Source of the DNA: Pseudomonas chlororaphis subsp. piscium
GTDB lineage: Bacteria > Pseudomonadota > Gammaproteobacteria > Pseudomonadales > Pseudomonadaceae
DNA: 64,000 nucleotides
Direction of reading: 5' to 3'
Assembly (NCBI RefSeq): GCF_003850345.1
Contig: NZ_CP027707.1
Coordinates: 5,332,001 to 5,396,000 of the forward strand
Positions 1-64,000 of the stretch are shown piece by piece. Below the pieces are notes generated by a model. That model saw only the letters and a list, made by a program, of their open reading frames with translations. It ran no database searches and had not been told where the DNA came from. The translations under genes and the position numbers were made by a program. Positions within the stretch are counted from its first letter, which is position 1. Every line of letters begins with the position of its first letter.

Positions 1-1
1 C

Positions 2-814
2 TTCTACGCGATCCAGGCTTCCTGCGACCTGGCCGACGAGCGTGGCGCCTACGAGACGTTCCAGGGTTCGCTGTGGTCCAAAGGTATCCTGCCGCTGGAT
101 TCGCAACAAATCCTGATCGAATCCCGTGGCCAGAAGTACATCGATGTCGACCTGAACGAAACCCTGGACTGGGCACCGGTGCGCGCCCGTGTACAGAAAG
201 GTATTCGTAACTCCAACATCATGGCCATCGCTCCGACCGCGACCATCGCCAACATCACCGGCGTGTCGCAGTCGATCGAACCGACCTACCAGAACCTGTA
301 TGTGAAATCGAACCTTTCGGGCGAATTCACCGTGATCAACCCGTACCTGGTTCGCGACCTCAAGGCTCGCGGTCTGTGGGACTCGGTCATGATCAACGAC
401 CTGAAGTACTACGACGGTTCCGTGCAGCAGATCGAGCGCATCCCGCAAGAACTCAAGGAGCTCTACGCGACTGCCTTCGAAGTGGAAACCAAGTGGATCG
501 TCGACGCCGCCAGCCGCCGCCAGAAGTGGATCGACCAGGCTCAGTCGCTGAACCTCTACATCGCCGGCGCTTCGGGCAAGAAGCTCGACGTGACCTACCG
601 CATGGCCTGGTACCGTGGCCTGAAAACCACTTACTACCTCCGTGCCCTGGCCGCGACCAGCACCGAGAAGTCGACCATCAACACCGGCAAGCTGAACGCT
701 GTTTCCAGCGGCGGCAACCACGGTGACGACTCGGTCCTGGCGGCTCCAGCCGGTCCTGCTCCAGTGCCGAAGGCTTGCGCCATCGACGAGCCGGATTGCG
801 AAGCTTGCCAATAA
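2..814 (+). CDS. nrdA: Ribonucleotide reductase class Ia, large subunit (3' part)
   Basis: This is the C-terminal 270 residues of the catalytic subunit that reduces ribonucleoside diphosphates to deoxy forms in the cytoplasm; the start lies left of the window. Visible family features are the paired tyrosines of the radical-transfer path in KTTYYLRALAA near the end, and the redox-active C-terminal CEAC pair in the last residues (EPDCEACQ), which re-reduces the active site. The frame is intact up to a TAA stop, followed by a strong terminator. Its partner nrdB is not next to it but starts at 48712 on the same strand. Identification is secure from the tail motifs; nothing can be said about the N-terminal ATP cones, which are outside the window. 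Confidence 0.95.
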   Translation, partial: FYAIQASCDLADERGAYETFQGSLWSKGILPLDSQQILIESRGQKYIDVDLNETLDWAPVRARVQKGIRNSNIMAIAPTATIANITGVSQSIEPTYQNLYVKSNLSGEFTVINPYLVRDLKARGLWDSVMINDLKYYDGSVQQIERIPQELKELYATAFEVETKWIVDAASRRQKWIDQAQSLNLYIAGASGKKLDVTYRMAWYRGLKTTYYLRALAATSTEKSTINTGKLNAVSSGGNHGDDSVLAAPAGPAPVPKACAIDEPDCEACQ

Positions 815-850
815 GCTGAGCCGATAGGCGCCTCCCGGCGCTTATCCGAA

Positions 851-888
851 CCCCCGACAGGCCCCTGGCCTGCCGGGGGTTTTCTTTT
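851..888 (+). terminator. Rho-independent terminator after nrdA
   Basis: A 12-pair GC-rich stem with one mismatch (arms beginning CCCCCGACAGGC) has a five-base loop and is followed by TTTTCTTTT. It lies about 40 bases after the nrdA stop, so nrdA appears to end a transcription unit and nrdB is not cotranscribed from here. Confidence 0.85.
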
Positions 889-1080
889 GCCTGGGAAAAA
901 TCCACAGCACCACCAAAGCAACAGGACGGCACTCGAGGACGAAACCCTCCCACAACCTGTTGCAGGCGACTTGCCAGAAGTTCCCATCGTCAGTTTCACG
1001 GGAATGGACCAGCCGAACAGCCCTGCGGACCAGGCAGCCGCGGCAGGACCGATACGCCTCCTCCGCATGCCATATCCCTC

Positions 1081-1106
1081 ATCGCGAGCAAGCTTCGCTC
1101 CTACAG
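1081..1106. repeat. Single REP element
   Basis: This matches the REP consensus seen elsewhere in the window (ATCGCGAGCAAGCTTCGCTC followed by CTACAG), with nearly identical sequence at 39180. The 815-1191 gap otherwise contains only two terminators; I see no gene in it. Confidence 0.75.
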
Positions 1107-1138
1107 AAGCGGGCCGTGGTCGATGAACCGTGCAGGCA

Positions 1139-1170
1139 CAAAAAAGCCCCTGCGGTGAGGGGCTTTTTTT
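1139..1170. terminator. Bidirectional terminator between nrdA and flgE
   Basis: An A-run, a stem of AAAAGCCCC pairing with GGGGCTTTT, and a T-run form a symmetric terminator. On the minus strand it lies just after the flgE stop, so it most likely ends the flgBCDE transcript. Confidence 0.85.
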
Positions 1171-1191
1171 AGCGCTGTCAGCCAGCCATTA

Positions 1192-2517
1192 TCAGGTCAT
1201 CTGAATAATGGTCTGCATGATGGTGCTCTGGGTGGAGATGGTCTTGGCGTTCGCCTGGTAGTTGCTCTGGGCCTTGATCAGGTCCACCAGCTCGTTGGTC
1301 AGGTTGACGTTCGACTCTTCCAGGGAGTTGGACACGATCGAACCCAGGGTGCCGGTTTCAGGAGCATCGTAGCCCGGTACGCCCGAAGCGTAGGTTTCTC
1401 TCCAACTGGTGCCGCCTACCGGCTGCAAGCCTTGTTCGTTGGTGAAGCTGGCCAGGGAAATCTGGCCGATGGCCTTGTTCTGGCTGTTGCTGAAGTTGGC
1501 GAACAGAGTACCGGTGCCGTCGATGGTCAGGTTGGTGATCTGGCCAGTGGCGTAACCGTCCTGCACCGGCAGCGAACGCGCGGTATCGGCGTTGAACTGA
1601 GTGGTACTGGTCATGGAGATGGTCACGCCGCTGGCATTGGCGCTGGCACCGTTGGCCTTCCACGTACCGTTGGTCACAGTGCCAGGTACCCAGCCCGCCA
1701 GGGTCAGGTTATTGCCCGGATTAGGCGTAGTGGCAGGCGGAGTGATGACCGAAACCAGTTTGCCGGCGGAGTCAAAACTCATGGTCGATGCGACTGGAGC
1801 CGTAGCGCCGGTGGTGGTCGGAGCGGAGCCATCGAGGTTACGACCATCGACCAGGGTGTAGGTCTTCCAGGTGTTGGCACCGGTTTTCACCATGTACTGG
1901 TCCAGCTTGTGCTCGTTGCCCTGGCTGTCATAGATCGGTGTGCTGAACTGCTTGGTGTAGGTTTCCACCTTGGTCGGATCGAAAGCAAAACCTGTCACGC
2001 TCTGGTCAATGACCTTTTCGGTGGAGTTCAGGTTGATGGTCGAGGACACCGAACTGGTGGACTTCGGCGACAGGTTCGAGGTGTCGATACGCAGGTCGGT
2101 CAGCACGCCGTTGACGATCTTGCCATTGGCATCGACCGCATAACCTTGCAGACGGGCAGTGCCATCGGTGTTGGTGATGTAGCCGTCCTTGTCGGTCTTG
2201 AAGGTACCGGCGCGGGTGTAGGTCAGCGAGCCGTTGTCGCTCAGCACGAAGAAACCCGAACCCTGGATACCCATGTCCAGTACGTTGCCGGTGTTGTTCA
2301 CGTCGCCCTGGCCGAACTGCTGGGAAACGTTGGCCAGGCGCACGCCATTACCTATGGTCTTGCTGCCGGAGCCCAATTTGGTGGCCGAGTAGACGTCGGC
2401 GAATTCGGCACGGGACGATTTGAAGCCGGCGGTCGCCACGTTGGCAATGTTGTTGCCGGTCACGTCCAGTTGCTTGTTGGCAGCATAGAGACCGCTAAGG
2501 CCAATATTAAAAGACAT
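1192..2517 (-). CDS. flgE: Flagellar hook protein FlgE
   Basis: FlgE polymerises outside the cell into the curved hook that couples the rod to the filament. The 441-residue product has the conserved N-terminal rod/hook motif (MSFNIGLSGLYAANKQLDVT, then GNNIANVATAGFK) and the C-terminal heptad-like helix ending NYQANAKTISTQSTIMQ, which together form the D0 coiled region. The central Thr/Ser/Gly-rich part is the variable surface domain. It is the last gene of flgBCDE, 30 bases after flgD, and is followed by a terminator. In P. aeruginosa flgF follows flgE directly; here the next gene on this side is nrdA, so flgF-L must lie elsewhere. Expression should depend on the sigma-54 promoter upstream of flgB. 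Confidence 0.96.
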   Translation of the reverse strand: MSFNIGLSGLYAANKQLDVTGNNIANVATAGFKSSRAEFADVYSATKLGSGSKTIGNGVRLANVSQQFGQGDVNNTGNVLDMGIQGSGFFVLSDNGSLTYTRAGTFKTDKDGYITNTDGTARLQGYAVDANGKIVNGVLTDLRIDTSNLSPKSTSSVSSTINLNSTEKVIDQSVTGFAFDPTKVETYTKQFSTPIYDSQGNEHKLDQYMVKTGANTWKTYTLVDGRNLDGSAPTTTGATAPVASTMSFDSAGKLVSVITPPATTPNPGNNLTLAGWVPGTVTNGTWKANGASANASGVTISMTSTTQFNADTARSLPVQDGYATGQITNLTIDGTGTLFANFSNSQNKAIGQISLASFTNEQGLQPVGGTSWRETYASGVPGYDAPETGTLGSIVSNSLEESNVNLTNELVDLIKAQSNYQANAKTISTQSTIMQTIIQMT

Positions 2518-2547
2518 ATTCCACTCCTTGTGCCGCGTTAGTCGGCT

Positions 2548-3276
2548 CTAGATACCAATGGTTTGAACTTTGGAGAGCGCCACGGGGCTGCTCAGTCCTG
2601 CGAGGTTCAACATCAGCTCACCGCCGGTCTGGCTGATGGTGACGCTGTTGACCGTCGCAGGCAGGTAAGTGACCAGGTCGGTCGCCTTGCCATCGATCTT
2701 TGTGCTGGCCTTGAAGGTATAGTTGCCCGGATCGGCCTTGGTGCCGTCGGTCTTGGTACCGTCCCAGACGAAGCTGGTGCTGCCGGCCTTCTGACTCCCC
2801 AGGTCGATGGTCTTGACCGCCTTGCCATCCTTGTCGGTGATGGTCACGGTGACACCGCTGACGCCGGTAGGCACAGTCACCGAACCGGTCATGCTCTTGG
2901 TGGTGTCGACCTGGGTGGTACCGGTCTGGACGATCACCGAACGCCCCACCAGGGACGAAGCCTGCAGGGCCTGGGACGACTTGTAGTTGCCAGTGATGGA
3001 GTTCACCGAGGTATTGAGGGTGGTGATCCCTTCCAGGGTGGAGAACTGCGCCAACTGGGCAACGAACGCACTGTTGTCCTGAGGGTCCAGCGGGTTCTGG
3101 TTTTTCAGCTGGGTCACCAGCAGCTTCAGGAACGCGTCCTTGCCCAGCTCATTTTTGCCCTTGACGCTATTGGTGGCCGCCGCCAGGCCATCATTGCTGG
3201 TGGTCGGGGTCTTCTTCGCGGAGTTCGCAAGGATCTCCTTGAGCGTCAGGCCACTGGTGGTATCGGTAACACTCAT
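2548..3276 (-). CDS. flgD: Flagellar hook-capping scaffold protein FlgD
   Basis: FlgD caps the growing hook and guides FlgE assembly, then is discarded. The 242-residue protein has the typical N-terminal signature (KDAFLKLLVTQLKNQNPLDP) near residues 45-65, followed by QFSTLEGI, and a C-terminal Ig/tudor-like beta region containing FVWDGT. It sits between flgC (15-base gap) and flgE (30-base gap) in one operon. The length is normal for the genus and no defect is visible. Confidence 0.95.
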   Translation of the reverse strand: MSVTDTTSGLTLKEILANSAKKTPTTSNDGLAAATNSVKGKNELGKDAFLKLLVTQLKNQNPLDPQDNSAFVAQLAQFSTLEGITTLNTSVNSITGNYKSSQALQASSLVGRSVIVQTGTTQVDTTKSMTGSVTVPTGVSGVTVTITDKDGKAVKTIDLGSQKAGSTSFVWDGTKTDGTKADPGNYTFKASTKIDGKATDLVTYLPATVNSVTISQTGGELMLNLAGLSSPVALSKVQTIGI

Positions 3277-3291
3277 CTGAGTCGCCCCTTA

Positions 3292-3735
3292 TCACTGACC
3301 GAGGGTCAGGACCTTCTGCATCATGGTTTTGGCGGTGTTCATCATTTCTGCGTTGGTCTGGAACGAGCGGCTGGCGGAAATCATGTCGGCCATTTCTTCC
3401 ACCACGTTGACGTTGGGGTAGTAGACATACCCCTTGGCGTCGGCGGCCGGGTGGTTAGGCTCGTAACGCGCCTCGAGGTTGCTCTGGTCCTCGACCACGC
3501 CCAGCACCTGAACGCCCTGACCGGCCGCGTCCTGGTTCTGGAACAGCGACTCGCTGCCACCGCTTTGCGCACCCTGGAACATGGTGGCGAACACCGGATG
3601 GCGCGCACGGTAGGTCTGATCGATGCTCGAAGAGACCGTCTCGGCGTTGGCGATGTTACTGGCGACGGTGTTCAAGCGAGTGGTCTGGGCACTCATGCCG
3701 CTACCGGCAATATTGAAAACACTGGCGAGGGACAT
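3292..3735 (-). CDS. flgC: Flagellar proximal rod protein FlgC
   Basis: FlgC is one of the small proteins building the proximal rod in the periplasm. The 147-residue product has the family N-terminus (SLASVFNIAGSGMSAQTTRL, then NTVASNIANAETV) and the C-terminal NVNVVEEMADMISASRSFQT signature followed by EMMNTAKTMMQKVL. The gap to flgB is three bases, so translation is probably coupled. Length matches other FlgC proteins. Confidence 0.95.
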   Translation of the reverse strand: MSLASVFNIAGSGMSAQTTRLNTVASNIANAETVSSSIDQTYRARHPVFATMFQGAQSGGSESLFQNQDAAGQGVQVLGVVEDQSNLEARYEPNHPAADAKGYVYYPNVNVVEEMADMISASRSFQTNAEMMNTAKTMMQKVLTLGQ

Positions 3736-3738
3736 GGA

Positions 3739-4146
3739 TTACTCTCCGCGCAGGGCTGACACCAGCCCTTTGAATTTGCTGTTGAGCAGCGTGAAGCTGG
3801 CCTGGAAGTTCACCGAGTTCTCGGCATAGTTCGACTGTTCCAGTTGGGCATCCACGGTGTTCTGGTCGATCGACGGCTGCATCGGCGTGCGGTACAGCAA
3901 CGACTCGTTGCCGCTGCTCAGGCCTTCGGCTTCGATGTGCCGGCTGTTGGTCATGTTCAGGGCAAAGGTGCCGTTCTTGGCTTTCTCGTTCTGCTCGGCG
4001 AGCACGGCGGAGAAGTCCAGATCCCGAGCCTTGTAGTTCGGGGTGTCGGCGTTGGAGATGTTGTTGGCCAGCACCTCGGCACGCTTGGCGCGAAAGCCAA
4101 GGGCCTGCTCATGAATGCCGAGCGCTTTATCGAAGCTGATGCTCAT
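3739..4146 (-). CDS. flgB: Flagellar basal-body rod protein FlgB
   Basis: FlgB is the rod protein closest to the MS ring. The 135-residue product begins MSISFDKALGIHEQALGFRA and carries the NNISNADTPNYKARDLDF motif. I chose the ATG at 4146 because homologs start at MSISFDK and because it lies about 40 bases from the -12 element of an excellent sigma-54 promoter; a longer frame would run into that promoter. First gene of flgBCDE. Confidence 0.95.
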   Translation of the reverse strand: MSISFDKALGIHEQALGFRAKRAEVLANNISNADTPNYKARDLDFSAVLAEQNEKAKNGTFALNMTNSRHIEAEGLSSGNESLLYRTPMQPSIDQNTVDAQLEQSNYAENSVNFQASFTLLNSKFKGLVSALRGE

Positions 4147-4185
4147 ATCGGGAAACCTTCGACCAGATTTTTCGTAAGCTGGACA

Positions 4186-4202
4186 TAGCAAGCTGCGTGC
4201 CA
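4186..4202 (-). promoter_or_regulatory. Sigma-54 (RpoN) promoter of flgBCDE
   Basis: Read on the minus strand the site is TGGCACGCAGCTTGCTA, an essentially perfect match to TGGCAC-N5-TTGCW with GG and GC ten bases apart. The predicted start of transcription is near 4175, giving a leader of about 30 bases to the flgB ATG. In P. aeruginosa flgBCDE is a FleR/RpoN-dependent class III operon, which fits. Confidence 0.9.
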
Positions 4203-4241
4203 AGTGCTCCAGCCCCGTAAATCAAGGCTTTGCCGGCAGCG

Positions 4242-4318
4242 GCAAAGCGGCAATGCCAGAAAAGCGGCAAGGCATTTCCGCGAAACGTCAGCAAAGCGGC
4301 AATGTCGTCATTGCCGCC
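4242..4318 (-). promoter_or_regulatory. Repeated element upstream of the flgB promoter (candidate enhancer)
   Basis: On the plus strand AAAGCGGCAA occurs at 4244, 4261 and 4293; two copies extend to an identical GCAAAGCGGCAATG. An inverted TTGCCGCC follows at 4311. The cluster sits about 40-115 bases upstream of the sigma-54 -24 box, where activators such as FleR or FleQ bind. Which protein binds is not known from the sequence. Confidence 0.45.
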
Positions 4319-4346
4319 CTGCGCTGCCGGCGGAATCTCGGGCACA

Positions 4347-4376
4347 AAAAAAGAGGCCCGAAGGCCTCTCTTTTCA
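4347..4376 (-). terminator. Terminator downstream of cheR
   Basis: A short perfect stem, AGAGGCC/GGCCTCT with a TTCG-type loop, is followed on the minus strand by a run of seven T. It separates cheR from the flgB regulatory region. Confidence 0.85.
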
Positions 4377-4388
4377 ACAGCGACAATC

Positions 4389-5216
4389 TTACTTCGCCTG
4401 GTAAATGATCCCAGGGCTGCACTGGACCATCTGGTAGTGGTCGGGCAATCCATTGAGCGCTTCGGAAGCCCCAAGAAACAGGTAACCACCTGGTTTCAGA
4501 GTGCTGTGAATGCGCATCAGGATGTCCTTCTTCACCTCGGCGGAGAAGTAGATCAGCACATTGCGGCAGAACACGATGTCGAATTTGCCCAGGCTGGCAT
4601 AGCTGTCCAGCAGGTTGAACGAGCGGAACTCGACCCGGCTCTTGATCGGCGCCTTGACCACCCAGCGTCCCGGCCCCTTGGGGTCGAAATAGCGCTGCAG
4701 GCGGTCGGCCGACAAACCGCGACCGATCGCCAGGCTGTCGTACTCGCCGGTCTTGCAGTTGTTCAGCATGGTCCCGGACAGGTCGGTGGCAACGATCTGC
4801 ACCCCCATCTTCAGTTGCCCCATGTTGGCCTTCTCGAACTCGTCGATCGACATGGACAACGAATAGGGCTCCTGCCCCGAGGAACAGGCCGCCGACCAGA
4901 TGCGCAAGCGCTGGTTCGGGCTGGCCTTGATCGCCTCCGGCAAGACCTTGTTCTTCAACACCTCGAATGGATAGGTGTCGCGAAACCACAGGGTCTCGTT
5001 GGTGGTCATGGCATCGACCACCATCTCCCGCAAACCGCTGCGCGGCTGGGTCTGAATGCGCTGAACCAGCTCACCGAGGGATTTGATGCCTTGCTGTTCC
5101 ATCAGTTTGTTGAGACGGCTCGACACCAGATATTGCTTGTTCTCGCCCAGCAAGATCCCACAGGCTTTTTCCAGGAACACCCGGAACTGTTCGAAATCCA
5201 AATTACCCGTAGACAA
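4389..5216 (-). CDS. cheR: Chemotaxis protein methyltransferase CheR
   Basis: CheR transfers methyl groups from S-adenosylmethionine to glutamates of chemoreceptors, resetting their sensitivity. The 275-residue protein has the helical N-terminal CheR domain, a Rossmann methyltransferase core with the SAM-binding segment LRIWSAACSSGQEPYSLSM, and the later FDIVFCRNVLIYFS motif. It lies 44 bases after cheV on the same strand, matching the cheV-cheR pairing of pseudomonads, and ends at a terminator before the flgB control region. Confidence 0.95.
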   Translation of the reverse strand: MSTGNLDFEQFRVFLEKACGILLGENKQYLVSSRLNKLMEQQGIKSLGELVQRIQTQPRSGLREMVVDAMTTNETLWFRDTYPFEVLKNKVLPEAIKASPNQRLRIWSAACSSGQEPYSLSMSIDEFEKANMGQLKMGVQIVATDLSGTMLNNCKTGEYDSLAIGRGLSADRLQRYFDPKGPGRWVVKAPIKSRVEFRSFNLLDSYASLGKFDIVFCRNVLIYFSAEVKKDILMRIHSTLKPGGYLFLGASEALNGLPDHYQMVQCSPGIIYQAK

Positions 5217-5260
5217 TGATGCCGCCTCTTAAATCGTGTGACCGCCAGGGACGGATATCC

Positions 5261-6193
5261 CTAGCTGTTATCTGCTGCTTTGATCCGGTCGACAACCCGG
5301 GATGCCAGGTCATCAGGACGAAACTTGGCAAGGAAGTCATCGGCACCGACCTTCTTCACCATCGCCTGATTGAATACACCTGACAACGAAGTATGCAGGA
5401 TGATGTGCAGCTTTTGCATGCGTGGATCGTTGCGTATTTCGGCCGTGAGGGTGTAGCCATCCATCTCCGGCATCTCGATGTCGGAGATCATCATCAGAAA
5501 CTCTTCTTCAGGTTTCTTGCCCTCGTCGACCAACTTGCGCAGGTAGTCCAGCGCCTGTCGGCCGTCGTTCAGGGCCACCACTTCGACCCCCACGGTCTGC
5601 AGGCAACGCGTGACCTGCTTGCGCGCCACCGACGAGTCATCGACCGTCAGCACCCGCAGCGAAACGGCCTTGTGCTGAGTCTCGACATCCACCACGCCCA
5701 CCGAAATGGTCTCGGGCGTCGGCGCGACCTCGGCCAGCACCTTCTCGACGTCGATGATTTCCACCAACTGATTGTCGACCCGCGTCACCGCCGTCAGGTA
5801 GTGATCGCGCCCCGTCCCCTTGGGTGGCGGATGGATCTCCTCCCAGTTCATGTTGACGATGCGCTCGACCGAGCGCACCAGAAACCCCTGGGTCTTGGTG
5901 TTGTACTCAGTGATGATGACAAAGGGGTTGCTCAGATCCTGCAACCCGCCCGAACCGGTGGCCATCGCCAGGTCCAGGATCGGAATGGTCGCCCCTCGAA
6001 TATTCGCGACACCGCACACCACAGGACTGGATTTGGGCATCAACGTCAGTTTGGGGCATTGCAGCACCTCCCGAACCTTGAACACGTTGATCCCATAGAG
6101 CTGCTGCCCGTCGAGACGGAACAACAACAGCTCAAGGCGATTCTGCCCTACCAGTTGCGTGCGCTGGTTCACCGAATCCATTACACCAGCCAT
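5261..6193 (-). CDS. cheV: Chemotaxis coupling/response-regulator protein CheV
   Basis: CheV couples receptors to CheA and can be phosphorylated as a phosphate sink or adaptation switch. The 310-residue protein has an N-terminal CheW-like domain (ELLLFRLDGQQLYGINVFKV) and a C-terminal receiver with the acidic pair in LRVLTVDDSS, the phospho-acceptor in MMISDIEMPEMDG and the late KVGADDFLAKF lysine. I place the start at the ATG at 6193 (MAGVMDS), preceded by GGGGAG at good spacing; a TTG five codons upstream is less likely. Divergent from flgA with a 74-base intergenic region. I found no convincing FliA site for it. Confidence 0.94.
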   Translation of the reverse strand: MAGVMDSVNQRTQLVGQNRLELLLFRLDGQQLYGINVFKVREVLQCPKLTLMPKSSPVVCGVANIRGATIPILDLAMATGSGGLQDLSNPFVIITEYNTKTQGFLVRSVERIVNMNWEEIHPPPKGTGRDHYLTAVTRVDNQLVEIIDVEKVLAEVAPTPETISVGVVDVETQHKAVSLRVLTVDDSSVARKQVTRCLQTVGVEVVALNDGRQALDYLRKLVDEGKKPEEEFLMMISDIEMPEMDGYTLTAEIRNDPRMQKLHIILHTSLSGVFNQAMVKKVGADDFLAKFRPDDLASRVVDRIKAADNS

Positions 6194-6240
6194 GCCCAGA
6201 CTCCCCAAAGCTTAAGATCCGACGCGCGCTCATCGCTAAA

Positions 6241-6256
6241 CGGCACGGCGCTTGCT
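6241..6256 (+). promoter_or_regulatory. Sigma-54-like promoter before flgA
   Basis: CGGCACGGCGCTTGCT has GG and GC exactly ten bases apart and differs from TGGCAC-N5-TTGCW at one position. In P. aeruginosa flgA is, as I recall, an RpoN/FleQ class II gene. The predicted start of transcription (about 6267) almost coincides with the annotated ATG, which is odd. Confidence 0.5.
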
Positions 6257-6267
6257 TTTTAACTGTT

Positions 6268-7029
6268 ATGAACGCCAAAACGACATTTTCCCGACGCCTG
6301 ACATCAAACTACCGCAGATTGCTGTACGGGCTGTCGGCTTTGTTTTTTGTAAACCCTGGCCATCCTGCCGTTGCTGACTCGGTAACCCTGCCTGATCTAC
6401 TTATCGGCGTCACTCAGGGGTTTCTTGAATTCACCGTAGAAGACTATCTGGCAACCAGTCAAACGCCTGGACGCTACGAGATCCAGGTCAATCAGCTCGA
6501 CCCGCGGCTGCGCATGCCGCACTGCGACAAGGAATTGACAGCGACCCTGGAAAGCCCGGCGCAACCGCTGGGACGTGTGACCGTTCGTGTCCGCTGCGAC
6601 GGCGCCTCGCCCTGGACCGTGTTCGTGCCCGCCCAGGTCAAGCTGTTCCGCGAGGTGGTGACCACCACCCGGCCACTCAAACGCGCCGGCATCATCAGCC
6701 CCGAAGACGTGATGCTGCGCGAGCGCGATATCGGCCAGATCAACCAGGGCTATCTGACTTCGGTGGACCAGGCCATCGGGCAGAAGCTTGTCCGACCAAT
6801 GGTCGCCGACCAACTCGTCACCCTGGTTCACCTGGAACAGGCGGAAGTGGTGCGCAAGGGCGATCAGGTGGTGATCTCTGCCCGCAGCGGCACGCTGAAC
6901 GTGAAAATGCCCGGCGAAGCCTTGTCCAATGGCGGCATGAGCGAGCAGATACGGGTCAAGAACCTCAATTCACAACGGGTCATCAAAGCGCGGGTCACCG
7001 CGCCGGGACAGGTGGAAGTCGCGATGTAG
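6268..7029 (+). CDS. flgA: Flagellar P-ring assembly chaperone FlgA
   Basis: FlgA is a periplasmic chaperone that helps FlgI form the P ring. The 253-residue protein has a positively charged N-terminus, a hydrophobic stretch around residues 17-30 and a likely signal-peptidase site after AVA (residues 34-36). The SAF-like C-terminal half is recognisable from TTRPLKRAGIISPEDVMLRE and GQKLVRPMVADQLVTLVHLE, ending with VRVKNLNS-type residues and a short tail. Start at the ATG is conventional, but a sigma-54-like site ends only 12 bases before it, so either the mRNA is nearly leaderless or the true start is a few codons in. Confidence 0.93.
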   Translation: MNAKTTFSRRLTSNYRRLLYGLSALFFVNPGHPAVADSVTLPDLLIGVTQGFLEFTVEDYLATSQTPGRYEIQVNQLDPRLRMPHCDKELTATLESPAQPLGRVTVRVRCDGASPWTVFVPAQVKLFREVVTTTRPLKRAGIISPEDVMLRERDIGQINQGYLTSVDQAIGQKLVRPMVADQLVTLVHLEQAEVVRKGDQVVISARSGTLNVKMPGEALSNGGMSEQIRVKNLNSQRVIKARVTAPGQVEVAM

Positions 7030-7115
7030 ACGACTGGCGCTGTGCACTGTTGCCCCCTAAACTGTGGCCCATGCAGGGCAACAGCGGCGCGTGCGGGCTT
7101 ATCGATATTTGAGCC

Positions 7116-7142
7116 TAAAGTTTTCCGGGGTATTGCCGAAAA
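7116..7142 (+). promoter_or_regulatory. Sigma-28 (FliA) promoter of flgMN
   Basis: TAAAG, a 14-base spacer, and GCCGAAAA match the FliA consensus TAAAG-N15-GCCGATAA closely. It lies about 40-65 bases before the flgM ATG. FliA control of flgMN is established in Pseudomonas, so this is a reliable call. Confidence 0.85.
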
Positions 7143-7179
7143 CAAGTCAAGCGTCCAAATACCCAGAGGTTTTTTTACC

Positions 7180-7500
7180 ATGGTCATCGATTTCAGCCGT
7201 TTAAACAGCTCTCCCTCACTCACCGGCAGCACGCGCACCAGCGCCAGCAAGGAAACCGGCGACGCCGACAAGTCCGCGCCGCTGAACGCTCCAGCCGAAC
7301 AGGCCAGCACCAGCGGGGAGTCGGTACACCTCAGCAATGAGGCTCAACAGTTGCAGAAGATCACTGACAAGCTGCGCGACCAGCCTGCCGTCGACAACGC
7401 CCGCGTGGCCGAGTTGAAGCAAGCGATTGCCGATGGCAGCTATAAAGTCGACAGCAACCGTGTAGCCAGCAAACTGCTCAATTTCGAAGCCCAGCGCTAG
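7180..7500 (+). CDS. flgM: Anti-sigma-28 factor FlgM
   Basis: FlgM holds FliA (sigma-28) inactive until the hook is finished and FlgM is exported through it. The 106-residue protein starts MVIDFSRLN and has a disordered Ser/Thr/Ala-rich N-terminal half; the C-terminal sigma-binding helices include [20 protein letters not shown] and [12 protein letters not shown]. The ATG at 7180 has AGAGGT upstream. A FliA promoter precedes it, giving the feedback loop expected for this gene. flgN follows after 50 bases. Confidence 0.95.
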
Positions 7501-7550
7501 CCAATAAGGCCTGCGCCAGTTTTTTGGACGCTTAACACCCAAGGCCATAC

Positions 7551-8018
7551 ATGCACGACACTAATTTGCTGCAACTGATCACTGACGACTTTGCTCCAGC
7601 TCAACAATTGCTGGAATTGCTGGGCACAGAATCCCTCGCCCTGCACGGCCGCGACATGCCGCTGCTGGAAGATATTCTCGCGCAGAAGCAAGCCCTGATC
7701 ATTTTGCTCGAGCAGCATGGCCGCAAACGCAGCGAAATCCTCGCCAGCCTGAATCTTCCTGTCAGCCGCACCGGCCTGGAACAACTGGCCAGCCATTCTT
7801 CGATTGGCGACCAGTTACTGGCCCAGAGCGACGTGCTGACCCAGATGCTTGCCGATTGCCAGGCAGCGAACGAACTCAACGGTCGTTCGATCCAGGTTCA
7901 ACAGGCCACCACCGCCAATCAATTGAAAATCCTCACCGGTGGCGAGCCTCCAGCCCTCTATGATGCCCGCGGCTCAACCGCCAAGCTGGCCAAGCCTCGC
8001 CCGCTTAGCCAGGCTTGA
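7551..8018 (+). CDS. flgN: Flagellar export chaperone FlgN
   Basis: FlgN escorts the hook-filament junction proteins FlgK and FlgL to the export gate. The 155-residue, mostly helical protein has the FlgN features LLELLGTESLALHGRDMPLL and a later GRSIQVQQATTANQLKIL segment. It follows flgM in the same operon and should share the FliA promoter. Confidence 0.92.
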   Translation: MHDTNLLQLITDDFAPAQQLLELLGTESLALHGRDMPLLEDILAQKQALIILLEQHGRKRSEILASLNLPVSRTGLEQLASHSSIGDQLLAQSDVLTQMLADCQAANELNGRSIQVQQATTANQLKILTGGEPPALYDARGSTAKLAKPRPLSQA

Positions 8019-8113
8019 CCCCAGAGATGAGCGCGCCCTATCAAGTCGCGGAACATGCTGGCAAAATGCCGGCTCTTGCGTGTAGTCGTATTTTGTCTGG
8101 AGATTGATGAACC

Positions 8114-8860
8114 GTGTTCAATGCCGTAAACGCAGAAGATGCGCCGCAGCCACCCAAGGTGCTCACCACCCCCTTGGAAATCAACTCCACGCTGCGCTTG
8201 CTGCAAGACAGCCATGACCCGCTGATCATCACTTTCCACGAACGCAGCCAGCGCTTCCAAAGCTATCTGGTCGAGGTCGACCGCGACAGCAACATGATCG
8301 CCCTGGATGAAATGATCCCCCGCGACGGCGAACGCTTCATGCTCGCCGGCGAACCGTTTCGCGTCGAAGGCTTTCACGAGGGCGTGCGCATCGCCTGGGA
8401 AAGCAACGGCATCCCGACCATCGACGAATCCAATGGCGGGCGCTGCTACCGCGGCACCCTGCCGGACGAAGTGGTCTATCACCAGCGCCGCAATGCCTTT
8501 CGCGCCGCCCTGAAGCTGGCCCAACTGGTCAACATCGAACTGGGTGGTGAAAAACTCAAGGCGCCGATCGCCGGCAAACTGCTGGATATCTCCGCCACCG
8601 GTTGCAAGCTGCGCTTCGAGGGCGACATCTCCAGCCGCCTGCAACTGGGCCAGGTCTACGAGCGTTTTATCGCCGCCCTGCCCTTCGGCAGCATGACTGC
8701 GCCAGTGGAGCTGCGTTACCTGCACCACGAAGAGAAGATCGACACGACTTTCGCCGGCGTGCGCTTCCATAACATGAGCGGCCTGGTTCAACGCCAGGTC
8801 GAGCGCTTTGTCTACCAGCTGCAACGTGAAGCCCGGCGCTTCGACAAAGACGACCTCTGA
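8114..8860 (+). CDS. flgZ: PilZ-domain c-di-GMP flagellar brake FlgZ (YcgR family)
   Basis: YcgR/FlgZ binds c-di-GMP and lowers swimming speed by acting at the motor. The 248-residue protein has an N-terminal YcgR domain (about residues 20-115) and a C-terminal PilZ domain with both binding motifs: the arginines of QRRNAFR near residue 130 and [10 protein letters not shown] near residue 160. The GTG start at 8114 gives the family N-terminus ([17 protein letters not shown]); an ATG seven bases upstream is in another frame. It lies 95 bases downstream of flgN and ends at a shared terminator. Confidence 0.92.
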
Positions 8861-8875
8861 GATTCGCGGGTCGAT

Positions 8876-8917
8876 AAAAAACGGGCAGCCCCTTGCGGAG
8901 ACTGCCCGTTTTTTTAT
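8876..8917. terminator. Bidirectional terminator between flgZ and the MFS gene
   Basis: ACGGGCAG pairs with CTGCCCGT, flanked by an A-run on the left and seven T on the right. It sits between convergent genes and can serve both. Confidence 0.9.
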
Positions 8918-8919
8918 TT

Positions 8920-10299
8920 CTAGGGCCTGGCCCCACTGAACTGATCCTGCCCTGGCTCATCCGGCTTCACCAGCGGCTCCTCAACCTCATCCGCAGCATC
9001 TTCGGTCGCGACCGGGGCCTCGGCTTCCGGCGTGCTGCTCTGCTGCATCTGATCCTGCACCACCTGCTCGTCGACCCGCGGGTCGAGCGCGGCCACCAGC
9101 GGCGAACTGGACATGCTGTCCGGCATCGCCACGTGATGCAGCGGCGCATCATCGACCTGATGCAGGTTGGTCACGGCTTTCGGCCGGATGCGCCAGACCA
9201 GTACCAGGGCAAAAAAGCTGAAGAATGCATAGAGCATCTGGCTGCCGAACAGCTTCATCAGCACCCCCGCCACCAACGGCCCGACACTGGCCCCGACGCC
9301 ATAGGTCACCAGCAGCATAGCGGTCAACGAGACCCGTCGATCGCCTTCGACATGGTCGTTGGAAAACGCCACCGCCAGCGGGTACAGGCAGAACTGCACC
9401 AGCGAACACAGGAACCCCAGGGCGAACAACACCTCCAGCGGCACCTGAGGCAGAATCGCCAACGGCAAGGCTGCCACTGCCAGGAAACAGGCAAAGCAGC
9501 GAATCAGCAGGGCCCGATCATAACGGTCGGACAGCCACCCCAGCGGCCACTGCACCACCAGCCCGGCAAAAATGCAGCAGCCCATGAACAGACCGACCTG
9601 CTCGGTACTCAAGCCCTGCTGGGATGCATACAGCGGCGCCAGACCATAGAACGAGCCGACAATCAGCCCCGACCCGAGCACCGTGCTCAGTGACTGCGGA
9701 ACGCGCTTGATAAAGAAGCGCGGCTCCATGGGCGCAGGATGCAAAGGCGCCGGGTGAATACGCCGGGTCATGGCCACCGGTACCAGGCACAGGGCAAAAC
9801 ACAGGGCCACCAGCATCAGCAATTCAAGCCCGAGGGCCGGGTGCATGACCAGAATCAACTGCCCCAGGACCAACCCCAGATACGAAGCGATCATGTAGCC
9901 GCTGAACACCAGCCCGCGCTGCTTGACGTCGGCCTGCTCGTTGAGCCAGCTTTCGATGACCATGTACTGGCACATCATGCCCAGGCCGACAATCATCCGC
10001 AGCACCAGCCAGGCCGGCAACCAGTCCACCAGGCCATGCCCCAGCACCGCCGCGCCGACGATCCCGGCACAGGTGGCGTAGGCGCGGATATGGCCGACCC
10101 GGGCAATCAGGCGGTGGCCGATTTTGCCGCCCAGCACCAGGCCGAAATAGTTGGCCGCCATCAAGGCGCCCACCCATAACCCGTCGACATGATCGGCGGC
10201 CAGGCGCAACGCCAGGTAGGTACTGAGTAAGCCCGAGCCGATCAACATCATCAGCGAGGCGAAATAAAGCGCTCGAAAGGATTTCCAGATTTGGCGCAT
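8920..10299 (-). CDS. MFS transporter (YcaD-like)
   Basis: This is a 459-residue major facilitator with about twelve hydrophobic segments between residues 10 and 390; the helices include YFASLMMLIGSGLLSTYLAL and an MFS-type loop GGKIGHRLIARVGHIR. The last 65 residues form an acidic, Pro/Ala-rich cytoplasmic tail (many E and D) that is long for the family. The arrangement resembles the YcaD/CynX-like transporters of pseudomonads; the substrate cannot be read from the sequence. It is convergent with flgZ and 70 bases downstream of a glutamine-synthetase-like gene on the same strand. Confidence 0.85.
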   Translation of the reverse strand: MRQIWKSFRALYFASLMMLIGSGLLSTYLALRLAADHVDGLWVGALMAANYFGLVLGGKIGHRLIARVGHIRAYATCAGIVGAAVLGHGLVDWLPAWLVLRMIVGLGMMCQYMVIESWLNEQADVKQRGLVFSGYMIASYLGLVLGQLILVMHPALGLELLMLVALCFALCLVPVAMTRRIHPAPLHPAPMEPRFFIKRVPQSLSTVLGSGLIVGSFYGLAPLYASQQGLSTEQVGLFMGCCIFAGLVVQWPLGWLSDRYDRALLIRCFACFLAVAALPLAILPQVPLEVLFALGFLCSLVQFCLYPLAVAFSNDHVEGDRRVSLTAMLLVTYGVGASVGPLVAGVLMKLFGSQMLYAFFSFFALVLVWRIRPKAVTNLHQVDDAPLHHVAMPDSMSSSPLVAALDPRVDEQVVQDQMQQSSTPEAEAPVATEDAADEVEEPLVKPDEPGQDQFSGARP

Positions 10300-10369
10300 C
10301 GGCGTTCCGAGCGGCTCCTTGAATTGAGTGTCGGGCGATCTGGACGATAGCCCGACTGCGACGGTTCGG

Positions 10370-11713
10370 TTAAGCCTGGGCCGCTAAAACACGCCGCTCC
10401 CAGGGAGTTATTTCATCAAAGAAACTGGTCAACTCCATGGTCTTCGAAGCGAGGTAACCTTCGACGAACTCATTGCCAAACAATTCCTTGGCCAACTGGC
10501 TACGTTTCAGACGCTCGAGAGCGGCATGCAAGGTACAAGGCAAAGATAAACTGTCCGGCACGGCAAATTCACCCTGAATCGCCGGCGTCGGTTCCAACTC
10601 GTTTTCGATGCCGTGCAAACCGGCCGCCAGGCTCGCGGCGATCGCCAGATACGGGTTGGCGTCGGCGCCTGGCAAGCGGTTCTCGACCCGCCGCGCCACC
10701 GGCGAGCTGGCCGGAATGCGCAGACCCGCCGCCCGATTATCATGGGACCAGCAGGCGTTGTTCGGCGAGGCGTAAGGATGGCACAGGCGCTGGTAGGAGT
10801 TGACGTTCGGCGCGAACAGCGCAGTGAAATCCGCCATGCCCGCCTGCAGCCCGCCAATGAAGTGGCGGAACATCGCGGTCGGTTCTCCGGCCTCGTCGCT
10901 GAACACGTTACGTCCGCTGGCCGACTCGACCAGGCTCTGGTGAATATGCATCGAACTGCCTGGCGTGTGCGCCAGCGGCTTGGCCATGCATACCACGGTC
11001 AGGCCATGCTTGAGCGCCACTTCCTTGAGCAGGTGCTTGAACAGGAAAGTCTGGTCGGCCAACAACAGCGGATCGCCGTGCAGCAGATTGATCTCGAACT
11101 GGCTGACGCCCATTTCATGCATGAAGGTATCGCGCGGCAGGCCCAGTGCCGCCATGCAGGCATAGACCTCACTGAAGAACGGCCGCAAACCGTTGTTGGA
11201 GCTGATGCTGAACGCCGAATGCCCGTCTTCGCGACGACCGTCCAGGCCAATAGGTGGCTGGAAAGGCTGGGTCGGATCGGTATTGGGAGCAAATATGAAG
11301 AATTCCAGCTCGGTCGCCACCACCGGCGCCAGGCCGCGGGCGGCGTACCGCGCGATGACCTCTTTGAGCTGGCCGCGGGTGGAAAGGCGCGAGCTTTCAC
11401 CACTCAGCTCGTCCGCGTCGCAAATCGCCAGCGCCCGTGGCTGCGAACTCCAGGGCAGGCGATGAATCTGTTGCGGGTCGGCATTGAGCGCCAGGTCGCC
11501 GTCGTCACTACCGTAGAAACGCGCGGGGGGATAACCGCCCATGATGCATTGCAGCAGCACCCCGCGGGCCATCTGCAGACGCCGACCTTCGAGGAACCCC
11601 TCGGCGGTCATCACCTTGCCCCGTGGCACGCCGTTCAGATCCGGAGTGACACATTCAATCTCGTCAATGCCCGTCAATCGCTGCGCGAGTGAACTGCGGC
11701 CATCGGTTGTCAT
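10370..11713 (-). CDS. Glutamine synthetase family ligase (PuuA/PauA-like)
   Basis: The 447-residue protein has the catalytic core of type I glutamine synthetases: VVATELEFFIF and FEINLLHGD metal-binding segments, GSSMHIHQSL for ATP, and DNRAAGLRIPASSPVARRVE with NRLPGADANPYL near residues 330-365. It lacks the GlnA adenylylation loop sequence and looks like the gamma-glutamyl-polyamine synthetases of Pseudomonas, which ligate glutamate to putrescine or other amines. Substrate specificity is inferred, not shown. It may be cotranscribed with the MFS gene downstream; that transporter could move the amine, which is speculation. Confidence 0.85.
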   Translation of the reverse strand: MTTDGRSSLAQRLTGIDEIECVTPDLNGVPRGKVMTAEGFLEGRRLQMARGVLLQCIMGGYPPARFYGSDDGDLALNADPQQIHRLPWSSQPRALAICDADELSGESSRLSTRGQLKEVIARYAARGLAPVVATELEFFIFAPNTDPTQPFQPPIGLDGRREDGHSAFSISSNNGLRPFFSEVYACMAALGLPRDTFMHEMGVSQFEINLLHGDPLLLADQTFLFKHLLKEVALKHGLTVVCMAKPLAHTPGSSMHIHQSLVESASGRNVFSDEAGEPTAMFRHFIGGLQAGMADFTALFAPNVNSYQRLCHPYASPNNACWSHDNRAAGLRIPASSPVARRVENRLPGADANPYLAIAASLAAGLHGIENELEPTPAIQGEFAVPDSLSLPCTLHAALERLKRSQLAKELFGNEFVEGYLASKTMELTSFFDEITPWERRVLAAQA

Positions 11714-11784
11714 GACTCAATCCTTGTTGTTGTACGAGCCGAGAACGGCGACCCGTACAAAATAGGCTCCGGCTGTTCGGAATT

Positions 11785-11878
11785 TCAAGCAGCCTCGAAC
11801 AAAAAGCCCTCGGGATCGAACACACCGCCGAAATACGGCGCAGCCCCTACAAGGTCGACAACCGCTTCAAGGCGGATC
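11785..11878 (-). pseudogene. Possible C-terminal remnant of a VOC/glyoxalase-like gene
   Basis: Directly after the histidine kinase stop, a minus-strand reading frame encodes about 30 residues ending PYFGGVFDPEGFLFEAA and a stop. This resembles the last strand of vicinal-oxygen-chelate proteins, where DPDG/DPEG precedes a metal-binding Glu. No upstream part of such a gene is present. Too short for certainty; chance is possible. Confidence 0.25.
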
Positions 11879-12571
11879 TCAAGGCAGATAGAGACTGAAC
11901 ATGCCACCACCCAGAGGCCCGCCATTACGGATCTCGGTGCGCCCGCAGACACCGTTGCGCTGATGCAGCGCGGCAATGCGCCCGGCGAAGTACAACCCCA
12001 GGCCGGTGCTGCCGCTGCTGTGATTGATGCCTTGCACGTAGTCGGCCTGGTTATCGATCATTTGCTGCGGATACCCCTCGCCATCGTCGTTGATGGTCAG
12101 CACCGTCTGCCCGCCTTCATCGTGCACGCTGACCAGCAACGCATGGCGCGCATAACGAATGGCGTTGTTGATGCAGTTGGCCAGCACCGAGGCGATCAGC
12201 TCCCGATCGAAAAAACCCAGGGGGGTCAAAGGATCGACTTCATAGGTCGCGGCAATGCCACGACTGACGAACACGTCCTGATGGCTGACCAATTGCGCTT
12301 CGATGAAGTCATCCAGTTCGTGGTAGCCCGGCTGCACCGGCAACTGGTTGACCCCCAGCTTGTAGAGCCCCAGCAGTTGCACCAGCATGCCGTTGAGATG
12401 GGCGAACTCGAACTCCATCACGCCCTGCTCCGGCGTGCCCTGCTGCGCCTGCGGCAGTCTTGCCAGCCACTGGGCATGGGCCTGCATGAGCAGGGTCAGG
12501 GAGTTCTTCATGTCGTGCACGGTAGAGGCGATCACCGTGGAAAAGTCGAGAGCCTGTTCGTGGGTATTCAT
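11879..12571 (-). CDS. Sensor histidine kinase, soluble, paired with upstream RR-TPR
   Basis: The 230-residue protein has no membrane segment and no input domain: it begins almost at the dimerisation helix with H19 in ASTVHDMKNSLTLL, then the ATPase domain with N-box NCINNAIRYARHA, G1 NDDGEGYP and G2 SGSTGLGLYFA. The ATG at 12571 overlaps the TGA of the response regulator by ATGA, so the two are translationally coupled. It probably receives its signal from another protein. A longer in-frame start exists but would lie inside the upstream gene. Confidence 0.85.
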   Translation of the reverse strand: MNTHEQALDFSTVIASTVHDMKNSLTLLMQAHAQWLARLPQAQQGTPEQGVMEFEFAHLNGMLVQLLGLYKLGVNQLPVQPGYHELDDFIEAQLVSHQDVFVSRGIAATYEVDPLTPLGFFDRELIASVLANCINNAIRYARHALLVSVHDEGGQTVLTINDDGEGYPQQMIDNQADYVQGINHSSGSTGLGLYFAGRIAALHQRNGVCGRTEIRNGGPLGGGMFSLYLP

Positions 12572-14172
12572 TCGCCAAACGCCTTGCTTCGCAGCTTTTG
12601 ATAACGCGGATAACGCGCGTCGGTATCGGGCATCAGGCCGACCATTTTCAGGCAGGTCCGGCACTCTTCCAGCAGCGCCGCATCCTGGGTGATGTCGGTG
12701 CCGTGCAATAGCGACTGCGCCATGTTCAGGGCAATACTGATGTTCTTCGGTTGCATGGCCAGGGCCCGACGGAACAGATCCCGTGCCTCGCCCAGCGCGC
12801 CAGCCTTGTAACTGCGCACGCCCTGACGGTTCATGTCTGCCGCGGCATTGGCGGAGTTGAGGATCGCCGGGTCATCGGTGAGCTTGGAGATACCCTCCAT
12901 CACCTTCGGGTCGTCGCCGTAGATTTCCGCGCAGTTTTTCAGCATCGATGCGCCGGCATCGGCCTGCCCCAGCATCTGCAGTTGCTTGGCCACCAGCAGC
13001 GCCGCTTCCGGGCTCATGAACTGCTCCATCCCGTCCAGGCGCAACATCGCCTGCTCGGTGAGCTTTTCCGCCGTTTCAGCATCGTTGAGCAACAGGCTGG
13101 TGGCCTTCATCAGGCGCGCGCGAATCTGCAACCCTGGATCGCTGGGGTTTTCCTTGGCCACCGCACTCAGGGTGCTGTTGATTTCCAGGCGCGTGCGGGT
13201 ATCCAGGCCCCTCTCGCTGCCCTTGCTGATCAACGCATGCGCCAGGCCAAGGTTGCTTTCCGGGTCCTTGAAACGCGATTGCGCGCCCTGGGATACCGCC
13301 TGGCGATAGGCCCTGGAGGCAGTCTCGAAGTCTTCGTTGGTCATCGCCAGCTTGCCCAGCAGCGCTTGCCGGCGCACAGCCAGCGGCGACAGGCGCACGG
13401 CCTCCTCCAGCACACTCTGGGCGCGCCTGGAGTCACCCTCGGCGAGCAGCACCTCGGCCATGCCATCGTAGAGCGCCGGCATCATCGGAAAAGCCTTCAA
13501 GGCCTTTTCATAGATGGCCTTGGCCTGGGTCACCTGGCCACGCTTGAACAGCAGGCGCCCCAGGCCGACATAGGCCCACGGCAACGGGCGATCCGCCAGA
13601 ATGCTCTCGTACAACCGCTCCAACGCTTCGTTCTGGTTCAGGTCACGCAGGGCATCGGCCCGGTAGCGCAGGCACAACGGCGAATAGCGCGGGTCCTGCT
13701 TGCACAGGGCAATGCAGGCATTGAGCACCTCAAGCGGCTTGCCGCGATCGAGCGCCTGCAGGATTGGCTTGAGCAGCGACTTGCGCTGCTGCAGCCGCTC
13801 CAACCGCTGAGCCAGGCTGGAGCGGTTGAAAGGCTTGGTCAGATAGGCGTCCGGCTCGTGCTCGAGGGCGCTGAGCACCATCGACTGGCTGGTCTCGGCG
13901 GTGACCATCAGGAATACGCTTTCATGGCTGATCAGCTTGTCGGTCATCAGGTCTTCGAGCACCTGCTGCCCGTTCTTCTTGCCGTCGCCCAGGTGGTAAT
14001 CCTGCAGGATGAAGTCATAGCGCTTTTGCGCGCACATGCGCAGCGCCTGCTCGCCTGTATCGGCAGTGTCTACGTCCTTGACGCCCAGCTCACGCAGCAT
14101 GGACCGGACAGAACTGCGGAAATCCGAGAAATCATCGACGATCAAAAAGCTTTTTTGGTGGTACGCCAGCAT
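12568..14172 (-). CDS. Response regulator with C-terminal TPR array
   Basis: The 534-residue protein has a receiver domain (residues 8-130) with D13/D14, phospho-acceptor D58 in FILQDYHLGDG, the VTAET threonine and K in YLTKPFN. The rest is a series of tetratricopeptide repeats (about residues 140-525; for example the LGRLLFKRGQVTQAKAIYEK unit and AVRLSPLAVRRQALLGKLAM). There is no DNA-binding or enzymatic output, so it should act through protein-protein contacts. Coupled to the histidine kinase gene downstream. A FliA-type promoter about 200 bases upstream suggests it is expressed with late flagellar genes. Confidence 0.85.
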   Translation of the reverse strand: MLAYHQKSFLIVDDFSDFRSSVRSMLRELGVKDVDTADTGEQALRMCAQKRYDFILQDYHLGDGKKNGQQVLEDLMTDKLISHESVFLMVTAETSQSMVLSALEHEPDAYLTKPFNRSSLAQRLERLQQRKSLLKPILQALDRGKPLEVLNACIALCKQDPRYSPLCLRYRADALRDLNQNEALERLYESILADRPLPWAYVGLGRLLFKRGQVTQAKAIYEKALKAFPMMPALYDGMAEVLLAEGDSRRAQSVLEEAVRLSPLAVRRQALLGKLAMTNEDFETASRAYRQAVSQGAQSRFKDPESNLGLAHALISKGSERGLDTRTRLEINSTLSAVAKENPSDPGLQIRARLMKATSLLLNDAETAEKLTEQAMLRLDGMEQFMSPEAALLVAKQLQMLGQADAGASMLKNCAEIYGDDPKVMEGISKLTDDPAILNSANAAADMNRQGVRSYKAGALGEARDLFRRALAMQPKNISIALNMAQSLLHGTDITQDAALLEECRTCLKMVGLMPDTDARYPRYQKLRSKAFGE

Positions 14173-14373
14173 CGAAGATTCCAGACCCGTAAAAAAGATG
14201 AAGCCCGCGGCAACAGCAGGACAGGCTCAAGGTCGTCAGCCTTGCTGCACCCGGACAACGATAATGGCCAAAGGCCATCAATGCATTCTACATCAACCCG
14301 CAATGGTGCCCGTCTGCTCGCCGGGCGCCCGGCCCATGGCCCAGCCATTTGACCTGCAACAACATCCATGGGG

Positions 14374-14401
14374 TTATCGGCCGATTCTGGCGTTCCCTTA
14401 T
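14374..14401 (-). promoter_or_regulatory. Sigma-28 (FliA) promoter of the RR-TPR/HK operon
   Basis: Read on the minus strand, ATAAG, a 15-base spacer and a perfect GCCGATAA match TAAAG-N15-GCCGATAA with one mismatch in the -35. The predicted start is about 195 bases before the response regulator ATG. The 14173-14558 gap otherwise shows no gene. Confidence 0.65.
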
Positions 14402-14558
14402 AGATAGTTGGCAAAAGCCTTCGATATCCTTGCTCGCGCCGCCCACCAGCTCCGGTTGCGGCAAACTCCATCGGGAATATCAGCCGGGCGGCATCAACTT
14501 TAGGCCAGCCACGCCGATACCTTGCAGACAGACAGCAACAGTCAAAAACGAGCGCAAC

Positions 14559-15491
14559 ATGCAAACCTGTATCCAAAACCTCATCGACCAGGGCGCCCAC
14601 ATCTTTGGCGAGATCCTGGACGCTGACCGCACGCAGGCGCTGTACCGCGAAATGATCGCCGCACGGGCCTTCGGGGCCGGGCTGTTCATGGACGAGGCTG
14701 AGTACCTGGCCCAGGAAAACCACCTCAACGCCAACCCGAACAAGACCTTCAACTTTCTCAATGCTTTCGAGCCGCAGTTGCAGTTCATCGAACAGGACCC
14801 GCGCCTCACCGCGGTCCTCGATGAAGTGCTCGGCGCCGACTATGAGGTGGTGATCAAGAAAGCGGTGTGCGGGGTACCGGATTCGTGGCTACCGGACTGG
14901 GTACGGGAAAAGATCCGCGATGTGAATGTGGCGAACCTGGGGCCGTACATCAAAAAGCCCTTTCGCGACATCACCTACTTCCGCGGGATCGACTTTCACC
15001 AGGACATCATCGACTGGCCCCAAGGCCGGGTGGAACTCGACCCTTCGACCTTTCTGACCCTCTATGTGTACCTGCATGAGGTCACCGAAAACGACTCGCC
15101 GCTGCACCTGATGCCCGGCACTCACCGTTTTGGCGCCACGTTGTTCCCTCATCAGTTGGAACATCAGGAGCACGACCAATGGACCTACGCCGACGATCAG
15201 GGGCAGCAGATGGCCTGCCAGGATTACCGGCTGACGGGCGGGCCGGGTTACGTCGGGCTCTGGCATAACTGCACCTTGCACGGTACGCGGCCGGTGGCCA
15301 ATGAGTCGGAACAGTTCCGCCTGTCGCTTCGCTATCTGCTGGGCAAGTCCCGGAGCAACACCGGCAAGACCGCGATTGATACCATCAACGCCGCGATCCA
15401 GGGCGAGCTGCAACCGATAAGGACCCGACGCGACCTGAACGCCAAGGGTATCGCCCAGATCAAGGGCAACATCATCAATAACAATGGCTAG
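14559..15491 (+). CDS. Phytanoyl-CoA dioxygenase (PhyH) family Fe(II)/2-oxoglutarate enzyme
   Basis: The 310-residue protein has the facial triad of 2-oxoglutarate dioxygenases: HxD in IDFHQDIIDWP near residue 149, the distal histidine in LWHNCTLHGTRP, and the 2-oxoglutarate arginine in FRLSLRYLLG. Such enzymes hydroxylate or otherwise oxidise small molecules using O2. It is the first gene of the sugar cassette, 77 bases before the glycosyltransferase, so its substrate may be a sugar nucleotide or an attached acyl group; that is inference from context. The ATG at 14559 is chosen because the upstream in-frame segment is not protein-like. Confidence 0.8.
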   Translation: MQTCIQNLIDQGAHIFGEILDADRTQALYREMIAARAFGAGLFMDEAEYLAQENHLNANPNKTFNFLNAFEPQLQFIEQDPRLTAVLDEVLGADYEVVIKKAVCGVPDSWLPDWVREKIRDVNVANLGPYIKKPFRDITYFRGIDFHQDIIDWPQGRVELDPSTFLTLYVYLHEVTENDSPLHLMPGTHRFGATLFPHQLEHQEHDQWTYADDQGQQMACQDYRLTGGPGYVGLWHNCTLHGTRPVANESEQFRLSLRYLLGKSRSNTGKTAIDTINAAIQGELQPIRTRRDLNAKGIAQIKGNIINNNG

Positions 15492-15568
15492 CGTCACCGC
15501 CTTTACCGAGCGGGCGAACCGCTCGGGTGACGATCTACCACCGGCAGCACCAGCAAGACGAGGTCAAT

Positions 15569-17137
15569 GTGTCGACAGGGTTTGGACAAAAAGCGCGGGT
15601 GCTGATATTCGGTACCGGCGCCGGTGGGGTCAACTTCTACAAGTACAACCGCCGCCGCTACCGGGTGATCGGCTTCGTCGATAACAACCAGCAGAAGCAG
15701 GGCCAGCGCCTGTTCGGCAAACTGATCCACGCGCCTCAACAATTGAGTTCGCTGGCTTTCGACAAAATCATCATCGCCAGTGATTACTACCGCGAGATCC
15801 ATCCGCAGCTCACTGAGAAGCTGGCCATCAACGAGCAAAAAGTCGAAGTCTTCCATGGCGCGCAGATCAGCTCGCAACTCCCATGGTTCCAGCGTATTGG
15901 CAAACGCCTCGAGCAACTGGGCTATGAACGGCTGTGCAGAAAGCCGGGATTGATCAGCGACCTGCTGTATCGACTGTTTTTTCGACGCCAGGATACCCGG
16001 CGCCTGGCCTTGCGCTGGCTGGATGAAAGCGACGAGCACAAGGTCCATGTCTTTCGCCCGAGCCAACCGGGCACCAGCCAACCTCCACGGTTCATCCATC
16101 AATCGACACCAGCGATCACCCTGGAGTTACCCGAGATCGCCCTGTATCACTTCCGGCAGGGGCAAGTCTGTTCGGTGTCGCGTTCGGTGATTCTGCCCGG
16201 CGGGCAATTGGTGCTGGAGCGAGTGCCCACGGCGAAATCCCTGCAGGCCGACTATAGTGCTGCGCACCTGCTCTACCACGGCCAGCGCCTGGCCCTGGTC
16301 AGGACCGGCACACCTGTAGAGCTGGAAAAAGGCCTGCTGATCAGCGGCTGCAACGAGCAGAACTATTACCACTGGACGGTAGAAGTCTTGTCGCAACTGC
16401 AATTCGTGGCCGAACTGCCGCCGCAATATGCGGACTATCCACTGCTGATCTCCAAGAGCAGCCAGAACATTCCTTCGATCAAGGCCCTGATCGAGGCGAT
16501 CGGCGTTGAACGCCCGCTGGTGCTCCTGGAAAACATCACCAGCTACCAGGTGGCCGACCTGCTGCTGATCAGTGCCCCCAACAATATGATCCCGAACTTC
16601 AAAGGCCCGGCACAGAACAGTGCCAGCAGCGGTTTCGTCCGCCCGGAGTCGATCAATTTCCTGCGGGAAAAGGCGCTGCATCTGGCCCGTGACATTCCCA
16701 TCAGCGAACTCCCCAAACGAGTATTCCTGGCCCGCAAAGGCTTTCTCCGGCACTACAACCAGGCCGAGATCCTCAAGCTGCTGGAACCCTATGGGTTTAC
16801 CTGCGTGTACATGGAGGAACAAGACATCAACCATCAGGTGGCGATCATGGCCAATGCCGAAGTCATAGTCGGCCCCACCGGCGCGGCCTGGACCAATCTG
16901 ATTTTCGCCTCGAAAAACACCCGCGCACTGTGCTGGATGGCCGAGGAATACGCAGAGCTGTCGTGCTTTTCCAACCTAGCGGCGGTCGTCGGCGTGGAAA
17001 TGGACTACATCGCTTACCGGGTAGGCTCGACCGACTCCCGAGAACTGTATTACCGGAATTATCGGGTCGACGCCAAGAGCGTTGAAAACTGGCTGCAACA
17101 GCATTTGTCGAAACGGCTCGAAGAGGAGACGCGATGA
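15569..17137 (+). CDS. Two-domain glycosyltransferase family 61 protein
   Basis: The 522-residue protein has an N-terminal nucleotide-binding fold (RVLIFGTGAGGVNFYKY near residue 9, then VIGFVDNNQQKQG) like the first domain of PglD-type sugar enzymes, and a C-terminal GT61 (DUF563) region with CNEQNYYHWTVEVLSQLQF near residue 265 and VGPTGAAWTNLIFA near residue 435. GT61 enzymes transfer sugars to polysaccharide or protein. The GTG at 15569 is preferred over one at 15527 because GAGG lies seven bases upstream. It overlaps qdtA by ATGA, so transferase and ketoisomerase are coupled. No membrane segment; cytoplasmic. Confidence 0.78.
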   Translation: MSTGFGQKARVLIFGTGAGGVNFYKYNRRRYRVIGFVDNNQQKQGQRLFGKLIHAPQQLSSLAFDKIIIASDYYREIHPQLTEKLAINEQKVEVFHGAQISSQLPWFQRIGKRLEQLGYERLCRKPGLISDLLYRLFFRRQDTRRLALRWLDESDEHKVHVFRPSQPGTSQPPRFIHQSTPAITLELPEIALYHFRQGQVCSVSRSVILPGGQLVLERVPTAKSLQADYSAAHLLYHGQRLALVRTGTPVELEKGLLISGCNEQNYYHWTVEVLSQLQFVAELPPQYADYPLLISKSSQNIPSIKALIEAIGVERPLVLLENITSYQVADLLLISAPNNMIPNFKGPAQNSASSGFVRPESINFLREKALHLARDIPISELPKRVFLARKGFLRHYNQAEILKLLEPYGFTCVYMEEQDINHQVAIMANAEVIVGPTGAAWTNLIFASKNTRALCWMAEEYAELSCFSNLAAVVGVEMDYIAYRVGSTDSRELYYRNYRVDAKSVENWLQQHLSKRLEEETR

Positions 17138-17532
17138 AGATTCACATTCTGCCGCTGCAGACCCACGGCGATGACCGCGGCTCGCTGATTGCCCTGGAAG
17201 AAGGGAAGAATATCCCCTTCCCGGTGAAGCGCGTGTACTACATGTTCAATACCGGTGAAGGGGTTCGCCGCGGCTACCATGCCCACAAGACCCTCAAGCA
17301 GGTCGCAATCGCCGTACGCGGTTCGTGCCGTTTTCTGCTGGATGACGGCCGGGAAAAGATCGACATCACCCTGGACAACCCTTGCCAGGGCCTGCTGATC
17401 GAATCCTTTATCTGGCGTGAGATGTATGACTTCTCTCCAGACTGTGTGCTGATGGTTCTGGCCGATCAACTCTACGAAGAAGGCGATTACGTTCGAGACT
17501 ATGCCCAGTTCATGGATATGCTCGGACAATGA
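17134..17532 (+). CDS. qdtA: dTDP-4-dehydro-6-deoxyglucose 3,4-ketoisomerase (QdtA/FdtA family)
   Basis: This cupin enzyme moves the keto group of dTDP-4-keto-6-deoxyglucose from C4 to C3. The 132-residue protein has the family signatures [20 protein letters not shown], the catalytic pair H49 and H51 in [10 protein letters not shown], and [13 protein letters not shown]. The gluco (QdtA, Qui3N) versus galacto (FdtA, Fuc3N) outcome depends on a few residues I cannot settle; I favour QdtA because of the QdtF-like formyltransferase nearby. Overlaps both neighbours by ATGA. Confidence 0.82.
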
Positions 17533-18650
17533 CTCAGATGATGAATATTCCGTTTCTGGATTTGAAAGGCATCAATCACGAATATGCCGATCAGCTCAAA
17601 GCCGCTTGCAGCCGCGTGATCGACTCCGGCTGGTACCTGATGGGGCGCGAGCTTGAGCGATTCGAGGCCGCCTTCGCCGAGTACTGCGGCAGCCAGCATG
17701 CCATCGGCGTCGCCAATGGCCTGGATGCCCTGACCCTGATCCTGCGTGCCTGGAAAGAGCAAGGCAAGCTTCAGGCCGGCGATGAAGTGATAGTGCAGAG
17801 CAACACCTTTATCGCCACCATCTCGGCCATTCTGGAAAACGATCTGGCGCCGATCCTGGTGGATGTGGACCCTGCGACCCACAACCTGGAAATCGAGGCC
17901 GTCAAACGGGCCATCTCGGAAAAAACCCGAGTGATACTGCCGGTGCATCTTTATGGGCAACTGTCGCCGATGCCGCAGATCATGGCCTTGGCCCACAAGC
18001 ATGGCCTGCTGGTACTCGAAGATGCCGCCCAGGCCCATGGCGCCGAGCTGGCCGGGCGCAAGGCCGGCAACTGGGGCGATGCCGCGGCGTTCAGCTTCTA
18101 CCCCGGGAAGAACCTCGGTGCCCTGGGCGACGGCGGAGCCATCACCACCAACGACGCCGAGCTGGTAACCCTGGTCCGGGCGCTGGGCAACTACGGCTCG
18201 CGCATCAAGTACCAGCACGATTATCAGGGGGTGAACAGCCGCCTCGATGAAATCCAGGCCGCGATGCTGGGGGTGAAACTGGCGCACCTGGACAGTGATA
18301 CTGCCCGTCGACGCAGCGTCGCCCGCTACTACAGCGAACACATCCGGCACCCGGGTATCACCCTGCCCTCGGTCACAACAGCGAGCGCCCATGTCTGGCA
18401 CCTGTATGTCATTAGCTGCCCATGGCGCGATCAACTGAAGGCGCATCTGGCCGAGCGTGGCATCCAATGCCTGGTTCACTATCCACTGGCGATCACCGAG
18501 CAGCGGGCCTACAGCGACCTGGCCAAGACCTCCAAGGCATCTCGGGCACCGCTGCATGACTCGATCCTGTCATTGCCGATCTACCCGACATTGGGCGAGG
18601 AACAACAGCAATACATTGTCACTGCTATCAACCAGTTCACAGCCCACTGA
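17529..18650 (+). CDS. qdtB: dTDP-3-amino-3,6-dideoxyhexose transaminase (QdtB/FdtB, DegT family)
   Basis: PLP-dependent sugar aminotransferase that uses glutamate to aminate C3 of the ketosugar made by QdtA. The 373-residue protein has the DegT pattern: [13 protein letters not shown] at the start, [21 protein letters not shown], the PLP lysine in [18 protein letters not shown] near residue 195, and the [12 protein letters not shown] segment. Start ATG overlaps the qdtA stop, giving a coupled GT61-qdtA-qdtB unit. Convergent with qdtF, 19 bases apart. Confidence 0.85.
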
Positions 18651-18669
18651 TGCGCCTGTTGCGGGGTGC

Positions 18670-19848
18670 CTAGAAAGCACCTCGCAACTGAGCGAACTGC
18701 TCATCGCTCACATAGTCGGCGAGCGCCCGACCGGAATAGTCGGCAGCCTCAAGCCTCGCGCCCTTGCGCAGCAACAACGGAAAGGTTCTACGGCAACGCC
18801 CGGCCAGGAAAGCATCCTTGGCATACATCAAGGGTGTCGTGCCCTTATTGTTGGTCCGCTCCGGGTCGGCACCTTGCTGCAACAGCCAGTCAACCACCTC
18901 ATAGGCGCCCGCATAACTGGCGACGATCAGCGGCGTCCAGCCTTGCTGGTTGGCATCGTTGTAACCGGCAATATTGGCCTGCAGTGCCACCACCGCCTCC
19001 AAATCGCCCCGTTCACAAGCCTCGAGCATCTCCGGCAATCGATCAAAATTCAGCCGGATGTCGTAATCGATGGTGCAGAGCTCGACATAATCCTCGGTTG
19101 CGTTGATCAGGGTCCCGGCCTTGAATTGTGAACGCCCAGGCAGAATCGTCGCCGAGACCACCGGTTTTCCGTCCCAGTGCAAGAACTGATATTCACGAAA
19201 GGCGAACGCCCTGATCTTGTTGCGTAGCGCCCAGGCCGTCGACAGAGGATCGATTTTCAACGCCCCATAGTCGATGGCGTCCTTTGAGAAGTAGCTGGAC
19301 CCCACCGCACTCTGCGGCTGCGCCCTGACGTCACCATCGACCAACCTGGCAAACCACTGCTCCAGCAACTGGCCGGCATGCTGGTTAAAGGCGAAATAGA
19401 GATCGCGACAGGTCCACCAGGACGGGATCGAGAACACCTGTTGCGCGACGATGTCCCCGGTGTCGATACCCCGGTCGATGAAATGCAAGGTCACACCCGC
19501 CTCGGCCCTGGACTCCAGCAACGGCCAGACCGAGGTAAACATGCCCTTGTATTCCGGCAGCTTCGAGAAATGAATGTTGAACACGCGGCTGATGGAGAAG
19601 CGCTCAGGCACGACGATCCGGTCGAACTCCAGGGAAATGAACGCGACAGACGCTACTTCGTAAGCCGTCTCCAGGCTGATCTCACGCACGCCATACTTTT
19701 GCGCGGCCGCCCGCAACGAACGCTGCCAACCATCGACACCCGTATCGTTACGGTTGCAGACCACGGCAATTTCGTTAGGCGAAAACTGTCGCAGAGCCCG
19801 TTCCAGGCCAAACACCGAAATATTGTTTTTTCCAGCAATGACAATCAT
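18670..19848 (-). CDS. qdtF: dTDP-Qui3N N-formyltransferase with ankyrin tail (QdtF-like)
   Basis: Uses N10-formyl-tetrahydrofolate to formylate the 3-amino group of the sugar nucleotide. The 392-residue protein has the formyltransferase core with N91 and H93 in FNIHFSKLPEYKG and D129 in GIDTGDIV, then about 80 C-terminal residues of ankyrin repeats (GWTPLIVASYAGAYEVVDWL and GTTPLMYAKDAFLAG). An ankyrin-tailed N-formyltransferase is the described architecture of QdtF from Providencia alcalifaciens. The ATG at 19848 (MIVIAGKNN) is preferred to one 12 codons upstream because it begins at the first core strand. It is on the opposite strand to qdtA/qdtB and close to a tRNA-Arg. Confidence 0.82.
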   Translation of the reverse strand: MIVIAGKNNISVFGLERALRQFSPNEIAVVCNRNDTGVDGWQRSLRAAAQKYGVREISLETAYEVASVAFISLEFDRIVVPERFSISRVFNIHFSKLPEYKGMFTSVWPLLESRAEAGVTLHFIDRGIDTGDIVAQQVFSIPSWWTCRDLYFAFNQHAGQLLEQWFARLVDGDVRAQPQSAVGSSYFSKDAIDYGALKIDPLSTAWALRNKIRAFAFREYQFLHWDGKPVVSATILPGRSQFKAGTLINATEDYVELCTIDYDIRLNFDRLPEMLEACERGDLEAVVALQANIAGYNDANQQGWTPLIVASYAGAYEVVDWLLQQGADPERTNNKGTTPLMYAKDAFLAGRCRRTFPLLLRKGARLEAADYSGRALADYVSDEQFAQLRGAF

Positions 19849-19945
19849 GGGTGACTCCACAGCATCGAGAACTGCGTCAACCAAACGTAGCCGTACTGCG
19901 AAATAAGGACGAAAACCACGTTTGGACTGAAAGCCCGGAAGTAGA

Positions 19946-20022
19946 TGGTGTCCCAGGGCAGGTTCGAACTGCCAACCTTCCCCTTAGGAGGGGGATGCTC
20001 TATCCAATTGAGCTACTGGGAC
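19946..20022 (-). tRNA. tRNA-Arg (anticodon CCU)
   Basis: Complete cloverleaf on the minus strand: acceptor GTCCCAG pairs with CTGGGAC, anticodon loop CTCCTAA gives CCU, T arm GGCAG-TTCGAAC-CTGCC, discriminator A and an encoded CCA. Its 3' end faces the sugar cassette, the usual orientation for island insertion. Confidence 0.93.
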
Positions 20023-20269
20023 AAATTGACTGCCGCGTGTGCTGCCGCGGCGCAAAGGACGGCGTGCATGTTAACGGCCAGCCCTGATTTTGTCATGTTG
20101 TGAGTAGGGCTTTTTAACCGGTGGCCACCTCTGGTCATCAGGCAACTTGCCAGAGTCGCCGTGCAAATTGCATCACTGCAAAAAGCCATCATTGCAGAAT
20201 GCAATCCTCCGCCTTCTAAAGCCCCTATCAAATCATTGTTTTTAAAGGGTTTATTAGAGGTTAGACTCT

Positions 20270-20285
20270 TGGCATGAGCGCTGCT
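20270..20285 (+). promoter_or_regulatory. Sigma-54-like promoter before small membrane-protein genes
   Basis: TGGCATGAGCGCTGCT has GG and GC exactly ten bases apart, with two deviations from TGGCAC-N5-TTGCW. It ends 34 bases before the first small gene. The stretch 20023-20269 is AT-richer and holds nothing else I recognise. Confidence 0.5.
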
Positions 20286-20319
20286 TCATCTCTATGAAAG
20301 AACAATGGAGATCAAGCCC

Positions 20320-20562
20320 ATGAACAGCGCCCTTCTTCTATCGAATGCCATTGCCATCGCCGTACTGGTGGTCTTCCACTTTCAGCCTGATGGCAGCGCT
20401 GATCAGAGCACCCAGTACAGGACCCACTACGCGCAACACCAGGCCCCGCAATTGGCTGTGATGAGCAGCGCATTGGAGAATCCTGGCTTGGCGCGGGTCG
20501 CCGATGACCCGGAAGCCGTTGTTCTACCTGCCAATCCAAGACCCGAAAGCTGGGTATTTTGA
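20320..20562 (+). CDS. Small secreted or single-pass membrane protein, unknown
   Basis: An 80-residue product begins MNSALLLSNAIAIAVLVVFH, one hydrophobic helix with no clear signal-peptidase site, followed by a Gln/His/Ser-rich polar tail. The ATG at 20320 has GGAG nine bases upstream; another ATG five codons earlier is possible. A sigma-54-like promoter sits just upstream and a second small gene follows after 25 bases. I do not recognise the family. Confidence 0.55.
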   Translation: MNSALLLSNAIAIAVLVVFHFQPDGSADQSTQYRTHYAQHQAPQLAVMSSALENPGLARVADDPEAVVLPANPRPESWVF

Positions 20563-20587
20563 ATACGACCCTATCAGGAGCCTGTTA

Positions 20588-20767
20588 ATGTCCCGACTTG
20601 CCAAAGGCCTTCTCATCCTGGCAGTACTCAGTGCCACACTGGGTTGCTTCACCACTGAAAATACCCTGGGTGATGCGCCCTTGATTGCTTGTGGTGTTTT
20701 TTCCGGCTTGTTCCTGCTGGCGCTGGCGTTGGGACGCAAAATCAAGTTCGACCCAGTGCTGCGCTGA
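20588..20767 (+). CDS. Small two-helix membrane protein, unknown
   Basis: A 59-residue protein with two hydrophobic helices (about residues 5-22 and 32-49), separated by a short polar loop, ends in a basic tail (GRKIKFDPVLR). The ATG has AGGAG seven bases upstream. A cysteine at residue 20 does not fit a proper lipobox. Its 3' end overlaps phnN on the other strand by 26 bases. Confidence 0.55.
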   Translation: MSRLAKGLLILAVLSATLGCFTTENTLGDAPLIACGVFSGLFLLALALGRKIKFDPVLR

Positions 20768-21326
20768 TCCCCTGATCTCTCAACAGCTTCAGAAAACGCT
20801 CAAGCGTCACGGACAGCTCGCTCGAGTTGTCCAGAAAAAACACGGACTCTCCCAGCACAGGTCCGTCCTCAGCGGAAAAAAGAGCGCTTCTCTTGAGTCT
20901 CGCCTCGATCTGCATCGCACTTTCGCGACCGCGGTTCATCAGTCTTTGCCGCAGCACGTCGATGTCCACCGTCAACAGAATCGCCAAAAGCTCCGGATAA
21001 CGTTGGCGAGCCTGATCCAGGTACACCCTGGAGCCATTGACCAGGACATGACGCCCACTGGTCAGCCATTCGTCGATCTGCACGGGAATTCCGTAGGCTA
21101 GGCCATTAGCCCGCCAGCACAAAGCAAAGGCGCCCTGCCGCTCCAGGCGCTCGAACTCATCAGCACTTACCCCATGGGCCTCTTCCCCCACGGATTCCGC
21201 GGAACGGGTGATCACCCGCCGCACCACATCACAACCGAGTTGTGCCAGAGGCCGGCGCGCAGCCTCTATCAGGCTGTCCTTGCCCGACCCGGATGGCCCT
21301 ATCAAATAAATCAGTCTGCCTGACAT
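20742..21326 (-). CDS. phnN: Ribose 1,5-bisphosphate phosphokinase PhnN
   Basis: PhnN phosphorylates ribose 1,5-bisphosphate to PRPP, the last step of phosphonate breakdown through C-P lyase. The 194-residue kinase has a Walker A GPSGSGKDS at residues 10-18, RRVITRSAE in the guanylate-kinase-like substrate region, and a late LMNRGRES arginine segment. It stands alone here, with no phn lyase genes in the window. In P. aeruginosa the phn operon lies beside amrZ, as phnN does here, so this may be what remains of that operon. Confidence 0.85.
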   Translation of the reverse strand: MSGRLIYLIGPSGSGKDSLIEAARRPLAQLGCDVVRRVITRSAESVGEEAHGVSADEFERLERQGAFALCWRANGLAYGIPVQIDEWLTSGRHVLVNGSRVYLDQARQRYPELLAILLTVDIDVLRQRLMNRGRESAMQIEARLKRSALFSAEDGPVLGESVFFLDNSSELSVTLERFLKLLRDQGISAALGRT

Positions 21327-21361
21327 TCAGAGACTCCATGGTGCTCGCAGCCTAGTAAATC

Positions 21362-21372
21362 GGCAATTTGCC
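21362..21372. promoter_or_regulatory. Possible AmrZ operator (palindrome)
   Basis: GGCAATTTGCC is a perfect 5-1-5 palindrome in the phnN-amrZ intergenic region. It resembles the GGC-rich AmrZ motif I remember from P. aeruginosa and P. fluorescens studies, and AmrZ represses itself. It lies 335 bases from the amrZ ATG, so it could instead act on phnN. The rest of 21327-21706 shows no gene I would support. Confidence 0.3.
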
Positions 21373-21706
21373 ACTATTCTGTATAGAGTAGGGAACGATG
21401 ATCGGATCCGCATAGATGCCCACCTGGCGACACTCAAACGCCGCCTATCAGGCAACAGGACGCTGGCAGATAGGCGGACCAGGCAATCTTTTCAAACCAG
21501 TCCGCATTTCTGATAATTGGTGCTGGCATAACGCCTTTACCCAGTTCAATATTTGTCACAGAATTGACGCCAAGGATATGGCTATTTTGAGGCATGATGC
21601 GGGCCTCTTAACAATTCAGGTTGAACATTTGGCAGCAACGCTTGTCCTAACTGACATCCCGCGGCCAATTCCGAGAACCGCTCCCCTGAACTAACCGGTT
21701 AAATAT

Positions 21707-22033
21707 ATGCGCCCATTGAAACAGGCAATTTATTCCAGCCGTACGGCTGACAAGTTCGTCGTACGTCTACCCGACGGGATGCGTGAACGCATTGCCGAGG
21801 TGGCTCGCAATCATCACCGCAGCATGAACTCCGAAATCATCGCGCGCCTGGAACAGAGTCTTATTCAGGAAGGCGCCTTGGGTGAAGAGTTGAGCATGCG
21901 CCTGGACAGCCCAGAGCTCTCCTTGCATGAACGCGAACTGCTTCAACGTTTCCGTCAACTTTCCCACCGCCAGCAGAACGCTCTCGTTTCGCTGATCGCC
22001 CATGACGCCGAAATGGCCGCAGACGCTTCCTGA
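21707..22033 (+). CDS. amrZ: Ribbon-helix-helix regulator AmrZ (AlgZ)
   Basis: AmrZ is a global regulator of alginate, motility and c-di-GMP genes in Pseudomonas. The 108-residue protein matches the known sequence closely: [25 protein letters not shown] as the DNA-binding beta strand, the helices around [17 protein letters not shown], and the C-terminal tetramerisation part [18 protein letters not shown]. In P. fluorescens AmrZ represses fleQ and flagella, which links it to the motility genes at the left of the window. I saw no convincing AlgT promoter. A terminator follows. Confidence 0.95.
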
Positions 22034-22051
22034 TTCGACCTCGAAAGCTAG

Positions 22052-22078
22052 AGCCAGCCTTGTGCTGGCTTTTTTTTA
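22052..22078 (+). terminator. Terminator after amrZ
   Basis: AGCCAGC pairs with GCTGGCT around a CTTGT loop and is followed by eight T. Confidence 0.9.
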
Positions 22079-22134
22079 CCCGAAATTTGCTGCTCGAGCG
22101 CTACAAAAGCGCTAAGCCTGGATCGCAAGGGAAT

Positions 22135-22170
22135 GGAGAAAACGATACAGCCCCATTAGAGGGGCTGTAT
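22135..22170 (-). terminator. Terminator after mgtE
   Basis: ACAGCCCC pairs with GGGGCTGT around a five-base loop; on the minus strand a TCGTTTT tract follows. It lies seven bases past the mgtE stop. Confidence 0.75.
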
Positions 22171-22176
22171 GCAGGA

Positions 22177-23619
22177 TCAAAGCAGGAAGATGGTGGCTAA
22201 CCCAAGGAAGATAAAGAAGCCGCCACTGTCGGTCATCGCCGTGATCATGACGCTGGCCCCCATTGCCGGGTCGCGCCCCAGGCGCGCCAGCGTCATCGGA
22301 ATCAGAACCCCCATCAGCGCCGCCAGCAACAGGTTGAGCGTCATGGCCGCCGTCATCACCACACCCAACGACCAGCTGCCGTAGAGCAGGTAGGCCACCA
22401 CACCAATCACTCCTCCCCAGACCAGGCCATTGATCAAGGCCACCGCCAACTCCTTGCGCATCAGGCGCGAAGTATTACCGGTGCTGACCTGGTCCAGCGC
22501 CATGGCGCGAACGATCATGGTGATGGTCTGGTTACCCGAGTTACCGCCGATACCCGCCACGATCGGCATCAGGGCCGCCAGGGCCACCAGCTTTTCGATA
22601 GAACCTTCAAACAGGCCGATCACTCGCGAAGCGACAAATGCGGTGATCAGGTTGATTGCCAGCCAGGCCCAGCGGTTACGCAGGGAACGCCAGACCGAGG
22701 CAAAAATGTCTTCCTCTTCACGCAGACCGGCCATGTTGAGGACTTCGGTCTCGCTCTCCTCACGAATCAGGTCGACCATTTCGTCGATGGTCAGACGGCC
22801 GATCAATTTGCCGTTCTTGTCGACCACCGGCGCCGAAATCAAGTCGTAACGCTCGAACGCCTGCGCAGCGTCGTAGGCATCTTCGTCCGGATGGAAACTT
22901 ACCGGATCGCTGGCCATGACTTCCGAAACCTGTTTCTCCGGATCATTCACCAGCAACCGCTTGATGGGCAGCACACCCTTGAGCACGCCGTCATAGTCGA
23001 CGACGAACAGCTTGTCGGTATGGCCTGGCAGCTCTTTGAGGCGACGCAGATAACGCAGAACCACTTCAAGGCTGACATCCTCACGGATGGTCACCATCTC
23101 GAAGTCCATCAACGCACCGACCTGCTCCTCGTCATACGACAAGGCGGAGCGAACGCGCTCACGCTGCTGGCCGTCCAACGCTTCCATCAGCTCATGGACA
23201 ACGTCTCGCGGCAGCTCGGGAGCCAGGTCAGCAAGTTCGTCGGCGTCCATCTCCTTGGCGGCCGCCAGGAGCTCATGATCGTCCATGTCGGCGATCAGGG
23301 TTTCACGTACGGAATCGGATACTTCGAGCAGGATGTCGCCGTCGCGCTCGGCCTTGACCAACTGCCAGACAGTCAGACGCTCGTCGAGCGGCAAGGCTTC
23401 AAGGATGTAGGCAACGTCGGCAGAGTGCAGATCGTCGAGTTTGCGTTGCAGCTCGACGAGGTTTTGCCGGTGGACCAGGTTCTCGACCCGATCCTGATGA
23501 TGACCTTCCTGACGATGGGTCAGGTCTTCGACCACCCGCTGGCGCTGCAGCAGCTCAACGACTTGAGCGAGGCGATCCTGCAGGCTGTCTTGTGTTTTCT
23601 TTACTTCTACTTCGGTCAT
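22177..23619 (-). CDS. mgtE: Magnesium transporter MgtE
   Basis: MgtE is a dimeric Mg2+ channel of the inner membrane gated by cytoplasmic Mg2+. The 480-residue protein has an acidic N-domain of helical repeats (residues 40-165, rich in D and E), two CBS domains (about 170-300), the plug helix and five membrane helices (about 315-480) with the selectivity region PIVAGIGGNSGNQT. The ATG at 23619 (MTEVEVKKTQ) has GGAG seven bases upstream and is preferred over an earlier ATG. I see no Mg2+ riboswitch in its 5' region. Confidence 0.95.
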   Translation of the reverse strand: MTEVEVKKTQDSLQDRLAQVVELLQRQRVVEDLTHRQEGHHQDRVENLVHRQNLVELQRKLDDLHSADVAYILEALPLDERLTVWQLVKAERDGDILLEVSDSVRETLIADMDDHELLAAAKEMDADELADLAPELPRDVVHELMEALDGQQRERVRSALSYDEEQVGALMDFEMVTIREDVSLEVVLRYLRRLKELPGHTDKLFVVDYDGVLKGVLPIKRLLVNDPEKQVSEVMASDPVSFHPDEDAYDAAQAFERYDLISAPVVDKNGKLIGRLTIDEMVDLIREESETEVLNMAGLREEEDIFASVWRSLRNRWAWLAINLITAFVASRVIGLFEGSIEKLVALAALMPIVAGIGGNSGNQTITMIVRAMALDQVSTGNTSRLMRKELAVALINGLVWGGVIGVVAYLLYGSWSLGVVMTAAMTLNLLLAALMGVLIPMTLARLGRDPAMGASVMITAMTDSGGFFIFLGLATIFLL

Positions 23620-24059
23620 AGGCGAACTCCACTCCCAGCAGAGGAGCACGCCGGAAGGATCAATCAGTCAATTCATGATTGTAAAAACGGGATACTGAGT
23701 AACTACTGGGTAAGTCCATGGAGGTATTCCACAAGCCCCGGCGGGGCTGACGGGCGCAATCATACACCGCTTGACGGCTTTAAACGTTAAAAAATCATGG
23801 CAAGAACAAGCGCTTGCGGCGCAAAGCTGAAGAAGCGCTGAATCTATAAAGCTGCGACGCACCATCCGAAAAAGAAAACACACCCCAGACGAAAAAACTG
23901 CATCCGGGACTCGCCCCTGCTATCAATTCACAATTGCCGGGAGCTTTCGAAAGACCGCATCAAAAAAGACAGGTACACGCTGAATACGACGCCAGGATGA
24001 TCGCGACGTTCAAAGAGAGGAATCAATAAAGAAGGGAGAAAACCCAAATGACAGAAAGC
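23620..24059. other. Intergenic stretch upstream of mgtE
   Basis: No gene, tRNA or clear riboswitch is visible here. It contains AT-richer sequence and several short inverted segments, none convincing. It must hold the mgtE promoter on the minus strand. Confidence 0.6.
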
Positions 24060-24087
24060 AAAAAGCCCGCAATGAATGCGGGCTTCT
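24060..24087 (-). terminator. Terminator after the tRNA cluster
   Basis: AGCCCGCA pairs with TGCGGGCT around ATGAA; on the minus strand a T-run follows. It sits just 3' of the last tRNA-Arg, probably ending a Ser-Arg-Arg tRNA transcript. Confidence 0.85.
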
Positions 24088-24094
24088 TGGTATA

Positions 24095-24171
24095 TGGTGC
24101 ACTCGACAGGATTCGAACCTGTGACCGCTCGGTTCGTAGCCGAGTACTCTATCCAGCTGAGCTACGAGTGC
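24095..24171 (-). tRNA. tRNA-Arg (anticodon ACG), copy 1
   Basis: Acceptor GCACTCG pairs with CGAGTGC, anticodon loop CTACGAA gives ACG, T arm and encoded CCA are complete. The sequence is identical to copy 2 at 24244. Confidence 0.95.
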
Positions 24172-24243
24172 AATTTGTGTTTTTAGACCAGACCACAACT
24201 GGTTGAAGCCAAGTTATCCGCATTACTGCAAACAACTCTTAAA

Positions 24244-24320
24244 TGGTGCACTCGACAGGATTCGAACCTGTGACCGCTCGGTTCGTAGCCGAGTACTCTA
24301 TCCAGCTGAGCTACGAGTGC
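24244..24320 (-). tRNA. tRNA-Arg (anticodon ACG), copy 2
   Basis: This is an exact duplicate of the tRNA at 24095, with CCA encoded. The 72-base spacer between the copies is not repeated. Confidence 0.95.
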
Positions 24321-24427
24321 ATTTGTTGCCGCGCATTATAGGCCGTTAAATCTTTTTGTAAAGCACTTTTTCTAGTAATTTCAACAACTTACAGAAGAAG
24401 CCAGATTACAACGAACTAAGTAAATAA

Positions 24428-24518
24428 TGGCGGAGAACGGGGGATTCGAACCCCCGACACCCTTTTGAGGTGTACTCCCTTAGCAGGGGAGCGCCTTCGG
24501 CCACTCGGCCAGCTCTCC
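24428..24518 (-). tRNA. tRNA-Ser (anticodon GCU)
   Basis: A class II tRNA of 91 bases: acceptor GGAGAGC with GTTCTCC, anticodon loop CTGCTAA, a long variable arm (TACACCTCAAAAGGGTGT) and encoded CCA. It lies just downstream of rsmA, the standard Pseudomonas arrangement. Confidence 0.95.
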
Positions 24519-24580
24519 GCAACACGGGGCGTATATTAACCAGCTTTCTCCCCGTTTGCAAACAAAAAAAACGATAAAAA

Positions 24581-24769
24581 TTAATGGCTTGGTTCTTCGT
24601 CCTTCTCTTTCTTTATCCGCAGGTAAATTTCTTCACGGTGCACCGCTACCTCTTTAGGGGCGTTAACACCGATACGCACTTGATTTCCTTTGACGCCAAG
24701 CACGGTCACAGTGATTTCGCCATCACCAATAATCAGGCTTTCTGCGCACCGACGAGTCAGAATCAGCAT
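24581..24769 (-). CDS. rsmA: Carbon storage/translational regulator RsmA (CsrA)
   Basis: RsmA is a dimeric RNA-binding protein that blocks translation at GGA motifs and controls secondary metabolism, biofilm and motility. The 62-residue protein begins [16 protein letters not shown] and has [19 protein letters not shown] with the key Arg in HREEI at the RNA edge. The ATG at 24769 has GAGAAAGG upstream. It precedes the tRNA-Ser/Arg block and follows lysC, as in other pseudomonads. Confidence 0.97.
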
Positions 24770-24910
24770 ACCTTTCTCCTCACGCATTTCATTTCAGGGA
24801 CAACAGTCTGCAAAAAAAAGGGTATCGACCTACAACCAGGACGGCCGTAGCCCTACACGCCTAAGTATTGACTAGCGCGAGCAAAAGAACAGTTTTCTGT
24901 CACGCCGATC

Positions 24911-24945
24911 AAAAAAACAAAGGGCGCGGTATACCGCGCCCTTCG
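24911..24945 (-). terminator. Terminator after lysC
   Basis: GGGCGCGGTATACCGCGCCC is a perfect 20-base palindrome; on the minus strand it is followed by TTTGTTTTTTT. It lies directly after the lysC stop. Confidence 0.9.
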
Positions 24946-24954
24946 GGCAACGCA

Positions 24955-26196
24955 TCACTCGCCCTGTCGGGCCGGAGCGTCCAGTTCGAAAGCCGTGTGC
25001 AGAGCGCGCACGGCCAGTTCCAGGTACTTCTCTTCAATCACCACGGAAACCTTGATTTCCGAGGTCGAGATCATCTGGATGTTGATGCTTTCCTTGGCCA
25101 GCGCTTCGAACATGCGGCTGGCAACGCCCGCGTGGGAACGCATGCCGACACCAACGATCGAGACCTTGGCAATCTTGGTGTCGCCCACCACTTCCCGGGC
25201 GCCGATTTCACGGGCAGTGTTTTCCAGCACTTGCTGGGCTGCCAGATAATCGTTGCGGTGCACGGTGAAGGTGAAGTCGGTGGTGTTATCGTGCGAAACG
25301 TTCTGCACGATCATATCGACTTCAATGTTCGCGGCGCTGATCGGGCCGAGAATCTTGAAGGCCACGCCGGGAGTGTCTGGCACGCCACGGATGGTCAGCT
25401 TGGCTTCATCGCGGTTAAAAGCGATGCCGGAAATGATCGGCTGTTCCATGGATTCCTCTTCATCAATAGTAATGAGGGTACCCGGACCCTCCTTGAAGCT
25501 GTGCAGTACGCGCAGCGGAACGTTGTACTTGCCGGCGAACTCGACCGCGCGGATCTGCAGCACCTTGGAACCCAGGCTGGCCATTTCCAGCATTTCTTCG
25601 AAGGTGATCTTGTCCAGGCGCTGGGCCACGGACACCACGCGCGGATCGGTGGTGTAGACGCCGTCGACATCGGTGTAGATCTGGCATTCGTCAGCCTTCA
25701 GGGCTGCCGCCAGCGCCACGCCGGTGGTGTCGGAACCGCCACGACCGAGGGTCGTGATGTTGCCGTGCTCGTCAACGCCCTGGAAACCGGCGACCACAAC
25801 CACGCGACCAGCCTTCAGGTCACCGCGAATTTTCTGATCGTCGATCTGCAATATGCGCGCTTTATTGTGCGCGCTATCGGTCAGAATCCGCACCTGGTTG
25901 CCGGTATAGGAGACTGCCGGCACGCCGCGCTTGATCAGCGCCATGGCCAGCAGTGCGATCGTCACCTGCTCACCGGTGGAAACGATCACGTCCAGCTCGC
26001 GAGGAACCGGCTGACCGTCGCCGCTGATTTGCTTGGCAAGGTCGATCAGACGGTTGGTTTCGCCGCTCATGGCCGACAGTACAACCACCAGGTCGTCACC
26101 GGCTTCGCGGAATTTTTTCACCTTGTCGGCGACCTGCTCGATTCTTTCGACGGAACCGACCGAGGTACCTCCAAATTTCTGTACGATCAAAGCCAT
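24955..26196 (-). CDS. lysC: Aspartate kinase
   Basis: Phosphorylates aspartate, the first step to lysine, threonine, methionine and diaminopimelate. The 413-residue protein has the kinase signature VQKFGGTSVGSVERI at residues 4-18, FQGVDEHGNITTLGRGGSD with the catalytic residues around 150-170, and two C-terminal ACT domains for feedback inhibition (from about residue 265). Length and pattern are of the Pseudomonas single-function type. It follows alaS and precedes rsmA. Confidence 0.96.
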   Translation of the reverse strand: MALIVQKFGGTSVGSVERIEQVADKVKKFREAGDDLVVVLSAMSGETNRLIDLAKQISGDGQPVPRELDVIVSTGEQVTIALLAMALIKRGVPAVSYTGNQVRILTDSAHNKARILQIDDQKIRGDLKAGRVVVVAGFQGVDEHGNITTLGRGGSDTTGVALAAALKADECQIYTDVDGVYTTDPRVVSVAQRLDKITFEEMLEMASLGSKVLQIRAVEFAGKYNVPLRVLHSFKEGPGTLITIDEEESMEQPIISGIAFNRDEAKLTIRGVPDTPGVAFKILGPISAANIEVDMIVQNVSHDNTTDFTFTVHRNDYLAAQQVLENTAREIGAREVVGDTKIAKVSIVGVGMRSHAGVASRMFEALAKESINIQMISTSEIKVSVVIEEKYLELAVRALHTAFELDAPARQGE

Positions 26197-26292
26197 TTCT
26201 AAGCCGCCTCAGCCCGTAAAGGGGCGCCCATTAATCAATCAAACTGCGCAGCTCCAAAGCCCGCCACTAGACGACGGGCTCGGCTTGGAACC

Positions 26293-28917
<2,625 letters not shown>

Positions 28918-29063
28918 TAGGTTCTTCCACGGAGACTGCGGCCAAAGGCCTGTGCGAAACGTCATCAGACGAAACGACGGCAAAGGGCCGCATTATATCG
29001 GCCCTGAGCTTGGGGTACAGCGTGTTTATACGATAGAGACGGTCAATTGGACGGCTAACACTG

Positions 29064-30068
29064 TCAGTTGCGGGAAAAATCGATAAAAGTCCCGATGACT
29101 TGCTCGATTTGTGCACGACTGACGTCCATATGAGTGACCATCCGCAGCCGCGATGCGGCGCTCAGCCTGATCCCACGCTCGCCGGCGAAGGCCTTGAGGG
29201 CCTCTGCCCTGTCGCCCATCGCCACATAGACCATGTTGGTCTGCACCGGCTCGACCTCATAGCCCGCCTCACGCAACCCCTCGGCCAGCAACTGGGCATT
29301 GGCATGGTCGTCGGCCAGGCGCGTTACATGATGATCGAGTGCGTACAAGCCCGCCGCGGCCAGGATCCCGGCCTGGCGCATGCCGCCCCCGACCATCTTG
29401 CGCAGGCGTCGGGCCTTGCCGATCAGCTCCGCCGAACCGCACAGCACCGAGCCCACCGGTGCGCCCAGGCCCTTGGACAGGCACACCGAGACCGAATCGA
29501 AGTGCTGGGTAATCTGCCGCGCATCGACACCCAGCTTGACCGCCGCGTTGTACAAGCGCGCGCCGTCCAGGTGCAGGGCCAGGCCATGCTCGCGGGTAAA
29601 GGCCCGGGCCTGCGCCAGATAGCTCAACGGCAGCACCTTGCCCTGCATGGTGTTTTCCAGCGCCAGCAGGCGGGTACAGGCAAAGTGGAAATCATCCGGC
29701 TTGATCGCCGCGGCGACCTGGGCCAGGTCCAGCGAGCCGTCGGCCTGGACTTCCAGCGGCTGGGGCTGGATCGAACCCAGCACCGCCGCCCCGCCGCCCT
29801 CGTACTTATAGGTATGCGCCTGCTGGCCGACGATGTATTCGTCGCCACGCCCACAATGGGCCATCAAGCCCAGCAGGTTGCTCATGGTCCCCGTTGGCAC
29901 GAACAGCGCCTCGGCGAATCCGAGGCGCTGCGCCAGTTCGGCTTCCAGGCGGTTGACCGTTGGATCTTCGCCGTAGACGTCATCGCCCGTGGCCGCTGTG
30001 GCCATTGCCTCCAGCATGCCTGCCGTGGGTTGGGTAACGGTGTCACTGCGAAGATCGATAACGCTCAT
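29064..30068 (-). CDS. ltaE: Low-specificity L-threonine aldolase
   Basis: A PLP enzyme that splits L-threonine or allo-threonine to glycine and acetaldehyde. The 334-residue protein begins with [11 protein letters not shown], has [15 protein letters not shown], and the PLP lysine in [16 protein letters not shown] near residue 205. It is 147 bases upstream of alaS on the same strand and faces away from the FMN riboswitch. Confidence 0.94.
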
Positions 30069-30282
30069 GAATCAGGCCTCGGCAAAGGGACGCGAACGTC
30101 GCTGCGAATAAGGAAATTCTTTCGAACTGAATTACTACGGGCACAACCGCGATTTATCAAGGCCCGCTCGGGAAAAGCCCGTCGACGGGCAGGAAAAACC
30201 GATGCTTATCATCCAAAAGCCGCAATGCATCGCCGAAAAATATGTGTTACAAACTCACCGCCGCCGCAAAGCCCGGTGGCAA

Positions 30283-30449
30283 CGTTCTCAGGGCGGGGTG
30301 TAATTCCCCACCGGCGGTAATTGCGCGCAATGCGCATAGCCCGCGAGCGCTTGGCGACAGACACCGCTTCGGCGGCGAATGACGGCAAGGTCAGCAGACC
30401 CGGTGTGATCCCGGGGCCGACGGTCATAGTCCGGATGAAGAGAGAACGG
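30283..30449 (+). promoter_or_regulatory. FMN riboswitch (RFN element)
   Basis: The conserved RFN pieces occur in order: AGGGCGGGGTG, AATTCCCCACCGGCGGT, AGCCCGCGAGCGCTT, GGTCAGCAGACCCGGTG, CCGGGGCCGACGGT and CATAGTCCGGATGAAGAG, closed by the GTTCTC/GAGAAC P1 stem. It controls the lumazine synthase gene downstream by sensing FMN. Confidence 0.95.
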
Positions 30450-30541
30450 GATTGGCGCCAAAGGGCCGTCCACAGACCTGCGCGCGACTGCTTGTGCGCC
30501 TGGCCCGTACGTACCCTTAAATCCCTTTCGATTCATAACGC

Positions 30542-30564
30542 CCTGTTTTTCACACAAACAGGAG
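30542..30564 (+). promoter_or_regulatory. Hairpin covering the ribH2 ribosome-binding site
   Basis: CCTGTTT (30542-30548) pairs perfectly with AAACAGG (30556-30562), and the right arm includes most of the AGGAG Shine-Dalgarno placed nine bases before the ATG. This is the likely sequestering stem of the riboswitch expression platform. Confidence 0.6.
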
Positions 30565-30573
30565 TCAGAACAG

Positions 30574-31080
30574 ATGCAACCCACCGCAATCGATAGCAAA
30601 AGCAAACAACATCACGGCGAACGCGTGGCGTTTATCCAGGCCTGCTGGCACAAGGAAATCGTCGACCAGAGCCGCAAAGGTTTCGTCAGCGAGATGCTCG
30701 CCCAGGGTTATCAGGAAACCGATATCGACTTCTTCGAAGTCGGCGGCGCCTTTGAAATTCCACTGCACGCCAAGCTGCTGGCCAAGTCCGGCCGTTATGC
30801 CGGCATCGTCGCCGCGGGCCTGGTGGTGGACGGCGGCATCTACCGCCACGAGTTCGTCGCCCAGTCAGTGATCAGCGGCCTGATGCAGGTCCAGCTGGAA
30901 ACCGAAGTGCCAGTGTTCTCGGTGGTCTTGACCCCGCACCACTTCCACGCCGGCGAAGAACATCAGAAGTTCTTCTTCGAGCATTTCGTGCACAAGGGCC
31001 AGGAAGCGGCGAAGACCTGCGCCGATACCCTGCACAAGACTCGCGCCCTGCGCCGTCATGAGCAGCGGGTAGCGGTGTAA
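30574..31080 (+). CDS. ribH2: 6,7-dimethyl-8-ribityllumazine synthase, RibH2 type
   Basis: Condenses the ribityl-pyrimidine with dihydroxybutanone phosphate in riboflavin synthesis. The 168-residue protein has VGGAFEIPLHAKLLAKSG (the substrate loop), VVDGGIYRHEFVAQSVISGL with the catalytic histidine, and VPVFSVVLTPHHFHAGEEHQ. This pattern is the divergent RibH2 of Brucella and rhizobia rather than the housekeeping RibH. It stands alone behind the FMN riboswitch, so it is probably a second, flavin-regulated enzyme; the main ribH should be elsewhere. Confidence 0.88.
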   Translation: MQPTAIDSKSKQHHGERVAFIQACWHKEIVDQSRKGFVSEMLAQGYQETDIDFFEVGGAFEIPLHAKLLAKSGRYAGIVAAGLVVDGGIYRHEFVAQSVISGLMQVQLETEVPVFSVVLTPHHFHAGEEHQKFFFEHFVHKGQEAAKTCADTLHKTRALRRHEQRVAV

Positions 31081-31101
31081 GCGTCAGACGCTGAAAGCAA
31101 A

Positions 31102-31164
31102 ATCGCGAGCCAGCTCGCTCCTACAGGGATCGAGCTGGCTCGCGATGTTTTTGTAGCCGCTGCC
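31102..31164. repeat. REP pair plus fragment of a second REP family
   Basis: ATCGCGAGCCAGCTCG at 31102 faces its inverse ending 31146, around CTCCTACAGGGAT, followed by a T-run, so it may also terminate ribH2 mRNA. TGTAGCCGCTGCC at 31152 matches the start of the repeat at 45027. Confidence 0.75.
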
Positions 31165-31177
31165 TCGGGCCGTGATA

Positions 31178-32188
31178 TCAGGCCAGGCCGTCAGCCGTGG
31201 TCGGCACGATCAGGATCCCGGCACGCAGGCCGTTTTTCACCTTGGGGTTGGGGAAAATGATCCGCGCGCCCTCCTCCTCGACTATCCAGCGGGTCTGGGC
31301 AATGTCGTCGGCCAGCAGGTAACCCACTTCCAGTTCGGAGAAATTCTCGATATCCGCCGGCAGATGCAGGTGGAAGGTATCGCTGTGCTTGATGATTTCC
31401 CGAGCGACGCTGAACAGCTGCAAGCCATCCAGCTTCTCCTCCGCCATGGGCGGTTCGCGGCCTTCGATGATCTGCTTGAGGCGGGTTTCCAGACGCTCGA
31501 CATTCACCCCCTGGTTCTGCCCAAACGGCCGGGCCTTGCCCAGTTCCAGGGTGAAAGACTCGGCGTCCAGCTTGTCGTAGGTATAGGAGCTGAACACGAT
31601 GGACGGCTTGTTCTGCAGCAGCACCGCCTCCATGCCCGCGGCCCGCAGGCGCACCAGCTCCCGGCGCGAGTGCTGGCGACCTTCCTTCCACGGATACAGG
31701 GCGAACTGTTCGATCTTCGAACCGCGGATCGCCGTGTGCAGGTCGTAGTGCAGGCGGGTACGGTCCGGCAGGCTGAAGAAACTCGCCGCCAGGCGCTCCA
31801 GCTCGCAGGCGCGCAAGGCTTCGTTGCCACTGCTTTGTTCGTGACGGCCGTTGAACAGCCGGTTGATGTCCTGCTCGATGAAACGCTCGCCGCGGCGCAT
31901 GGCCTCGGGGTTGCCGAACAGAAACAGAATGCGTGCGCACGGCTTGAGGTCGCCGCGGGCGATGTCGTGCAACAGACGGTCGAGCAACTCGATCGGTGCC
32001 GTCTCGTTGCCGTGGATGCCGGCCGACAGCAGCAGGTCCATGCCATTGTCACGTGCCTGAGGTGGCCGGACTTCCAGCGCACCTTCGCTCAGCCAGCGCA
32101 TCCGCACGCCGTCGACAGTCAGTTGAGTCTTCTCCGCCGGTTCACGACCGGCGAGGGTCAGTTCAAGCAGTTTGCCGAGGGCGAGCAT
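31178..32188 (-). CDS. astE: Succinylglutamate desuccinylase AstE (AruE)
   Basis: Last step of the arginine succinyltransferase pathway: N-succinylglutamate to glutamate and succinate. The 336-residue zinc hydrolase has the metal motif [16 protein letters not shown] near residue 52, [11 protein letters not shown] with the third zinc histidine, and the later [13 protein letters not shown] with the catalytic Glu. It ends the aru operon, 13 bases after the small His-tailed gene. Confidence 0.94.
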
Positions 32189-32201
32189 AGAACGTTATTC
32201 C

Positions 32202-32489
32202 TTAATGGTCGTGCTGACAGTCAGGGCCGTGCACGTGATCGTCGTCACCAGCGTCGGCCGGTTCCATTTCCAGTTGCAGACTTACCAGATTAGTCGCCAA
32301 TGGACGCAACAGCAGGTTGGCGTACTCTTCGTCGCCTTCCTCGACGTCCACGCCGATCAGCAGTTGGCCGCGGCCGTCCTGCTGGATCCACAGTTCCTTG
32401 CCTTGCCACATCACGGCAACGCGGGTGCAGGAAGTTTCCAGTTGAGTGCCGTCGGTGTCTTCAAGGATCAGCTGCAGGGTATCGCTCAT
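32202..32489 (-). CDS. Small acidic protein with His-rich tail (PA0900-like)
   Basis: A 95-residue acidic protein occurs between astB and astE, where P. aeruginosa has the unnamed gene PA0900. The N-terminal part is beta-rich (SDTLQLILEDTDGTQLETS); the tail DDDHVHGPDCQHDH has four His and one Cys and looks metal-binding. No enzyme motif. Its place inside a zinc-enzyme operon suggests a role with AstE, such as metal delivery, but this is only inference. Confidence 0.8.
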   Translation of the reverse strand: MSDTLQLILEDTDGTQLETSCTRVAVMWQGKELWIQQDGRGQLLIGVDVEEGDEEYANLLLRPLATNLVSLQLEMEPADAGDDDHVHGPDCQHDH

Positions 32490-32552
32490 TTATTACGCTC
32501 TCATCTGGAGGTAAAGCGGCGCGCCTGGATCAGCGGACTCAGGCGCGGGCTT

Positions 32553-33899
32553 TTAATTGATCTGGAATGGATAAACCGCGCCCAGTTTAAGGATTTGCGT
32601 CAGTTCATCCAGTGCCGTCCGGCACTCAAGCAGCAATTGCGGGTCCGCCAGATCGTTTTCGCTCAGGCGGTCGCGGTAGTGCTTGTCGACCCACTGGGTC
32701 AGCGTGCCGTACAACGGCGCGGTCATGATAACCCCTGGGTTGACCGCCGCCAGTTCGGTTTGGTTGAGCGCGACCCGTAGCCGCAGGCACGCCGGGCCAC
32801 CGCCGTTCTGCATGCTCTGCTTGAGGTCGAAGACTTTCACTTCGCGAATAAGGCCGCCGGAGCTGGTCAGGCCTTGCAGGTACTGCCAGACGCGCTCGTT
32901 GCCGCGGCACTCTTCCGGCACGATCAGCAGCATCGAGCCATCGGCGCGGGACAGCAGCTGGCTGTTGAACAGGTAGGAGCGCACCGCGTCTTCCACCGTG
33001 ACCTGCGAGCGCGGCACGCAGATCGACTGGAAGTTGCCGCCACGCTTGCCCAGCTTGGCCTGCAGCTCGGCGAGCATCTTGTCGGTCTCGAGGAACGCGT
33101 CCTCGTGGTAGAACAGCACTTCGCCGTTCCCCACCGCGATCACATCGTTATGAAACACGCCCTGGTCGATCACCGACGGGTTCTGCTGGGCATACACCAC
33201 ACCGTCGTCGCTCAGGCCGTGCAGCCGGGCGACGGCCTGCGAGGCTTCCAGGGTCTGGCGCGCCGGGTACTTCTGCGGTGCCGGGTAGCGGGTATCGAAG
33301 GCGCTGCGACCGAAGACGAAGAACTCGACACCGGCCTGGCCATAGTCACGGCAGAAACGAGTGTGGTTGGCCGCGCCTTCATCGCCGAACTGCGCCACCG
33401 CCGGCAGCGCCGCGTGATGGGCGAAGTGCTTCTGGTCGGCGAACATCGCCCCCAGTACGCGACTGGTGGTCGGGTGTTCGATGCTGCGGTGATATTTGCA
33501 GTTCAGGTTGGCGGCGGTGAAATGCACGCGACCATCAGCGGTGTCGGCGCTCGGGCTGACCGTGGCGGCGTTGGCCACCCACATGCTCGACGCCGAGCAA
33601 CTGGCGACCAGCAGCGGCATCGCATCCTTGGCGGCGCGCTCGATGACCTGCGCATCGCTGCCGGAAAACCCCAGGCGACGCAGGGCGGCCACATCCGGGC
33701 GTTCCTGTGGCGCCAGCACGCCTTGCTGGAAACCCATTTCCATCAGCGCTTTCATTTTCGCCAGGCCCTGCAGCGCGGCTTCCTTGGGGTTGGAAGACTG
33801 CTGGCTGTTGCTCTGGGACGCGACGTTGCCGTAGGACAGGCCGCCGTAGTTATGGGTAGGCCCCACTAGACCGTCGAAATTGACTTCATAGGATTTCAT
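32553..33899 (-). CDS. astB: N-succinylarginine dihydrolase AstB (AruB)
   Basis: Hydrolyses succinylarginine to succinylornithine, two ammonia and CO2. The 448-residue protein starts [20 protein letters not shown], has the amidinotransferase-fold residues around [20 protein letters not shown], an [12 protein letters not shown] segment with the catalytic His, and the C-terminal [12 protein letters not shown] with the nucleophile Cys. The ATG at 33899 is fixed by the family N-terminus. It lies 129 bases after astD in the operon. Confidence 0.95.
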
Positions 33900-34028
33900 C
33901 AGCGAGGCTCCACGAATCTGTTTTTTATATGTGACATCTGCAAGGCTGCGGCGACAGGGATCATCTCCTGTCACCGCGGCGCACTGCGACAAGGCCCGCA
34001 GGGCCTTCCAGCGCATTCAAACCACCTG

Positions 34029-36520
<2,492 letters not shown>

Positions 36521-36574
36521 GCTATCTCCTCAGACGGGCGCCGCTGCCGGCCCCCGCGAAACTCGCTTAAGGCG

Positions 36575-37594
36575 TTAAACCGCCACCAGGCGCACGCTGG
36601 CACCTTCGCCGACGCCCAGGGCTTCGGCCGCTTGCAGATCCAGGGTCACCGGTTTGCCCGGCGCGTAATCCAGCTCCAGCATCACCGCTCGGTAATCCTG
36701 CAACTGCGCGTTGGCGACCAGGTACTGGCGTCCGCCGCCCTTGGCGAGCTCACCGATCTTCACCGGTACCACACGGCTCTGGGCGATCGAACGGATCCCC
36801 GAGACCCGGGCGTGCAGGGTCGGGCCACCGTCGAAGATGTCGATGTAATGGTCGGTCTCGAAGCCTTCGCGCATCAGGATGTCGAAGGTGATCTGCGCCC
36901 GCGGGTGCACCTGGCCCATGGCTTCCTGCGCGGCATCCGGCAGCAGCGGCACATAGATCGGGTAGTGCGGCATCAGTTCGGCGAGGAAGGTGCGGCTTTT
37001 CAGCCCGCACAGACGCTCGGCGGCGGCGTAGTTGAGGTCGAAGAAGTTGCGGCCGATGGCGTCCCAGAACGGCGAGTCGCCGTTTTCGTCGCTGTAGCCG
37101 ACGATCTCGGTCACCACCGAATCGGCGAAACGCTCCGGGTGGCTGGCGACGAACAGCAGGCGACCGCGGGAATTGAGTTCCGACCACGGCGAACCCACCA
37201 GCTCCGGGACCACATAGAAGCTGGTCAGCAGGCTATTGCCGGTCAGGTCGTGGCACTGGGAAAGCACGTGGATCTTGTTGTGGATCTTCAGCTCGCGGGA
37301 GGCGTGCACGAAGGTCTCGTTACGGAAGCTGTAGAACGGCTCGGAGTAACCGGCCGAGGCGACGATGGCCGAGCAACCGACCAGCTTGCCGGCTTCGGTG
37401 TCCTCGAGGACGAAGAAGTAGCTCTCCTCGCCATTGAAGCTCACCTCGGCGGCGAACGAAGCCTCGCTTGCCGCGATCTTGTCGCTCAGGCGTTCCACGT
37501 CATCCGGCAAGGAAGTGACACCAATCGGGCTGTCCGCAGCCAGACGCTGTACCTCGCCCAGATCAGCCATTTGCGCGGGGCGCATCACCAGCAT
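36575..37594 (-). CDS. aruF: Arginine/ornithine succinyltransferase, alpha subunit AruF
   Basis: Partner of AruG. The 339-residue protein has the same fold with shared blocks FVLEDTEAGKLVGCSAIVAS, CHDLTGNSLLTSFYVVPELV and SPFWDAIGRNFFDLNYAAAE. It precedes aruG by 54 bases and follows aruC by 133 bases. The two subunits clearly derive from a tandem duplication but have diverged. Confidence 0.95.
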   Translation of the reverse strand: MLVMRPAQMADLGEVQRLAADSPIGVTSLPDDVERLSDKIAASEASFAAEVSFNGEESYFFVLEDTEAGKLVGCSAIVASAGYSEPFYSFRNETFVHASRELKIHNKIHVLSQCHDLTGNSLLTSFYVVPELVGSPWSELNSRGRLLFVASHPERFADSVVTEIVGYSDENGDSPFWDAIGRNFFDLNYAAAERLCGLKSRTFLAELMPHYPIYVPLLPDAAQEAMGQVHPRAQITFDILMREGFETDHYIDIFDGGPTLHARVSGIRSIAQSRVVPVKIGELAKGGGRQYLVANAQLQDYRAVMLELDYAPGKPVTLDLQAAEALGVGEGASVRLVAV

Positions 37595-37727
37595 GGTGTC
37601 ACTCCTTACTCGAAACAGGCCGGCCAGGAGGCCGACTCAGGGAAAAAAATGCCGGGACAGCCCGGCACCGAAAATTAGGCTCGGCGCTTGCCCTGAAGAC
37701 AAGCGCCGAGGAGTACCGCGGCCCGAA

Positions 37728-39047
<1,320 letters not shown>

Positions 39048-39077
39048 TTATAGCGCCAACCCCGGTTTTACGCGGGT

Positions 39078-39093
39078 TTACGGCAATGCGACA
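39078..39093 (-). promoter_or_regulatory. ArgR half site before aruC (distal)
   Basis: A second minus-strand TGTCGC-N8-AA lies 51 bases upstream of the first. The spacing is larger than a simple tandem pair, so each may have a weaker partner nearby. Confidence 0.5.
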
Positions 39094-39179
39094 AATAGCG
39101 TCGCAAAGGCGCAGTTTAAACTGCTGGAGGCTTTAACGGCAGGATTGGACAAGGGATTTACGCCCGGCGTGACGACGCC

Positions 39180-39244
39180 ATCGCGAGCAAGCTTCGCTCC
39201 TACACGGAACTCATTCTTCCGTAGGAGCGAAGCTTGCTCGCGAT
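39180..39244. repeat. REP pair (REPIN)
   Basis: A 24-base arm at 39180-39203 is perfectly inverted at 39221-39244 around a 17-base centre. The arm matches the single REP at 1081. It lies between argR and aruC, just after the argR stop. Confidence 0.9.
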
Positions 39245-39275
39245 AGCAATTTGACAGGTAAAACGAAGAGGCGAA

Positions 39276-40256
39276 TCAACCGCGCTCGGAAGGCACCGAA
39301 GACAGCTCGAACGGGCTGCTGCTGCGACGCTGGTTGCGGTCTTCCCGCGGCGTGGCGCCGAAGAAGTTGCGGTAGGCGCTGGAGAAATGCGGGCCCGAGG
39401 AGAAACCGCAGGACAGGCCGATCTGGATGATCGACTTGCTGGTCTGCATCAGCATCTGCCGCGCCTTGTTCAGGCGCAGTTCCAGGTAGTACTGGCTCGG
39501 CACGCGATTGAGGTATTGCTTGAAGATCCGCTCCAGTTGCCGACGCGAGACGCACACATGCTGGGCGATTTCGTCGGTGGTCAGCGGCTCCTCGATATTG
39601 GCCTCCATCAGCAGCACCGCCTGGGTCAGCTTCGGGTGGCTGGAGCCCAGGCGGTTCTGCAATGGAATGCGCTGGCGCTCGCCGCCTTCGCGGATACGCT
39701 CCACCACCAATTCTTCCGAGACCGCGCCGGCCAGCTCCGCGCCGTGGTCACGAGCCAGCACCGCCAGCAACAGATCCAGCACCGACATCCCGCCGCACGC
39801 CGTCAGGCGATCGCGATCCCAATCGAACAGGTGGCTGGTGGCGATGACCTTGGGGAAACGCTCGGCAAAATCGTCCTGCCAGCGCCAGTGCACCGCAGCC
39901 CGATAACCGTCGAGAAAACCCAGCTGCGCCAGGGGATACACACCGGCGGACAAACCGCCGATCACACAGCCGGCACGCACCAGTTGCTTGAGCGCGCTGC
40001 TCAGGGCCGGTGCCAGGGTGGCAGGCGGCTCATCGGCCAGCAGGAACAGTTTCTGGCAGCCTTCGAGCTTGCCCGACCAAGGCTCGCCCGGCAGTTGCCA
40101 GGCGCCTTCGGCCGGCGCTTCGGCCTGCAGGAAGGCCAGTTCGTAGACCACTTCCGGATGCACGCGCTGAGCGACACGCAAGGCCTCCTCGGCCAGCGCC
40201 AGCGTCAAGGCTTTAGTGCTGGGCCAAATCAGGAAACCAATTCGATGGGCAGTCAT
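39276..40256 (-). CDS. argR: AraC-family arginine regulator ArgR
   Basis: Pseudomonas ArgR activates aot and aru genes with arginine and represses arginine synthesis; it is unrelated to enteric ArgR. The 326-residue protein has an N-terminal DJ-1/GATase-like domain (RIGFLIWPSTKALTLALAEE; GGLSAGVYPLAQLGFLDGYR) and two C-terminal helix-turn-helices (TTDEIAQHVCVSRRQLERIF; IIQIGLSCGFSSGPHFSSAY). The ATG at 40256 is preferred to a TTG three codons earlier. It lies between aotP and aruC as in P. aeruginosa. Confidence 0.94.
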   Translation of the reverse strand: MTAHRIGFLIWPSTKALTLALAEEALRVAQRVHPEVVYELAFLQAEAPAEGAWQLPGEPWSGKLEGCQKLFLLADEPPATLAPALSSALKQLVRAGCVIGGLSAGVYPLAQLGFLDGYRAAVHWRWQDDFAERFPKVIATSHLFDWDRDRLTACGGMSVLDLLLAVLARDHGAELAGAVSEELVVERIREGGERQRIPLQNRLGSSHPKLTQAVLLMEANIEEPLTTDEIAQHVCVSRRQLERIFKQYLNRVPSQYYLELRLNKARQMLMQTSKSIIQIGLSCGFSSGPHFSSAYRNFFGATPREDRNQRRSSSPFELSSVPSERG

Positions 40257-40369
40257 GGCGGGCAATCCGAAACGAAACAGTGTTAGAGGCCAAAGGCGGC
40301 TGCAACCAAATTAGACCATCTGGCGCGCGGTGCGCAGCATGACCTAATTTGGTGCATTACGGGAGTGAT

Positions 40370-41134
40370 TTACTTCAGGCTGCCCGAGAGGAATTGTTGC
40401 AAACGTTCCGATTGCGGATTGACCAGCACTTCGCGCGGATTGCCGCTCTCTTCCACCAGGCCCTTGTGCAGGAATATCAGCTGGTTCGAGACTTCACGGG
40501 CAAAGCCCATTTCGTGGGTCACCACCACCATGGTCCGGCCTTCCTGGGCCAGGGCCTGCATCACTTTCAGCACGTCGCCCACCAGCTCGGGGTCGAGCGC
40601 CGAAGTCGGTTCGTCGAACAGCATGACTTCAGGCTCCATCGCCAGCGCACGGGCGATCGCCACACGCTGCTGCTCACCACCGGACATATGGCCCGGGTAG
40701 GCATCCTTGCGATGCGCCACGCCAACCTTGGCCAGGTAGTGCTCGGCCTTTTCACGGGCCTCGGCCTTGGGCACACCGAGTACATGCACCGGCGCTTCCA
40801 TGATGTTTTCGATAGCGGTCATGTGCGACCACAGGTTGAAGTGCTGGAACACCATCGACAGGCGCGAACGCATGCGTTGCAGCTGTTTTGGATCCGCCGC
40901 CTTCAGCGCGCCGTCCTTGTTCGCCACCAGCTTCAACTCTTCGTTGTTCAGCAGGATCTTGCCGGCGTGCGGCTGCTCCAGCAGGTTGATGCAGCGCAGG
41001 AAGGTGGATTTGCCGGAGCCACTGGAGCCGATGATGCTGATCACATCGCCAGCCGCCGCTTTCAGGGACACGCCCTTGAGCACTTCGTGACTGCCATAGC
41101 GTTTATGCAGGTCTTGGACTTCAAGTTTGTACAT
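40370..41134 (-). CDS. aotP: Arginine/ornithine ABC transporter ATP-binding protein AotP
   Basis: Drives uptake of arginine and ornithine through AotQM. The 254-residue ATPase has Walker A IIGSSGSGKSTF, Q-loop VFQHFNLWSHM, signature HMSGGEQQRVAIARAL, Walker B MLFDEPTSALD and the switch H in VVVTHEMGFA. The start MYKLEVQDLHK at 41134 fits HisP-like proteins; the GTG/ATG five codons upstream is less likely. Confidence 0.95.
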   Translation of the reverse strand: MYKLEVQDLHKRYGSHEVLKGVSLKAAAGDVISIIGSSGSGKSTFLRCINLLEQPHAGKILLNNEELKLVANKDGALKAADPKQLQRMRSRLSMVFQHFNLWSHMTAIENIMEAPVHVLGVPKAEAREKAEHYLAKVGVAHRKDAYPGHMSGGEQQRVAIARALAMEPEVMLFDEPTSALDPELVGDVLKVMQALAQEGRTMVVVTHEMGFAREVSNQLIFLHKGLVEESGNPREVLVNPQSERLQQFLSGSLK

Positions 41135-41157
41135 GCTGTCGGTTCTCACAAAAGCAG

Positions 41158-42270
41158 TCAGTCGTTGAGCAAGCGCCCGTGCCGCAGCGCTTCGCGCCCC
41201 GCCACCTTGGCCAGCCAGAAACCGGGTTGGGCGTAACGCAGCCGCTCAACGGCGAACAACACGCCGCTGGTGCCAGCACACAGGGTGCTGACCCGATCGG
41301 ATAAGGGATCAATCACTTCAAAAATCGGCTCGCCCTTCTCCACCCAGCTACCGGCCGGACGCAGAAAACTCACCACGCCGGGATGCGGCGCAAACAACAA
41401 TTCGGTTCCTTCGAAAGGCATGGCTTCACACGCTTCATGCTGCGCCGCCGGCCACTCGCCCGCAATCAGTCCTTGCTCGGCGAGGAACGCCAGGATGCCA
41501 TCAGCGTGCGCCTCCGCTTGCGGGCGACCGGTGTCGGCCTGACCGCCCAGCTCGAGGGTGGTCGCCAGGCAGGCCAGCGGGATCTGCGCCTGCGGGAACT
41601 GGCGCGACAGACGCAACCAGGGCAGCGAACAGGCTTCGTCGAACGAGCTGCCGCCGGAATCTTCCGCCAGCAGGCCAACACGCACATTCAGATGGGCCGC
41701 CAGGGAACGCCACTGCGGCCAATGCTGCGGCAAGGCGTACATATGCAGCGCCGCTTCCGTATCGCAGTGCAGGTCCAGCACCACGTCCGCGGTGCAGGCG
41801 TGGCTCAGGAGAATGCGCTGCATGCCTTGCAGCTGGCTCGATGGCGCCGGCAGTTCGGCCAGCACATCGCTCATGGCCTGGCGAATCATCTGGATATTGG
41901 CGTGCGGATCATCTCCCAGGCACCCTTCCAGACGGGCCGCGACCGGCGCGCTCAGCTCGACGAAATCACGGTTGAAGTTCTTGCCGCTGCCGGCCTCGAA
42001 CCGCCCCTGGTGATTGCCTTGCAACAGCTGGCCCAGGCCCATCGGGTTGGCCACCGGCACCAGTTCGATCACGCCATTCAGCGCGCCCTGGGCTTCCAGT
42101 TCGGCCAGGCGCTTTTTCAGCTCCCAGGCAGTGCGCATCCCAGGCAGTTCGTCCGCATGCAGGCTGGCCTGGATATAGGCCTTGCGCTCGCCGTGGCCGA
42201 AACGGAACACCGAGATCTGCCGCTCGCTGCCCAGGTGGCTCCACGGCAATGCGTGGTCAATGCGTTCCAT
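41158..42270 (-). CDS. Succinylglutamate desuccinylase/aspartoacylase family protein (PA0891-like)
   Basis: The 370-residue zinc hydrolase of the AstE/AspA superfamily has the metal site HADELPGM (H and E near residues 38-41), VVLDLHCDTEAALHMY with the third ligand, and a C-terminal beta domain. It lies between aotM and aotP, where P. aeruginosa has PA0891. The true substrate is unknown; an N-acyl amino acid carried by the Aot transporter is a reasonable guess. Confidence 0.85.
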   Translation of the reverse strand: MERIDHALPWSHLGSERQISVFRFGHGERKAYIQASLHADELPGMRTAWELKKRLAELEAQGALNGVIELVPVANPMGLGQLLQGNHQGRFEAGSGKNFNRDFVELSAPVAARLEGCLGDDPHANIQMIRQAMSDVLAELPAPSSQLQGMQRILLSHACTADVVLDLHCDTEAALHMYALPQHWPQWRSLAAHLNVRVGLLAEDSGGSSFDEACSLPWLRLSRQFPQAQIPLACLATTLELGGQADTGRPQAEAHADGILAFLAEQGLIAGEWPAAQHEACEAMPFEGTELLFAPHPGVVSFLRPAGSWVEKGEPIFEVIDPLSDRVSTLCAGTSGVLFAVERLRYAQPGFWLAKVAGREALRHGRLLND

Positions 42271-42271
42271 A

Positions 42272-42970
42272 TCAGTGCTTCCGCGGCGCCAGGTAGCGCA
42301 GCCAGCGGCCTTCGGCCAGCTTGAACAGGCGCACCAGGATAAAGGTCAGGCACAGGTAGAACACGCCGGCGGTGATGTAGGCCTCGAACGGCAGGTAGTA
42401 CTGCGCGTTGACCGTACGGGCCGCACCGGTGATGTCGATCAGAGTCACGATGGAGGCCAGACTGGTGGTCTGCAGCATCATGATCACTTCGTTGCTGTAC
42501 TGCGGCAGCGCCCGGCGCAGGGCCGACGGCAGCAGGATGCGGGCATACATCTTGTAGCGCGACATGCCCATGGCCTTGGCCGCCTCGATCTCACCGTTCG
42601 GCGTGGCCTTGAGGCTGCCGGCGATGATTTCCGCGGTGTAGGCGCTGGTGTTGATGGCGAACGCCAGGCAGGCACAGAAGGTCGCGCTGGACAGCCATGG
42701 CCAGAGGAAGCTCTGACGCACCACATCGAACTGCGCCAGGCCGTAGTAGATCAGGAACAGCTGCACCAGCATCGGCGTGCCGCGGATCACGTAGGTATAG
42801 AGCCAGGCGCTCAGGTTGACGATCGGCTGCTTGGACACCCGCATCAGTCCCAGAGGCAGCGCCACCAGCAGACCGAAGAACAGCGACAGGGCCAAGAGTT
42901 TCAGGGTGGTCAGCAAGCCACTGAAATACAGCGGCAAGGCCTCATAGATGACGTTGTAGTCGAAGATCAT
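42272..42970 (-). CDS. aotM: Arginine/ornithine ABC transporter permease AotM
   Basis: Inner-membrane permease of the HisM type, 232 residues with about five helices. The EAA loop that contacts the ATPase is visible as IEAAKAMGMSRYKMYARILL. The first four bases overlap aotQ, so the two permeases are coupled. Confidence 0.94.
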   Translation of the reverse strand: MIFDYNVIYEALPLYFSGLLTTLKLLALSLFFGLLVALPLGLMRVSKQPIVNLSAWLYTYVIRGTPMLVQLFLIYYGLAQFDVVRQSFLWPWLSSATFCACLAFAINTSAYTAEIIAGSLKATPNGEIEAAKAMGMSRYKMYARILLPSALRRALPQYSNEVIMMLQTTSLASIVTLIDITGAARTVNAQYYLPFEAYITAGVFYLCLTFILVRLFKLAEGRWLRYLAPRKH

Positions 42971-43656
42971 AGATCAGCCGCCCTTACGCCTACCGAGTAG
43001 CGCTTCTCAAGGTGACGCAATGCCAGCAACGAGACACTGGTGATCACCAGGTACATCGCCGCCACCGCGAGGAAGAAGGTGAAAGGCTCGCGGGTGGCGT
43101 CAGCCGCCTGCTTGGCCTTGAACATCATGTCTTGCAGGCCCACCACCGAAATCAGCGCGGTGGCCTTGGTCAGTACCAGCCAGTTGTTGGTGAAGCCTGG
43201 AATCGCCAGACGGATCATCTGCGGCACCAGCACCCGGAAGAACACCTGGAAGCTGTTCATGCCGTAGGCCATGCCCGCTTCCGCCTGCCCCTTGGGAATC
43301 GCCATGAAGGCACCGCGGAAGGTTTCCGACAGGTAGGCACCGAAGATGAAGCCCAGGGTGCCGATACCGGCAGCCAACGGGTTCAGATCGATGTAGTCGT
43401 CGTAACCCAGCATGGGCGCGACACGGTTGAGCAGGTCCTGGCCGCCGTAGAAGATCAGCAGGATCAGCACCAGGTCGGGAATCCCGCGGATCACCGTGGA
43501 ATACAGGTCGCCCAGCCACGCCAGCCAGCGCACCGGCGAGAGGCGCAGTGCGACCCCGATCAGACCCAGAACGATGGCCAGGGCCATGGACGACAAGGCA
43601 AGCTGAAGCGTCAGCCAAGCGCCATCGAGGATGACAGCCCCGTAGCCTTTCAACAT
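42967..43656 (-). CDS. aotQ: Arginine/ornithine ABC transporter permease AotQ
   Basis: HisQ-type permease of 229 residues, partner of AotM. The EAA-type loop GQAEAGMAYGMNSFQVFFRV is present after the third helix. It follows aotJ by 91 bases. Confidence 0.94.
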   Translation of the reverse strand: MLKGYGAVILDGAWLTLQLALSSMALAIVLGLIGVALRLSPVRWLAWLGDLYSTVIRGIPDLVLILLIFYGGQDLLNRVAPMLGYDDYIDLNPLAAGIGTLGFIFGAYLSETFRGAFMAIPKGQAEAGMAYGMNSFQVFFRVLVPQMIRLAIPGFTNNWLVLTKATALISVVGLQDMMFKAKQAADATREPFTFFLAVAAMYLVITSVSLLALRHLEKRYSVGVRAADL

Positions 43657-43747
43657 GATTCAGGTCCTCGAAAATTGGGATGAAAAAATGGCGCAAACTT
43701 CAGAGATTCTGCTGCTTGCGCCATCTCGGACTTGCTGACTCGACGTT

Positions 43748-44524
43748 TTACTTGCCGTAAATGTCGAAGTCGAAGTACTTGTCCTGGATTTGCTTGTACT
43801 TGCCGTTCTCGCGAATGGCAGCGATAGCACTGGTGATCTTGTCTTTCAGCGCATCGCCCTTGCGTACGGCGATACCCACGCCGTCGCCGAAGTATTTGGT
43901 GTCGGTGAACGCCGGGCCGACGAAGGCGAAGCCTTTGCCGGCGTCGGTTTTCAGGAAGCCGTCATTCAACAGGGTAGCGTCTGCCACGGTGCCGTCGAGG
44001 CGACCGGCCGCCACGTCCAGGTAGATCTCGTTCTGCGAGCCGTATGGCTTGATCTCGGCACCCAGCGGAGCCAGTACTTCACGGGCGAAACGCTCGTGGA
44101 TCGAACCGCGCTGCACGCCGATGTTCTTGCCCTTGAGCTCGGCCAGACCGTCGCTGACCTGGGTACCGGCCTTCATGACCAGACGCGCAGGGGTGTTGTA
44201 GTACTTGCCGGTGAAGTCCACGGACTTCTTGCGGTCGTCGGTGATCGACATGGACGACAGGATCGCATCGATCTTGCGCACCTTGAGTGCAGGGATCAGG
44301 CCGTCGAACTCCTGCTCGACCCACACGCACTTGACCTTCATTTCTTCGCACAGGGCGTTGCCGATGTCGTAGTCGAAACCGACGATGCTGCCGTCCGGAG
44401 CCTTGGAGGCGAATGGAGGGTAAGCCGCTTCGATACCAATTTTCAGAGGCTTTTCATCGGCGAACGTCGGCAGGGAAAGCACGGAGGACAGTGCCAGGGC
44501 GCCAAGAAGCACGAGTTTCTTCAT
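43748..44524 (-). CDS. aotJ: Arginine/ornithine-binding periplasmic protein AotJ
   Basis: Periplasmic receptor of the Aot system. The 258-residue protein has a signal peptide ([20 protein letters not shown], cleavage after FA) and the type 3 solute-binding fold: [34 protein letters not shown], and the [16 protein letters not shown] strand. The ATG at 44524 begins the signal peptide; the longer frame upstream is not protein-like. First gene of the aot operon. Confidence 0.95.
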
Positions 44525-45026
44525 CTTAGGACTCCATCGGTAAAGAGCGAAAACGGCAGAGTGAGCGACAGCCCAATATGCGAATGGGTGGAACCTGATA
44601 GCGGTGCTGCGTCCTTGAGGACCTGGCCATGAACCCCATGCGGGTTCCTCGGCAGGCAACGACGAGCGAGTGATCGGCATTCTAACGACAGGCCCGAAGC
44701 CGATATTTCCTCAATGCGACAACAAATTACAGAAGCACTGAGAAACCAGGTCGAGCACATTGACAGCTCTTCAAGTTTATGCAAGAGCAAAAGACGGTAA
44801 ACCAATCTACGTTGCAAATTGCGGGCCTATTATTCGCAAAGCCTTCTATTCCGGCAAGCGCAGCGTTATGACTTATTTTTTATCGACCCCGAAAAGACCC
44901 TGAAACGGGGCCTGGCGTTTCTCATTGCCCCGAATCCGGGCAGCGGGTTACACATTCCCTCCCGCCGGTAACATTCAGATACGCCTGATGGACATGCCGA
45001 TATTTATTCGATCAAAAAGCCGCTGC
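44525..45026. other. Intergenic control region of aotJ
   Basis: About 500 bases with no gene. It holds one exact ArgR half site (listed separately) and an imperfect TGTCGT-type copy at 44685-44690 on the minus strand, then AT-richer sequence before the REP pair at 45027. Confidence 0.6.
44706..44721 (-). promoter_or_regulatory. ArgR half site before aotJ
   Basis: On the minus strand TGTCGC-N8-AA, the same exact pattern as the two sites before aruC, lies about 185 bases upstream of the aotJ ATG. Confidence 0.5.
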
Positions 45027-45130
45027 CTGTAGCCGCTGCCGAAGGCTGCGATAAAGCCCGAAGGGCCTTTCAGGACCTTCAAGAGCGCGTCTCCTGCGGA
45101 GCCGATCGCAGCCTTCGGCAGCGGCTACAG
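45027..45130. repeat. REP pair of a second family (REPIN)
   Basis: A 26-base arm (45027-45052, starting CTGTAGCCGCTGCCGAAGGC) is perfectly inverted at 45105-45130 around a 52-base centre. The sequence differs from the CGCGAGC-type REP at 1081 and 39180; a 13-base piece recurs at 31152. Confidence 0.9.
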
Positions 45131-45153
45131 AAGCCCCCGATAGCGCTCACAAA

Positions 45154-45188
45154 AAAGCCCCGCCCGGTACAAGGCCAGGCGGGGCTTT
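45154..45188 (-). terminator. Terminator after acsA
   Basis: AAAGCCCCGCC pairs with GGCGGGGCTTT around 13 bases; on the minus strand six T follow. It lies about 20 bases past the acsA stop. Confidence 0.88.
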
Positions 45189-45206
45189 CGCTGACATGGA
45201 TTCGTC

Positions 45207-47162
<1,956 letters not shown>

Positions 47163-47574
47163 CTTTCTTACCTCGGTGACATAGTTGTTGTTGTATGACC
47201 CCGTTGTAGCCGGGGCGGGCCTATAGAACCATTCGACGATGGTAGTAACAACCCCCGGCCAATCCCCCTGAAAAGAGCTTTACCCTCTCTATTACGGTAC
47301 TTGCGGCAGTTTCTGCGGCAAGTAGAAGACCGCTGCCAGGCCACTGGGGGTCGTTTTTACCGGGATTGTTACAAAAACCGTCAATAGTGTTTATCAAAAG
47401 CACGCCTGTATAGCGCCTACTCAGGCGCCTAAAATCAACCTCGCCAACAAGGCAATGTGATTAACCAAGTTACAGCCCCCACGAAGGCAGTTAATCCAAA
47501 CTTCTACTCAAGTTCCACACGCAGCCCCACAAAGGCTGCGTGACCCCACACGACCTTAGAAAGGTGAAATCAAA
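47163..47574. other. Intergenic region acsA / DUF2790
   Basis: Divergent promoters for acsA and the DUF2790 gene must be here. I saw an imperfect repeat of TTGCGGCA around 47308-47330 but no recognisable activator site, RNA gene or further ORF. Confidence 0.5.
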
Positions 47575-47838
47575 ATGAAAGCTTTATTAGTTCTGGCCCT
47601 CAGCAGTCTTTGCGTTACAGCAATGGCCGACGAGATCCCGACTGATGTCGCAAACCAGCAACCGCCCGTAGAGGAATACTCTTACTCGTCCGACCTGGAC
47701 ATCGCCAAAGTTATCTCCATGAGCGAAGTTCCAAATGTATGCGAAGTTGTACCAGCGCGTATGGAATATGAAGACTCGAAAGGCCTGCGGCATATCTTGC
47801 AATACCGTGTCATGGGTAACGGCTGCTCTAACGGCTGA
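47575..47838 (+). CDS. DUF2790 family small exported protein
   Basis: An 87-residue protein has a clear signal peptide (MKALLVLALSSLCVTAMADE, cleavage after AMA). The mature part contains DLDIAKVISMSE, CEVVPARMEYEDSKG and LQYRVMGNGCSNG, the pattern of DUF2790 proteins, common in Pseudomonas. Two cysteines (near residues 56 and 84) could form a disulfide in the periplasm. AGAAAGGTG precedes the ATG. Function unknown; several paralogs are often induced by copper or stress, which I cannot judge here. Confidence 0.85.
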   Translation: MKALLVLALSSLCVTAMADEIPTDVANQQPPVEEYSYSSDLDIAKVISMSEVPNVCEVVPARMEYEDSKGLRHILQYRVMGNGCSNG

Positions 47839-48454
47839 TACTCAAGTTGCTCTTCAAGTTCCAACAAGTGCCGGCCGCAAGAAATCTTTCTTGCGGCAAA
47901 GATGGCCAGACGCACAACTGACCCCAGACTTGTTGCAAGCCATCGCCCCATGCAGTGCGACCACGGCCTTCGCACTCCCTTTTTTCACCGTCGAGCCACC
48001 TTGCGGGGGAGCGTTTCTGTATCGCTCCAAGGGGCTTGATGAAGGTCCAGAAATGCCTTCTCGAGCGTCAAAAACGACCTCGGATTGCAAACCGAGACAG
48101 TAGTGTTTCAAAGGTCAAAAATTGACCATCCAACACAAGATGTAGTGGCAAAAGAGTTTTTTTGCTTATTTTTTGAGCAAAAAATCCAAATGACAATTTT
48201 CACCGAAAATTGAACACAATCCTGTCTACCAAAGCCCCCCTCCATCCCTGTAAGCCACGCGCTACGGGGCTTACAGAACGTCGCTCGAAGTTTTCGATGC
48301 CTGCGATCAGCTCACGACGGCAAAAACACGCCCAACCAGGTGAAAAAAAATCTTCGCCGACCAAAGCCTTGTAAACCCTCGCTCCGCCGCGATAACACCC
48401 CTCGCCGACCGATTCGTGAGCCACTTCGTCGCACCACAGCGGCAAAAAAGTCCT
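47839..48454. other. Intergenic region rich in inverted repeats
   Basis: No gene is supported. Perfect or near-perfect inverted repeats occur at 47876-47897 (CCGCAAGAAA/TTTCTTGCGG), 48010-48030 (GGAGCG/CGCTCC), 48079-48096 (CTCGG/CCGAG), 48113-48127 (GGTCAA/TTGACC), 48157-48184 (TTTTTTGCT/AGCAAAAAA) and 48194-48212 (CAATTTTC/GAAAATTG). The AT content is well above the surroundings from 48100 to 48220. Confidence 0.55.
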
Positions 48455-48460
48455 TATAAT
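48455..48460 (+). promoter_or_regulatory. Likely -10 element of nrdB
   Basis: TATAAT, a perfect sigma-70 -10 preceded by T, lies 252 bases before the nrdB ATG. No good -35 is seen at 16-18 bases, so an activator or another promoter may matter. It implies a leader of about 245 bases. Confidence 0.45.
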
Positions 48461-48645
48461 GCGGCCTTAAAACGGGCCTGCAATATTCCCTTACAGGGAT
48501 AAACAGCCAATCCGAAGCCAGCGCAGAAATCGACCCGGTCCTCTGTGCCCATAACCGCCTCGGAACTCCCGTACATATTTTTGTTTATTGCCTGCGTTAG
48601 CTGCTGCAACAAACGATTCCTTAAGATCCAACGCGGCCAGTTCGG

Positions 48646-48679
48646 CCGTGTGAAAAGCCAACCATCAGTTTTCACACGG
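48646..48679 (+). promoter_or_regulatory. Perfect hairpin in the nrdB leader
   Basis: CCGTGTGAAAA (48646-48656) and TTTTCACACGG (48669-48679) are perfect 11-base inverted arms around a 12-base loop. The stem ends 32 bases before the ATG and 17 bases before the AGGAG ribosome site. It could be an operator or an mRNA structure; no T-run follows, so it is not a terminator. Confidence 0.55.
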
Positions 48680-48711
48680 GCATCTGGCCCTCACGCAGGA
48701 GACGACACGTC

Positions 48712-49959
48712 ATGCTGAGCTGGGACGAATTCGACAAAGAAGAAGGCGAAGTCGCCGTTAAAGGCGCCAACGCCGGTCACGCTGCCGAAGCAACCATGGA
48801 CCGCCTCGACAGTGCCGGCGGTGCCGCTGCTCTGGAAGCCCGCGCCGTAACCGCCAACGATTCCGCTGCCGTTGCCCGCGCCAAAGCCTCTCTGGACCAG
48901 CTCGACATCGCCGAAGGCCTGGCCGAGTTGGAAGGTGCTTCCGCCCGTGTCGCCGTCGATGAAAAGCGCATGATCAACTGCCGCGCCGACCTCAACCAGC
49001 TCGTGCCATTCAAATACGACTGGGCCTGGCAGAAGTACCTGGACGGTTGCGCAAACCACTGGATGCCGCAAGAAGTCAACATGACCGCTGACATCGCCCT
49101 CTGGAAAAACCCGGAAGGCCTGACCGACGACGAGCGCCGCATCGTGATGCGCAACCTGGGCTTCTTCTCCACCGCAGACTCCCTGGTTGCCAACAACCTG
49201 GTGCTGGCCGTGTACCGCCTGATCACCAACCCGGAATGCCGCCAGTACATCCTGCGCCAGGCGTTCGAAGAGGCGATCCACACCCACGCCTACCAGTACT
49301 GCATCGAATCGCTGGCCATGGATGAAGGCGAGATCTTCAACATGTACCACGAGATTCCATCGGTCGCTAAGAAAGCTGCCTGGGGCTTGAAGTACACCCG
49401 TTCGATCTCCGATCCGAAGTTCGAAACCGGCACCGTCGACACCGACAAAGAGCTGCTGCGCAACCTGATCGCCTACTACTGCGTTCTGGAAGGCATCTTC
49501 TTCTACTGCGGCTTCACCCAGATCCTGTCCATGGGCCGCCGCAACAAAATGACCGGCGTCGCCGAGCAGTTCCAGTACATCCTGCGCGACGAATCCATGC
49601 ACCTGAACTTCGGTATCGACGTGATCAACCAGATCAAGATCGAAAACCCGCACCTGTGGGATGCCGAGATGAAGGAAGAAGCCACCCAGATGATCCTCCA
49701 GGGCACCCAACTGGAAATCGAATACGCTCGCGACACCATGCCACGCGGCGTACTGGGCATGAACGCGGCGATGATGGAGGACTACCTCAAGTTCATCGCC
49801 AACCGTCGCCTGTCGCAGATCGGCCTGAAAGAAGAATACCCAGGCACCACCAACCCGTTCCCATGGATGAGCGAAATCATGGACTTGAAGAAAGAGAAGA
49901 ACTTCTTCGAGACTCGGGTCATCGAGTACCAGACTGGTGGCGCGCTGAGCTGGGATTGA
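48712..49959 (+). CDS. nrdB: Ribonucleotide reductase class Ia, small subunit
   Basis: Holds the di-iron/tyrosyl radical that starts catalysis in NrdA. The 415-residue protein has all iron ligands and the radical tyrosine: D156, E187, H190 and Y194 in [14 protein letters not shown], then E260 in [10 protein letters not shown], and E294/H297 in [11 protein letters not shown]. The C-terminal GGALSWD is the tail that docks on NrdA. Compared with E. coli it has about 70 extra N-terminal residues rich in Ala, starting MLSWDEFD, which repeats the LSWD of the tail. Long leader; terminator after the stop. nrdA is 48 kb away on the same strand. Confidence 0.97.
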
Positions 49960-50007
49960 TTCCAGCCTTGTGCCGATTTCGATCCGAATCGGCACAACGA
50001 AAGATCA

Positions 50008-50039
50008 AAAAAGCCCTGACTTGTTCAGGGCTTTTTTAT
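50008..50039 (+). terminator. Terminator after nrdB
   Basis: AGCCCTGA pairs with TCAGGGCT around CTTGT, followed by TTTTTATT. A-run on the left makes it potentially bidirectional, also serving the convergent acid phosphatase gene. Confidence 0.9.
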
Positions 50040-50096
50040 TGGGGGACCGAACTCCCCCGCTTCCAGGCCAATCACCCGGCCAGGGTCGATACCTGC

Positions 50097-50810
50097 TCAA
50101 TCGATGGAGGCCAGGACTCCACGAATCTCCTTTTTCACCGCCTCGAAATCCGCTGCCGCTCTAGGATCGTCCAGCAACCGGGCCGCCAACACCGCGGCGC
50201 TTATCTTTCCGCCCTCCAGGTCGCTGGGGAAATGCACGCCGGCGATGACCCGGCTGTCGGCATTGATCTGTGCGCGGCTGAACAGCTCGTTGCGTTTCTC
50301 CGGCAGCGCCATGCTCAGCAAGGTGGCATTGAGATAACCATTCATCGAGTGACCGCTGGGGTAGGAATCGCCCTCGGGTGGCGGCAGTACCGGCTTCACC
50401 AGTGCCGAGGCTTCGTAAGGACGCGGCCGACCATAACTGTGCTTGGCCGGCATCAGGAACTGCACCAGGTCTTCCTGGGCCCGCCGGAAGAAGGCGCGGG
50501 TCAGGGGCAGGCGCTCGACACTGAAACCAACGCCGAGGGATTCCCTGGCGAAGTGGAATACGCTGTCCTCCCATTCATCATCCTGCTGGACCTGGCTCAC
50601 CTGGACACTGCTGCGCACCGCCTGGGCCGCCAGCACGGCTTTCAGGTCGTTTTGCTGCAGTGACGAGTCGATGGCAGGGGGCGGTGGCAAGTAGTCAGCC
50701 AGCTGGAACTGATTCGCCGGCAGATAAGGCAAGGCCGCCTGCTCCGCCAGAACGATCCCCGCGCCGGACAGGGCCAGAAAAAACAGCAATGAACGCGTCA
50801 GAACAGGCAT
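50097..50810 (-). CDS. Periplasmic class A acid phosphatase (PAP2 family)
   Basis: A 237-residue exported phosphatase. Signal peptide in residues 1-22 (hydrophobic run ending VLA). The three vanadium-type phosphatase motifs are present: KHSYGRPRP near residue 123, YPSGHS near 149, and SRVIAGVHFPSD near 185, the order and spacing of PhoN-like class A enzymes. It should release phosphate from varied monoesters in the periplasm. A stretch of about 130 bases upstream can form several stems. Confidence 0.88.
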   Translation of the reverse strand: MPVLTRSLLFFLALSGAGIVLAEQAALPYLPANQFQLADYLPPPPAIDSSLQQNDLKAVLAAQAVRSSVQVSQVQQDDEWEDSVFHFARESLGVGFSVERLPLTRAFFRRAQEDLVQFLMPAKHSYGRPRPYEASALVKPVLPPPEGDSYPSGHSMNGYLNATLLSMALPEKRNELFSRAQINADSRVIAGVHFPSDLEGGKISAAVLAARLLDDPRAAADFEAVKKEIRGVLASID

Positions 50811-51152
50811 ATCAAGGTCCTCGTTATAGTGAGGAGAAAAGCCGTTTGGCTTGTTCCCACCGGACCTTCACTCATGAGACCGGCGACCTCTTATCGGCCA
50901 TTTCCTTGGGGCTTACTTGTCCCTCCCTGCCAGGGGGATGACAGTCGATGCCAGGACTGGCTCGGCAATCTAAGTTTTTGTTTTTACAAGCTTTAGTATG
51001 TAGGGCTCGTCTCTAGATGGTGAGAGTTTTGTTAATTAGAGCTGTAGGGAATTTCGTAGCCCCACCCCGCCCAAAACGTTGAAATGCAGCCGCGATGACA
51101 TGGAAAGATTCAGGGAGGCTGTCTGTTTGATTGGCCCTGACGGGGGATTTTT
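50811..51152. other. Intergenic region upstream of the acid phosphatase
   Basis: No gene is visible. On the minus strand there is a GCCGATAA box at 50908-50901 without a good -35 and short stems such as AGCC/GGCT (about 50841-50852) and CCCT/AGGG. The second half is AT-richer (50960-51030). Confidence 0.45.
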
Positions 51153-51174
51153 TCGCGAGCACGCTCGCCCTACA
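51153..51174. repeat. Degenerate REP element
   Basis: TCGCGAGCACGCTCGCCCTA resembles the CGCGAGC-type REP at 1081 with a few changes; single copy, not paired. Confidence 0.6.
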
Positions 51175-51195
51175 AAGGGAGCGGTTGGAACAGGA

Positions 51196-51807
51196 TCATG
51201 GCTTGTTCTGCTCAAGCGGACGCCAATCGAAATGCTGCCGTTCGCCGACACCATTGAAGTCGACGCGATAGGTGTGCTGCTTGCCGCCGATATCACAGAC
51301 ACCGATCAGGTCGTGGTTATGCTGTTCGCGAGGCGGTGGCGTCTGGATACGCACGGTGCCGTGGCAGTTTTCGTAGTTGCAGGGCGCGGTATTGCGATAC
51401 AGCAGGTAATCGCCACTTTCATCCCGCTCGACCCAACGCCCATCGATGAATCGGGCCTGGTCGGGCGCAATGCTGGCGGTGGCTATTTTGCGTTTGCCGT
51501 TGCACAGCATCACTCCACCCATGGCGACGGCCATGATGAGGTAGGCCAGGATCCGCGACTCCACATTGAAGTAGGAAAGGATGCCCAGGGCATCGGCCAG
51601 GATCGACATGACCGAGAGCGCCAGCGCCGGCAGCGACAGGAAAAACGCCACCGCGCCTTTGATGACGCTGCCCCGGCTCACCCGCTCGACACTCCTGGGG
51701 TCGATGGCGAACTGAATGCTGGTGCGTTCAGGCACCTGGTTCTGGGCAATGTTGATGTGGTTGGCATCACCAATGGAGCCGATATTGATGCGGTTACCGT
51801 CAGACAT
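51196..51807 (-). CDS. Two-helix membrane protein with Cys/His domain, unknown
   Basis: I do not recognise this 203-residue protein. The N-terminus repeats an NINIG-like pattern ([20 protein letters not shown]), which recalls the beta-rich N-terminal tags of some bacterial NTPase and effector proteins. Two hydrophobic helices follow at about 50-74 and 85-103. The C-terminal part has possible zinc ligands C143, C148, H149, H163, H165, C171 and H178. It is divergent from the next gene, another Cys/His protein, with 143 bases between them. Function unknown. Confidence 0.7.
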
Positions 51808-51950
51808 GAACCTGAGCCTTTTCCGGTGATGAGTGGAACGTGCTACCTACAAGGTTATGCCGAGATAAGCGCCCATGCTTGAAAAGATCAGTGCACTGCC
51901 CTCCGCCACCCGCTATTAATAGCCTTCTTCACCCAAGGACCCGAGCCCCC

Positions 51951-52934
51951 ATGAAATTCGACACCGCCTACTGCATCAGCCTCGACGACAAGCTGTCGAT
52001 CTATGACGTGCGCGATCTGAATTTCGACGAGACCATGGCCTTCGACTCGGCCAAGGAGCAGTTCCAGTGCCCCAACGAAGCCTGTCGCGCTGCCTTTGCC
52101 GCGGACAATCAGCTGGGCACGTTCAATGCCAAGAACGTCAATTACATCCGCACCCCGCACTTCAAGAACCTGCCCGCCACCCGGCATATCGAGGGCTGCC
52201 CTTACGGCAGCAGCAGGATGCTCACTGCCGGGGTGGAGGGTGCACCGGACGAGGATGATCGGGAGGAACATTTCCCATCGGAATTGCTGCTGACCCGCCG
52301 CGAATATGTGCGCCAACCCGCCACTCCAGCTGCGGATGTCGACACTCCACGAGTTGCCGCACCAGCCCCCTCCTCCAGCCCACGCACGCCTCACCCGGCC
52401 CAGGCCAGCACCCCGGACAAGACCAGCGTCTTCGCCCATCCGGTGGAGTGTTTCGTGTCGAATATCGACGACAAGGAGCTGCTCAAGCACATGCCGTTGA
52501 AGATCGGCGAGCACACGGCGTCCTATGCCTCGTTTTTCAAGAAGATCGAATACCTGCAGGACAACAAGGGGTTGATCTACTGGGGCAAGATCAAGGAGAT
52601 CAAGGACTACACCCAGAGCTTTCGCATCGACTTCGAACAGAAGGTCTGGTTCAAGCAAGCGGACGAGGCAAAAAAGAAGCCCTACTCGGTCAACGTCTAC
52701 CTGAGCAAAAAGCTGATCGAGAACTACCGCAAGCGCAAAGCCTTCCTCGAAGAGATCAAGCATGCCATCGACAGCGAGCAAGAACTGTATTGCTTCTTCT
52801 ATGGGGTGACCCCGGAGCTGAAACAGGTGCCGAGCAAGAAACTCCCCGAACAGACGTTCGGGGTATTCAGTGCCAACATCGAAAACCTCGACCACTTCAT
52901 CATTCGTGAAGCGCCGGGGTTGGCGACGGGCTAA
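51951..52934 (+). CDS. Uncharacterised protein with CoiA-like zinc-finger N-terminus
   Basis: A 327-residue protein of unknown function. Residues 38-85 contain FQCPNEACRAAF (C40, C45) and then PHF with H70, H79 and C83 (HIEGCPYG), a spacing reminiscent of the zinc-binding N-terminus of competence protein CoiA and related nuclease-associated proteins. A disordered Pro/Ala/Ser-rich linker covers about 100-160, followed by a folded basic C-terminal domain (KKIEYLQDNKGLIYWGKIKE; many lysines). No nuclease motif is visible. The ATG at 51951 has AGGA upstream; a longer frame is not protein-like. Confidence 0.7.
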   Translation: MKFDTAYCISLDDKLSIYDVRDLNFDETMAFDSAKEQFQCPNEACRAAFAADNQLGTFNAKNVNYIRTPHFKNLPATRHIEGCPYGSSRMLTAGVEGAPDEDDREEHFPSELLLTRREYVRQPATPAADVDTPRVAAPAPSSSPRTPHPAQASTPDKTSVFAHPVECFVSNIDDKELLKHMPLKIGEHTASYASFFKKIEYLQDNKGLIYWGKIKEIKDYTQSFRIDFEQKVWFKQADEAKKKPYSVNVYLSKKLIENYRKRKAFLEEIKHAIDSEQELYCFFYGVTPELKQVPSKKLPEQTFGVFSANIENLDHFIIREAPGLATG

Positions 52935-52937
52935 TCC

Positions 52938-53750
52938 TTAACGGACCAGCATGCCGAGCATCACCAGTACCAGCAGGCCGATATACACCCGCGCATGCAG
53001 CCGGTCGGGAATACGCCCGATCCACGGCGAGGCCAAGCGAATGCCCAACAATGAACCCAGGGTCAGCACGACAAAGGCCAGCAGGTCGACATAGCCGATA
53101 AACCAGGGGCCCAGATCGAAGCGGCTGAAGCCGGCCAGGGCCATGTAGGTCAAGGTTCCGGCCAGGGCCACCGGCACGCTCAGCGGGTTGGCCATCGAGG
53201 TGGCCTGGGTCATGCTCAGGCCACAACGGCGCAGCAAGGGTACGGTCATCACACTGCCGCCAACTCCCAGAAAGGTAGCAATGACGCCGATGCCCAGGCC
53301 GCCGGTGGTTTCCAGTCGCCCCAGGCGGCGCGGCGTGCGGGTGTCGACCGGTTCAAGAAAGCCACGACGCATCAGGCAATCGGCAATGGTCAGCGCCAGG
53401 TAGGCGATAAAGGCGTAACGCATCACCTCACCACTCACCACCATTGCCAGGCCCGCTCCCGCTATCGCTCCCAGCCCGATATAGCCGCCCAGCGGCCACA
53501 GATAATGCCGAATCAGGTTGCCGGCGCGACGGTGTTTGCCGGTGGCCATCAGCGCGTTGACGATCATCACGCAGGTCGAGGTGGCGACCGCTATATGCAT
53601 GGCCGACTGGGCGACGGCATCGTCAGCGCCGTGGCTGCCCAGCAGCATGCGATACAGCAGCGGTACCACCACAAAACCGCCGCCAAAACCGAACAGCACC
53701 GCGCTGATCCCGCTCATGCAGCCGAACAGCGCCAGCCATAGATAAAACAT
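52938..53750 (-). CDS. TauE/SafE family anion exporter
   Basis: A 270-residue inner-membrane protein has about eight helices in two homologous halves, each starting with the family glycine motif (FGFGGGFVVVPLL and FLGVGGSVMTVPLL). Family members export sulfite or sulfonate-related anions; the actual substrate is unknown. It is divergent from an AraC regulator that may control it. Confidence 0.88.
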   Translation of the reverse strand: MFYLWLALFGCMSGISAVLFGFGGGFVVVPLLYRMLLGSHGADDAVAQSAMHIAVATSTCVMIVNALMATGKHRRAGNLIRHYLWPLGGYIGLGAIAGAGLAMVVSGEVMRYAFIAYLALTIADCLMRRGFLEPVDTRTPRRLGRLETTGGLGIGVIATFLGVGGSVMTVPLLRRCGLSMTQATSMANPLSVPVALAGTLTYMALAGFSRFDLGPWFIGYVDLLAFVVLTLGSLLGIRLASPWIGRIPDRLHARVYIGLLVLVMLGMLVR

Positions 53751-53863
53751 CGAAGGTTCTCCGTTAGCAGAAGACCTCGACGATAGAGCGCCAGGGCTTG
53801 GCCGGCTTTAGCAAGTCAGCCAATACTGTTTGCATTTACGCCAACCCGTGGACACCTGACGCC

Positions 53864-54634
53864 ATGCGTAACACTTCGATCGATCTGCTGGATCACACCC
53901 CACGCGCCGTGGTGGCGATCGGCACCGATTACCCCCAGGGCCACCTGTTGCCGAGCCACAGCCATCGTCGTGCGCAGCTGTTGTATGGCGCCACCGGGGT
54001 GATGCAGGTCAGCACCACGAACGGCCGCTGGGTGGTGCCATCACAGCGTGCGGTATGGATTCCACCCCGGGTGGCCCATGAGGTGCTGATGCTCGGGGTC
54101 AGTACCCGCAGCCTGTACATCGAACCGGCGGCGATGCCGGCCTTGGGCGATGAGTGTCAGGTGATCAGCGTGTCGCCGCTGATGCGCCAGTTGCTGATGG
54201 AGGCGGTGGATCTGCCGCTGGCGTATGACGAGAACGGACGCGACGGTGTGCTGATCAGCCTGTTGCTGCATGAGCTGAGCCGTACCACCCGCCTGCCCCT
54301 GCACATTCCCCTGCCCGAGACTCCACACCTGCTCACGCTGTGCCAGGCCTTCCTGCAACAACCCGATGCCCACCAGTCTCCCGAACAATGGGCACAGCAG
54401 CTGCATATCAGCCTGCGCACCTTCAACCGCCTGTTCCGCGAGCAGACCGGCATGAGTTTCGTCCAATGGCGCCAGCGCGCCTGCGTGGTCAGGGCCTTGA
54501 CCCGGCTGGCCGCGGGTGAGGCCGTGACGCGAATCGCCCTCGATTTCGGCTATGACAGCCCCGCCGCCTTTTCCACCATGTTCCGCCGGGTAGCGGGGCA
54601 ACCGCCCAGCGCCTACCTGGAAACCGGGGCATAG
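53864..54634 (+). CDS. AraC-family transcriptional regulator (cupin sensor)
   Basis: A 256-residue protein has an N-terminal cupin (LPSHSHRRAQLLYGATGVMQ; WIPPRVAHEVLM) and two C-terminal helix-turn-helices (SPEQWAQQLHISLRTFNRLF; VTRIALDFGYDSPAAFSTMF). It resembles NimR/RipA-type regulators that control a neighbouring divergent exporter, here the TauE gene 113 bases away. The ATG at 53864 gives the usual family N-terminus. Confidence 0.87.
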   Translation: MRNTSIDLLDHTPRAVVAIGTDYPQGHLLPSHSHRRAQLLYGATGVMQVSTTNGRWVVPSQRAVWIPPRVAHEVLMLGVSTRSLYIEPAAMPALGDECQVISVSPLMRQLLMEAVDLPLAYDENGRDGVLISLLLHELSRTTRLPLHIPLPETPHLLTLCQAFLQQPDAHQSPEQWAQQLHISLRTFNRLFREQTGMSFVQWRQRACVVRALTRLAAGEAVTRIALDFGYDSPAAFSTMFRRVAGQPPSAYLETGA

Positions 54635-54705
54635 CGCCGGGACAAGCCTTGTCACTAAGACGTTGAGGCGATCGGCAAAATGAGTTTGATCCGGGCGCAA
54701 AACAA

Positions 54706-54721
54706 CTGTACAAATAAACAG
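54706..54721 (+). promoter_or_regulatory. LexA-box-like site before the XRE gene
   Basis: CTGTACAAATAAACAG fits CTG-N10-CAG with CTGT/ACAG ends and an AT-rich centre, the LexA operator of gammaproteobacteria. It lies 41 bases before the ATG, where it would cover the promoter. Confidence 0.55.
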
Positions 54722-54762
54722 TATTTTATCGACTCATCTTCACCCGCTTCCGGAGAAACCCC

Positions 54763-55080
54763 ATGGCCTCACTCGCGATGAAAGTCACCCTGGAACGTAT
54801 CGCTCTCTTCCAGTTCACCCCAGAACACTGCATTCAAGCCCGCGCCATGCTGGGCTGGAGCCAGGAACATCTGTCACAGCAGTCCGGCGTCTCGGTAGCC
54901 GCCATTCACCGCTTCGAGGCTGGCGGCGAATTGCTCGACGTGACCCGACTGGCCCTGGCGTTTCGCCTGGAAGCAGAAGGCCTGGTGTTCTTCCCCGGCT
55001 TCGCCCCAGGGCGCGGCATGAACATCAAGGGCGCCACGCCCAACCCGATGGAGCGGCCCGACTACGCCATGATCGAGTGA
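54763..55080 (+). CDS. Small XRE-type helix-turn-helix protein
   Basis: A 105-residue protein has one Cro/CI-type helix-turn-helix (CIQARAMLGWSQEHLSQQSG and SVAAIHRFEAGG, about residues 27-60) and a short C-terminal tail with GLVFFPGF, common in small Pseudomonas XRE proteins. The ATG at 54763 has GGAG upstream. A LexA-like box overlaps its probable promoter, which suggests induction by DNA damage. It overlaps the kinase gene on the other strand by 19 bases. Confidence 0.8.
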   Translation: MASLAMKVTLERIALFQFTPEHCIQARAMLGWSQEHLSQQSGVSVAAIHRFEAGGELLDVTRLALAFRLEAEGLVFFPGFAPGRGMNIKGATPNPMERPDYAMIE

Positions 55081-55619
55081 TCAAGTGCACTCAGCACTTC
55101 TTCCTGCAGCGCTTGCACCGAGCGGTGAGTGGCATCGAGGCGGATTACCGGGCAGCTCAGCCCGGTGATCCAGCTCTCATGCCGGCGCAGGCTGCGCGTG
55201 CCTTGGCCTCCCGTGTCGTAGCCGGCCGCCCAGGCAAGAAAGGTTTGAGTAGCGAGGTGGCGTTCGCCGCCCTCATGGATCTGCTCGCCGTAACGCTGAA
55301 ACTCGCGCACCCGCAAACGCTGCAGGCGGATCTCGGGGTCCAGGCAAAGGAAAATGGCATGGGTGAAGACCGGAATCATCGGGTCGCCCCAACCGCACAA
55401 CGAACCGGACAGCACCCAGCTGTCCAACCCGGCCACCTGTTGCTGCAACAGCTGGATACGCTCGTCCCGTGGGCGTCGCAGGCTGAAAGGCTGTTCACTG
55501 GGGCGCCAGAAGAAGTTGTCGGAGTCGAAGTGCGCGATAGCCAAATGCTGGGCCAGCGCCTGGCCCAAGGTCGTGGTACCGGAACCGGACGCGCCAAACA
55601 GATGAAGCCGATAAGCCAT
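55062..55619 (-). CDS. P-loop NTPase, adenylate-kinase/shikimate-kinase-like
   Basis: A 185-residue P-loop protein with Walker A LFGASGSGTTTLGQAL near residue 6, FDSDNFFW as a substrate-site segment, a lid-type region QRYGEQIHEGGERH, and RLDATHRSVQALQEEV near the end. This matches the AAA/shunt kinases annotated as adenylate-kinase-like; substrate unknown. The ATG at 55619 begins right before the first strand; an earlier ATG has no ribosome site. Confidence 0.8.
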   Translation of the reverse strand: MAYRLHLFGASGSGTTTLGQALAQHLAIAHFDSDNFFWRPSEQPFSLRRPRDERIQLLQQQVAGLDSWVLSGSLCGWGDPMIPVFTHAIFLCLDPEIRLQRLRVREFQRYGEQIHEGGERHLATQTFLAWAAGYDTGGQGTRSLRRHESWITGLSCPVIRLDATHRSVQALQEEVLSALDHSIMA

Positions 55620-55728
55620 CGCAAGGTCCGTCCGTTGGAGCATTGAGGAGAGTTTTCTAGATACTCCCCCAGACGCCAACACGGCAACCTGGCGGTGGCC
55701 GGACTCAAGGCTATGGCCGACGAAGGGT

Positions 55729-56787
55729 CTACAGATCGCTCGCCGTTGCCTGCTCGGCCACAGGGTCGACCTCCATCCACCAGGCGTGCCCCCGTTGCGG
55801 ATGCGCCAGGTTGAAGGCCTCGCCCATCTGCGGCGTGGCAATGGCGATGCTGCGTTCCCAGGCCAGCGAGAGGATGCGGTCGAACGGCTCGTACCAGGCA
55901 TGCATCGACAGGTCGAACGTGCCGTTGTGGATGGGCAACAACCAGCGACCCTTGAGGTCGATGTGCGCCTGCAAGGTCTGCTCAGGCTGCATGTGCACGC
56001 CCGGCCACTCGACGTTGTAGGCGCCGGTTTCCATCAGGGTCAGGTCGAAAGGGCCGTAACGTTCGCCGATCCGCTTGAAGCCGTCGAAGTAACCGGTGTC
56101 ACCGCTGAAGAAGATCCGGCTGTCGCCATCGATCATCACCCAGGACGCCCACAGCGTGCTGTTGCCGTCGAACAGGCCACGGCCGGAAAAATGCTGCGAA
56201 GGCGTGGCGATAAAACGAATGCCATCGACTTCAGTGCCTTCCCACCAATCCAGCTGGCGCACCTTGTCGGCCGGCACGCCCCACTTCACCAGGGTATCGC
56301 CCACGCCCAGGGGGGTGAGGAAATAGCGGGTCTTGTCCGCCAGCTTGAGCACGGTCTGGTGGTCCAGGTGATCGTAGTGGTCATGGGACAGGATCACCGC
56401 CTCGATCGGCGGCAATTCGGCCAGGCTGATAGGCGGCTGGTGGAAACGTTTGGGGCCGGCCCATTGCACCGGCGATGCGCGTTCGGCGAACACCGGATCG
56501 GTGATCCAGAACTTGTCGTGCAGCTTCAATAACACCGTCGAATGCCCCAGGCGGTAGACACTCTGGTTCGGCGCCGCCAACAGCTGTTCTTGGGTCAGTG
56601 GCTGCACCGGGATGGCCCCGACCGGGCGGGTGTTACGCGGTTTGTGGAACAACATGCGCCAGAAAATACCCAGCGTCTTGCCCAGCCCGGCACGCCGGAC
56701 CGGCGCGTGATTGCGGAACGCACCTTGTTCCTGCCGGGAGGTTTCGGGACGTGAGGCGCTGTCTGCACGGGAAGAGAGAGTGGCCAT
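55729..56787 (-). CDS. Metallo-beta-lactamase-fold hydrolase (UlaG/NAPE-PLD-like)
   Basis: A 352-residue enzyme with the binuclear metal motif LSHDHYDHLD near residue 134, a following FSGDTGYFDGF with the bridging Asp, and the late LPIHNGTFDLSMH. The overall plan resembles NAPE-PLD/UlaG-type phospholipid or lactone hydrolases. The N-terminal 50 residues are basic and lack a signal peptide. It is divergent from a TetR gene with a perfect palindrome between them, so it is probably the regulated target. Confidence 0.88.
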   Translation of the reverse strand: MATLSSRADSASRPETSRQEQGAFRNHAPVRRAGLGKTLGIFWRMLFHKPRNTRPVGAIPVQPLTQEQLLAAPNQSVYRLGHSTVLLKLHDKFWITDPVFAERASPVQWAGPKRFHQPPISLAELPPIEAVILSHDHYDHLDHQTVLKLADKTRYFLTPLGVGDTLVKWGVPADKVRQLDWWEGTEVDGIRFIATPSQHFSGRGLFDGNSTLWASWVMIDGDSRIFFSGDTGYFDGFKRIGERYGPFDLTLMETGAYNVEWPGVHMQPEQTLQAHIDLKGRWLLPIHNGTFDLSMHAWYEPFDRILSLAWERSIAIATPQMGEAFNLAHPQRGHAWWMEVDPVAEQATASDL

Positions 56788-56890
56788 GAATCAGTGACTC
56801 CAAGGAACCCGACAAGGCTCCGGTGATTCTCTGCGGAACGACAAAGGCCAATGCACGCAAGCGTCAGCCGACCATCATTTTTCTGTGAAG

Positions 56891-56912
56891 AACTACACTG
56901 CACAGTGTAGTT
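56891..56912. promoter_or_regulatory. Palindromic TetR-type operator
   Basis: AACTACACTG, a CA centre, and CAGTGTAGTT form perfect 10-base inverted arms midway between the divergent metallo-hydrolase and TetR genes. This size and symmetry are typical of TetR-family operators. Confidence 0.75.
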
Positions 56913-56988
56913 TTACTAGATTGCAACAAACCCGGGACTAAGTAAACTGCCCCGGATAACTGCCAACGACCGCCATCGAACCCAACTT

Positions 56989-57597
56989 ATGACAGCTCCA
57001 AAGCGCCTGACCGACCTCAAACGCGAAGCCATCATCCAGGCGGCGATTACCGAATTCCACGCCAGCGGGTTCGATATCACCAGCATGGACAAGATCGCGG
57101 CAACGGCCGGAGTGTCCAAGCGCACGGTGTACAACCACTTCCCCAGCAAGGAGGAGTTGTTCACCGAGATCATGCATAAGTTATGGGCGAGCATCAGGGC
57201 GCGAACGGACATTCTTTACCACCCCGGATTAACCCTGCGTGAACAGTTGCGGGAATTGTTGATGGCCAAGCTGCAACTGCTGGCCGATGACAACTTCCTC
57301 AACCTGGCGCGGGTCGCAATTGCCGCTACCCTGCATTCCCCCGAACGCGCCCAGTACATGGTGGCGCGCATGGGCGAGCGTGAAGAAAGCCTGATGGTGT
57401 GGATTCGCTCGGCCCGGGCGGACGGCCGACTCAAGCCGCTGGACCCGGACTTCGCCGCCCAGCAGCTCCACGGCATGCTCAAGGCGTTTGCCTTCTGGCC
57501 GCAGATCACCATGAACCAGCCGCCCCTCAAGGAAGACGAACAGCAGCGCGTCGTCGAGTCCACGCTGGACATGTTCCTGGCCTGCTATCAAGCCTGA
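56989..57597 (+). CDS. TetR/AcrR-family repressor
   Basis: A 202-residue protein with the N-terminal helix-turn-helix (TSMDKIAATAGVSKRTVYNH, residues 31-50, followed by FPSKEELF) and a ligand-binding C-terminal helical domain of AcrR C-terminal type. It should bind the palindrome 77 bases upstream and repress itself and the metallo-hydrolase. Inducer unknown. Confidence 0.9.
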   Translation: MTAPKRLTDLKREAIIQAAITEFHASGFDITSMDKIAATAGVSKRTVYNHFPSKEELFTEIMHKLWASIRARTDILYHPGLTLREQLRELLMAKLQLLADDNFLNLARVAIAATLHSPERAQYMVARMGEREESLMVWIRSARADGRLKPLDPDFAAQQLHGMLKAFAFWPQITMNQPPLKEDEQQRVVESTLDMFLACYQA

Positions 57598-57824
57598 CTC
57601 CCTTCTCCCCCGGTTGCTCCAACGAACGGATCTGCCAGCCGCCATGGCTTGCACCGAGCGCTCTGCAATGGGTGTTTGCGTACGCTCGTTCCACTAAATG
57701 GCCTGCAAGGACACTGATTATTCTTCTTGGAATAAATGACAATATTCGTCGCCTTGCCCGATAAGGGGTGACGGCCAATAAAAACACCACAAAGTGTTTC
57801 AAACCCGGGCTGACGCGGACATTT

Positions 57825-58898
57825 ATGGATAACCAACAAGGCAAAGGGCTGTCGTTTGCCAAACGTATTTACATGCCAAGGATCGTCGGGCTGGGGATTG
57901 GCAGCCTCAGCGTATTCGCCGGGTTGTACCCAGTGGAGCAACCGACCTGGGTTTGGGTGTTCCTGCTGTTCAACGGTTTTATCTGGCCGCACATGGCGTA
58001 CCTGATCTCGAGCCGCGCGACCTTCCCCTACCAGGCCGAACGCCGCAACCTGCTGTGCGACTCGCTCTTCGGTGGTTTCTGGGCGGCGGCGATGCAGTTC
58101 AACCCGCTGCCCACGGTGACCATTCTGGCCATGATGGCGATGAACAACGTCGCGGCTGGAGGCTTGCGCCTGTTCATCCACGGCTCCGTGGCGCAACTGA
58201 GCGGGGTACTGCTGTCATGGTTGCTGCTCGGTCCGGCCTTCACCGGGCAGGCCACCCAGCTGCAGATCTACGCCTGCCTGCCGATGCTGACCCTCTACCC
58301 GATGGCGGTGGGCATGGTCTGCTACCAGCTGGCGATCAAGCTCTCCGAGCACAAGCGCACCCTCCGCGCGCTGAGCCGCACCGACAGCCTGACCGGCCTG
58401 CTCAACCACGGCGCCTGGAAAGACCTGCTGCACCTCAAGTTCACCAAGTGCCAGCAGCAACACTGCCACGGCACCATTGCCTTGATCGACATCGATCACT
58501 TCAAACACATCAACGACAGCTACGGCCATATCCTCGGCGATGCCGTGCTGCATCAGTTGAGCCGAGACCTCAAGCTCAACCTGCGCCAGGACGACCTGGC
58601 CGGGCGTTATGGAGGCGACGAATTCTGCGTGATCCTGCCGACGACCTCGATCCAGCAGGCTGGCGAAGTGATGGAACGGCTGCGGGAAGTCTTCGGCAAC
58701 TATCGCCATCCGGGCGTACCGCAACTCAGGGTCAGCCTGAGTATCGGCCTGGCCGCCTGGCATCCGGGACTGCGCGATGCGGCGATGTGGCTCATGGAAG
58801 CCGACAAGGCCCTGTATGCCGCGAAAAACACCGGGCGCAACAAAGTCGCGACCGCCACGGCAAACGACGCGTTCTTCGTAGTGTCGGCTGGCTCCTGA
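57825..58898 (+). CDS. Diguanylate cyclase, MASE2-GGDEF (AdrA-like)
   Basis: Makes c-di-GMP from two GTP. The 357-residue protein has the MASE2 sensor with several membrane helices (residues 15-170; RIYMPRIVGLGIGSLSVFAG) and a GGDEF domain with the active-site GGDEF at 263-267 and an intact inhibitory RxxD site (R254-D257). The ATG at 57825 gives the normal MASE2 N-terminus, though its ribosome site is weak; a GTG 57 bases upstream is possible. It lies before a BdlA-like sensor gene. Confidence 0.88.
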   Translation: MDNQQGKGLSFAKRIYMPRIVGLGIGSLSVFAGLYPVEQPTWVWVFLLFNGFIWPHMAYLISSRATFPYQAERRNLLCDSLFGGFWAAAMQFNPLPTVTILAMMAMNNVAAGGLRLFIHGSVAQLSGVLLSWLLLGPAFTGQATQLQIYACLPMLTLYPMAVGMVCYQLAIKLSEHKRTLRALSRTDSLTGLLNHGAWKDLLHLKFTKCQQQHCHGTIALIDIDHFKHINDSYGHILGDAVLHQLSRDLKLNLRQDDLAGRYGGDEFCVILPTTSIQQAGEVMERLREVFGNYRHPGVPQLRVSLSIGLAAWHPGLRDAAMWLMEADKALYAAKNTGRNKVATATANDAFFVVSAGS

Positions 58899-58941
58899 AA
58901 AGTTGTACAACCTTGTAAAAAACAACATCTTGTACAACTTT
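58898..58941. promoter_or_regulatory. Twin TTGTACAA operator
   Basis: AAAGTTGTACAA (58899-58910) is exactly inverted at 58930-58941. Each arm contains the 8-base palindrome TTGTACAA, with centres 27 bases apart. The pair starts at the cyclase stop and lies 300 bases before the BdlA-like gene. The stretch 58942-59240 has no gene; it holds a CGGCATAATGCCG palindrome near 58970. Confidence 0.6.
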
Positions 58942-59240
58942 CACGAACATCACTCCGAGCCAAGCCGGCATAATGCCGCCATGCGGTTATCCCAAAAAAG
59001 CCGCGCGGCGCATTCGCCGCCGTGCAACATAACTTCCCTAAATTAACTCGCAGGCCCAGCGTCTCACCTCAGACGTTGAGCAAGGGTGCGCGCCGGATAG
59101 GGGCGTGCCCTTCCAAGGGTTATCTGTCAGTCATGGAATGCTGGCATTGAGCAGACAGTGCCGAGGCCCCGGGGCTTTCGGCATGCAGGCGCAGACAACA
59201 GGGACTGACTCCAGGTTTTTCCCACTGAGCACCAGCCATC

Positions 59241-60560
59241 ATGCTATTCAATCGCCATAACAAAACCATCGACGCCTTGCACCACACCATCGCCCAGCAA
59301 GCCAGCCTGCTCGAGGCCATCGACCGTTCGATGGCGGTGATCGAGTTCGACCTGGAAGGCACTGTCCTGCGGGCCAACGACAACTTCCTCAAGACCATGG
59401 GCTATCGCGCTGAGCAGGTCATCGGCCAACCCCATCGCCAGTTCTGCAACGCCGAGTTCGCCCGCGGCAATCAATACCGCGAACTCTGGACGCGCCTGAA
59501 AAATGGCCAGTTCGAATCGGGAACCTTCGAACGGATCAATGCCCAAGGCCAGCCGGTGTGGCTGGAGGCCAGCTACAACCCGATCAGGGATGCCGACGGC
59601 AAGGTCTGCAAGGTGGTCAAGTACGCCCTCGACGTCACCGAGAAAATCCAGCAGGAAAGCGAGTCCAGGGGCAAGCTGCACGCCATCGACCGCGCCATGG
59701 CGGTGATCGAGTTCAACCTCGACGGCAGCGTCATCACGGCCAACCAGAACTTCCTCGATCGCCTCGGCTACAGCCTCGCCGAACTCAAGGGCAAGCATCA
59801 CCGGATCTTCTGCAAGCCCGAGCTGGCCAACAGCAGCGCCTACCAGGATTTCTGGCGGCGCCTGAACCAGGGCGAGTTCTTCAGCGGGCAGTTCGAGCGT
59901 GTCGACAAACGCGGGCAATCGCTGTGGCTGGAGGCCAACTACAACCCGGTGTACGACGCCGCCGGACGCCTGTGCAAGGTGGTGAAGTTCGCCTCCGACG
60001 TGACCGCGATGGTGGAAAAACACGCCCAGGACGCCCAGAGCGCGACCCAGGCCTACCACATCTCGGTGGAAACCCGGCAAGTCGCCGAACAGGGCACCGC
60101 GGTGATCCAGCAGGCGGCCAGCGAGATGCGCCAGATCGCCGCCAACATCGAAGACTCCTCGACCCTGATCGCCAAGCTCGGCGAGCGTTCCGAGCAGATC
60201 ACCGCCATCGTCAACACCATCCGCGCGATCGCCGAGCAGACCAACCTGCTGGCGCTCAATGCCGCGATCGAAGCCGCCCGCGCCGGCGAACAGGGCCGCG
60301 GTTTTGCCGTGGTCGCCGACGAAGTCCGGCAACTGGCCGCCCGTACCAGCGGCTCGACCGCGGAAATCTCGGGGATGATCGACATGATCCAGCACGAAAC
60401 CCAGCAGGCCATCAAAAGCATGGACGGCACCCGGGACCGGGCGGCCAAGGGCGTGGACCTGGCGGACCAGGCCGGCACGGTGATCCTGCAGATTCGTGAC
60501 GGTGCCAGCGAGGCGGTACAGGCGGTGAGCATGTTCGCCAACGAACGCGCCACGCTCTGA
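59241..60560 (+). CDS. bdlA: Soluble chemoreceptor with two PAS domains (BdlA-like)
   Basis: A 439-residue cytoplasmic methyl-accepting protein with no membrane segment. Two PAS domains (about 20-135 and 145-255) are clear repeats of each other ([20 protein letters not shown] and [20 protein letters not shown]), each with an HRQFC/HRIFC element. The C-terminal part is the receptor signalling hairpin [20 protein letters not shown] followed by [15 protein letters not shown]. This is the plan of P. aeruginosa BdlA, which controls biofilm dispersal together with c-di-GMP enzymes. The symbol is used by analogy. Confidence 0.82.
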
Positions 60561-60651
60561 ACCAGCCGTTCTGAATCAACGACATCGACGCCAGGGAAGG
60601 CGTCGGGCAACGGGCTATAGTGACCGGCAGTCCCATCGCCCCGAGCCCGCC

Positions 60652-61191
60652 ATGAACCCGAACCCATCCGAAACAGCCTCAGCCGCCCCCGTCGACCACC
60701 TGCGTTTTCACCGTCCCCATGCCCATCTGGCCCCGACCTTCGGCACCGACAGCTTTGCCCTGAAGGCCGAAGCCTTCGCCCGTTTTTTCGGCACACCGAC
60801 CTTTCTCGGCGCGCAAACCCTGATCGTGCTGGTCTGGGTCGGGCTCAACCTGAGCGGTGTGACACACTTCGACGTTTACCCCTTCATCCTCCTCAACCTG
60901 GCCTTCAGCCTGCAATCGGCCTATGCCGCGCCGCTGATCCTGCTGGCCCAGACCCGCCAGGCCGCGCGCGACAAAGCCCAGACCGAGGCCGATGCCCAGC
61001 ACCGCGAAGCCATCGCTATCGCCAACAGCGAACGTCAGGCGCAAGCCGCGCAACACTCCGCGCAACTGCTCGAACTGCTGGAGCAGAACACCCGCCTGAC
61101 CGAGATGACCAAACAGCTGACCGAACGCATCGAGAGCCTGACCTCGGAAATGCATCAGCACGTCCTGCACAAGGGCCCGCCCCAGGCATGA
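60652..61191 (+). CDS. DUF1003 family membrane protein
   Basis: A 179-residue protein of the DUF1003 family, with the region LKAEAFARFFGTPTFLGAQT followed by two membrane helices (about 50-70 and 78-98, FDVYPFILLNLAFSLQSAYA) and a long C-terminal coiled coil rich in Gln, Ala and Glu. Function unknown. It is transcribed away from the LysR gene, nearly touching its end. Confidence 0.82.
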   Translation: MNPNPSETASAAPVDHLRFHRPHAHLAPTFGTDSFALKAEAFARFFGTPTFLGAQTLIVLVWVGLNLSGVTHFDVYPFILLNLAFSLQSAYAAPLILLAQTRQAARDKAQTEADAQHREAIAIANSERQAQAAQHSAQLLELLEQNTRLTEMTKQLTERIESLTSEMHQHVLHKGPPQA

Positions 61192-61192
61192 C

Positions 61193-62080
61193 TCACCGCG
61201 GCGCGCGCAGGCGCTGGCTCAACTCGTCGAACAGCGTCACCACCGCGCGCAGCGCCCGGCAGTCGGCCCGGGTCAACAGCCAGAGCGCGGTGTCGCACCC
61301 CGGCAGCGGGTCGCTCAGGGGTTGCAGGGCCGTCGTGTCGTCGAGCAGGAAATCCGGCAACACCGCCACACCCAGCCCGGCCTTCACCAGTTCGCTGACC
61401 GCCAGCATGCTGTTGCAGCGATAGCCCGGCACCACGCCCGGCAATGCCTGCCGACGCCAGGCCACCGTGGCGTGGTCCGGGAGGAAATCGTCCGGGGCGA
61501 TCCAGGTCAGCCCAGCCAGATCCGTCGACCCGACCGACTGCCGATAGCTCGGGCTGGCACAGACCCGGTAGGACACCGCCCGCAACTGCCGACCTACAAG
61601 GTGCTCGGGCGGTGTGCGGGTCAGGCGCAGGGCCAGGTCGGCGTCGCGCCGGCTGAGGTTGGCGAAATCATTCGAGGTGCTGAGCTCCAAGGCCAGTGCC
61701 GGATAGCGCGGCATGAATTGCCCCAGCGCCGGCAACAGCAAGCCCTGCAACACCGAATCGGTACAGGTCAGGCGCACCGTGCCGCTGACCACCGCGCCGC
61801 CCTGCTCCACCCCGACCCGTGCCGCTTCCAGCGCCTGTTCGGCGCGTTCGGCCTGCTCGGCCAGGGTGCGGGCCAGGCCGGTGGGCAGGTAGCCGGCGCG
61901 GCTCTTGTCGAACAGCTGCTGGCCCAGCGCGGCCTCGAGGCGACGCACAGCGCGGAACACCGTCGATACATCCACCTTCAGCAACGCCGCCGCGCGGGCC
62001 AGGGAGCCGCCACGCACCAGGGCGAGGATCAGCGACAGGTCGGGGTAGTCGAGCCGATAGTGCGTAGCTGCATTGTTCAC
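61193..62080 (-). CDS. LysR-family transcriptional regulator
   Basis: A 295-residue regulator with the N-terminal winged helix-turn-helix (SLARAAALLKVDVSTVFRAV, then RRLEAALGQQLF) and a LysR substrate-binding domain. The GTG at 62080 gives the usual length; the longer frame has an unlikely N-terminus overlapping the divergent gene's promoter. It is divergent from an amidotransferase/monooxygenase pair, its probable target. Confidence 0.87.
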   Translation of the reverse strand: MNNAATHYRLDYPDLSLILALVRGGSLARAAALLKVDVSTVFRAVRRLEAALGQQLFDKSRAGYLPTGLARTLAEQAERAEQALEAARVGVEQGGAVVSGTVRLTCTDSVLQGLLLPALGQFMPRYPALALELSTSNDFANLSRRDADLALRLTRTPPEHLVGRQLRAVSYRVCASPSYRQSVGSTDLAGLTWIAPDDFLPDHATVAWRRQALPGVVPGYRCNSMLAVSELVKAGLGVAVLPDFLLDDTTALQPLSDPLPGCDTALWLLTRADCRALRAVVTLFDELSQRLRAPR

Positions 62081-62168
62081 TTGGGTAAATGCCAATATTG
62101 AATGCGTGAACGCCAATCTATAGTGACTGCCAGCCACCCACAAGCGCTGGCCATACCGGGAGTAGTCC

Positions 62169-62888
62169 ATGCCGCACATCGCACGTCCACCCATCCTGCA
62201 CATCGCCCTGGTAGGCGACTACGACCCTCAGGTCACCGCGCACCAAGCCATTCCCCGGGCCCTGGAAATGGCCGCCGAGGAAACCGGCCTCAAGGTGCAC
62301 TACCGCTGGATGACCACCGACAGCCTGACCTGCGACGAGCCACTGCAAGAGGTCGACGGCATCTGGTGTGTGCCCGCCAGCCCCTACCGCTCGATGGACG
62401 GTGCCTTGCGGGCGATCCGTTTTGCCCGCGAACAGCAGCGGCCCTTCCTCGGCACCTGCGGCGGTTTTCAGCATGCGGTGCTGGAATACGCGCGCAACGT
62501 CCTGGGCTGGGCCGATGCCGAACACGGCGAAACCCATCCCGAAGCAGCACGCGCCTTGCTCACGCCGTTGACCTGCGCCTTGGTGGAGGCCACCGACAGC
62601 ATTCACCTGTGCGAAGGCAGTCGCATCGCCGAAGCCTATGGCGAGCTCCAGATCAGCGAGGGTTATCGCTGTCGCTACGGGGTCAACCCGGAGTTCGCGG
62701 CGCAATTGCTCCAGCACAACCTGCGCCCCAGCGGCTACGACTTGGCCGGCGACCTGCGGGCGGTGGAGCTCAGCGACCATAGGTTTTTTGTCGCCACCCT
62801 GTTCCAGCCGGAACGGGCGGCGCTCAAAGGCGTCGTGCCGCCCCTGGTCAGCGCCCTGCTCGCCGCTTGCCTGGAGCGTCACCCATGA
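62169..62888 (+). CDS. CTP-synthase-related class I glutamine amidotransferase-like protein
   Basis: A 239-residue protein resembling the C-terminal glutaminase half of CTP synthase. It has ALVGDYDPQVTAHQAIPRAL at the start, the nucleophile elbow FLGTCGGFQHAVLEYARNVL with the Cys near residue 99, and a later GYRCRYGVNPEF. The synthase half is absent, so it must act on its own or with an unknown partner. Overlaps the ABM gene by ATGA. Confidence 0.83.
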   Translation: MPHIARPPILHIALVGDYDPQVTAHQAIPRALEMAAEETGLKVHYRWMTTDSLTCDEPLQEVDGIWCVPASPYRSMDGALRAIRFAREQQRPFLGTCGGFQHAVLEYARNVLGWADAEHGETHPEAARALLTPLTCALVEATDSIHLCEGSRIAEAYGELQISEGYRCRYGVNPEFAAQLLQHNLRPSGYDLAGDLRAVELSDHRFFVATLFQPERAALKGVVPPLVSALLAACLERHP

Positions 62889-63208
62889 TCGCCCGCACAC
62901 CCGAGGCGCCCTATTACGCGGTGATTTTCAGCGCCCAGCGCCGCGAACCGGACCCGGCCTACGAGCAGACCGCCGAACGCATGGTCGAACTGGCGCAGCA
63001 GCAGCCGGGATTTCTCGGCATGGAGTTCGCGCGCAACGAGGAGGGCTTCGGCATCACCGTCTCCTACTGGCAGGACCAGGCCTCGATCCTCGCCTGGAAG
63101 CAGCATGCCGAACACCGCATCGCCCGCGAACGCGGGCGCAGCGACTGGTACGCGGCCTGTCATACCCGGGTGTGCAAGGTCGAACGCGCCTACCTGTTCG
63201 AACGCTGA
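62885..63208 (+). CDS. Antibiotic biosynthesis monooxygenase (ABM) domain protein
   Basis: A 107-residue ferredoxin-like protein with the ABM pattern YAVIFSAQRRE, QQPGFLGMEFARNEEGFGIT and YWQDQASILAWKQHAEHRIA. Such proteins are heme-degrading or small monooxygenases, or detoxify dicarbonyls. It is translationally coupled to the upstream amidotransferase, so the two probably act together; the substrate is unknown. Confidence 0.85.
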   Translation: MIARTPEAPYYAVIFSAQRREPDPAYEQTAERMVELAQQQPGFLGMEFARNEEGFGITVSYWQDQASILAWKQHAEHRIARERGRSDWYAACHTRVCKVERAYLFER

Positions 63209-63213
63209 TACCT

Positions 63214-63235
63214 CATCGCGAGCCCGCCCGCGATG
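63214..63235. repeat. REP-like hairpin after the ABM gene
   Basis: CATCGCG and CGCGATG flank AGCCCGCC; this is a short REP relative and may protect the mRNA end. No T-run follows. Confidence 0.5.
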
Positions 63236-63265
63236 ACCTCGGCCCAGCCAAGCGTGACGCCTGGA

Positions 63266-63598
63266 CTATTGCGCCGCCGGCACCCGATTGCGCACCGCCG
63301 AAATCTCCGGCAGGTCGGTGCGGCGCATGTACACACGCAAGGGTTCGCTGATGTTGATGCGCTCGTCGATGTTCTGCTCCAGCAGCAACTGGATCAGCTC
63401 GCGCTTGAGCACCATGACCTGGCCCTCGGCGGTGGCCCAGACGAATTCGCTGGCGGGGGTGATGGCGTCGTCGGCGACGTCCATGCCGAAGGAATCTTCG
63501 CTGAAGCGCACGATGTGCTGGCCGCTCTTGCGGTTGAAACCGACAAAACCCTTGAGCTGGTCGGCGGCCTGGCAGATGAGTTCGGATGTGATGCGCAT
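63266..63598 (-). CDS. DUF2025-like small Pseudomonas protein
   Basis: A 110-residue protein matching the conserved Pseudomonas family of unknown function with MRITSELICQAADQLKGFVG, VRFSEDSFGMDVADDAITPA and the tail EPLRVYMRRTDLPEISAVRN. Start chosen at MRITSELI. No signal peptide or catalytic motif. Confidence 0.82.
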   Translation of the reverse strand: MRITSELICQAADQLKGFVGFNRKSGQHIVRFSEDSFGMDVADDAITPASEFVWATAEGQVMVLKRELIQLLLEQNIDERINISEPLRVYMRRTDLPEISAVRNRVPAAQ

Positions 63599-63845
63599 GG
63601 TAAACCTCACTGAGCGTCCCGAAGGACAGGTGATCGATGGTTTACACGCCAGGCAAGAGTGGAAATCTCGGGTTTCCCTCTGACGGGGAAACTTCAGGGC
63701 GCAAGCCTACTGCAAAGCACCCCACAAAAGCGTCGGAAAATTTGCCGCAGGTGCAGATTTATGTCGGTTTCGCGATAGCACAACGGCCATTCAATTGTTA
63801 AAAGGTAGTCCTTTGAAAACCGCCCTCCACGAAAGGACCTCGACC

Positions 63846-64000
63846 ATGCCTGCCACCTTCACCAAAAGCGCCCTGATGCTGAGCCTGATGCTTGGCCTGG
63901 GCCAGGCACAGGCCGCCAGCCCAAGCCCCACCGCACTGGCTGTCAGCCAAGGCATTCCACACCCCGCGGTGATCGCTCACCGGGGCGCGTCCTTCGATGC
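63846..64000 (+). CDS. glpQ: Glycerophosphodiester phosphodiesterase (5' part)
   Basis: The first 51 residues show a signal peptide (MPATFTKSALMLSLMLGLGQ, cleavage after AQA) and the GDPD family opening IAHRGASFD, the conserved HRGAS motif that binds metal and phosphate. AAGGA lies upstream. The gene runs out of the window. It should hydrolyse glycerophosphodiesters in the periplasm. Confidence 0.8.
   Translation, partial: MPATFTKSALMLSLMLGLGQAQAASPSPTALAVSQGIPHPAVIAHRGASFD

Follow-up and report, generated by a model that had tools for sequence, protein, structure and literature searches.

Gene content and borders of the locus

The window, by which we mean the whole 64,000-nucleotide stretch of Pseudomonas chlororaphis subsp. 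piscium DNA analysed here, carries a module of five genes at positions 14559-19848. All five, as a first-pass annotation had listed them, were found to be intact and to match their Pfam families over the cut-off. The first encodes a PhyH-type Fe(II)/2-oxoglutarate dioxygenase of 310 aa (14559..15491, + strand; PF05721, 31.4 bits, cut-off 22) and the second a GT61 glycosyltransferase of 522 aa with an N-terminal nucleotide-binding-like domain (15569..17137, + strand; PF04577, 68.2 bits, cut-off 27), the start codon of which was picked from an alignment with relatives. These are followed by a sugar 3,4-ketoisomerase of the FdtA/QdtA family (132 aa; 17134..17532, + strand; PF05523, 161.8 bits, cut-off 23), a DegT-family sugar aminotransferase of the QdtB/FdtB type (373 aa; 17529..18650, + strand; PF01041, 365.2 bits, cut-off 19.8) and an N-formyltransferase of the QdtF/FdtF type with an ankyrin tail (392 aa; 18670..19848, - strand; PF00551, 45.5 bits, cut-off 26.1, plus ankyrin repeats). 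The GT61 and ketoisomerase genes overlap by 4 bp, as do the ketoisomerase and aminotransferase genes.

The module occupies a variable site bordered on the right by tRNA-Arg(CCT) (19946..20022, - strand; equivalent to L011:2774-2850) and on the left by a response regulator gene with TPR repeats (12568..14172, - strand), which is context outside the module. No integrase was found among the genes annotated at 10370-22033, no direct repeat matching the tRNA end was convincing enough to mark a mobile-element border, and G+C content has no clear step across the site. A scan for sigma-70 consensus promoters returned 0 sites, with 1.9 expected in shuffles.

Flagellar and chemotaxis genes were located at 1192-8860 (flgE, flgD, two rod genes, cheR, a cheV-like CheW/receiver gene, flgA, flgM, flgN and a ycgR-like gene). 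The first-pass annotation had placed the module next to flagellar genes; such genes are present in the window, but they are core genes 5.7 kb away, separated from the module by genes for an MFS transporter, a glutamine-synthetase-like protein and a kinase/regulator pair, and the flagellin gene (~1.809 Mb) lies 3.5 Mb from the module, as do the pse genes. Proximity was rejected as an argument for a flagellin acceptor, since these neighbours belong to the core flg/che set and the flagellin gene is elsewhere. The genome search that had been recommended for rmlAB detected both genes, rmlB (dTDP-glucose dehydratase) scoring above the cut-off twice (at 5153265 and 359755) and rmlA beside the former (L018:5411-6310; TIGR01207 over cut-off).

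Distribution of the module

Among 298 genomes of the genus, the PhyH and GT61 genes were confined to the same four, and ketoisomerases more than 80% identical to that of the window occurred in those four only, out of 69 genomes with the family. The formyltransferase was also present in four of the 298, but the set differs from that of PhyH (G180 in, G071 out), so the formyltransferase is regarded as an optional part of the module; it was found in 5 of 13 related loci. Both GT61 and ketoisomerase genes lie within 10 kb in 12 of the 13 Pseudomonas-type PhyH loci, L052 being the only one without the module, and NFIX28 has the same arrangement at 90-98% identity. Relatives of the GT61 protein carry PF22674 together with PF04577, and the closest cluster comprises 129 member sequences; a plasmid search with GT61 gave 17 records, 0 of which covered 80% of the query. 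We propose this protein as the putative transferase of Qui3N(Fo), with both donor and acceptor presumed.

Association with pseudaminic acid and flagellin genes

Pseudaminic acid (Pse) is a common linking sugar. The window genome encodes a full Pse set (PseB, PseC, PseF, PseG, PseI and PseH), and PseI was over the cut-off in 26 of 30 distinct genomes with PhyH, being under the cut-off or missing in 4 of the 16 from outside Pseudomonas. It was present in all 14 Pseudomonas-type PhyH genomes versus 111 of 298 in the genus, a raw count that ignores kinship. In 12 of the 14, PseI lies within ~8 kb of a flagellin gene; it is 384 kb from fliC in G071 (L049) and on another contig in L050. Two related genomes have a module without formyltransferase between the Pse operon and fliC. 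The order in L053 is pseB-C-F-G-I-H, PhyH, GT61, ketoisomerase, aminotransferase, KAS III (L053/L054:14329-15255, counterpart of L017:6103-7029), a PF01973 gene that we take to be Maf, and fliC (flagellin, L053:17143-17994 and L017:8952-9770); judged by similarity, L054 is arranged in the same way. These are the only 2 of 13 loci with the module beside fliC, and the module in the window adjoins neither flagellin nor pse genes, whereas those in L053 and L054 adjoin both. Among 16 PhyH loci outside Pseudomonas, nine contain at least two Pse-type genes and no GT61 or ketoisomerase match, PhyH lying between PseG and PseH in Nostoc (L068), and six contain at most one Pse-type match (L060, L063 and L073-L076).

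The position of the module in two relatives and its tie to pseudaminic acid make flagellin a plausible acceptor, as had been suggested earlier on the weak ground of nearby core flg genes. We therefore tentatively favour, at somewhat less than even confidence, an accessory module that would tailor flagellin-linked Pse by means of PhyH and extend it by means of GT61 and dTDP-Qui3NFo, its substrates and acceptor being presumed. RmlA and RmlB, encoded elsewhere in the genome, would provide dTDP-4-keto-6-deoxyglucose, which the ketoisomerase, aminotransferase and formyltransferase would convert to dTDP-Qui3N and then dTDP-Qui3NFo. PhyH would oxidise Pse, a Pse intermediate or a conjugate, with hydroxylation as the simplest reaction, and GT61 would act in the cytoplasm, adding Qui3N(Fo) to the Pse-flagellin glycan ahead of export.

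The same enzymes and sugar could instead serve an LPS O-antigen or other surface polysaccharide as the acceptor of GT61, the link to Pse then reflecting Pse within that polysaccharide. Both Qui3NFo and Fuc3NFo are known from O-antigens. In L057 and L059 the module adjoins rpsA (identified as ribosomal protein S1 from the S1 RNA-binding domains of L029:14008-15690), a gene that in Pseudomonas presumably borders the O-antigen locus, so LPS is suggested there; the separate locus with rmlA and rmlB, L018, also carries rpsA, and phosphoramidate-type genes, which we take to be a capsule feature in Campylobacter, follow the module in 5 of 13 loci. We consider this alternative rather unlikely, however, given that 12 of 14 genomes have their Pse genes beside fliC, that the modules of L053 and L054 lie between pse genes and fliC, and that the PhyH gene of L060 adjoins a flagellin gene.

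The sugar nucleotide pathway

An accessory module for flagellin-linked Pse, as favoured here, would use dTDP-Qui3NFo, and the enzymes were compared with solved structures in this respect. The best PDB match of the aminotransferase was 7n63 (364 bits), with QdtB 3frk at 321 bits, and the top five distinct PDB proteins include the 3-aminosugar transaminases 7n63, 5u1z and 3frk. The formyltransferase aligned over its full length with QdtF 4xcz (282.6 bits) and 5uij (279.9 bits), its best solved structures; it contains the stretches NIHFSKLP and GIDTGDI and keeps the ankyrin Trp that is Ala in 4xd1 (GWTPLIV vs GWSPIII vs GASPIII). Since the ankyrin tail is common to QdtF and 5uij, which we take to be FdtF of S. 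enterica O60, it cannot separate Qui3N from Fuc3N.

The ketoisomerase has the His pair H49/H51 (RRGYHAHK), the positions mutated in 2pae/2pak/2pam according to the structure titles. Its two stereochemistry-switch residues, at positions defined by a QdtA mutant structure titled Y17R/R97H, are Arg/Arg, as in C. jejuni 5tpu, titled 'WlaRB TDP-quinovose 3,4-ketoisomerase', and the Arg/His of FdtA 2pa7 is absent. Tyr17 of T. thermosaccharolyticum QdtA is replaced by Arg, but WlaRB, a TDP-quinovose enzyme, also has Arg, and Tyr17 is thus not required for function. Arg97 is kept (WREM) in the window ketoisomerase, wild-type QdtA, WlaRB and HCAN_0198. For the switch residues and for the pathway of C. 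jejuni we relied on structure titles, a table in PMC9095892 and general background.

Because the switch residues match those of WlaRB, Qui3N was preferred over Fuc3N, and a dTDP-Qui3NFo pathway, the product named by the first-pass annotation, is the better guess from the sequences, its stereochemistry being presumed; the switch residues favour that product, but the ankyrin tail is not diagnostic and the top score goes to FdtA. By naive best score the ketoisomerase would be FdtA (144.5 bits with 2pa7 vs 103-104 for QdtA), an assignment set aside over the switch residues and kept as a rival. A galacto product, dTDP-Fuc3NFo, would agree with that score, with an FdtA-like Arg at the first switch position and with a formyltransferase compatible with both sugars, but it is unlikely in view of the second switch position, which is Arg as in WlaRB and not His in 13 of 13 module ketoisomerases, a comparison that is not decisive since, on the Fuc3N side, to which WlaRA also belongs, it covered one characterised enzyme (FdtA 2pa7).

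The PhyH-type dioxygenase

The dioxygenase and the transferase had been mentioned only in passing in the first-pass annotation; both are present, but the dioxygenase turned out to be the most informative part of the locus. Its iron site (H147/D149/H241) together with R254/R258 is conserved in all 26 aligned relatives (26 of 30 sequences, four having been left out), and the predicted structure (pLDDT 91.5) matched 2OG-dioxygenases. The family features were thus found, namely the HxD...H iron site, the 2OG-binding Arg and, in the model, a double-stranded beta-helix fold. A PDB profile search gave weak matches only (best E 0.011), and no relative of known function was found by sequence.

On the basis of genomic association we propose that PhyH may oxidise pseudaminic acid or a derivative. 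It is possible, though doubtful, that it represents an unrecognised family of nonulosonic-acid oxygenases in Pseudomonas, other Gammaproteobacteria, Caulobacterales and Nostoc that would hydroxylate Pse to an undescribed nonulosonic acid; in Pseudomonas the new hydroxyl would be the GT61 attachment point for Qui3NFo, the two forming one device for flagellin-glycan extension. In the literature searched, neither an oxygenase tailoring pseudaminic acid nor a paper pairing 'pseudaminic' with 'phytanoyl' was found.

The substrate might instead be the Qui3N sugar or its dTDP form, PhyH of Pse operons elsewhere acting on a different substrate. PhyH does accompany ketoisomerase and GT61 in 12 of 13 Pseudomonas-type loci, and the distances of the three co-vary (correlations with the formyltransferase, from 6 loci, were weaker, 79, 170, 96 and 24 of 2000 permutations reaching the observed value). 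This is nevertheless improbable, as ketoisomerase or GT61 matches occurred in 0 of 16 non-Pseudomonas PhyH loci (in the available DNA, some contigs being short), nine of these loci have Pse-type genes, and the active-site residues are identical throughout.

A stranded or silent island without present function, for which the rarity in the genus (4 of 298), the variable site adjoining a tRNA and the promoter scan would speak, is very unlikely: the five reading frames are intact and have catalytic residues, NFIX28 shows the same arrangement at 90-98% identity, and the closest GT61 cluster has 129 members.

Significance and comparison with known systems

Flagellin glycans influence motility, immune recognition and phage binding, and the module, in a genome for which a 97% GT61 match also points to P. 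chlororaphis, is a simple test case for the extension of Pse-flagellin glycans. If the PhyH family does act on Pse, an oxidised form of this sugar has so far escaped notice, and it can now be traced by a genomic marker. With a natural Arg/Arg ketoisomerase, the role of the Qui3N/Fuc3N switch residues can also be put to the test.

The ketoisomerase, aminotransferase and ankyrin-tailed formyltransferase belong to the same families as QdtA/QdtB/QdtF, FdtA/FdtB/FdtF, C. jejuni WlaRA/WlaRB/WlaRD and H. canadensis HCAN_0198; unlike in those pathways, the set is accompanied here by a PhyH dioxygenase and a GT61 protein, and it does not always include the formyltransferase (5 of 13 related loci). The PseB-C-H-G-I-F plus Maf pathway is matched by the complete Pse set of the window genome and by Pse genes around PhyH in several taxa; to our knowledge, the described pathway has no oxygenase step. 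GriE, EctD, EvdO2 and PrhA, 2OG dioxygenases of the PhyH superfamily, share fold and catalytic residues with the window PhyH, but identity is low (13-21% among the matches listed). The nearest analogy would be KdoO (Kdo 3-hydroxylase), presumably an iron- and 2OG-dependent oxygenase that hydroxylates a 3-deoxy-ulosonic acid in a surface glycan; it is not among the 50 structural matches listed for PhyH, an absence that says nothing against kinship.

A precedent comes from Aeromonas, where flagellin-linked Pse receives its first additional sugar from Fgi-1 (PMC7874193); some such glycosylation islands sit at a distance from flagellar genes, according to the same paper. The transferase family of the Aeromonas piscicola AH-3 island differs from GT61, and the part of the text consulted does not mention a ketoisomerase, phytanoyl or dioxygenase (PMC7874193). 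As in the arrangement proposed here, however, the AH-3 island ties accessory glycosyltransferase genes to pse genes (PMC7874193).

Structure and surroundings of the module

Window annotation and domain search identified five intact genes at 14559-19848, which bears out the gene set reported by the first-pass annotation. A PhyH dioxygenase, a GT61 glycosyltransferase, a sugar 3,4-ketoisomerase and a DegT aminotransferase are encoded in this order on the forward strand, with 4-bp overlaps between GT61 and ketoisomerase and between ketoisomerase and aminotransferase, followed by a convergent gene for an ankyrin-tailed formyltransferase and then tRNA-Arg(CCT). The module had been placed next to flagellar genes; those in the window are a core flg/che set at a distance of 5.7 kb, and the flagellin gene is at 1.809 Mb of the 7.07-Mb, single-contig genome.

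In a relative (G005), the stretch from tRNA-Arg(CCT) to the same TPR regulator gene is occupied by a CheB/CheR-kinase fusion gene (L042:4329-9243, compared with 14172-20022 and its sugar module in the window), so this spot is variable; in NFIX28 the module is found at the same site and tRNA. A clean repeat was looked for at the module site and none was found. The histidine-kinase-like and receiver-TPR genes at 11879-14172 adjoin the module and recur as core neighbours in relatives, in 11 of the 23 genomes that carry the regulator (E <= 1e-100).

Distribution and linkage of the module genes

Among 298 genus genomes, evenly drawn from a larger group, PhyH and GT61 were detected in the same four. 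The ketoisomerase family was present in 69, with identity >80% in those four and <=60% in the others, and the ankyrin-tailed formyltransferase was present in four, three of them common to the PhyH/GT61 set. A scan of genome contigs yielded 29 PhyH loci, 13 of which were of Pseudomonas type (identity 72-95%; 11 records titled Pseudomonas and two merely gamma proteobacterium). Among these 13, GT61 and ketoisomerase were within 10 kb of PhyH in 12, the aminotransferase adjoined the ketoisomerase in 10, and the ankyrin-tailed formyltransferase occurred in five. Pairwise distances among PhyH, GT61, ketoisomerase and aminotransferase co-varied over 11-13 loci including the window (rho 0.38-0.72; no more than 8 of 2000 permutations as high), a correlation for which species relatedness may in part be responsible; those involving the formyltransferase were weaker (24-170 of 2000 permutations; 6 loci). 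From linkage counts and distance correlations, therefore, the core of the module is PhyH, GT61, ketoisomerase and aminotransferase, and formylation is optional.

Among the matches listed, a Pseudomonas chlororaphis protein is closest to the window's GT61 (97%, 129 member sequences), which makes this species or a near relative the probable host; the module in the record titled P. chlororaphis 14D6 (L049) is more distant. One module (L051:7038-14158) has three GT61 genes, 55-65% identical to the window's.

Identity of the sugar

The genome search for rmlA and rmlB that the first-pass annotation proposed found rmlB above cut-off at two sites, with rmlA adjoining one, so the sugar precursor can be made. 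The formyltransferase scores 282.6 bits with QdtF (4xcz) and 279.9 bits with 5uij, which we take to be FdtF, and this equal fit cannot separate Qui3N from Fuc3N. The ketoisomerase scores highest with FdtA (2pa7). The QdtA entry 4zu7, titled double mutant Y17R/R97H, departs from the wild-type chain at those two positions, changes that reportedly alter product stereochemistry. In the alignment these residues are Tyr/Arg in QdtA, Arg/His in FdtA and Arg/Arg in the window, in all 13 module ketoisomerases examined, in 117 of the 120 homologues listed (of 4933 found) and in Helicobacter canadensis HCAN_0198, whose product is presumably Qui3NFo. Arg/Arg is likewise found in 5tpu, titled WlaRB TDP-quinovose 3,4-ketoisomerase; Table 1 of PMC9095892 also gives it the name WlaRB. 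The earlier assignment to dTDP-Qui3NFo is thus supported by the residues shared with WlaRB but not by the ketoisomerase score, and, at the level of sequence, Qui3N is favoured with moderate confidence as the probable module sugar.

Association with pseudaminic acid and flagellin

In L053 the core is bounded on one side by pseB-C-F-G-I-H, every gene above its NCBIfam cut-off, and on the other by KAS III, a PF01973 gene (presumably Maf) and fliC; the related genome of L054 has the same order, judged by similarity. In L058, PseH immediately follows the aminotransferase. The 16 other PhyH loci, some on short contigs, had no match to GT61 or ketoisomerase, and nine had at least two pseudaminic acid (Pse)-type genes (ten if L066 is included, where a PseH-like gene and a weak match to PseC occur). 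In Nostoc (L068), PhyH is flanked by PseG and PseH; PseC precedes this group and PseI follows it. In a Cellvibrionaceae locus (L060) PhyH and a flagellin gene are adjacent and divergent. L073 has a single PseH-like match, and no match to Pse-type genes was found in L063, L074, L075 and L076.

PseI was above cut-off in 26 of 30 distinct PhyH genomes (27 of 31 searched, L049 and G071 being one genome), comprising 14/14 of Pseudomonas type and 12/16 others; of the remaining four, three had lower-scoring matches and one had none. The genus background is 111/298, and all four PhyH genomes of that sample have PseI (hypergeometric chance ~0.02). PseH was above cut-off in all 14 Pseudomonas-type genomes, and a flagellin gene is within ~8 kb of PseI in 12 of them, the exceptions being G071/L049 (384 kb) and L050 (another contig). 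The window genome encodes PseB, C, F, G, PseI and PseH, the last at 5.979 Mb.

In the window genome's own flagellin island (L016:3649-13815 and L017:69-9770; 1.79-1.81 Mb), fliC is preceded by genes for a 1190-aa glycosyltransferase and a nucleotidyltransferase, by C- and O-methyltransferase-like genes, and by pse genes, KAS III and a PF01973 gene; this island may make a second glycan branch. L060:7918-14647 also carries a sulfotransferase-like gene and a LicD-matching protein whose N-terminal part starts like that of GT61; the Oleiphilaceae PhyH gene (L065:10001-10908) gave two overlapping match pieces, perhaps a frameshift.

Possible acceptors and proposed function

Some or all strains may use a surface polysaccharide as the acceptor instead of flagellin. 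The module adjoins rpsA, which we take to be one edge of the Pseudomonas O-antigen locus, in L057 and L059; genes resembling phosphoramidate-group genes continue it in five of the 13 Pseudomonas-type loci; and its fliC neighbourhood was found only in the two related genomes of L053 and L054. The phosphoramidate-type genes (L051:15712-20927, L055:12604-19255, L056:14847-20923, L057:11439-18069 and L059:11437-18068) are APS-kinase-like, gamma-glutamyl-CDP-amidate-hydrolase-like (NF045546 83 bits, below the cut-off of 250), PEP-utiliser/PPDK-like and nucleotidyltransferase-like, a set that presumably resembles the Campylobacter phosphoramidate pathway and is unexpected in Pseudomonas. A second formyltransferase (244 aa, without ankyrin tail) accompanies such genes at L029:9428-10162, with counterparts in L051, L055 and L057.

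Most likely, the module acts on the Pse-flagellin glycan: ketoisomerase, aminotransferase and formyltransferase would synthesize dTDP-Qui3NFo, the PhyH dioxygenase would oxidise Pse, and GT61 would attach Qui3NFo to the glycan. The first reading is confirmed in gene content and supported in part in interpretation. The sugar pathway itself is of a known kind; what is new is the association with a PhyH dioxygenase and with pseudaminic acid. The closest precedent found for extension of flagellin-linked Pse is Aeromonas Fgi-1, described in PMC7874193 as adding the first further sugar onto this Pse, and some Aeromonas islands are, according to the same paper, likewise sited apart from flagellar structural genes.
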